A stretch of DNA of 35,650 nt from Verrucomicrobiota bacterium. GTDB taxonomy: Bacteria > Verrucomicrobiota > Verrucomicrobiia > Limisphaerales > JADLHS01. The stretch spans positions 1 through 35,650 of the forward strand of contig JANXWY010000346.1 of NCBI GenBank assembly GCA_025350905.1, given 5' to 3'. Position numbers and translations under genes: made by a program. Below, piece after piece: positions 1 through 35,650 of this stretch (position 1 is its first letter; each line of letters starts with the position of its first letter). The notes beneath the pieces are model-generated. The model was not told where the DNA came from and did not search any database. It saw only the letters and a list, made by a program, of their open reading frames with translations.

Positions 1-552
1 CCCAATTTCGCCGAGGGTTTGCGGCGGGCCTTGCGGCAGGACCCGGACGTGGTGCTGGTCGGCGAAATGCGCGACTTGGAAACCATTGAAGCCGCCGTCA
101 CCGCCGCGGAAACCGGTCACTTGGTCTTCGGCACCCTGCACACCACCGGCGCGGCCAAGACAATCGACCGGTTGGTGAACGCCTTTCCGGCGAATCAGCA
201 GGAGACGATTCGCATTCAGCTTTCCACGGTGTTGCAGGCGGTGATTTCGCAATTATTGGTGCCCCGCGTGGACAAGCCGGGGCGCGTGGCCATTTTTGAG
301 ATCATGGTGAACACGCCCTCGATTGCCGCTCTCATTCGCGATAACAAGACGTTCCGCCTCCAATCGGACATCCAGACCGGGGCCAAGTACGGCATGGTGA
401 CGCTCGACAGTTTTCTCCTGGAAAAGTACATGGCCGGCTTGATCGCGCGCGAAGAAGTCATCACCAAGGCGCAAGATGCGGTCACCATCCAGCAGAAACT
501 GCAGGAATTGGAACTGGCTCAGGCGGTGGGCGCAGATGGCCCCAAGGCTTGA
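1..552 (+). CDS. pilT: PilT-type twitching/retraction ATPase, C-terminal part (5' end outside window)
   Basis: This is the C-terminal part of a hexameric secretion ATPase of the PilT group, which powers pilus retraction on the cytoplasmic face of the inner membrane. The reading frame is open from base 1 ([18 protein letters not shown]...), so the gene begins upstream. Visible motifs are the Walker B box ([12 protein letters not shown]), the His box ([20 protein letters not shown]) and the PilT-like C-terminal helices with [19 protein letters not shown]. The N-terminal PAS-like domain and the Walker A loop are missing because of the window edge. PilT rather than PilB is favoured because the zinc-binding CxxC pairs of PilB/GspE are absent and the '[14 protein letters not shown]' segment is PilT-typical. 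The stop lies 16 bases before the pilB start, consistent with one operon. I am confident of the family; a PilU-like paralogue cannot be excluded. Confidence 0.93.
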
Positions 553-568
553 CGCGCAACGATTGATT

Positions 569-2278
569 ATGTCCGAAGAAATTTCCAACCCGCTGTTGTC
601 GCTCGTCAAGGAGCAGGGGCTAATCGACGATCTGCAATACGAGGAGGTCGCCGGCGAGGTCAAACGAAGCGGCACCCCCGTGTTCCAGGCGTTGCAGAAC
701 TTCGGGATCATGGACGCGGATGCCATTTTGCAAGCGATGGCGAATCATCTGGGCACGGAAGTTGTGTCGCTGCGCGAAGGTGAGCTGCCGAAGGACGCCT
801 TGGCCGCCGTGCCGGCGAGCACGGCCAAGATGTATCGGTGTCTGCCGGTGGGCTTCCGCGACGGCATGTTGCGGGTGGCCTTTGAGGATCCGCTCGATCC
901 GCAGCGCGTGGATGAACTCGCCTTTGTCGCCAAGAAGGAAATTCAGGTGGTCGTCGCCCATCCGACGGAAATCCAGGCGGGCTTGGACAAATATTACGGC
1001 GAGGAGATGGGGGGCGATGTCTCCGAAATCCTGCGGGAGCTGGGAGGGGACGAAAAAATCGCCGAAGAATCCATGGTGGCCACCGAAACGGACGACGAGA
1101 CGCTCATCGCTGGCCTGGCGAACGAAGCGCCGATTGTGCGTTTCGTCAATCTGGTCTTGTTTCAGGCGGTCAAGGATCGCGCGAGCGACATTCACTTTGA
1201 GCCCTTTGAGACGGAGTTTCGCATCCGTTATCGCGTGGACGGCGCGTTGTATGAAATGTCGCCCCCGCCGAAACACCTGGCGTTGCCCGTCGTGTCGCGC
1301 ATCAAGGTCATGGCGAATCTAAACATCTCCGAGCGACGTTTGCCGCAAGACGGGCGCATCAATCACAAGCTGGGCAACAAGGAGATCGATCTGCGCGTGT
1401 CCACCTTGCCCACCCAATTTGGCGAGTCGGTGGTGCTCCGCGTGCTGGACCGCAGCTCGGTCAATCTGGAACTGGAGTCGCTGGGCTTTCCGAAATACGT
1501 GCACGATTTCGTGTCGGAAGTCATCCTGCGCCCCAACGGCATTTTTGTCGTGACCGGTCCGACCGGGTGCGGCAAGACCACCACGCTTTATTCCTGTTTG
1601 CGCCGGGTCAACACAATCGATTCGAAACTGTTGACGGCGGAGGATCCGGTTGAGTTCGACATCGAAGGCATCATGCAGGTGGCGATCAACGAAGGTTTGG
1701 GTATGACATTCGGCAAGGCGCTGCGTTCCTTCCTGCGGCAGGACCCGGACATCATCATGGTCGGCGAAATGCGCGACTTGGAAACAGCACAAATTGCGAT
1801 CCAGGCTTCGCTTACGGGGCATTTGGTGTTGAGCACGCTGCACACGAATGACGCGCCCGGCGCCGTGACGCGGTTGGTGGACATGGGCACCGAGCCGTTT
1901 CTGGTTTCTTCGACGTTAATGGCGGTGCTGGGACAACGGCTGGTGCGGAAGGTGTGCAAAGATTGCCGGACACCGTTCGAGCCCACGGAAGCGCAACTGG
2001 CCCTTCTGAACCTTTCGCCTCATGACTTGGGGGACAAGGTGTTTTATTACGGACGCGGTTGCTCCACCTGCAACGACACCGGCTACAAAGGCCGCAAGGG
2101 CATTTATGAATTGCTCGTCTGTAGCGACACGATCCGTTCGATGATCACCGAGCGGGCGCCGACCATTGTCTTGCGCCAGAAAGCCGTTGAACTCGGCATG
2201 GTCACGCTGCGGGAGGACGGCTTGCGCAGCATCTTCGATGGTGATACAACCATCGAGGAAGTCATCAAATACACTTAA
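569..2278 (+). CDS. pilB: PilB/GspE-type assembly ATPase
   Basis: This 569-residue hexameric ATPase drives pilus or pseudopilus extension by turning the PilC/GspF platform. The N-terminal MshEN/T2SSE_N-like domain covers roughly residues 10-140 and the ATPase core follows. The Walker A loop is GPTGCGKTT (Lys336), the Walker B region is [14 protein letters not shown], and the His box is [20 protein letters not shown]. Near the C terminus two CxxC pairs (CKDC and CSTC) form the zinc site that marks PilB/GspE and separates it from PilT. The ATG at 569 was chosen because it starts the conserved N-terminal domain; the frame stays open to 476, but that part only overlaps the pilT end. There is no clear Shine-Dalgarno sequence. 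Length and all key residues look intact. Whether it serves a pilus or a type II secretion system cannot be told from this gene alone; the adjacent pilT favours a type IV pilus-like machine. Confidence 0.95.
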
Positions 2279-2290
2279 GGCGAAACCGAT

Positions 2291-3598
2291 ATGCCAAAAT
2301 ACAGTTACGTGGCGATGGACCAAAAGGGGAAGGAGCAGAAAGGTACCATCGAAGCGGCCAGCCAGAATGAGGCGATCGGACGGGTGAAGGAGATGCAATT
2401 GTTCCCGACGAAGATCGTCGAGATGGACAAGGTGCAGGAGAAGTCGGGAAAAAAAGCCCCCACGGGTGGTAAGCCGGCCGGTAAAAAGAAAAAGGGCATC
2501 AACCTTAATATCAAAATCCCCGGTCTCGGGGGCGGCGTTAAGTCCAAGGTCCTCACCACCTTTACCCGGCAATTGGCCACGCTGGTCGACGCCGGGTTGC
2601 CCCTGTTGCGCGGCATGCGGGTACTCCAAAAACAGGAGCGTAGCCCGGTGCTTAAATCCATCCTCGACGACCTCTCGCTCGCCATTGAAGGCGGCAGCAC
2701 TTTCTCGGAGGCGTTGGCCCAGCATCCCAAAGTTTTTAACCGGCTCTATGTCAACATGGTAAAAGCGGGCGAACTCGGCGGTGTTCTGGAAGTGGTGCTG
2801 AACCGGCTTTCCGAGTTTCAGGAAAAGGCCCAGAAGATCAAGGGAAAGGTCGTTGCCGCCATGTTTTATCCCGTCGCCGTAATGGTGGTGGCGGTGGCCA
2901 TCATGGGCGTCCTCGTCGTGATCGTCATTCCAAAATTCAAGGAGGTGTTCGCGGGCTTGGGCGAAGGGCGACCGTTGCCGGCGTTCACCCGGTTCGTTAT
3001 GGCGATCAGTGACGCGGTCCGAAACAATATTATTGTGACTGCGATCTCGATTGTGGCGGTAGTGATCGTCTTCCTCCTCTTCATCAAAACCAAATTTGGG
3101 CGGCACGTTTGGGACAAATTCAAACTAAAAGTGCCCGTGCTGGGTCCGGTGGTCAGCAAAGTGGCCATCTCCCGCTTCACGCGCACACTGGGCACGCTCG
3201 TCAGCAGCGGCGTTCCGATTTTGCAGGCCTTGACCATCGTTCGCGAAACGGCCGGTAATGTCATCATCGCCAATGCTGTCAATGCCGTTCACGAAAGCGT
3301 GAAAGAAGGCGAAACGATTACCGCGCCGTTGGAAGCCTCCGGGGTGTTCCCGCCGATGGTGATTTCCATGGTGGACGTCGGCGAGCAGACCGGCGCGCTC
3401 CCCGAAATGATGATGAAGATTGCCGACAACTTCGATGAAGAGGTGGACAACGCGGTGGCGGCCATGACGTCACTCCTGGAACCGATCATGATCGTGTTCC
3501 TCGCCGTCATCGTCGGCAGCATCGTTATCGCGATGTTTCTACCGTTGATTGACCTGATGAATGGGATGGGTGGTGATGGCGGCGGCGAGAAGGAATAG
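2291..3598 (+). CDS. pilC: PilC/GspF-type inner-membrane platform protein
   Basis: This 435-residue polytopic inner-membrane protein is the platform on which the assembly ATPase acts. It begins with the family's short N-terminal segment (MPKYSYVAMDQKGKEQKG), followed by a Lys/Gly-rich linker at about residues 45-85. Two T2SSF repeats start near FTRQLATLVDAGLPLLRGM (about residue 91) and FTRTLGTLVSSGVPILQAL. Hydrophobic membrane segments are visible at AAMFYPVAVMVVAVAIMG, IIVTAISIVAVVIVFLLF and IMIVFLAVIVGSIVIAMFLP. An AAGG sequence overlapping the pilB stop could serve as ribosome binding site 12 bases upstream of the ATG. It lies 12 bases after pilB and is almost certainly co-transcribed with it. 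The length is normal and nothing appears broken. Confidence 0.95.
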   Translation: MPKYSYVAMDQKGKEQKGTIEAASQNEAIGRVKEMQLFPTKIVEMDKVQEKSGKKAPTGGKPAGKKKKGINLNIKIPGLGGGVKSKVLTTFTRQLATLVDAGLPLLRGMRVLQKQERSPVLKSILDDLSLAIEGGSTFSEALAQHPKVFNRLYVNMVKAGELGGVLEVVLNRLSEFQEKAQKIKGKVVAAMFYPVAVMVVAVAIMGVLVVIVIPKFKEVFAGLGEGRPLPAFTRFVMAISDAVRNNIIVTAISIVAVVIVFLLFIKTKFGRHVWDKFKLKVPVLGPVVSKVAISRFTRTLGTLVSSGVPILQALTIVRETAGNVIIANAVNAVHESVKEGETITAPLEASGVFPPMVISMVDVGEQTGALPEMMMKIADNFDEEVDNAVAAMTSLLEPIMIVFLAVIVGSIVIAMFLPLIDLMNGMGGDGGGEKE

Positions 3599-3685
3599 CG
3601 CTTTGTCACCAGGTTGTTCACCGTGAGGCTGCGAACACCACTTTTGGCCAATTCGTAGGCTCATGCAGAATTTTCAAGAAACCGG

Positions 3686-3715
3686 TTGACACTCAACCAT
3701 GCCAAAGTGTAAATA
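3686..3715 (+). promoter_or_regulatory. Candidate sigma-70 promoter of the toxin-antitoxin pair
   Basis: A perfect TTGACA (3686-3691) is followed after 18 bases by TAAATA (3710-3715), which would start transcription near 3722, about 40 bases before the toxin ATG. The tandem operator-like palindromes overlap the -10 region, as expected for an autoregulated toxin-antitoxin promoter. Seen in sequence; promoter activity is inferred. Confidence 0.55.
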
Positions 3716-3728
3716 CATTGTAGTTACA
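3708..3728 (+). promoter_or_regulatory. Tandem TGTA-NN-TACA operator-like palindromes
   Basis: Two copies of the palindrome TGTA-NN-TACA stand 11 bases apart, about one helical turn: TGTAAATACA at 3708-3717 and TGTAGTTACA at 3719-3728. They overlap the probable -10 box. A further half site, TTTACA, lies at 3745-3750. Ribbon-helix-helix antitoxins generally bind short palindromes spaced about one turn apart and repress their own operon, so this is the likely site for the downstream BrnA-like protein. Binding is inferred. Confidence 0.55.
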
Positions 3729-3761
3729 TTGCATGGGCGAATTATTTACAACTGACTCGAA

Positions 3762-4049
3762 ATGGAGTTCGATTGGAACAATCCGCCCTTTGAACTGGGC
3801 AGTTCTTTGACTCAGCGGGAAATAGAAGAGTCTTTTGAAGATCCGTTTGCGATTCGGTTGTTACCGGACTCACAAAGGTTTGCGGTTCAGGCGCGGTTCT
3901 TCAATCTTGGCGCGGCGGCGGGCGGTGACGGCTTTTTCAGCGTTTACCGCACGAATGGGAAGCAAATCCGGGTGATTCACTCCCGACCATTCCAGCCCGA
4001 GGAGCGGTACTTCTATCAGCGGAAGATGGATCAAACCCTTTCGCCTTAG
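3762..4049 (+). CDS. brnT: BrnT-like (DUF497) toxin
   Basis: This 95-residue protein resembles BrnT toxins, RelE-fold ribonucleases that stop translation. The family signs are the N-terminal strand MEFDWNNP, the central 'FEDPFAIRLLPDS' segment, and the C-terminal strands GGDGFFSVYRTNGKQIRVIHSRP ending in PEERYFYQRK. The usual N-terminal K-x-x-x-N-x-x-K-H-G stretch is replaced by PPFELGSSLTQREIEESFED, so this is a divergent subgroup and catalysis is less certain. A CopG/BrnA-like antitoxin follows 50 bases later, in the usual toxin-first order for BrnT/BrnA. A promoter and operator-like palindromes precede it. The ATG at 3762 has no good ribosome binding site. The pair sits between pilus assembly genes and pseudopilin genes, so it looks like an inserted module. 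Confidence 0.75.
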   Translation: MEFDWNNPPFELGSSLTQREIEESFEDPFAIRLLPDSQRFAVQARFFNLGAAAGGDGFFSVYRTNGKQIRVIHSRPFQPEERYFYQRKMDQTLSP

Positions 4050-4099
4050 GCAGCTCGTGGGGCGGCGATTGAGTCAAGTGGTCAAACGGAAACCGGAAG

Positions 4100-4375
4100 A
4101 TGCGCACCATCGCAAATTGGGAAGAAGTGCCGATCTTCGACAGCGAAGCATCGGAAGCAGATTTTTGGTCGGAAAACCGTCCGGATTTGCGGCTCATGGA
4201 AGCGGCGATCGCGAGCGGGAGCGAAGTCTCCGAGTCGGTGACCATTACGCTGCGGATTGATCCCCGCATGTTGGCGCGTATCAAACGCCTGGCCCGGGCC
4301 CGGTATCTGAATTATCAGAGCATGATTAAGCAGTGGTTGAGCGAACGCATGGAACAAGAAGTCCGCGAACGCTGA
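4100..4375 (+). CDS. brnA: BrnA/CopG-like antitoxin with ribbon-helix-helix domain
   Basis: This 91-residue protein is the likely antitoxin and repressor of the BrnT-like toxin. The N-terminal half carries the acidic antitoxin-type segment VPIFDSEASEADFW, thought to wrap the toxin in this family. The C-terminal half is a ribbon-helix-helix DNA-binding domain: strand VTITLRIDP, helix MLARIKRLARARY, then YQSMIKQWLSERMEQE. The 'YQSLIKxWLxERL' ending is typical of CopG antitoxins found with BrnT. A GGAAA about 7 bases upstream of the ATG may act as ribosome binding site. It lies 50 bases after the toxin and only 12 bases before the first pseudopilin gene, so transcription from the toxin-antitoxin promoter probably runs into the pseudopilin run. 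Family assignment is fairly secure; pairing is inferred from position. Confidence 0.8.
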   Translation: MRTIANWEEVPIFDSEASEADFWSENRPDLRLMEAAIASGSEVSESVTITLRIDPRMLARIKRLARARYLNYQSMIKQWLSERMEQEVRER

Positions 4376-4387
4376 CCGGCCGGAAAA

Positions 4388-5059
4388 ATGAAAACAGCAA
4401 ACCCTAATTCTCTTGCTCATCGGCGGGCCTTCACGCTCGTGGAAATGCTCGTGGTCATAGCTGTCATCGCCACACTCGCGGCAATGATTTTTCCCGCCGC
4501 GCACAAACTCAAGGACAACGCCACCAAGCAAAAGGCGCAGACAGAGTTGAAGCTGGTCGCCTCGGCGATTCAGAGCTACAAGTCACAATATGGCCATTAC
4601 CCGCCGGATCATCCGGGCAATCCGATCACCAACGGCCTCTATTTTGAACTGCTGGGCACCGTCCAGAAGGGGTTGAACTTTGAAACCCAAAACGGCGATG
4701 CAAAAATACTTGCCACCTCCGTTGCCGGGACCTTTGGGCAGGGTGGATTTGTGAACTGCACGAAGGGCGGGAGTGATGACAATGGCCAGGCCGCGAAGAA
4801 ATTCTTGGTGGAGTTAAAGCCCACGCAGTACGGTGAGATCGCTCCGGGTTCGAATGTTCGCGTGCTGGCCTGCTCCGTGAAATGGGCGGACATCAATACC
4901 TCACCCATTCCGACCAGCCCCGGCCTAAATCCCTGGCGCTACGTCTCGTCCAATCCCACCAACAACAGCGGCGAATTCGATCTCTGGGTGGACATCATCA
5001 GCGGGGGCAAGACCATCCGCGTCAGCAACTGGAGCGACAAACCCCTCATTGTGCCATGA
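4388..5059 (+). CDS. Prepilin-like protein, GspG-like (first of two)
   Basis: This 223-residue pseudopilin would be inserted in the inner membrane, cleaved by prepilin peptidase and packed into the filament. The leader is short and basic (ending HRRA), and cleavage would fall before FTLVEMLVVIAVIATLAAM, putting the conserved Glu at +5 (Glu19). The residue before the cut is Ala, not the usual Gly. The rest is a soluble domain starting with an amphipathic helix (KDNATKQKAQTELKLVASAIQSYK) and containing the GspG-like YGHYPPDHPGNP. Near the C terminus, NPWRYVSSNP and EFDLWVDIISGG recall the GspG 'DPWG...DxWSxG' calcium-loop area in diverged form. It follows the antitoxin by 12 bases, with GGAAAA just before the ATG. 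It may be a major or minor subunit. Confidence 0.85.
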   Translation: MKTANPNSLAHRRAFTLVEMLVVIAVIATLAAMIFPAAHKLKDNATKQKAQTELKLVASAIQSYKSQYGHYPPDHPGNPITNGLYFELLGTVQKGLNFETQNGDAKILATSVAGTFGQGGFVNCTKGGSDDNGQAAKKFLVELKPTQYGEIAPGSNVRVLACSVKWADINTSPIPTSPGLNPWRYVSSNPTNNSGEFDLWVDIISGGKTIRVSNWSDKPLIVP

Positions 5060-5143
5060 CTAGCAAACGTCCAATCCACTCCGAAAACTTGAAACAATTG
5101 ACCGTCACCTGGGAGGATAGCGCTTGGATTCCGGCCGTGAGCC

Positions 5144-5165
5144 GGTTTCAGTCACCGCTGAAACC
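5144..5165 (+). other. Perfect 8-bp hairpin between two prepilin-like genes
   Basis: GGTTTCAG (5144-5151) and CTGAAACC (5158-5165) form a perfect 8-bp stem with a 6-base loop. There is no T-run after it, so it is not a classical terminator. It sits in the only sizeable gap (182 bases) inside the prepilin run. Possible roles are an mRNA processing or stability element, or attenuation; none is shown. Confidence 0.4.
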
Positions 5166-5241
5166 ACAGTTTGGGTGGCCGCTTCAAATCCTCACTGATT
5201 CCACTTTTTGTCTTGGTCCGGCCCCGATCCCGAATCGAATT

Positions 5242-5994
5242 ATGAAAAGCTCCCTTTCCCGAACTCGTCGTCTGCATCGGGCGTTCACCTTGATTGAACT
5301 GCTCGTCGTGATTGCCATCATTGCCATTTTAGCGGCGATGTTGTTCCCCGCGCTGGCTAAAGTGAAGGAAAAAGCCCTCAAGGCCAAGGCCAAGCAGGAG
5401 ATGAGCAACATCGTTACCGCCATCACCCAGTTCGAGGCCCATTACGGCCGATTGCCGACCTTGCCTGGCGTGCCGACGGGGGCCAAGGATGTGACCTTTG
5501 GTCTCGGCCCAGCTACGAACTCACTCGCGAACCACACCATCATCGCGACCAATGCCGGTATCATTGCGATCCTCATGGACAAGGAATCGTACGGCAACGG
5601 ACTCGACACGCCGAATAAGGGACATGTGCTGAATCCGCAGCGCCATGCTTTGCTGAATCCAAAACTTACCGACGATCCAAAATCGGCGGGCGTCGGGCCG
5701 GACGGCGAATATCGGGATCCTTGGGGTGTGCCGTATGTCTTTTCGTTGGACTACAGCTTCAACGATCACTGTCGCGATGCTGTGTATTCAAAAACTGCCG
5801 TTTCGAAACAAAATGGCCCGACCGGATTTAACGGGTTGTTTAATCCCAAGACTCCGCCCGGTGACGGCAGCACCGATGACTTTGAGCATACCGGTCAGTT
5901 TATGATCTGGTCGCTGGGGCCGGACAAGAAATCCTCCGACACCGATAAAGCCAACCAAGGCGTCAACAAGGACAACGTCCTCAGCTGGCAGTAA
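5242..5994 (+). CDS. Prepilin-like protein, GspG-type (probable major pseudopilin)
   Basis: This 250-residue pseudopilin has a basic leader (MKSSLSRTRRLHRA) cut before FTLIELLVVIAIIAILAAM, with Glu19 at mature position +5 and Ala at -1. After the amphipathic helix comes the GspG-like FEAHYGRLPT. The C-terminal part keeps the hallmark of GspG major pseudopilins: DPWGVPY (from Asp159), then FMIWSLGPDKK, ending NKDNVLSWQ. This closely parallels the calcium-binding 'DPWGNPY...D.WSLGADG...N.DI.SW' ending of the family. The ATG at 5242 was chosen because it gives a normal leader; the open frame extends to 4882 but would overlap the previous gene and add a non-leader sequence. No clear ribosome binding site is visible. 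Of the six prepilin-like genes here it is the best candidate for the main filament subunit. Confidence 0.88.
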   Translation: MKSSLSRTRRLHRAFTLIELLVVIAIIAILAAMLFPALAKVKEKALKAKAKQEMSNIVTAITQFEAHYGRLPTLPGVPTGAKDVTFGLGPATNSLANHTIIATNAGIIAILMDKESYGNGLDTPNKGHVLNPQRHALLNPKLTDDPKSAGVGPDGEYRDPWGVPYVFSLDYSFNDHCRDAVYSKTAVSKQNGPTGFNGLFNPKTPPGDGSTDDFEHTGQFMIWSLGPDKKSSDTDKANQGVNKDNVLSWQ

Positions 5995-5998
5995 TCTC

Positions 5999-6799
5999 GT
6001 GAAAACTTTGGCGCGCAAATCAGCCTTCACCTTGCTCGAACTGCTCGTGGTCATCGCGATCATCGGCATTCTCGCCGCTATCTCGATGCCAGTGTTCAAA
6101 AACTTGCGGGCCACCGACGCCATGTCCGCCTCCACCCGCCAGTTGCTCGATGATGTGGCGCGGGCCCGACAATACGCCATCAGTCAGCGCACCACGGTTT
6201 ACATGATTTTTTGCCCGACCAATTTCTGGAACGATGCCGCCTACCTCACTCTGCCCCAAACGGAGAAGGACAAGGCGGTCAAGCTCCTCGGCAAGCAACT
6301 CACCGCCTATACTTTTGTGACCTTGCGGAGCGTGGGGGATCAGCCCGGACGAATTTCGCCGCGGTATCTTTCGCCCTGGCACACGCTGCCGGACGGCGCG
6401 GTCGTTCCGCTTTTCAAATTCTCGCCGCGGAATTTTTTCACACCCATTCAGGACCCGCCGTTGCCGACCGTGGCCAATCGCGTGTTTCGCGTTCCGGGCT
6501 TCAGCGTCACTAACACCATCCCGTTCCCTTCCCAAGAAGCCTACGCACCCGGGAAAACGTATGTCTCCGTTCCCTATCTGGCCTTCGATTTCCAGGGCAA
6601 GCTGGTCTCCGGGGTGGATGAATACATCCCCTTGGCGCGCGGCAGCGTGACCTACCCGCGCAACCCGGACAAATCCGCCGCGCAGGCGCTGCCCACCGTG
6701 GCGGAATCGCCCGCGGGCAATAGCACCAACGCCTTCTCGCTCGTTCACATTGACTGGCTGACCGGTCGGGCGCGGATGGAGAAGCAGGAGTTTCCATGA
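5999..6799 (+). CDS. Prepilin-like protein, GspH/FimT-like
   Basis: This 266-residue protein starts at a GTG four bases after the preceding stop. The short leader MKTLARKSA is followed by FTLLELLVVIAIIGILAAISMPVF, with Glu14 at mature +5 and Ala at -1. The segment after the membrane helix, STRQLLDDVARARQYAISQRTTVYMIF, is the typical GspH/FimT pattern (arginine-rich helix followed by a beta strand beginning VYM). The long C-terminal half is beta-rich and ends HIDWLTGRARMEKQ, without a more specific match. In type II secretion and type IV pili, H/FimT-type proteins are minor subunits of the initiating tip. It overlaps the next gene by ATGA, implying coupled translation. Confidence 0.85.
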   Translation: MKTLARKSAFTLLELLVVIAIIGILAAISMPVFKNLRATDAMSASTRQLLDDVARARQYAISQRTTVYMIFCPTNFWNDAAYLTLPQTEKDKAVKLLGKQLTAYTFVTLRSVGDQPGRISPRYLSPWHTLPDGAVVPLFKFSPRNFFTPIQDPPLPTVANRVFRVPGFSVTNTIPFPSQEAYAPGKTYVSVPYLAFDFQGKLVSGVDEYIPLARGSVTYPRNPDKSAAQALPTVAESPAGNSTNAFSLVHIDWLTGRARMEKQEFP

Positions 6800-7668
6800 G
6801 ATTACCCTCGTCATGCCACCAGGTGGGGCGGGAGCTTCAGCCGCCCGCCAATAGTTGGGCGTTGTCCGACGGCGCGTCCGGGGCGACGGGTTCTACCCGC
6901 CGAATCGCTGCCTTCACACTCGTCGAGATTGCGCTCAGCTTGGCGATCATCGGTTTCGCGCTCGTGGCCATCATTGGGGTATTGCCCACCGGTTTGAATG
7001 TGCAGCGCGACAATCGCGAGGAAACCATCATTGTCCACGAGGCGAATTATTTCCTGGATGCCATCCGCAACGGCGCCAAAGGACTGGATGAACTGACCAA
7101 TTCCATTATCCGCATCCGCAACGATTGGACCACTTACAACGCCAACAATCCGGCGGCTTGGAGCAAAGTGACGAGCGACTATGACGAGTATGACCGGACG
7201 AGTTTCCGAGTCACCTCCAGCACGCCACCGCCGGCGGAGTTCAAGCTCACCGATGGTTATCGTATTCTCGGGCTTTTGGTGCGGCCCAAGTTCCAATATC
7301 TCGGGGCGGCCAATATTCGCAGCAACCATGTCGTCGCTTATATGCACGCCCTGAGCGGCGCGGCCTCGGAAAAGTTTCCGGTGGCGGACACAAACGTCCT
7401 CGACCTCGCCTTCAATTACCGGATGATCGTGGAAGTTTATCCGGTGCCGTACGCGGAGACCAATACCGCTTTTGCCCGGGAACTCGGGCCCAACTTGCGG
7501 GAGCTGCGCCTGATCTTCCGTTGGCCGCTGCGGGCGGATGGCACCACCGGCGAAGGCCGCCAGGTATTCCGGACCATGACGGGCGGGCAATTGATGAAGA
7601 CAAATTTTTTAACCCAGCCGCTTTTTTTCTTCAAACCCACCACGTTCGTAAACCTCAAAGCGCCATGA
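6796..7668 (+). CDS. Prepilin-like protein, GspI/PilV-like, long leader
   Basis: This 290-residue minor pseudopilin has an unusually long pre-sequence of 39 residues before the cut site RRIAA/FTLVEIALSLAIIGFALVAIIG, with Glu44 at mature +5 and Ala at -1. The hydrophobic segment FTLVEIALSLAIIGF resembles the I/V class (FTLLEVLVALAI). The mature domain begins with VLPTGLNVQRDNREETIIVHEANYFLDAIRNG and continues with a beta-rich region I cannot place. It overlaps the previous and the next gene by four bases (ATGA). The long leader could instead mean a later start, but no internal start gives a better leader. Assignment to I/V rests on the helix and on its position between H-like and J-like genes. 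Confidence 0.8.
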   Translation: MRLPSSCHQVGRELQPPANSWALSDGASGATGSTRRIAAFTLVEIALSLAIIGFALVAIIGVLPTGLNVQRDNREETIIVHEANYFLDAIRNGAKGLDELTNSIIRIRNDWTTYNANNPAAWSKVTSDYDEYDRTSFRVTSSTPPPAEFKLTDGYRILGLLVRPKFQYLGAANIRSNHVVAYMHALSGAASEKFPVADTNVLDLAFNYRMIVEVYPVPYAETNTAFARELGPNLRELRLIFRWPLRADGTTGEGRQVFRTMTGGQLMKTNFLTQPLFFFKPTTFVNLKAP

Positions 7669-8570
7669 AGACGAACGGTTTTAATCCGGTGGCGGTTCGC
7701 CCGACGAGTTCGCCCGGTCCCCGCGGTGCGTTCTCGCTGATTGAAATCCTGGTCGTGATCGGGTTGCTCTCCATCATTATTCTGGGATTGGTGGCGATGT
7801 TTTCGCAGACCCAACGGGCGTTTCGGTTGGGCTTGTCGCAAGTGGACGTCCTGGAAAGCGGTCGGGCCGTGACGGACATCATGAACCGCGAGTTGTCGCA
7901 GCTGACGCCCTCGCTTGTCAGTACGGGCGTTAACTTCTATGCCAGCCTCGAATCGGTGGCCCCGCTGGTGCAGGAGTTGCCGGGCAATCCTGCGCCGGGC
8001 CGCACCAATCTGATCGAGGAGCTATTTTTCCTGACCAAAGAAAACCAGACTTGGACTGGCATCGGCTATTACGTATTCCCAACCAACGGCGGCGTGGGCA
8101 CTTTATATCGGTACCTCAGCAATAGTCCCTTTGGGCAAAATCCGGCACTGCTTTACAACAGCTTCCACCGCACCGTTGCGGACGCGATCAACCGGAATGT
8201 CTTTACCAACTTCAACCGCATCCTGGATGGCGTGGTGCATTTAAAGGTGCGCGCCTTCAACCCGGACGGCCAATGGATCACGACTAACAATCTGCGTAAC
8301 GTTTTTGTGCGGGAGCCTAGGAATGCGCTTTATGCGGCCGGCGAATCCGAGCTGTACCGTTTTACAAATAACATCGTGCCCGGCTCCGTGGAACTTGAGT
8401 TGGGCGTGCTTGAAGACCGTGCCATCGCCCGAGTGAAAGCCATCCGGGGCGGGACGGTGGCGGAGGACACGCAATCGCGTTCCAATTATCTCGCGCACGA
8501 GTCCGGCAAGGTTCATCTGTTCCGCTTGCGTGTGCCGGTCCGCAACGTGGATCGCACGGCTTATCCATGA
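7665..8570 (+). CDS. Prepilin-like protein, GspJ/PilW-like
   Basis: This 301-residue minor pseudopilin has its ATG inside the stop of the preceding gene (ATGA). The leader ends PGPRGA, with cleavage before FSLIEILVVIGLLSIIILGLVAMF and Glu27 at mature +5. Ala is at -1 and Gly at -2, so the exact cut is uncertain. The following helix, FSQTQRAFRLGLSQVDVLESGRAVTDIMNRELSQL, matches the J/W class, whose members typically read '...GR.a.d.l.reL...'. The rest is a beta-rich soluble domain (LFFLTKENQTWTGIGYYVFP). The frame is open from 7521, but the earlier part is a shadow of the previous gene. Order H, I, J, K is the classical order of minor pseudopilins, which supports the assignment. Confidence 0.83.
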   Translation: MKTNGFNPVAVRPTSSPGPRGAFSLIEILVVIGLLSIIILGLVAMFSQTQRAFRLGLSQVDVLESGRAVTDIMNRELSQLTPSLVSTGVNFYASLESVAPLVQELPGNPAPGRTNLIEELFFLTKENQTWTGIGYYVFPTNGGVGTLYRYLSNSPFGQNPALLYNSFHRTVADAINRNVFTNFNRILDGVVHLKVRAFNPDGQWITTNNLRNVFVREPRNALYAAGESELYRFTNNIVPGSVELELGVLEDRAIARVKAIRGGTVAEDTQSRSNYLAHESGKVHLFRLRVPVRNVDRTAYP

Positions 8571-11500
8571 GGTTTAATTTGAAAACCCCCAACCGCCAAC
8601 CGCCCACCGCCGAGTCCCCAGGCGGCGACCTTCGGCCTCCGCTGGGAAGTGCAAAGTTCGAAGTTCTGCCGTGGGTGTTCACCGGCCCGCACCGCCGCCA
8701 GCGCGGCGTGGCCCTCATCGTCACGGTCATCATGCTGTCCGTGATTACGTTCCTGGCGGTGGCGTTTCTGGCGCTGATGGGCCGGGAAAAAGGTTCCGTG
8801 AAGACCGCGACCGACCAGACCATCGCGAAGCTGGCGTCGGACACCGCGCTCGACCGGGCCAAAGCCGAACTGCTCGCGACCATTCTGGCTACCACCAACG
8901 TTGCGAATTTTGATCTGTTGGTTTCCACCAATTTCGTCAACTGGAATGGCTTTGATCCGGGCGCGGTGGATTTTCGTACCAACGTCAACTATGCCTACCA
9001 ATCAGCCGGCGGCAATCCGGTGCTCACGCCCGCGCAGACGCTGCAAAATCTGGTCAACCTCTTTTACAATCCCCGCCCACCGGTTTTCATCACCAACCGG
9101 CTCACCGGTGGTTATGAATTCCGTTATTACAATGATTTGAATCGGAACGGTCGCTCCGACCGCACGGGCTTCGGGCGGGTGACCAATGAGCTCGGCCAGG
9201 CCGTGCTCACCAATTCCATTCCCGTCACCAATTATCTCGTGGGCGATCCCGAATGGCTCGGGGGGTTGGAGCGCGCTGATTTGCCGCACTCGCCCTCGAA
9301 CCGGTTTGATTTCCGCTACTCGTATCTCGTCGTCCCGGCTGGCAAAACGATCGATGTCAATTTCGTTCACAATGCGGCGCAGGCGGCCCAACGGCAGCGG
9401 ATGAATTTGAATGGCACGGATTTTTTCCGCAACCAGGGCGTGGGTTCCTGGGAGATCAACCTGGCGGCATTGCTCCACGATCTGAACACCAACGCGGTTT
9501 ACGGCTGGGGAAATTTACCCGGCACGCATAGCGGTTATGATTACGACTCCATCAACCCGCTCAACCCGATCCTGCCGCCGATTGGCGGCAACGCTTTCAA
9601 CGATGCCGCCGGGCTCCTCCGCTATCGGCTCAATGGAAATCCAACAAATAATCCCACCTACAGTCCGGAATCCATCAGCGCGCTGTACGGGTTCAACGGC
9701 ACGACTGCGTTTCAAAATGATTTCATTGACGGTTACTCGGACAACGGGGTGTTGTTCTCCACCAACGGCGCTGGCCGACCTTCGTCCGGCTTGACGGTCG
9801 ACAATGATCGCGCGGGTCGGCCGTGGGTCGGCGCGCCGCAGACCAACCATTTTTTCACGCCGCAGGATTTGTTCAACCCGGCCAAGACGGACGTGGCGGG
9901 CGGGGGTAACAAGTTTACCGATCGGCTGACCTGGGCGGGCACCAATGTCTCCACCTACGATCAAAACACCTTTTACCGTTTGCTCAGCGAACTCGGCACC
10001 GACTCCGCGCCGGAAGACCCGGACCGGCTGAACCTCAACTATGTAAATGTGGGCGGTCTTTCCGCCACCAATTTCATATCGTGGCATGATCCGGATTTGG
10101 TTGCGGGTAATGCGCGGCGCGGCATTCCCAGCTTTGGCGTGACGGGCGCCGTGCTCTTCTTCACCAACGCCGCCAATCGTCTCTTGTTGAACTACACCGA
10201 GCAGTGGCTCACGGAGAATCCAACGAACTACATTCTGACCTTCGGGACGAATCAGCCCTTCGGCGTGACGAACATCCCGGTGCTGGTCAGCAACCGCTTC
10301 GCCTACACCCCGGCCGTGCAGCGGGTCCTCCAACTGGCGGCAAACATCTTCGACGCCAGCACCAACCGGCTTTTTGGCGGTGTGGCTATGCCGAGCGTGT
10401 TCCGTCCAATTTTCCGGCGCGACGCGGCCGGCGTTTTTATCACGGGCTACGAGGAAGTTCCCCAGATCGGGCCGAAGAATTTCTATCTAGCAACGCCGGT
10501 GGATATCACCGCGCTGCCGCTGCTGCCGCTGGGAGTTGACCAGCGAATCAATGTTTATGGCGTTCCTTGGTTGATTGGGGCCAAGAAGGGGCTGCCAAAT
10601 TTCAACGAAGTGGCCATGGATTCCACTTTTCAAATCACCCGCAAAATCCAGGTGACGCGCCCGCAAAATTATGCGCGAGGCACGCCCCGAGTTGGGTGGC
10701 AGACCAACATGATGTACGTCATTGGCGTCAGCAATGCCGTCGGCGTCGAAGCCTGGAATTCTTATCATTCCGACTATACGAATTCGGCGGTTTTAGTGAG
10801 GTTAAGCGGCGATGTCCGGATCGCGCTGACCAATGAATTCGGCGTGCTGCGTTATTACGGCTTTGCCTTGAGTAATAGCATTCCCCTTACGAGCGCATCC
10901 AACGTTGTGAACTGGCCCAAAGGTTGGGTCAGCACCACCTCGATTCAACCAAACGCGCGGTCGTTCATCCTTCCGCTGATGACCAACATCGCTTTCCTTC
11001 CGGATGCTGCCTACCGATTTGCCAGCCGGAGCTTCATCTCCAGTTCTAACGCGACGCCGGAGGTTGGTCAGGGTTTCCCCGAACCGCAATGGGGCTTGAG
11101 CAGTCAATTGCGAATGCGGGTGGTGTTGCAGCAAGGTGGTCCGGACGGACCCATCTTGGATTACGTCCAGCTGGGTGGCTTGGATTCCATTCGGAATGTG
11201 GCTGGCGAAATTCCGGAAAAGGCCGGGGAGCCGCTCTTTAGGCCAACCGACGCCGCTGAGTTTAAGCATTTATGGGGGACCAACCGCTTGGGCGGCGGGG
11301 GCGTTCTTAATCTTACCGAGGGGATGAACAATCAGTTCAATATCTCGAGCGGTCAAGTTAATGCCAACAATACGGCGTGGAAATCGTACGGCGCCTTTAG
11401 TCCCGGTGACAAGGATGCGGCCATTGCGGGATTCCAAAACTTTTTGACGGCGGCCTCCTTGCCCTTCGGTCAAACCACCATCCAAGTTCCCTTCACCCCA

Positions 11501-12748
11501 ACCCGAACGCTCACGCGACGATATTCCTGGCAGGCGAACGATCCGCTCGTCCACTACGTCGTGGATGATTTGCAGGATCTCGTACGGAGCACAAAAATGC
11601 CGGACGCCGAGCCACGGCACCTAAAGAATATTGGGAAATTGAATCTTCGCTATGAGCCCTGGGGCGGCCGACCGATCAACTTCGATGCCGACGAAGATCC
11701 ATCTGCCGTAGCCGGCAACAACAAATTCAACCTGGCCCTCAAGGACTCGTTGGTCCGTTCCCCGGATGATTGGGAATTTCCAACCAATGTCTATCCCACG
11801 GTCGGCTGGCTGGGTCGGGTCCACCGTGGCAGCCCCTGGCAGACCATTTATCTTAAGTCTTCAGATGTGGAGACGAACTTGCCGGCCGCCGACCTTAATC
11901 AATGGCAGGCGTGGGCGGGGAATCCCAATTACTTCGATGCCATGCGGACCCGACCAGTGCAGGATCGAACGTTGTTCGATCTATTCACCACGGCCTTTGA
12001 CGAGAATGCCACGCGCGGACAACTTTCCATAAATCAGACGGGTCTGGCGGCGTGGTCGGCGGTACTCAGTGGCGTGGTGGCTCTAACCAACACTTCGTCC
12101 AGCCGGCCAGTTTATGCACCGTGGGTCATCCAGCCAGCGGGGTATTACGATTCGCTGAATCCGAACACCTGGCCGCCGCTGGTGAAAATTGTGGCCGGGA
12201 TAAATCGCACCCGCGCCAACACCAATCTTTTCCCGCACGGGACCTTTCAACACCTAGGGGATATTTTGGCGGTGCCCGAGTTGAGCGTTGGTAACGCGGC
12301 GTTCGTTCCGTCGCCAACGGACCCTAAAAAGACCCAGGGCGATTGGTATTGGACCAACAAGTCTCCCTATTTGGAACTCGGTGGACCTGTCTCGGGCGCC
12401 ATTTCGCCAGTTCCGTCGCCGACGGTCTGGCAGCAAGCTACACTTACCGACGCCGCGTACGAATGGCTGCCGCAACAAATCCTGTCGCTCTTGCGCTTGG
12501 GCGACGCGCGCTTTGTGATCTACGCCTACGGTCAGGCCTTGCATCCCGCCGCCAATTCCGTCCTCACGAGCGGACCATATTTCCAGTTGTGTACCAACTA
12601 CCAGATCACGGCGGAAGTGGCGACGCGCGCCGTGGTGCGCGTCGAGGGCAGTCCGAATCCCGCGCATACGAACCTGTTTTTGCCCGTGGCGAAGCGCTAC
12701 CCGCCGCACGTCGTGGTGGAGAGCTTTAACTATTTGGCTCCGGATTAA
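8567..12748 (+). CDS. Giant GspK/PilX-like prepilin protein (1393 aa)
   Basis: This 1393-residue protein follows the J-like gene by an ATGA overlap and takes the K/X place in the pseudopilin order. After a 47-residue leader ending HRRQRG comes VALIVTVIMLSVITFLAVAFLALMG, a pilin-like membrane helix. It has Gly at -1 and a hydrophobic residue instead of Glu at +5, as in GspK, the pseudopilin known to lack Glu5. The helix continues with GREKGSVKTATDQTIAKLASDTALDRAKAELL. The remaining ~1300 residues are an exported, beta-rich, Asn/Thr-rich domain; GspK is usually about 300-350 residues, so this is roughly four times normal. I recognise no enzyme motif in it. GspK sits at the pseudopilus tip, so the extension may form a large tip structure, an adhesin or a cargo-binding part. 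Gene reality is very secure; role is inferred. Confidence 0.8.
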   Translation: MRFNLKTPNRQPPTAESPGGDLRPPLGSAKFEVLPWVFTGPHRRQRGVALIVTVIMLSVITFLAVAFLALMGREKGSVKTATDQTIAKLASDTALDRAKAELLATILATTNVANFDLLVSTNFVNWNGFDPGAVDFRTNVNYAYQSAGGNPVLTPAQTLQNLVNLFYNPRPPVFITNRLTGGYEFRYYNDLNRNGRSDRTGFGRVTNELGQAVLTNSIPVTNYLVGDPEWLGGLERADLPHSPSNRFDFRYSYLVVPAGKTIDVNFVHNAAQAAQRQRMNLNGTDFFRNQGVGSWEINLAALLHDLNTNAVYGWGNLPGTHSGYDYDSINPLNPILPPIGGNAFNDAAGLLRYRLNGNPTNNPTYSPESISALYGFNGTTAFQNDFIDGYSDNGVLFSTNGAGRPSSGLTVDNDRAGRPWVGAPQTNHFFTPQDLFNPAKTDVAGGGNKFTDRLTWAGTNVSTYDQNTFYRLLSELGTDSAPEDPDRLNLNYVNVGGLSATNFISWHDPDLVAGNARRGIPSFGVTGAVLFFTNAANRLLLNYTEQWLTENPTNYILTFGTNQPFGVTNIPVLVSNRFAYTPAVQRVLQLAANIFDASTNRLFGGVAMPSVFRPIFRRDAAGVFITGYEEVPQIGPKNFYLATPVDITALPLLPLGVDQRINVYGVPWLIGAKKGLPNFNEVAMDSTFQITRKIQVTRPQNYARGTPRVGWQTNMMYVIGVSNAVGVEAWNSYHSDYTNSAVLVRLSGDVRIALTNEFGVLRYYGFALSNSIPLTSASNVVNWPKGWVSTTSIQPNARSFILPLMTNIAFLPDAAYRFASRSFISSSNATPEVGQGFPEPQWGLSSQLRMRVVLQQGGPDGPILDYVQLGGLDSIRNVAGEIPEKAGEPLFRPTDAAEFKHLWGTNRLGGGGVLNLTEGMNNQFNISSGQVNANNTAWKSYGAFSPGDKDAAIAGFQNFLTAASLPFGQTTIQVPFTPTRTLTRRYSWQANDPLVHYVVDDLQDLVRSTKMPDAEPRHLKNIGKLNLRYEPWGGRPINFDADEDPSAVAGNNKFNLALKDSLVRSPDDWEFPTNVYPTVGWLGRVHRGSPWQTIYLKSSDVETNLPAADLNQWQAWAGNPNYFDAMRTRPVQDRTLFDLFTTAFDENATRGQLSINQTGLAAWSAVLSGVVALTNTSSSRPVYAPWVIQPAGYYDSLNPNTWPPLVKIVAGINRTRANTNLFPHGTFQHLGDILAVPELSVGNAAFVPSPTDPKKTQGDWYWTNKSPYLELGGPVSGAISPVPSPTVWQQATLTDAAYEWLPQQILSLLRLGDARFVIYAYGQALHPAANSVLTSGPYFQLCTNYQITAEVATRAVVRVEGSPNPAHTNLFLPVAKRYPPHVVVESFNYLAPD

Positions 12749-12780
12749 GATGAGCGCCATCCATCAAGATCCAAGACTTA

Positions 12781-12862
12781 GCAGCCGACGTACGGAGGCT
12801 CTGACCTTTGAAGGTAGCGCTCTGCAAAAACGGAGAGATTTGAGCCTCCTCACGTCGGCGGC
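12781..12862. repeat. Long imperfect inverted repeat (REP/MITE-like hairpin)
   Basis: Arms of 21 bases (12781-12801 and 12842-12862) match at 18 of 21 positions when one is reverse-complemented; the shared core reads GCCGACGT-NN-GGAGGCTC. The 40-base centre contains a further short pairing, CTCT with AGAG. It lies in the 219-base gap between the giant prepilin gene and the protease gene. No T-run follows, so a simple terminator is unlikely. The shape suggests an interspersed repeat; copy number cannot be judged here. Confidence 0.6.
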
Positions 12863-12967
12863 TACGACCGAGGTTGGAGTTTTCAAACCGGCCCTGGGCG
12901 CCGCGTTCCATACCCGACTACCAGAGTTCGATTCGTTGCTGATGAATCGAGTTTAACCCGAAATCTT

Positions 12968-15900
12968 ATGCGTGCCCGTCCGTTAATCTGGTTGTTGCTC
13001 TGCCTGCTGTTGCTGGCCGGCGGAATATTATTTTGGCAACTGCGGAATCCGTCATCGGTCACCAAGCCCAACCTTCCGCTGGTCACGACGGATCCCGCCA
13101 CGCGCCCGCACCCGGCCGCTGCCCATTCGGCGGTCGTCTCCTTGGCCAACGCGCCGACTTTTTTGAGCGGTCAACCGGCGTCCGTAGCGGCAACCAAAAC
13201 CAATCGGTTTGCGTACCGCCTCAGCAATACGCCCAAGTTGGTCGGTCAGTTATTGCGTGATGATCACGCCATCCTGCTGGAGAATGCCTTGATTGATACA
13301 CGCGCCGCCCTGGGTTTTGCCATTCCGCAGCACCTTCGGGCCGCCGCCGAGCCGGGCAGTTATATCGTGCAAGCGCGCGGTCCGGTGGACGATGCTTTTC
13401 GCGCCGCGCTGACGGCCGCCGGCGGTACGATTGTTTCCTACATTCCGAACAACGCCTATCTGGTCCGTCTTTCCGCCCAGGGCGCGAGCCAGTTGTCGGC
13501 GGCGACCCTCGCGCAAGCCGTGTTGCCCTACGAACCGATTTATAAACTCAAATCCGACCTGCTCTCGCTCACTATGGAACAACGGCCCCTGCCGCCGGAC
13601 GCGAAGTTGAACGTGATGATTTTTGCCGATCTGCGGGCGCAGGTGCTCCAGGAATTGCAACGAAACGGCGACGTAGTTCTAGGCGAATCGCCCTCTGCCT
13701 TCATCGGTCCGGTGTTGACGATTCAGCCGGGAGAAAATTGGACGGCCTTGGCCCAGTTGCCGGGCGTGGCGGTGATGGAGCAGGTTTATCTGCGCGTCGC
13801 CGCGAACGACCTCAGCCGCGTCCGCGTCGCCGTCGCCACTGACTCGGTGGTCACCAATAATTACCTGGATCTCACCGGCGCCGGCGTGCTCGTGAGCGTG
13901 AACGATACCGGGGTGGACCCTACGCATCCGGATCTGACCGGGCGAGTCATCGCTGACTCCGCCGCGAGCCTAGTGGATGACGACGGCCACGGCACTTTTG
14001 TCGCGGGGATTGTCGCGGGGAGCGGCGCGGTCTCGGAAACCGTTTCCAACGCCAGCGGCTCCATCAATCCCGGTGCGCTGGGGCAATATCGTGGCAAGGC
14101 GTCGGGCGCACGGGTCTTTTCCCAGTCGTTATCACTGGGCAGCGGCCCGGTGGCGGACGCCACCTTGCAGGAAACCGCTGCACTAACCAACGCGCTGATC
14201 TCGAACAATAGTTGGCATTACGGCAGTGATAACTCTTACAGCATCGGCGCGGCGAGCTATGACGCCGCGGTGCGCGACGCTTTGCCCCGCCGAACCGGTT
14301 CGCAGCCGGTGTTGTTCGTGTTTTCAGCGGGCAATGACGGCGGCGGCGACGATTCCGGTTCGGGCGGTGAATCGGAAACCATTCTATCTCCCGGCACGGC
14401 CAAGAACGTCATCACCGTCGGCGCGCTTGAACTCGCGCGGGACATCACCAACGCCGTCGTCATCAATTGCACATCCACGAACATTGGCGGCACCAATGTT
14501 ACCGTGTGTGAGACCAATTACCCTTGGCAGGCCATGACGAGCTCGGGCAATCAGGTCGCCTCCTTTTCGAGTCGCGGCAACGTGGGCATCGGTACCGAAG
14601 GCGAGTTTGGCCGGTTTAAGCCGGATCTGGTCGCGCCCGGCACGTTCGTAGTTTCGACGCGCTCGGCTACTTGGGACGAGCGAGCCTACTACAACCCCAC
14701 GGGCCATCTTGTGACCACGTTTAGAGCCCAAGTGGTCGCTCCCAATGCGTTGAACGACCATAGCCTTTACCTGCCGGCCAATGCTGTCGGTTTTACGCTC
14801 CAGTTGTTTCCCAATCAGGATTCGCCGTTGCCCTTCCCAGATTTGCCCATCTTCGTCCGCCGGGCCGATCTCCCGAATCCTCCAACCACGTATGATTTTG
14901 TGAGGACGAATTCAGTTTCCGTACCCCCGGACGGCGGGGGCGTGGGGGCCAGCGTCCGGCAAAACTGGTTTTATAGCATCGGCAATGCGACGACGCAGGA
15001 CGTCAGTTTCTCCTTGGTGCAGGATGTCATCGTCACGAATGAACTCGGCAATTACCTCCAAGTCCTTAGCAATCTCAACAATTCCATCAGCGGTACGAAT
15101 CCGTCGGCGCCGCAATACTATCGTTACGAATCCGGCACGAGCATGTCGGCCGCCGACGTGTCCGGTACGCTGGCGCTGATGCAGCAATTCTTCGAGCAGG
15201 GTTTTGGGCGCACCAACAGTCCGGCCATGATGAAGGCCTTGTTGATTAACGGCGCGCGTTCCGCCGGATCGCTTTATGATTTCGAGGTCCAAAACACGAA
15301 GAATTTTCAGGGCTGGGGTCTGCCGAAGCTCAACAACACGCTGCCGTCAGGCATTACTAACGCCATTAACAACCCGACGGGCGAATCTTCGATGGCCCTG
15401 TTCGACCAATCGCCCGCCCGTGCGCTCAGCACCGGCCAGCAGCAGACGCGGTTGCTGGCCGTGAACGAGGCCGGGACCAACGTGCCGCTCCGCATCACGT
15501 TGGTTTGGACCGATCCGCCCGGCAATCCGGTCGCCGGGGTTAAGTTGGTCAACGATCTCGACCTCGTCGTCACCAACCTCACCACGGGGGAGGTATTTTT
15601 CGGCAACGACATCCCGGTGAGCAGCACCTTTACGTTCCCCTGGGAGACCAACACGCCGCCCAACCTTGATTACATCAACAATGTTGAGAATGTTTACCTC
15701 GCGCCCGCCTTGGGCGCTAATTATTCCATCACCGTGGTCGGCCGCCGGGTGAATGTGAATGCCGTCACCGCGCAGACCAACAATGTCGTGCAGGATTACG
15801 CGCTCGTCATTTCGTCGGGCGACGGCGAAGTCACGAATTCCCTGATCGTCACCGAGCAACCCGTGACGGCCCTCAATGTTCCCTACGTCACCGCCGTGAC

Positions 15901-18900
15901 GAACAGTTTTGCCGGCAACCCGAGCATCTCCGGTTCGATCTTATTGGATCAACATGTCGGCGCGAATACTCCTTTGTTGGGCACCACCAACGGCATGACG
16001 AATCAGTGGCATTTCTACATCGTCACCAACACGACCACGTTTACGAACGCCGCGTTCATCACGTTTCTGCCGCCGGAGTTGGCCGTGCCGCGCATGGCGG
16101 TGCGGAGCGCCGATGCTGAAAACGGCACGTTGCTCGAGGCGGACATTGACCTCTACGTATCCACGGATCCGCGGTTGCTCCTCCTGGACCCCGCCGTGGT
16201 TGCCGCGGCGGACCAATCCCGCAACCGGGGTGGTACCGAGTTCGTCGCCTACAGCAATGCGCCGCCCGGGCAGGTGTATTACGTTGGCGTGAAGTCCGAG
16301 GATCAGATGGCGGCGGAATACGCCTTCTTTGGCGGGTTCAGTTTGGATCCCTTCAGTTCTCAGGATGGGAACGGCAACGTGCTCGTCAACGGCTTTCCGC
16401 TCCCCAACGTCATTGCCGACGGTACGCCGAACCATCCGGGCGGAGCCCTCACGCTCGGGCTGGCGCTCCAACCCCTTACGGTTCGCAGCGTCATCGTGAC
16501 CAATTCTATTTACCTCCAAAATCAGGGCGACATCGTGAGTACTTTAAGCCATGCCCGGACGTTCACCGTATTGAGCAACCATCGCGTTGTCGCCCCGGGT
16601 TTCCACACCTATGTCTATGAAGACAATGACGAGCAAGCCCTGCAACACCCGGATGGTCCTGGTCAATTGCGCGACTTCGTCGGCGAGAGCGGTTTGGGCG
16701 TCTGGCTGCTCACGACGGTGGACAACTCGGGCTCGCAGACCGGCAGCGTCACCGGGCTCAAACTTTTCCTCGCGCCGACGATTAATTCCGGCAGTGGCGA
16801 TAGTTTCTTCACTGTCCAACCGGATCGATTTATTTTTAATGTCGTGGACGTACCGGTCGGCGCGACGAACCTCACCGTGTGCATTGGCAATCTCTCCCTC
16901 GTGCCGGCTCCCTTGGAGCTGTACGTGCGGCGAGACGATTTCCCGAGCCGCACGACCTACGATTACTTCAAGGTGATGAATCCGACGAACGACTGTCTCA
17001 CCATCACGCGCTCCGACATACCGCCGCTCCAGCCCGGCCGGTACTACATCGGCGTATTCAACCCCAGCGGCACGCTGCAGAATATCCGGATGCACATCAC
17101 GGTTGGCGTGGAACCGAGTTCGGTGTTGCCCCTCGTCTTGAACTCGGCGGGCGACCAGCCGTTGCGCGATGATGCGGTGACGGATTCCATCATTACGGTG
17201 ACCAACGACGCCCGGATTCAGCAGGTGGAGGTCGGGCTGCGCATTGACCATCCGCGCGTATCGGATCTGGCCGTCACGCTGATCAGCCCGCGCGGGACAC
17301 GGGTGTTGCTCGCGCAAAATCGCGGAGGCACCAGCACCGAAGGCTTTGGCAGCACAATTAGCGTCACCAACGTCATTCCGGTCTCCACGAACGGCGGTCC
17401 CACGGCCGTGACCAACGTCATCGATACCGGCGCCACGGCGGGCTTTTTGACAATTGACTATGATTTCTTTGACGTCGCCGACCAGATGACCGTTTATTAT
17501 CAGGGCGCGCTGTTGCTGAACAGCGGCATGATTACCGGGCCGGGACGCTTCACCGTGAACTATGGTCCGGGCGCGTCTTCGTTGGTGACGATCATCATGA
17601 ACGAGTTCGGCAACCCCAGCACGAATACCCTTTGGAATTACACCGTCAGTTCCATCAACAACAACTACAGTTACCTGCTATTTACCGAGAACACCAACCT
17701 CACGACCACACCGATCAAATTCGCCCCGCCGCCGTTGACGGCCGCGGCCACCGGACCCGCCGTGAACCTCAGTAATTTTGAGCCGCCGCAACTCCCGGGA
17801 AATTTTGTGGCCCCGGCGATTGTGAATACCTGGACCGTGCTGACGACGAATATGGTGACTGTGGTTACCGGCGGACCGCCGGTGACCGTTGGCGCCCAGT
17901 CGCTGGCGCTACGCGCCGGCCAGCTGAGCAACTCCGTGCCGACCACACCTGGCCGCAGCTACCGGTTGAACTATGATTATCGCTCCTTTGGAAATCTGGA
18001 TGGCATCGTGGCTTGGTGGCCGGGAGAAAATAATGTAATCGACATCGTGGGCGCAAATAATGGTGCGCTACAGGGCGGATCCGGCTACGCGGTCGGAGAA
18101 GTCGGGCAAGCCTTCGTCTTTGGCGGGATCAATGGCGACGTCAAGGTGCCGGCGAGCGCCAGTCTGGATGTGGGCCTCGGAAATGGCTTCGCGATCGAAG
18201 GCTGGATCAACCCGTTCGATATTTCCGTCCCAGGTCCGGTCGTAGAATGGAACAGTGTGAACGGTAACAATTCGGGCATCGGAGTTCATCTAGCCATTAC
18301 CGTTGCCGGCCCGGGGTCGCTTTACGCCAATATTGTTGATACGGCCACCTCCGGGCATTTCATCCAATCTCCGGTCGGGTTGGTCGTCGCCAATGTATTT
18401 CAGCACGTTGCGCTCACCTATGACAAGCCCAGCGGCCTGGCCAGGCTTTATTTGAATGGCGTGGTCGTGGCCCAGCAGAATTTGGGAACTTTTACCCCGG
18501 CGACCGCCTCCGATCTCTACATTGGCACCCGCCCGTCTCCTCCGCCCGTCTATTGGTGGAAAGGAATAATTGATGAAATGACCATTTATAACCGCGCGTT
18601 GCAGGCCACCGAAATCCAGGCGATTTACGCCGCCGGCGCCGCGGGCAAATGCGGCATGCTGGCGCCGCCGGCGGTTTGCGGCCCGGCGTTGGGCGCGCAA
18701 ATATTTGTGCCTGGTCAAGTGACCAACACCATTGTCGGCGCCAACAACTGGAAGCCCGGCGGGTTGATTTTCACCGCGAGCACCAACAACACGACCATCG
18801 AGTTAACCCCGCTGAATCCCAATCAGGATTCTGGCATCCTCCTGGATTCCTTTACCCTCACCGAAGCTTCCGGCGACCGTTACGTCCTGGCGGAAGAATC

Positions 18901-20551
18901 GCTCAACGTTTTGCGGGGCGAGAACGCGCAAGGCGACTGGACGTTGGAATTGTGGGATTCCCGGACCGGTGCCACCAACCTGGTGTCGCTCGTCAGTTGG
19001 GAGTTGCAATTTATCTTCCAGGACGCCGTCGCGCTGCCGGAGTTGCTTATTCCCGCCGTAGCCTCCACGAACTCAGTGCCGCCCGGGCAGATCGCCTATT
19101 ACGTCGTGGATGTACCGGCGTGGGCGCAGTTTGCCACCAACACGCTGGTCTTCGCCAGCGGGCCGTTGAACGTAATGTTCAACCAATTCACGCCGCCGCA
19201 GGATGCGTTACTGCCGAGCCGCATGCTCATTGGCCCCGGCGCTACGAGCGGCAGCGCAACGTTAAGCACCCTGGGCGTGCCGCCGCTCCTGCCCGGGCTG
19301 CGTTACTATTTGGGCGTCAGTAATCCGGGGCCGGCCACCGTCACTTATGCGTTGCAGGTGGATTTCGATCTCACGGCGTTGACGAATGGCGTGCCGGTGA
19401 CCAGCACCCTCGCCGCCGGCCCGGGGCCACGTTATTTCTATTACGACGTTACACCGAGCGCCACGGCGGTTTCGTTCGAGCTGCTGGGCCTGAGCGGCGA
19501 TGCGAATCTGGTCGCCCGTCGCGGCGCCCCGCTCCCCACGCTTACAAGCTATGATTACGGCAGTTTCAATTCGGGCACTCTCCCCGAAGCCATAATCGTG
19601 TTCACCAACTCGGCCCCGGTAGCGCTCAGCCCGGGTCGCTGGTATCTCGGCGTATACAATGCCGACCCGGTCCCGGGGACGTACAGCATCGTGGCGACCG
19701 AATTAACAAATCAATTTCCCAATATCATCACACTGACCAACGGCATCGCCTACGCCAACACCAACTCCAGCGCGGGCAACGCGACGGATTATTACCGGTA
19801 CGTGGTCACGCCCAGCGCCGTGCGCGCACAGTTTGAGATCAACGGCCCGAGCGATAACGTCACGCTGGTAGCGAGCAAGGGCCTGCCGTTGCCCAGTCTG
19901 ACAACCTATGACTATCTCAGCGCGAACGTGCTCACCAACGACGAATTGATTGTGGTGCTCACCAACTCCGCGCCCGTGGCCCTGACCCCGGGCGACTGGT
20001 TCCTCTCGGCGGTCAACCTGGCCGGCGTGCCGGTCACCTACTCGATCAAAGCCACCGAGTGGAACGCTTCCGAGGTCACCAATCTGGTCATTATCAGTTA
20101 CTCCGTGGTGAGCAACCAACTTTGTTTTACTTGGACTTCCATCCCCGGGGTGCACTATTTCGTGGAAGGCAAACCCGACTTGAGCGTGACGAACTGGACG
20201 ACGCTGTCGCCCACTCTCACGGCGGTGGATTTCACCACCACCTGGTGCCTGCCGTTGCCGTCGCCGTTCCATTTCTTTCGCGTGAGCGAAGGTCTGGCGT
20301 TGAGCACCTTCGTAACGCCGCCGGTCATCCGCACGATCACCGTGACCCCGGGTGGCGTACTGCTGGGTTGGAACGGCCCCCTCACCGCCACCTACAACGT
20401 TCAGTGGACGCCCACTCTCGTCCCGCCCGCTTGGACCAGTTTCACCAATATTGTTACCTCAGCGACCGGCCAGTTTCAGTTCCTTGACGACGGCTCGCAA
20501 ACGGGCGGTCTGGGCAGCCCCCGGTACTACCGGCTGTTGTTGCTGCCTTGA
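12968..20551 (+). CDS. Giant membrane-anchored subtilisin-like (S8) serine protease with mosaic C-terminal tail
   Basis: This 2527-residue protein starts with a signal-anchor (MRARPLIWLLLCLLLLAGGI). A propeptide-like part reaches about residue 290, then the S8 domain with Asp313 (VNDTGVD), His341 (DDGHGTF), oxyanion Asn456 (SAGND) and Ser725 (ESGTSMSAADVSG). A beta domain of about 150 residues interrupts the catalytic domain before the serine. After it comes a KP-43-like jelly roll (LVWTDPPGNP, KLVNDLDLVV). The tail holds proprotein-convertase-P-like segments (near 1260-1300, 1400-1460 and 2000-2030), a LamG domain (about 1678-1895), repeated PPC-like modules marked by 'LP-x-x-T-T/S-YDY' (near 1319, 2184, 2302) and two repeats ending in an FFR/YYRL strand. 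It probably acts in the periplasm or outside the cell. The residues needed for activity are present. It follows the pseudopilin run by 219 bases, so it may be a partner or cargo of that machine (inference). Confidence 0.92.
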   Translation: MRARPLIWLLLCLLLLAGGILFWQLRNPSSVTKPNLPLVTTDPATRPHPAAAHSAVVSLANAPTFLSGQPASVAATKTNRFAYRLSNTPKLVGQLLRDDHAILLENALIDTRAALGFAIPQHLRAAAEPGSYIVQARGPVDDAFRAALTAAGGTIVSYIPNNAYLVRLSAQGASQLSAATLAQAVLPYEPIYKLKSDLLSLTMEQRPLPPDAKLNVMIFADLRAQVLQELQRNGDVVLGESPSAFIGPVLTIQPGENWTALAQLPGVAVMEQVYLRVAANDLSRVRVAVATDSVVTNNYLDLTGAGVLVSVNDTGVDPTHPDLTGRVIADSAASLVDDDGHGTFVAGIVAGSGAVSETVSNASGSINPGALGQYRGKASGARVFSQSLSLGSGPVADATLQETAALTNALISNNSWHYGSDNSYSIGAASYDAAVRDALPRRTGSQPVLFVFSAGNDGGGDDSGSGGESETILSPGTAKNVITVGALELARDITNAVVINCTSTNIGGTNVTVCETNYPWQAMTSSGNQVASFSSRGNVGIGTEGEFGRFKPDLVAPGTFVVSTRSATWDERAYYNPTGHLVTTFRAQVVAPNALNDHSLYLPANAVGFTLQLFPNQDSPLPFPDLPIFVRRADLPNPPTTYDFVRTNSVSVPPDGGGVGASVRQNWFYSIGNATTQDVSFSLVQDVIVTNELGNYLQVLSNLNNSISGTNPSAPQYYRYESGTSMSAADVSGTLALMQQFFEQGFGRTNSPAMMKALLINGARSAGSLYDFEVQNTKNFQGWGLPKLNNTLPSGITNAINNPTGESSMALFDQSPARALSTGQQQTRLLAVNEAGTNVPLRITLVWTDPPGNPVAGVKLVNDLDLVVTNLTTGEVFFGNDIPVSSTFTFPWETNTPPNLDYINNVENVYLAPALGANYSITVVGRRVNVNAVTAQTNNVVQDYALVISSGDGEVTNSLIVTEQPVTALNVPYVTAVTNSFAGNPSISGSILLDQHVGANTPLLGTTNGMTNQWHFYIVTNTTTFTNAAFITFLPPELAVPRMAVRSADAENGTLLEADIDLYVSTDPRLLLLDPAVVAAADQSRNRGGTEFVAYSNAPPGQVYYVGVKSEDQMAAEYAFFGGFSLDPFSSQDGNGNVLVNGFPLPNVIADGTPNHPGGALTLGLALQPLTVRSVIVTNSIYLQNQGDIVSTLSHARTFTVLSNHRVVAPGFHTYVYEDNDEQALQHPDGPGQLRDFVGESGLGVWLLTTVDNSGSQTGSVTGLKLFLAPTINSGSGDSFFTVQPDRFIFNVVDVPVGATNLTVCIGNLSLVPAPLELYVRRDDFPSRTTYDYFKVMNPTNDCLTITRSDIPPLQPGRYYIGVFNPSGTLQNIRMHITVGVEPSSVLPLVLNSAGDQPLRDDAVTDSIITVTNDARIQQVEVGLRIDHPRVSDLAVTLISPRGTRVLLAQNRGGTSTEGFGSTISVTNVIPVSTNGGPTAVTNVIDTGATAGFLTIDYDFFDVADQMTVYYQGALLLNSGMITGPGRFTVNYGPGASSLVTIIMNEFGNPSTNTLWNYTVSSINNNYSYLLFTENTNLTTTPIKFAPPPLTAAATGPAVNLSNFEPPQLPGNFVAPAIVNTWTVLTTNMVTVVTGGPPVTVGAQSLALRAGQLSNSVPTTPGRSYRLNYDYRSFGNLDGIVAWWPGENNVIDIVGANNGALQGGSGYAVGEVGQAFVFGGINGDVKVPASASLDVGLGNGFAIEGWINPFDISVPGPVVEWNSVNGNNSGIGVHLAITVAGPGSLYANIVDTATSGHFIQSPVGLVVANVFQHVALTYDKPSGLARLYLNGVVVAQQNLGTFTPATASDLYIGTRPSPPPVYWWKGIIDEMTIYNRALQATEIQAIYAAGAAGKCGMLAPPAVCGPALGAQIFVPGQVTNTIVGANNWKPGGLIFTASTNNTTIELTPLNPNQDSGILLDSFTLTEASGDRYVLAEESLNVLRGENAQGDWTLELWDSRTGATNLVSLVSWELQFIFQDAVALPELLIPAVASTNSVPPGQIAYYVVDVPAWAQFATNTLVFASGPLNVMFNQFTPPQDALLPSRMLIGPGATSGSATLSTLGVPPLLPGLRYYLGVSNPGPATVTYALQVDFDLTALTNGVPVTSTLAAGPGPRYFYYDVTPSATAVSFELLGLSGDANLVARRGAPLPTLTSYDYGSFNSGTLPEAIIVFTNSAPVALSPGRWYLGVYNADPVPGTYSIVATELTNQFPNIITLTNGIAYANTNSSAGNATDYYRYVVTPSAVRAQFEINGPSDNVTLVASKGLPLPSLTTYDYLSANVLTNDELIVVLTNSAPVALTPGDWFLSAVNLAGVPVTYSIKATEWNASEVTNLVIISYSVVSNQLCFTWTSIPGVHYFVEGKPDLSVTNWTTLSPTLTAVDFTTTWCLPLPSPFHFFRVSEGLALSTFVTPPVIRTITVTPGGVLLGWNGPLTATYNVQWTPTLVPPAWTSFTNIVTSATGQFQFLDDGSQTGGLGSPRYYRLLLLP

Positions 20552-21538
20552 ATGACCGCGCTCATCCTCGCGCTCAATCCCTCCATTGACGCCGAGTGGC
20601 GCGTGGACGACGTGCTGTGGGAGGAGAAGAACAATGTCCATTCCGAACGTCGTTGGGCCGGAGGCAAGGGCATCAATGTGGCCCGCTGGTTGAAACAACT
20701 GGGGGGCCAGCCGCAACTGCTGCTGCCGCTGGGCGGCCAAACCGGTCGGGAATTGGGCGGCTATTTGCGCGCCGAAAAGCTTCCCGCCCGCATCATCCGG
20801 CTGCGGGAACCGACGCGCGTAAATGTGATCCTCACGACGCAGGGCGGGCGCCAGATGCGTTTCAATCCGTGGGGCCCGAAACTTTCGCGGTTGGAATGGA
20901 GGGCGGTTGCGGCCAGCGTCGAGCGAAATCTGGGACGGTTGCAAACCAACCCCCGCGCCCGGACAAAATCTCCGCAACCGGCCACCGGCCACCCTCTCCC
21001 CATTGGAAGAGGTGCGGGGTTGCTCATTCTTTCCGGCAGTCTCCCGCGCGGCGTGCCGATCACGGCGTATGCCCAACTCATCCGGCTCGCGCACCGTTGC
21101 GGCGTGAACACGCTGCTCGATTGCGACGGACCGGTTCTCGCGGCGGCGATTACAGCCCGACCGTTTCTGGTCAAGCCGAACGATCACGAGCTCGCCCAGT
21201 GGTGGGGAAAACCGCTCCGCACCGAAGCGGCCATCATCACTGCCGCCCGGGCGTTGTCTGGCGAAACGCGGGGCTGGGTTTTGGTTTCGCGCGGGAGCCG
21301 TCGTAGTCTGCTGGTCAACGTGACGGAAGGTTATCAAAGCTTCGCGGCGCCGGGGCGCGTCAAGCCCCGCAACACGGTCGGCGCCGGGGACGCGCTGCTG
21401 GCCGGGGTGGCCCGGGAAATTCAGCTGGGCCGCCCTCCGGAGGCTTGGTTGCGGCGGGGCGTGGCAGTTGGTACGCGGGCGACCCAGCGGCCACCCGGCC
21501 AGCTGCCCGGACGAAAAACCGGCGGCAAATCCACTTGA
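20552..21538 (+). CDS. PfkB-family sugar-phosphate kinase (1-phosphofructokinase/LacC-like)
   Basis: This 328-residue cytoplasmic enzyme belongs to the ribokinase/PfkB family, hexose-phosphate kinase branch (FruK, PfkB, LacC). The N-terminal LNPSIDAEWRVDD and the GGKGINVARWLKQLGG motif (from about residue 37) mark the substrate side. LILSGSLPRGVP is the middle signature, KPNDHEL follows, and NTVGAGDALLAG carries the catalytic Asp280. It would phosphorylate a sugar phosphate such as fructose 1-phosphate, fructose 6-phosphate or tagatose 6-phosphate; the sequence does not settle which. Residues about 133-156 form a low-complexity insertion (TNPRARTKSPQPATGHPLPIG) not expected in the family. The ATG directly abuts the TGA of the protease gene, so the two are likely co-transcribed despite unrelated roles. 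Confidence 0.87.
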   Translation: MTALILALNPSIDAEWRVDDVLWEEKNNVHSERRWAGGKGINVARWLKQLGGQPQLLLPLGGQTGRELGGYLRAEKLPARIIRLREPTRVNVILTTQGGRQMRFNPWGPKLSRLEWRAVAASVERNLGRLQTNPRARTKSPQPATGHPLPIGRGAGLLILSGSLPRGVPITAYAQLIRLAHRCGVNTLLDCDGPVLAAAITARPFLVKPNDHELAQWWGKPLRTEAAIITAARALSGETRGWVLVSRGSRRSLLVNVTEGYQSFAAPGRVKPRNTVGAGDALLAGVAREIQLGRPPEAWLRRGVAVGTRATQRPPGQLPGRKTGGKST

Positions 21539-21570
21539 AGCCGGGTCGCCTCGTCGTTAGCTTGCGCGCC

Positions 21571-23691
21571 ATGTACAAGCGATCAATTGTTATTTTGGCC
21601 CTGACTGCTCTGGCCATTTCCTGCTCGACTCCGGCGGTCAAATCTCCGGCGCACCAGCCTTCGCTCGCCGAGCTTCAACGCACCGGGACTAAATTTAAGA
21701 ACGTCCTGCGCTTGCCGGAATTTGAAACCACGCCGGCGGCCCTCAAGACCACCGCGGATAAAACCATTGCCGAAGGCAATGCGCTGCTCGACGCCGTCGG
21801 CCAGCTGTCCGCGAGCCAGGTGAATTTTGACAACACGCTCGGCGCGCTGGACCGGCTTGGGCATCAGGTCGGCTGCACGATGAATCGGATCGGTTTAATC
21901 AAGGAAACCAGCCTCGGCGAACCCATGCGGGATGCCGCCACGGAAGCGATCAAGAAATTACAGGAATGGGCGGTGGGCCTCGATTATCGGGAGGACGTTT
22001 ACCGCGCAGTCAAGGCCTACGCGGATACGAACCCCATGCTCGCCGGTGAAGATGCCAAGCTGCTGGCGGAAACGATGCGCGATTATCGCCGCGCCGGTCT
22101 GGCGTTGCCGAAGGCCGAACGCGACGAAGTGGAGCGGTTGCGCAAGGAACTGGCGGACGTGGGCACGGATTTTCAGAGCAACATCGCCAAAACGCAGCGA
22201 CCCCTCAAGTTTACGAAGGCGGAACTCGAAGGCGTCTCCGACAGCCTGCTGGGGGCCAAGGGCGTCAAGACCGGCGACGACGAATACACCGTCCACATCA
22301 ACGTGACCTGGCAATATCTCGCGATCATGGAGCACGCGAAACGCGAGGACGTCCGGAAGCGGGTCCTGACGGAGCAACATAGCCTGGCGCTGAAGGAGAA
22401 CGTGCCGCTCGTGCAAAAATTGCTGCTGCTGCGCGAACAAATCGCGAAGCGGCTCGGTTATAAAAATTGGGCCGACTACCAGATTGAAGTGAAGATGGCG
22501 AAGAACGGGATCACGGCGCTGGAGTTTGAACAAAAGCTCCGGGACGGTTTGCAGCCGAAGTTCGAGGCCGAACTGGCTGAGTTTCGTCAGCTCAAGACGG
22601 CGGAGACCGGCGACGCCAACGCGCAGATTTATCTGTGGGATTGGCGGTACTATGCGGACCAGCTGAAGAAACAAAAATACACCGTAGACGCGGAACACTT
22701 GCGCGTTTACTTCCCGATGCAACGGGTGCTCGACGGCATGTTCGCGATTTATCAGCGGATCTTCGGGCTGAAGTTCGAGCGCGTGGCCGCGCCTTATAAA
22801 TGGGTTGGCGACCTGCAACTGTGGGCGGTGAGCGATGCCCAAAGTGGCGAACCCCTGGGATTTTTCTACCTTGATCTGTTCCCACGGGAAGGGAAGTTCA
22901 ATCACTTTGCCGTGTTCCCGATCATCGACGGCAAGCGGCTGGCGGATGGGAATTATCAGCGGCCCGTGTGCGCCCTGGTTTGCAACTTCCCGCCGCCGAG
23001 CGCGGACAAGCCGTCGCTCCTCACCCATCAGGACGTGGAGACCCTGTTTCACGAATTTGGCCATGCGATGCACGGGGTGCTCACGCGTGCAAAGTTTGCG
23101 CGCTTCGCCGGTTCGAGCGTGCCGGGGGATTTCGTGGAAGCGCCGTCGCAAATGCTGGAGGCTTGGGTTTGGGACAAAGGCGTGCTCGACAGTTTTGCCG
23201 CGGACTATCGCGATCCGAGCAGGAAAATCCCGCCGGAGATTCTCGGCCAGCTCAAGGCGTCCAAATACGCCATCTATGGGAATCATTATCGCCGCCAGCT
23301 TTCGTTTGGCCTGATGGACCTTATGCTGCATACGGAGATCACCGAGGCCAACCTTAATGATGCCCTCCCGCTGTCGAACAAAACGCTGAGTGAGACCTTT
23401 CTGCCGGTGCCCGAGGGCAGCGCGTTGATTGCGTATCTGGGGCATTTTGTTGGTTACGACGCGGGCTATTACGGTTATGCGTGGGCGGACGCCATCGCGG
23501 CGGACATGGCGACCGTGTTCCAAAATGCCCCCGACGGATTTCTTGACGTGCAGGCCGGCCGGCGGTTGCGGGACGAGATTTATGCCGTGGGCAATTCGCG
23601 AGATGTGAACGAATCGATCGAAAAATTCCTGGGCCGACCGCGTTCCATTGAGCCCTTCCTGAAAAAAATTGGCGTGCAGTCGCCGAAGTAG
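21571..23691 (+). CDS. M3-family metallopeptidase (oligopeptidase), lipoprotein form
   Basis: This 706-residue zinc peptidase belongs to the thimet oligopeptidase/oligopeptidase A family (M3), which degrades short peptides. The active site HEFGHAMH gives zinc ligands His494 and His498 with catalytic Glu495. The third ligand is Glu523 in DFVEAPSQMLE. The C-terminal region (HFVGYDAGYYGYAWADAIAADM) also fits the family. The N terminus MYKRSIVILALTALAISCSTP is a lipoprotein signal with lipobox AISC, so the enzyme is exported and lipid-anchored, unlike the usual cytosolic relatives. The ATG at 571 bases into this kilobase (21571) was chosen because it starts that signal; the frame is open to 21445 but overlaps the kinase gene. 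It lies 32 bases after the kinase gene. It could process peptides released by the preceding protease (inference). Confidence 0.93.
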   Translation: MYKRSIVILALTALAISCSTPAVKSPAHQPSLAELQRTGTKFKNVLRLPEFETTPAALKTTADKTIAEGNALLDAVGQLSASQVNFDNTLGALDRLGHQVGCTMNRIGLIKETSLGEPMRDAATEAIKKLQEWAVGLDYREDVYRAVKAYADTNPMLAGEDAKLLAETMRDYRRAGLALPKAERDEVERLRKELADVGTDFQSNIAKTQRPLKFTKAELEGVSDSLLGAKGVKTGDDEYTVHINVTWQYLAIMEHAKREDVRKRVLTEQHSLALKENVPLVQKLLLLREQIAKRLGYKNWADYQIEVKMAKNGITALEFEQKLRDGLQPKFEAELAEFRQLKTAETGDANAQIYLWDWRYYADQLKKQKYTVDAEHLRVYFPMQRVLDGMFAIYQRIFGLKFERVAAPYKWVGDLQLWAVSDAQSGEPLGFFYLDLFPREGKFNHFAVFPIIDGKRLADGNYQRPVCALVCNFPPPSADKPSLLTHQDVETLFHEFGHAMHGVLTRAKFARFAGSSVPGDFVEAPSQMLEAWVWDKGVLDSFAADYRDPSRKIPPEILGQLKASKYAIYGNHYRRQLSFGLMDLMLHTEITEANLNDALPLSNKTLSETFLPVPEGSALIAYLGHFVGYDAGYYGYAWADAIAADMATVFQNAPDGFLDVQAGRRLRDEIYAVGNSRDVNESIEKFLGRPRSIEPFLKKIGVQSPK

Positions 23692-23711
23692 TCCCGGCGC
23701 GATCACCGCTC

Positions 23712-24182
23712 ATGAAGGCGCTGCCGCACACTCATTCCTGTTTCGTCTGCGGCGAATCCAATCCGTTCGGACTGCGCTTGCGCTTTGAAACCGACGGGCA
23801 TTTGGTGCAGACCCGCTTCGTGCCCCGCACGGAACACATCGGATTCAAAGGCGTCGTGCATGGGGGACTGATCGCGACGGTGCTGGACGAGATCATGGTT
23901 TGGGCCTGCGCGGTGCCTACCCGGAAATTCGCCTACTGTGCTGAATTGACCGTGCGGTTTCTCAAACCGCTGGCCCCCGGCGAGGAGGTTCTCGTCACGA
24001 GCGAGCTGGTAGTGAATCGCAAAGATCGCCTCTACGAAGCCAAAGCCGTCGCCCGTAATGCCGCAAACCTTACGCTGGCCGAAGCCACCGGAAAATATCG
24101 GCCGCTTAAAACCACCGATGCCTCCGAGATGGCGCGGGATTTTGTAGGTGACGTGGGCTGGCTACTGGCCAAACCGGAGTAG
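23712..24182 (+). CDS. PaaI/4HBT-type hot-dog thioesterase
   Basis: This 156-residue protein has the single hot-dog fold of acyl-CoA thioesterases. It opens with the CFVCGESNPFGLRLRF signature common in this subgroup. The helix start VVHGGLIATVLDEIM contains the H-G-G and acidic residue typical of the active site, and the central strand is AELTVRFLKPLAPGEEVLVTSELV. It probably hydrolyses an acyl-CoA or related thioester in the cytoplasm; the substrate is not evident. It starts 20 bases after the metallopeptidase and is the last gene of the plus-strand group, meeting the TolC-like gene tail to tail. The length fits the family. Confidence 0.87.
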   Translation: MKALPHTHSCFVCGESNPFGLRLRFETDGHLVQTRFVPRTEHIGFKGVVHGGLIATVLDEIMVWACAVPTRKFAYCAELTVRFLKPLAPGEEVLVTSELVVNRKDRLYEAKAVARNAANLTLAEATGKYRPLKTTDASEMARDFVGDVGWLLAKPE

Positions 24183-24439
24183 CGGAGCGTGCAAAACGGG
24201 GGCGGCAGCTTTTGGACCGCGGGGGCAAGCGAAGCGCGATCCCGCTTTTAGGCCGCAGGGCGAGGGTTGGATGCTCGAAGTCGATCGCCGGCGCGAAAGT
24301 TCTGTCGCCGATGCGGTCTGGCCTCGCCGCCCAAATTCGTGTTTGGGCTGATTCTCACATCATTGGCGCTGGTGTCGCCATTTGAGGGCGACTGACCGTC
24401 CTCCAAGTCAGAGCGACTGCCGGACGCCACGCCGCTGGT
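24183..24439. repeat. Convergent intergenic region with several short inverted repeats
   Basis: This 257-base gap lies between the thioesterase and TolC-like genes, which point toward each other. It contains a 7-bp stem GCCCAAA/TTTGGGC (24329-24348, 6-base loop), a 6-bp stem GTCGCC/GGCGAC (24374-24392), and a GC-rich area near 24205-24255 with an AAGCGAAGCGCG core. None has a T-run, so no standard terminator is called. The block looks like repeat-type intergenic DNA; I cannot count copies elsewhere. Confidence 0.35.
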
Positions 24440-25954
24440 TTACTTGGTTACGTGCATCGTCATGTGCCGGCGGTCGAGGGTACTGCCTTCATTTTGGGCG
24501 AGACGGGCGAGGGCGATGTTGTAGTCGGCCAAGGCGCGAATTTCGGCCGAGCGCGCCGAGGTCAGGTCTTTCTGCAATTGCAGCACGACGAAGGTGGTAC
24601 TCTTGCCTTTCTCCAGTTTGGTCTGCTCGGCTTCGAGTGCGGATTCGGAGTAGAGCCGGGCTTCCCGAGTGGCCGTGACGCGCTGGAGGCTCGTTTCTGC
24701 CACCGCCATGGCATTTTCGATCTTGATCAACGTCGCTTGCTGGAGCTGTTTCAATTGCAATCCAATCTGTTCCTTGGTCAGTTTGGCCGATTTGTAGCTG
24801 TTCCGGGCGCCAATGTTGCCTAGGGGAAACGTCAACTGCGCGCCGACGGAATAGAACGGATTGTCGGCACTGCTGATCTGGCTAAACGCCCCGCTGAATT
24901 CCGCCGAAGACGCCGCGTAGCCGTAGGAGCCGACCAGATCCAGCTGGGGATACAACTGATTCTTCTGGTACTTGACGACGTAGCCCTGCTTTTCCAGATT
25001 CAAACGAGCCTGCAATAAATCGGGTCGTTGCTCTAATCCCCTGCGCCAGCTTTCCTGCAGGCTGAACTGTTGGGGGACCGCCAGTAGCGCGTCCGTGGGC
25101 TGAACGATCACGTTTGCCCATTCGCTGTAATTGTCGCTCAACAGGTTCTTCAAGACGCGCTCCAGCGTCCCGCGGGCACTTTGGGCGGCCAGCAAGTCCG
25201 CCCGGCTGGAGGCCGCCTGGGATTCCGCCTGCTTCGAGTCGAGCGGAGCCAGGGCGCCCACTTCCACCCGCCGCCGGTTTTCCGCCACCAGCCGCTCGGC
25301 CAGTTCCATTGCCTGCTGTTGCACTTTGACGCTTTCCTGGGCGTGAATCAGGTCAAAGTACGCCGCCTCCACATCTGTGACGGTGTTGATGATCTGCAAC
25401 CGCACGTCGAGCTCGGAGATCTTTACATTCTGCTTATTCAGGTAAATTTGCAGCCGCGTGGAATCAATCCAGAAATTCTTCAACAACGGCTGGCGCAACG
25501 TCAACGCCCCGGCTTCGCCGGAGGTCGTCTCGAAGGGGATTCGGCTGGCGTTGGTGCCGCTGCCAGGCAACGTGCCGAAGCGGTCGGCCATCGTTAAGCC
25601 GAGATCGTAGTTTAAACCCCACGGCAGCAGCCCGCTGATCCCGCTTCCGAAGCTGTTGATTTTGCTCTCCGTTCCTTCGAATACGCGGCCCTGTTGATCG
25701 AAACCTCCGGGCGCCAGATTGTAAGTATGCGCCCCCGAAAGCCGGAACAGCGGATCGTAGCTGCCATAAGTCCCGGATAAAGTGAATTGGGCAAGCTCGG
25801 GAGAGGTCCGAATGATCTGCACGTCGAGGTTGTGCTGCACCGCAATTTGAATGCAATCCTCCAAGGACAGCGCCCGCGTCTGCGGCGCTTCCGCCCGGGC
25901 GCCCAGCGTGATCGCAGCCCCGGCGAAAGCCGCTATAAATTCTATGAGTTTCAT
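24440..25954 (-). CDS. TolC-like outer membrane efflux protein
   Basis: This 504-residue protein belongs to the outer membrane factor family, which forms trimeric channels across the outer membrane and periplasm. A signal peptide (MKLIEFIAAFAGAAITLGARAEA) is followed by ALSLEDCIQIAVQHNLDVQI, the usual start of the first OEP repeat. The second half contains QRPDLLQARLNLEKQGYVVKYQKNQLYPQLDL and long helices near the C terminus (AVAETSLQRVTATREARLYSESALEAEQTK), as in the family. The ATG at 25954 was preferred over a TTG three codons upstream. It is the last gene of a minus-strand group with macA, two macB genes and a tRNA-modification gene, so it is the likely exit channel for that pump. It starts 34 bases after the Sua5-type gene. 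Confidence 0.9.
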   Translation of the reverse strand: MKLIEFIAAFAGAAITLGARAEAPQTRALSLEDCIQIAVQHNLDVQIIRTSPELAQFTLSGTYGSYDPLFRLSGAHTYNLAPGGFDQQGRVFEGTESKINSFGSGISGLLPWGLNYDLGLTMADRFGTLPGSGTNASRIPFETTSGEAGALTLRQPLLKNFWIDSTRLQIYLNKQNVKISELDVRLQIINTVTDVEAAYFDLIHAQESVKVQQQAMELAERLVAENRRRVEVGALAPLDSKQAESQAASSRADLLAAQSARGTLERVLKNLLSDNYSEWANVIVQPTDALLAVPQQFSLQESWRRGLEQRPDLLQARLNLEKQGYVVKYQKNQLYPQLDLVGSYGYAASSAEFSGAFSQISSADNPFYSVGAQLTFPLGNIGARNSYKSAKLTKEQIGLQLKQLQQATLIKIENAMAVAETSLQRVTATREARLYSESALEAEQTKLEKGKSTTFVVLQLQKDLTSARSAEIRALADYNIALARLAQNEGSTLDRRHMTMHVTK

Positions 25955-25988
25955 TGAGCGCAAAGCTTGGAGGAACGGGGGACGTTCG

Positions 25989-26996
25989 TCAACTCGCCGC
26001 CCGGTTCAGACGATCCGCGATGGCGCGCCATTCAATCGTATCTGGCAACGCTTCGATCACAATCCCGGCCGCGCCCGCTTCGTCGCAGCGATGGAGCTCG
26101 CCATAAAGCGCCCGGGCAAATGCCTCCGCATCGTGCGGAATCACCCCCACGCCGCCCCAGTCCGCGCCGGCGGGAATGTGGGTGTGGGTGATGACATGGG
26201 AATTTGCGAGTTTCCATCCTCGTTTTTCCAACTGCGCGCGCAAGTCCGCATCGCTGGCCCAATTTAGGATCACCAGCTTCGCTTTGGGCGCATAATGCTT
26301 CTGCAACAAACCGGGGCTGCGCAGCGGGGAAAGCGGGTGGTTGGCGATCGAAGTTGCGAGGTCACCGATGACCGCCGTGAGCGATTCGGCGTGAATCATT
26401 CCGGGGCGCAGAACCCGTGGCGGCGTGGTCGTGAGATCAATCACCGTGGACTCAATTCCCACCTGCGATTGTCCGCCATCCACAATCAGCGCGAGGTTGC
26501 GGCCGAGACTTTTTTGGACATGGCTGGCGTTCGTCGGCGAAATCTGGTTCGACAAATTCGCGCTGGGGGCCGCGAGCGGGAAGCCGCATTCACGAATCAC
26601 GGCTTGAATGAAAGGATGACTTGGCCAGCGCACGCCCACGGTCGCTCCGCCCGCCGTGACGGGCGCGGGAATGGCGGGCGACTTCGGAAGCACCAGGGTG
26701 AGCGGGCCGGGCCAGAAACTCTTCGCCAGTTGTCCCGCCGCCGCGGGCCAGTCGGTGACACACTGCCGGGCCATTGCGAGGCTCGCCACATGGACGATGA
26801 TGGGGTTGTGCGCGGGCCGGCCTTTGAGCGCAAAAATTTTGGCGACGGCCTTTGCCTCCAGGGCGTTGGCCGCGAGGCCATAGACGGTCTCGGTCGGCAG
26901 GGCCACCACTTCGCCCGCGCGCAACCACTCCGCCGCGCGCCGTACCGCGTCGTTGAACAGCGACGCGGTGTGGGTGGGAAGAATTTCGGCCATCAT
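25989..26996 (-). CDS. tsaC: Threonylcarbamoyl-AMP synthase, Sua5/YwlC long form
   Basis: This 335-residue enzyme makes threonylcarbamoyl-AMP from threonine, bicarbonate and ATP, the first step of the t6A37 tRNA modification, in the cytoplasm. The YrdC domain shows PTETVYGL (residues 34-41), KGRPAHNPIIVHV (58-70), WPGPLTLVLP, VGVRWPSHP and APSANLSNQISPT. A C-terminal Sua5 domain of about 115 residues (HYAPKAKLVILN onward) makes it the long form rather than the short TsaC/YrdC type. Three start codons are stacked (TTG 26999, ATG 26996, ATG 26993); the first ATG is used. It lies between the MacB permease gene (66 bases) and the TolC-like gene (34 bases), an unusual position for a housekeeping gene. 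The sequence appears complete. Confidence 0.93.
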   Translation of the reverse strand: MMAEILPTHTASLFNDAVRRAAEWLRAGEVVALPTETVYGLAANALEAKAVAKIFALKGRPAHNPIIVHVASLAMARQCVTDWPAAAGQLAKSFWPGPLTLVLPKSPAIPAPVTAGGATVGVRWPSHPFIQAVIRECGFPLAAPSANLSNQISPTNASHVQKSLGRNLALIVDGGQSQVGIESTVIDLTTTPPRVLRPGMIHAESLTAVIGDLATSIANHPLSPLRSPGLLQKHYAPKAKLVILNWASDADLRAQLEKRGWKLANSHVITHTHIPAGADWGGVGVIPHDAEAFARALYGELHRCDEAGAAGIVIEALPDTIEWRAIADRLNRAAS

Positions 26997-27062
26997 CAAT
27001 CCAGCCGGCGGGCGCGGGCGGGTGGTTGATGGCGCTCGACGGGCAGAGCCTGGCGTTTCATT

Positions 27063-28267
<1,205 letters not shown>

Positions 28268-28271
<4 letters not shown>

Positions 28272-29026
28272 GCGAGTTGAACCGCTTTCTGTTCGGCTTT
28301 TAACCGGCTGAATTCCTTTTCCGCATTCAACCGGTTGGTCACCGGCGTGTCACCCACCACCAGGCCGTCCCGGAGCACAATCGTGCGCTTGGTGTAGGAG
28401 GCGATGTCGAGTTCGTGCGTGACCATGATGATGGTGATGCCGGCGTCGTTGAGTTTTTGGAAGACGCCCATGATTTCGATGCTCGTTTGGGTGTCCAGAT
28501 TCCCGGTCGGTTCATCCGCCAGCAAGAGCGCCGGCTGATTCACCAGCGCGCGCGCGATGGCCACCCGCTGCTGCTGACCGCCGGAAAGCTGACTGGGAAA
28601 GTGCCCCGCCCGCTCGCCGAGCCCAACAGTATCCAGCGCTTGCAACGCCCGATTGTGCCGCTCTCGCCCACTGAGATTGCTGCGGCGGTAAAGCATCGGC
28701 AGTTCGACATTCTCCACCGCCGCCGTGCGCGCCAGCAGGTTGAAGCCTTGAAAAATGAAACCGATTTTCTGATTGCGGATATCGGCCAGTTCGTCACGGT
28801 TCAAACCGGAGACGTCCACGTTATCGAGCAGAAACCGCCCCGCCGTGGCCCGGTCCAGGCAGCCAATGATGTTCATCAAGGTGGATTTGCCCGAACCGCT
28901 CGCCCCCATGATGGCGACGAATTCGCCCGCCTCAATGGTCAGCGAGACTCCGCGCACCGCGCGCACATCCACCTCGCCCGTGTGGTAGGTTTTCTGGACG
29001 GCTTCAAGTTGGATGACGCGGTTCAT
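28268..29026 (-). CDS. macB: MacB-type ABC transporter ATP-binding protein
   Basis: This 252-residue cytoplasmic ATPase powers the adjacent permease. Motifs are the Walker A GASGSGKST (41-49), Q-loop Gln93 in IFQGFNLL, the signature LSGGQQQR (147-154), Walker B ALLLADEP (166-173) followed by TGNLD, and switch His204 in VTHELD. The order and the TGNLD after Walker B are typical of the LolD/MacB/FtsE group. The ATG at 29026 was selected because it begins MNRVIQLEAVQKTYHTGEVDV; the frame is open to 29095 but that overlaps the macA end. It begins 11 bases after the macA stop. An additional 25-residue charged tail (NAEKEFSRLKAEQKAVQLA) follows the core, and its role is unknown. Confidence 0.95.
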
Positions 29027-29036
29027 GCGCAAAATT

Positions 29037-30410
29037 TTAGCGGCGCGGGAATCCGCCGCCGCCGAACGGATTGCTCGGATTATTTGCCGGCGCACTGTTG
29101 GTCGTGCTGGTCATGCTGAGGACCACGGCGTCGCCCTCGGTCAGCCCTTCGATGACTTCCGTCATCACACTGTCGGTAATGCCCAGCTTGACTTGAATAG
29201 GTTTCAATTCCGCGTTGACGCTGGTGGTCACGTTCGTCGTGGCGGACGTCAGTACGTATAGTGTCCGGCTGGTCCGCCCTTCGCCGCGCGGACGATTGCC
29301 GCCGCCGCCACCTCCGCCACCTCCGCCCGGCCCGCGTCGCCGCTCGCCGCCGCCGGGACCGCCGGGACCACCGCCGCCCGGTCGGCCGCCGGGATTGTTG
29401 CCCTCGGCGGGACTTGACGCGGCCGCCATGACCGCGGTCGGCGCATTCGTGCTCGTGCGCGATACACCGGCGACTCCTTCCGGCGGGCGAAAGCGAAGCA
29501 CGCCGTTCGACACCTTCAAAACATTTTCCCGCCGCGCGACAATGATGGAAACATTGGCCGTCATCCCCGGTTTCAGTTTCAAATCCTCGTTCGCCACTTC
29601 GATCACGGTGTCGTACGTGACGACATTCTGCACGGTGAGCGGCGAGTTGCGCACCTGGATCACCTTGCCGTGAAACGTGCGATACGGAAACGCGTCCACG
29701 GTGAACTCCACGTCCTGCCCGACTTCCACACCGCCCACGTCAGCCTCCGCGACGTTGGCGTCGATCTGCATCTTGGCGAGATCATTGGCAATGACGAACA
29801 AGGTCGGCGCGCTCATGCTGGCGGCGACCGTCTGGCCCACGTCCACGTTCCGGGAAATCACGATGCCATCCACGGGCGAATAAATCGTGCAGCGCGCGAA
29901 GTCCACTCGGGCGCGTTCGAGGGCGGCGGTGCGGATTTTCACTTGCGCCTCGGCCTGGTGCAGGCTGGCGTTGGCTTGATCGAACTCGGACTGGGAGATC
30001 AATTTGTCCTGGATGAGTTCGGCCGCGCGGCGGGCGTTGATCTGGGCGAGTTCCAAACCGGCGTTGGCATTGGCCAGGTCGCCCTCGGCGGAACTCACGG
30101 TTGCCTGATATGAGGCGGCGTCCAACTGCGCGACGACTTGCCCGGCCTTCACCTGGGTATTGAAGTCCGCGTTCAGTTTCTGAATGATGCCCGAAATCTG
30201 GCTGCCGACCTGAACGTTTAGCACCGGCGCCAACTGGCCCGTGGCCGTAACGGCTTGCGTCAAGTCACCGCGCCCGACCTTCACGGTCTGAAATTCCGGC
30301 GCAACGACGGCCTTGTGCCGATTGTACCAAATCCCGCCGCCCACCGCGCCGCCCAGCACGAGGAAGAGGATCAACCACTTCATGCCACCTGATTTTTCAT
30401 TGTTTGCCAT
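29037..30410 (-). CDS. macA: MacA/HlyD-type periplasmic adaptor with Gly-rich insertion
   Basis: This 457-residue adaptor links the MacB pump to the outer membrane channel. A membrane anchor (MKWLILFLVLGGAVGGGIWY) is followed by the lipoyl half motif VTATGQLAPVLNVQVGSQISGIIQKL, an alpha-hairpin (about residues 100-170), the second lipoyl half (IYSPVDGIVISRNVDVGQTV) and beta-barrel domains. Residues 335-380 are a Gly/Pro/Arg-rich run including nine consecutive glycines, inserted in the membrane-proximal part; it is probably a flexible, surface-exposed loop. The macA, ATPase, permease order with tight spacing marks one operon. The ATG at 30410 has no visible ribosome binding site, and the only promoter-like boxes place the start of the mRNA very close to it. 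Role is secure; substrate is unknown. Confidence 0.93.
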   Translation of the reverse strand: MANNEKSGGMKWLILFLVLGGAVGGGIWYNRHKAVVAPEFQTVKVGRGDLTQAVTATGQLAPVLNVQVGSQISGIIQKLNADFNTQVKAGQVVAQLDAASYQATVSSAEGDLANANAGLELAQINARRAAELIQDKLISQSEFDQANASLHQAEAQVKIRTAALERARVDFARCTIYSPVDGIVISRNVDVGQTVAASMSAPTLFVIANDLAKMQIDANVAEADVGGVEVGQDVEFTVDAFPYRTFHGKVIQVRNSPLTVQNVVTYDTVIEVANEDLKLKPGMTANVSIIVARRENVLKVSNGVLRFRPPEGVAGVSRTSTNAPTAVMAAASSPAEGNNPGGRPGGGGPGGPGGGERRRGPGGGGGGGGGGNRPRGEGRTSRTLYVLTSATTNVTTSVNAELKPIQVKLGITDSVMTEVIEGLTEGDAVVLSMTSTTNSAPANNPSNPFGGGGFPRR

Positions 30411-30423
30411 AGCGTCAAAGACA

Positions 30424-30453
30424 TATAGACGCAGAAAATTGTGGAATCGTCAA
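30424..30453 (-). promoter_or_regulatory. Possible promoter of the macA operon
   Basis: On the minus strand TTGACG (30453-30448) is followed after 18 bases by TCTATA (30429-30424). This would start transcription within about 10 bases of the macA ATG, giving a nearly leaderless mRNA, which agrees with the lack of a ribosome binding site. Weak, inferred from sequence only. Confidence 0.3.
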
Positions 30454-30808
30454 AATAACTTGTGGCGACGTGTGGGGGCGTTGGGGCCGGGCGCCACCGC
30501 CAACCCACCTGGAAATGGGCGGCGCTGTCGAACCCCAACCGTTTGGCTTCTTGTCATAAGGCCCGGGGGGCGCTCAGAGTTTAGGTTCAATTCTTCGCTT
30601 TTGCCAAGTTTGCGCAAAATTGCGCTTGTTCTTATTTTTTCGTTTTGTAGGTCAGAAGGCCACCTTGCCTCGGCGGCGGGCTTAACCGTCGGGGTGAAGA
30701 TCGCTTGCGCTCCGCCAGGCCGAAAGCTGCATGTTTCCATCATAACCGTGGAATTGCTGCCTGGCGATACTCTATTGCCGCAGCGAGAATATTGATTAAG
30801 CTGCGGGC
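30454..30808. other. Noncoding stretch upstream of macA and the small lipoprotein
   Basis: No convincing gene is visible here. It contains a short palindrome, GCGCA-AAAT-TGCGC (30612-30625), followed on the plus strand by a T-rich tract ending in TTTTTT (about 30626-30640), which could be a weak terminator of an unseen transcript or an operator. The rest is GC-rich without recognisable structure. It is divergent spacer between macA (minus) and the small lipoprotein (plus), so promoters for both are expected. Confidence 0.3.
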
Positions 30809-30922
30809 GTGAAGAAAATTTGCGCGTTTATTCTGCTCGCGTTGATGCTGTTCGCTGTGGCGGGATGTACGAGCAAACGGCCCCGCGGCTATCATTGGCG
30901 TTTCGGACCGCATGGGCACTAG
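30809..30922 (+). CDS. Very small lipoprotein (37 aa)
   Basis: A GTG-started frame encodes 37 residues: a basic N terminus (MKKI), a hydrophobic stretch (CAFILLALMLFAVAG) and the lipobox VAGC with lipidated Cys20. The mature peptide would be only 18 residues (CTSKRPRGYHWRFGPHGH), rich in Arg, His and Gly. The signal and lipobox are textbook, which is the main reason to call it a gene. No ribosome binding site is obvious. The His/Gly-rich tail could bind metal, but this is a guess. No homologue is claimed. Confidence 0.55.
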   Translation: MKKICAFILLALMLFAVAGCTSKRPRGYHWRFGPHGH

Positions 30923-31454
30923 CGGGGAGAAGTGCAGCTAAAGCGCGCGACGGTCTCGGGCGACCACAGGAAGGCCGGTTGTCGCGATTCTACGGGCGGT
31001 GGTTAAAATATCATCCGTTCCTGAAGTGTGTTCGCGTTGTGGTGGGATTGCCGGCTGTCCCGCATTTATGCCGCATTCGTTTCAAAGGCGGCGGCTTGCC
31101 TTGCGGCCAAGGCTTTGGAGTTTGTGGCCCGAACCGGCCAGGAATTGTCAGCGCAGCGGGCATTTACGTAAGGAATCTGACAGAAACTGCCTGGCAGACC
31201 GGAACAAAGATCGGCCTGGTCACGGCGAATTTGGGCAACAACTCGTGTTAGGTACCATTTGCCCCGGATTATATCCAAAAAATGCAGCAACGCGGCGTCA
31301 TCGGGAAGAAGCGCAAAACGCCGAAATGCTGAACGACGGTCATGCTGGTCCAACGGTCTAACCCAATTTCGAAACCGGCGCTGGCGCGATGCACTGAGCG
31401 GATTAGCGTTTACGTGCATCTCGAAATTGAAATACCTTAACAGCTCTCGACCTT
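30923..31454. other. 532-base stretch without a convincing gene
   Basis: Several overlapping open frames exist on both strands (for example plus 30999-31361 and minus 31066-31419), but none shows a recognisable domain, a signal peptide or a plausible start, and their residue make-up is rich in Arg, Cys and Trp as in shadow frames. It may be a decayed gene or simply spacer. The promoter of the following TIGR03067-type gene should lie near its right end; the immediate upstream sequence is A/T-richer (31425-31454), but no clear -35/-10 pair was found. Confidence 0.3.
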
Positions 31455-31892
31455 ATGAAATACTTACTTTGTATTTTCCTCGCGGTTGGCGCTTCCCTGA
31501 ATGCCTTCGCTGCCAGTTCGCCCGATCCTGACGCCAAAACACTTCAGGGAAATTGGATTCCGGCCAAAGCTGAGTTGGCCGGCCAACCCATGCCGGACGC
31601 GATCTTGAAGACCATCAGTCTTAAACTGGACCATGGTAAATATGAAGTTTATGTTGGAGGCAACCCGGACCAGGGAACCTACACGATCGATTCCACCAGC
31701 AAGCCCAAGGGCATGACCATTACCGGTACGGAAGGACCGAACCGCGGCAAGATTTTCCCCGCGATCTACGAACTCAAGGGGGACACGCTCCGCATTTGTT
31801 ACGACCTTTCCGGTGCGAAACGCCCCATTGAGTTCAAGAGCCTTGCGGGTACGAAGCTCTATCTCGTGACTTATAGTCGCAAGAAGGAATAG
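31455..31892 (+). CDS. Exported TIGR03067-type small domain protein
   Basis: This 145-residue protein has a signal peptide (MKYLLCIFLAVGASLNAFA, probable cut after AFA). The body LQGNWIPAKAELAGQPMPDA, GTYTIDSTSKPKGMTI, AIYELKGDTLRICYDL and RPIEFKSL matches the lipocalin-like small domain of the TIGR03067 family, common in Planctomycetes and Verrucomicrobia and of unknown function. The pattern 'LQGxW...xxxxGxPxP' and 'YELxGDTLRxCYD' is clear. It stands alone on the plus strand, tail to tail with the MFS gene. The probable location is periplasm or cell surface. No enzyme activity is claimed. Confidence 0.82.
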   Translation: MKYLLCIFLAVGASLNAFAASSPDPDAKTLQGNWIPAKAELAGQPMPDAILKTISLKLDHGKYEVYVGGNPDQGTYTIDSTSKPKGMTITGTEGPNRGKIFPAIYELKGDTLRICYDLSGAKRPIEFKSLAGTKLYLVTYSRKKE

Positions 31893-32001
31893 CGCGATTT
31901 CCGAAAGGAAAAGGCCGCGGGTTCAAATGCTCCAACGCCGACGTCCGCAGGAAGGTTGCGGTCGAATTGAAATCGGTCTCGCCGGCAAGGGTGTCCGCGT
32001 A

Positions 32002-33255
32002 TCAGGCTGCCCGGCACAATCTCCGAACCGAGATGAAGGCGGCTAGGGACAAGACGACGGTGCAAGTCAGGTAGGGCAGGATCGGGGAATAATGCAGCGT
32101 GGTCGTGGCAAAGATAGGACCGAGGATGCGCGCGAGGCTGCCGGCAGCTTGTGCGACGCCGAGCGTGGCGCCTTGTTCGCCGGGCGAAGTGAGGTTGGAG
32201 AGCAAGCCAAATAACGGCGGGCGCGTGAGGCTGGCCCCGATCGAGAGCACCGCCAGCGCGGCGAGCATCATCACCCATGGCAGCCCTTCGGGCTGAGTCA
32301 AAACTCGCCACGTGAGCGGCATAGGGCTGCCGACTTTGATAAACGGGAGGACGGCCATGCTTATTGCCGTCAGGGTAAGGCTTAAGGCGATTACTTTCGG
32401 TTCCCCCATTTTCTTCACGATGCGGCCGATCATGCCGCCTTGCACCAAGGCGCCAATGACACCGCAAAAGACGAAGAGGTAAGTGGCGGTGGTGGCGGTG
32501 GTGGTGTCGTTTTGAATGTCGAGGTGGAAATGGTCGCAGACGAGCAGTGCAAGGGTGGCTTCGAAACAACTAAAACAAAAGGTGGCGAGAAAGAAAACGT
32601 AGACAAGCGTGCCGATTCTTGGCTGGCCGAGGGTGTGGACCCATTGTTTCAAATGCGGTCGGGGGGCGGCCTGCTCGGAAGTAGGTTTGTGACTCTCCAC
32701 AAGGACGAAAAGGGCGAGGATGAAATTCGCCGCACAAAGAATCGCGGCAATCCAGCCGGGGCCGCTGGCCCCAAGGTGTTTGAGACTGATGCCCCCGATG
32801 GCGGGGCCAAAAATAAATCCCAAGCCGAAGGCCATGCCGATGAGGCCCATTTTTTTGGAGCGCTGATCCGGCGGGGTGATGTCAGCAATGTAGGCTTGGG
32901 CGACGGTGATGTTGCCGCCGCAGACGCCGGCGAAGGAGCGGGCGAGAATCATCATCCAGATCGCGGTGGCGTGGTCGGCGATGCCGGCGCTGTAGGCGAA
33001 CAGGACGTACGAGAGGGCCGCTCCGGCGGTGCTCATGAGCAATACGGGACGGCGACCGATGCGGTCAGAAAGGCGACCCCAAATTGGCGCAAAGACGAAT
33101 TGCATGGCCGAAAAGGAGGCGATAATGACACCGATGAGAAATCCATCGGCGCCAAAGTGGCGGCTGTAAACGGGCACGAGCGGCACGACGATGCCAAAGC
33201 CGATGAGATCGATGAACACCGTCAGCCAGATGATCAGGAGGGAAGGTCTTTTCAT
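32002..33255 (-). CDS. MFS transporter, TetA-like drug:proton antiporter family
   Basis: This 417-residue protein has the twelve-helix layout of major facilitator transporters. Helix 1 holds DLIGFGIVVPLVPVY, and the loop 2-3 motif A is GRLSDRIGRRPVLL (residues 60-73). GLIGMAFGLGFIFGPAIGG in helix 5 matches the drug-antiporter motif C of the DHA1/TetA-like group. A cytoplasmic loop of about 30 residues separates helices 6 and 7 (ESHKPTSEQAAPRPHLKQW). It probably exports a small lipophilic compound in exchange for protons; tetracycline resistance must not be assumed. The ATG at 33255 gives a normal N terminus (MKRPSLLIIW); the frame is open to 33330. It is divergent to the response regulator gene. 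Confidence 0.9.
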   Translation of the reverse strand: MKRPSLLIIWLTVFIDLIGFGIVVPLVPVYSRHFGADGFLIGVIIASFSAMQFVFAPIWGRLSDRIGRRPVLLMSTAGAALSYVLFAYSAGIADHATAIWMMILARSFAGVCGGNITVAQAYIADITPPDQRSKKMGLIGMAFGLGFIFGPAIGGISLKHLGASGPGWIAAILCAANFILALFVLVESHKPTSEQAAPRPHLKQWVHTLGQPRIGTLVYVFFLATFCFSCFEATLALLVCDHFHLDIQNDTTTATTATYLFVFCGVIGALVQGGMIGRIVKKMGEPKVIALSLTLTAISMAVLPFIKVGSPMPLTWRVLTQPEGLPWVMMLAALAVLSIGASLTRPPLFGLLSNLTSPGEQGATLGVAQAAGSLARILGPIFATTTLHYSPILPYLTCTVVLSLAAFISVRRLCRAA

Positions 33256-33664
33256 CAGCGGGGGGCGCAGGGTTGCCAATTCATCGCCGGAGTTTAGTGA
33301 CAGACACTGACGAGTCAAGGGAGTGACCAATTATAGCAGGGTTGGAATTGCGATCCGGCTGCGGGCCCCCGTGGCGGCCCGAGGCGGACCAGGGCTTCAG
33401 TTTCATCCTTAAATGTGCCGTTGCCACGAAACGGAAGGACCACGGCGCGGATGCGTCGTGCACCGATTTTGCTCCTGATCCGGCTTGTTGCGCGGGTCCG
33501 GCTTGTCTTGTTCTCCCACCGGAATTGTCCCGACGCTGGACAACCTGGAAATCGCGAACGGCTGCAACGTTGCTGGTTTTCGGAGAATACGAGGTTTGGC
33601 TTCCAACTTGCGATAATGGGGCTGCGAAGCGAAAGAGCAGAAGATAATTTCCGATACTATATTA
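33256..33664. other. 409-base divergent spacer between MFS and response regulator genes
   Basis: No gene is supported. Frames running through it have no domain and continue as shadows into the response regulator gene. It should hold the promoters for both divergent genes. Just upstream of the regulator ATG, A/T-rich GATAAT (33643-33648) and TATATT (33658-33663) could be -10 boxes, but no matching -35 was found. A GC-rich segment near 33358-33390 may fold into a short hairpin. Confidence 0.3.
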
Positions 33665-34351
33665 ATGCAAACCAAAGACACCGACATCAAAGACTGCCGG
33701 CGAAGAATTCTGTTGGTGGACGACCACGCCGTGGTGCGGTTCGGAATTTCACAGCTTATCAATCGCCAGAGCGATCTGGTGGTGTGCGGCGAAGCGGAGT
33801 CGGCGGCCAAGGCGCTGGATCTGATAAGCAAACTCAAGCCGGACTTGGTCGTTACCGACCTCTCGCTCAAGGATAGCAGCGGTTTGGAATTGATGCGCAA
33901 CATCAAGGCCCAATTCCCCGGGTTACCGATCCTCGTGGTCAGCATTCATGACGAAACGATTTACGCGGAAATCGCGTTTCGCGCCGGCGCGCTCGGATAT
34001 TTGATGAAGCAGGAAGCGCTGGAACGAATTCCTACCGCCATCCGGCGCGTCCTCGTTGGCAGTGTTTATGTCAGTGACGCGCTCGCCGGGAAGATGTTGC
34101 AAAACCAGGTTCGTGGCGGCCAGACAGACGTACAGGAATCACCTGTCAAATCTTTGAGTGATCGCGAGGTAGAGGTGTTTCATCTTATCGGCCAATGGAA
34201 AAAAACCAAGGAGATCGCCGGCGAATTGCACCTCAGCGTCAAAACGGTTGAGTATTACCGGGAGCAGATCAAACGGAAACTCAATCTCAAGGGCGCTTCC
34301 GAATTGACGCAATACGCCACGGCGTGGGTGCAACGCGAAGTGCCAGCCTAA
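33665..34351 (+). CDS. NarL/FixJ-family response regulator (first)
   Basis: This 228-residue protein has an N-terminal receiver domain and a C-terminal LuxR-type helix-turn-helix. In the receiver, Asp19-Asp20 form the acidic pair (LLVDDHAVVRFG), Asp65 is the expected phosphorylation site (VVTDLSLKD), Ser93 replaces the common Thr, and Lys115 is the conserved lysine (YLMKQEA). The output domain is LSDREVEVFHLIGQWKKTKEIAGELHLSVKTVEYYREQIKRKLNLK. It would be phosphorylated by a histidine kinase and then bind DNA as a dimer. No kinase gene is nearby, so it is an orphan within this window. The ATG at 33665 has no clear ribosome binding site. A strong terminator follows. Confidence 0.93.
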   Translation: MQTKDTDIKDCRRRILLVDDHAVVRFGISQLINRQSDLVVCGEAESAAKALDLISKLKPDLVVTDLSLKDSSGLELMRNIKAQFPGLPILVVSIHDETIYAEIAFRAGALGYLMKQEALERIPTAIRRVLVGSVYVSDALAGKMLQNQVRGGQTDVQESPVKSLSDREVEVFHLIGQWKKTKEIAGELHLSVKTVEYYREQIKRKLNLKGASELTQYATAWVQREVPA

Positions 34352-34374
34352 GTTTCCAGTCCCCGTTTCTGTTT

Positions 34375-34407
34375 CCCCGTTCTGACTATGTCAGAACGGG
34401 GTTTTTT
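34375..34407 (+). terminator. Strong Rho-independent terminator
   Basis: CCCCGTTCTGAC (34375-34386), loop TAT (34387-34389) and GTCAGAACGGGG (34390-34401) form a perfect 12-bp stem followed by six T (34402-34407). It starts 24 bases after the stop of the first response regulator, so it ends that transcript and separates it from the second regulator gene. Very clear by sequence. Confidence 0.95.
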
Positions 34408-34536
34408 GTTCCTGAGCGGCTGGTGATACCCAATGCCCCGGGGGATTTCCCGGGGGGCCGTTCCCCGGCTTCACCGGACACAAGAAACTGGTGTGCCCTT
34501 GTTGTTCCAGTCAGTCCTTTGGCGTATGAGTTCCCC
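34408..34536. other. Short spacer with GC hairpin
   Basis: After the terminator, CCCCGGG (34436-34442) and CCCGGGG (34449-34455) form a 7-bp stem with a GGATTT loop. No T-run follows. No other feature is seen; a promoter for the second response regulator probably lies between here and its start, but no good match was found. Confidence 0.3.
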
Positions 34537-34731
34537 ATGCAAATCACAGATGGCGTCGGGCCGCAATCACTGAACCTAGTAACCTTTCGGTTCTGGCTGA
34601 TGGCCACGGCTACGATCCTATGGTTCGGGGCGGCGCTTATCGCAGGTTACGTCCAACGCTTGCCTTTGCCTTGTCAGGTCACCACGCGCAAATTGCGACC
34701 TTCCCGGAATGATTATCCCCCGCGACCTTAA
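34537..34731 (+). CDS. Possible small single-helix membrane protein (64 aa)
   Basis: An ATG-started frame encodes 64 residues with one hydrophobic helix (FWLMATATILWFGAALIAGYV) and a basic tail. It lies between a strong terminator and the second response regulator, whose ATG is 36 bases further. There is no ribosome binding site and no recognised domain. It may be a real small membrane protein or chance coding; I lean only weakly to real. Confidence 0.25.
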   Translation: MQITDGVGPQSLNLVTFRFWLMATATILWFGAALIAGYVQRLPLPCQVTTRKLRPSRNDYPPRP

Positions 34732-34767
34732 CGCAAAGTGGGTTTGTCTCAGTCCTTTGACGACGCC

Positions 34768-35475
34768 ATGGACGATCCAATCCGACTCTTGATCGTGGAT
34801 GATCATCCGATTGTGCGGCATGGCATCCGCATGTGTCTCGCCCGCCGCGAAAAAATTCAAGTTGTTGGCGAGGCGGGCGATGGGCGCGAAGCCTTGTCGC
34901 TGGTTCGAAAGTTAAGCCCGGATGTAGTGTTGATGGACATTGACATGCCGCAGATGAACGGTTTGGCGGTGACCGATTTGCTAGCTCGCGAAATGCCTCA
35001 AGTGAAAGTCCTGATTCTGTCGATCTATTCAAACTCAAAACACGTCCTGCACGCCATTCAATGCGGCGCGCGCGGGTTTGTGATAAAGGAATGCCCCGCG
35101 GAAGAAATTATCCAGGCTATTGAAACGGTGCATGCCGGGACCACATATTTCACCATGGACGTGGCGCGTGTGGCGCTTAACCAGGTCGTCCTGGGCAACG
35201 GCGAAGGGGTTGGACTTCTGCGCTTGTCGAATCGGGAAAGAGAAGTCCTCAGCCGCCTCGCCGAAGGCGAAAACAACCAGGAAATTGCCCGCCAACTTAA
35301 TCTTGAAGTGCATACCGTGCAGACCTATCGCGAGCGCATCATGCTCAAACTTGACATCCACTCCATCGCCGGCTTGACCCGCTTTGCCATCGCCCACGGC
35401 ATGGTTTCCCTCGTGCCGCCGCCGATGCCGCAGGCTCACGCGGCTGCTCGGCTGGGCGGGCCCCCCGAGACTTGA
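34768..35475 (+). CDS. NarL/FixJ-family response regulator (second)
   Basis: This 235-residue receiver plus LuxR-type HTH protein is a paralogue of the first regulator. Receiver residues are Asp11-Asp12 (LLIVDDHPIVRHG), phosphoacceptor Asp57 (VVLMDIDMPQMNG), a Ser at the switch position (LILSIYSN) and the conserved Lys (FVIKECPAEE). The output domain is LSNREREVLSRLAEGENNQEIARQLNLEVHTVQTYRERIMLKLDIH. The receiver is closer to the NarL consensus than that of its neighbour. The ATG at 34768 is used; a GTG at 34738 in the same frame would add ten residues (MGLSQSFDDA) and cannot be excluded. The C-terminal tail beyond the HTH (PPPMPQAHAAARLGGPPET) is Pro/Ala-rich. No kinase partner is visible. 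A weak 6-bp hairpin (GGTTGG/CCAACC, 35480-35498) follows the stop. Confidence 0.92.
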   Translation: MDDPIRLLIVDDHPIVRHGIRMCLARREKIQVVGEAGDGREALSLVRKLSPDVVLMDIDMPQMNGLAVTDLLAREMPQVKVLILSIYSNSKHVLHAIQCGARGFVIKECPAEEIIQAIETVHAGTTYFTMDVARVALNQVVLGNGEGVGLLRLSNREREVLSRLAEGENNQEIARQLNLEVHTVQTYRERIMLKLDIHSIAGLTRFAIAHGMVSLVPPPMPQAHAAARLGGPPET

Positions 35476-35513
35476 TGGTGGTTGGGGCTTTTCCAACCCA
35501 AGTTAATCACTAG

Positions 35514-35650
35514 GGAAACGCTGATTTAATCCGCATGGATTTCTTTTGAACGAGGAGGCTGATTTTCTCGTCTGTGTTGCATGACCCACCAGACCAGTTT
35601 CACGCACGCCGAGTTTGCCGCCAAAAAGAAGACCACACGCCGCGAGAAGT
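35514..35650 (+). mobile_element. Left end of an IS5-family insertion sequence (truncated by window)
   Basis: The sequence GGAAACGCTGATTTAATC from 35514 resembles the terminal inverted repeat of IS5-group elements, and it is preceded by CTAG (35510-35513), which fits the 4-bp YTAR target duplication of that group. A transposase start lies inside, 67 bases from the end. The right end and the second target copy are outside the window, so the boundaries are inferred. Confidence 0.65.
35581..35650 (+). CDS. IS5-family transposase, N-terminal fragment (3' end outside window)
   Basis: The 23 visible residues ([20 protein letters not shown] and on) match the start of IS5-family DDE transposases, which commonly begin with a short 'xxTFxxxEFxxKrkxTRrE' segment. 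GAGGAGG (near 35551) is about 20 bases upstream of the ATG and may assist translation, although the spacing is long. The catalytic DDE region lies beyond the window, so activity cannot be judged. Confidence 0.65.

Follow-up and report, generated by a model that had tools for sequence, protein, structure and literature searches.

Most toxin-antitoxin (TA) modules are mobile or patchily distributed. The closest described counterpart of the pair reported here is BrnT/BrnA of Brucella abortus (PF04365 and PF14384); according to a review of the work on Brucella, the RNase activity of BrnT requires D6, E7, K9, R41 and E78 (PMC5086665). For the architecture of the operator, the nearest comparison is relBE of E. 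coli, whose operator relO (TTGTAATGACAT/TTGTAATTACAA) is bound by RelB RHH dimers on the same helix face, with RelE as co-repressor; in relO, the middle two bases of the left half-site are less important (PMC2812701). Verru_Chthon cassettes (TIGR02596, TIGR02598, TIGR02599 and TIGR02600) combine a set of pseudopilins with one very large GspK-like protein. In the literature searched, no regulator is assigned to these cassettes, and nothing relevant was found linking BrnT with Verrucomicrobia or with pseudopilins.

The window, a stretch of 35,650 nt from a Verrucomicrobiota bacterium (contig JANXWY010000346.1), carries a cassette resembling these directly after a two-gene pair, here called T and A (Table 1). 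As in BrnT/BrnA, T precedes A, T has a BrnT fold, A carries a C-terminal RHH domain and a putative operator lies at the promoter. Unlike BrnT/BrnA, the pair lacks the DExK and KHG residues, is single-copy and vertically inherited, and sits in a fixed operon with pseudopilins. We consider T-A to be, with a probability of about 0.7, a domesticated BrnT/BrnA-type pair that acts as a dedicated repressor of pseudopilin cassettes, in cis in Limisphaerales and in trans elsewhere. What was computed is the conservation and linkage of the pair, its fold, the loss of its catalytic motif, the conservation of its operator and the presence of that operator before unlinked cassettes. The layout given by an earlier sequence-only reading holds: both ORFs are present where it placed them, and the 12 bases that it counted between the end of the antitoxin gene and the first pseudopilin are exact (4376-4387, between the A stop codon and the ps1 ATG). 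The gap between pilC and T is 163 nt. Like Verru_Chthon cassettes, the genes after A encode pseudopilins and a very large GspK-like protein, although all the window proteins score under the curated cut-offs; ps3, ps4 and ps5 best match the D, B and C models. Further along the window, at 12968-20551, a 2527-aa ORF contains subtilase-like motifs (GHGTFVAGIVAG, SGTSMSAADVSG) spotted by eye.

Table 1. Features of the T-A and pseudopilin locus (window coordinates).
Feature	Position	Strand	Remarks
pilT-like ATPase, truncated by contig start	19..552	+	ORF list, tblastn synteny in relatives
pilB/gspE-like ATPase	533..2278	+	start codon unsettled; conserved homology from ~569
pilC/gspF-like inner membrane protein	2291..3598	+	PF00482, 213 bits
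-35 box TTGACA	3686..3691	+	16-17 nt 5' of operator in most relatives
putative operator TGTAAATACATTGTAGTTACATTGCATGG	3708..3736	+	two GTAnnTAC palindromes, centres 11 bp apart, at -10 position
T: BrnT-fold pseudo-toxin, 95 aa, proposed co-repressor	3762..4049	+	
A: CopG_antitoxin/BrnA-like, C-terminal RHH domain, 91 aa, proposed DNA-binding repressor	4100..4375	+	
ps1, first pseudopilin, GspG-like	4388..5059	+	N_methyl 28.5 bits
ps2, second pseudopilin	5242..5994	+	
ps3, third pseudopilin, Verru_Chthon D-like	5999..6799	+	TIGR02596 42.7 bits (cut-off 70, not reached)
ps4, fourth pseudopilin, Verru_Chthon B-like	6796..7668	+	TIGR02598 23.5 bits, under cut-off
ps5, fifth pseudopilin, Verru_Chthon C-like	7668..8570	+	TIGR02599 29.6 bits, under cut-off; start codon unsettled
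GspK / Verru_Chthon A-like protein, 1393 aa, cassette end	8567..12748	+	synteny; TIGR02600 just 8.3 bits

The pair is a single-copy, ancient and vertically inherited part of this locus across Limisphaerales. One close, full-length T orthologue per genome (59-98% identity) was found in 44/57 relatives of this order (Verrucomicrobia subdivision 3), in families throughout it, and 380 loci in GTDB genomes encode a relative. Among the best 80 of these 380 loci, A lies directly 3' of T in 78/78 testable cases (77 by BLAST and one read separately) and a prepilin gene directly follows A in 78/78 (two recognised by eye), while pilC is upstream of the pair in 67/76. The gap between A and ps1 is -11 to +25 nt in 74/76 measured loci, with frequent 4-nt overlaps. 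The distance from pilC to T is usually 100-300 nt; in one relative it is ~1.1 kb (L038, G033). T-A distances parallel those of PilB/PilC (Mantel r 0.79, 0/1000 permutations), and no T-A homologues were found among 72,556 plasmid or 50,697 phage records. Purifying selection on both genes is strong and exceeds that on the pseudopilins (dN/dS 0.016-0.09 for T and 0.03-0.08 for A, against 0.12-0.42).

T scores 19.7 bits against the Pfam model BrnT_toxin (PF04365; gathering cut-off 34.5), although an orthologue from another order reaches 45 bits, and the same model searched against the window's own genome gives no match, so standard annotation would overlook T. PDB sequence searches with T or A profiles returned nothing relevant, and no defence-system model matched. 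The AlphaFold model of T (pLDDT 81.5) has a BECR/BrnT fold, which a structure search matched to the BrnT-like toxin 7vd7_A (Z 10.4, 84 residues, rmsd 2.2) and to Brucella BrnT 3u97 (Z 7.2). Profile-profile alignment with the canonical BrnTs of the phylum gives a probability of 97.9%. In a tree, T and its other-order orthologues are split from these canonical BrnTs by a branch with 100/99 support.

Canonical BrnTs of the phylum retain F-x-W-D and a K/H-H-G stretch. WDExK is absent from all 106 unique T proteins, as are WDE and DExK; the usual reading is WNNPP. The counterparts of D6, E7 and K9 are replaced as a motif in 106/106, a loss of three of the five RNase residues, and the KHG motif is missing from all. 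Since R45 and E81, equivalent to R41 and E78 of BrnT, are both kept, some residual RNase activity is possible. On the basis of these residues, T is probably a pseudo-toxin without RNase activity, and the label 'toxin' given to it by the sequence-only reading is doubtful because all orthologues have lost the counterparts of Brucella D6, E7 and K9. A canonical BrnT with FEWDDDK...KHG was also seen beside the domesticated T in the same genus (L064, G002:C169:3353-3562).

Could T still be a working toxin with an altered active site, and T-A a true TA system in which growth arrest and pseudopilin expression are coupled? The retained BrnT fold, the conservation of R45, R75, E81 and Y85 as in canonical BrnT and the invariable pairing of T with A all fit this explanation. 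We nevertheless regard it as unlikely, given that residues conserved in canonical BrnTs (D6, E7, K9 and KHG) are missing from every T, the first three being reported as necessary for RNase activity (PMC5086665). The single-copy, vertical inheritance of the pair and its lack of plasmid or phage homologues in the records above are also unlike most TA modules, which it resembles in having a putative autoregulatory operator at its promoter, as far as Limisphaerales sequences indicate.

A exceeds the cut-off of the CopG_antitoxin model (42 bits against 28) and misses those of the BrnA_antitoxin models (17.1/26.1 and 20.7/60 bits). In its modelled C-terminal half, a short ribbon is followed by helices at residues 55-67 and 72-90. 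On structure superposition, residues 45-91 match the RHH domains of CopASO, PutA and Arc, the best match being CopASO (Z 5.2, rmsd 1.0 over 47 residues). A presumably binds DNA through this domain.

A candidate binding site lies upstream of T, where the promoter-operator has the form TTGACA-N17-GTAAATACATTGTAGTTACATTGCATGG. In a first set of 44 loci, 41 have TTGACA, 16-17 nt and then GTAAATACATTGTANNTACATTGCATGG 5' of T, and 37 of these 41 operator-bearing loci match the -35 box at ≥5/6 positions. In the best 80 of the 380 GTDB loci, a set that partly overlaps the first, the operator occurs within 200 nt upstream of T in 80/80, compared with 1/800 shuffles. Its invariant positions form a pair of GTAnnTAC palindromes spaced 11 bp centre to centre; the palindrome centres themselves vary. 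It is thus built like relO, with tandem TGTAATTACA-type palindromes in the -10 to start region, and we assume that here too RHH dimers bind and the toxin homologue co-represses. The differences from relBE are the antitoxin family, the spacing of the centres (12 bp in relO) and the operon under control, which holds about seven non-TA genes.

In all 12 Limisphaerales genomes searched, the operator occurs exactly once, always at T, with no second copy found. In eight genomes lacking T-A, operator-like sites were no commoner than a reversed-pattern control. One operator-like sequence (GTATGGACAATGTAATTACTTTGTATCC, G027:C227:2523-2550) was seen in a 75% complete genome in which T and A were not found. 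A consensus promoter scan gave a sole match, inside ps1 at 4680, and fewer matches than in shuffles; it overlooks the conserved TTGACA promoter because the -10 of that promoter is not TATAAT-like. Taken as sequence patterns, these sites suggest that the T-A promoter has an autoregulatory operator in Limisphaerales.

Do the pseudopilins share the T-A message? The sequence-only reading took the promoter of the pair as the only clear one upstream of the pseudopilins, and this agrees with what we found: a -35 box and RHH-type operator in 80/80 of the best GTDB loci, followed by short or overlapping gaps between T-A and the pilin genes. A separate pseudopilin promoter was considered and rejected. 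There is no space for one in the 12-nt gap (4376-4387), and none is evident within A, where four-fold sites show no block of suppressed variation. With such short or overlapping gaps, T-A and the pseudopilins are very probably co-transcribed. Upstream, strong terminator-like hairpins occur in 11/30 of the gaps between pilC and T in relatives, compared with 3/90 shuffles; the same test on the window gap detects no such hairpin, so read-through from pilC may occur here.

T-A pairs without the RNase motif are also present in other orders of the class, apart from pilins. There, A is followed by a VanZ-like (PF04892) or miaA gene, often with short gaps or overlaps (L083, L084, L087, L080, L090). 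No operator was found at T in these orders, even allowing up to 8/28 mismatches, so autoregulation is not universal there. A pattern search of the same orders instead found operator-like sites just 5' of large GspK-like genes. We investigated these with a weight matrix built solely from Limisphaerales operators, scanning 350 nt upstream of genes matching the Verru_Chthon A model at a threshold equal to the 99% shuffle level, set on shuffles from genomes with T-A. The idea of a trans-acting regulon was derived from the data and then tested on mostly new cassettes, with the three prompting cassettes included.

An operator site precedes 33/71 Verru_Chthon A genes in the other-order genomes with T-A, compared with 2/29 in genomes without it (Fisher 1.4e-4), the latter drawn mainly from other families, and with 2/95 control genes of the T-A genomes (8e-13). 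Counted by genome, the contrast is weak (15/22 with T-A vs 2/6 without), because the cassettes are paralogous and the genomes with and without T-A belong mostly to different families. The sites concentrate 45-180 nt ahead of the conserved transmembrane segment (KS 4e-6), the placement expected of promoter elements. One Verru_Chthon A-like gene is preceded by two close tandem sites, TATACATTGTATATACG and ACATTGTATATACG (L275, G409). Some relatives in the class (G122, G273; L255, L256, L278, L279) have 18-22 Verru_Chthon A matches per genome, some of them gene pieces, which represents a large expansion of pseudopilin cassettes.

These orders also bear on a second explanation, in which an ancient, class-wide pair has some other housekeeping job, its adjacency to pilins in Limisphaerales is a coincidence and the operator serves autoregulation only. 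The VanZ or MiaA genes, rather than pilins, after T-A in other orders would be expected from such a pair, as would the single operator per Limisphaerales genome. However, in those same orders the operator precedes unlinked pseudopilin cassettes, and in Limisphaerales the linkage to pilins is complete (78/78) though pilTBC adjoins T-A in just 67/76. We think this explanation improbable.

The sequence-only reading had also described the pair as a module lodged in the locus and breaking a single operon. Neither description is borne out: T-A is inherited together with PilB/PilC and is a fixed, order-wide part of the locus with its own conserved promoter-operator. Relatives with the locus but not the module do exist, in that three have a complete pil-pseudopilin locus in which ps1 directly follows pilC. 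They sit at three separate spots among carriers in an unrooted PilB+PilC tree. Although the unrooted tree alone fits either loss or gain, this scatter makes the rare absences look like loss, a derived state. At least three Limisphaerales lineages retain the full locus without the pair, which is therefore dispensable. Insertion of a mobile BrnTA module between pilC and the pseudopilins, as its homology to BrnT/BrnA and the three relatives without it might suggest, is very improbable and was rejected on its distribution, fixed synteny, vertical signal, absences in three separate places and lack of plasmid or phage relatives.

Under our preferred reading of T-A as a domesticated repressor, A would bind the tandem GTAnnTAC operator, which overlaps the -10 region, through its C-terminal RHH domain, and T would bind A and serve as its co-repressor, like RelE with RelB. 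Within Limisphaerales, the operon under their control (T-A-ps1...ps5-big) would begin with T and A themselves, so that the pair would repress itself and the pseudopilins together and pseudopilin expression would follow the state of T-A. Elsewhere in the class, T-A would act in trans on the promoters of Verru_Chthon cassettes. Loss of the RNase residues would take away the cost of free T. The sequence-only reading had suggested that pseudopilin expression may rise under stress, a suggestion that gained no support; antitoxin proteolysis under stress would be one purely hypothetical candidate for the signal that relieves repression. More speculatively, T may be a sensor rather than a spent toxin, responding to conditions in the secretion or pilus apparatus (unassembled pseudopilins or an ATPase, for instance) or to a small ligand and thereby tuning A on pseudopilin promoters; pseudo-toxin/RHH pairs of this sort might then constitute a class of two-protein regulators in Verrucomicrobia, each genome offering many target cassettes.

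T-A is a clear case of a TA pair that no longer behaves as one, across a whole order and with its RNase residues lost. It has apparently been rewired into a regulator of secretion or pilus genes, acting in cis in Limisphaerales and in trans in other orders. In the literature searched, it is the first candidate regulator of the numerous Verru_Chthon pseudopilin cassettes, and its operator motif offers a means of predicting the Verru_Chthon regulon.
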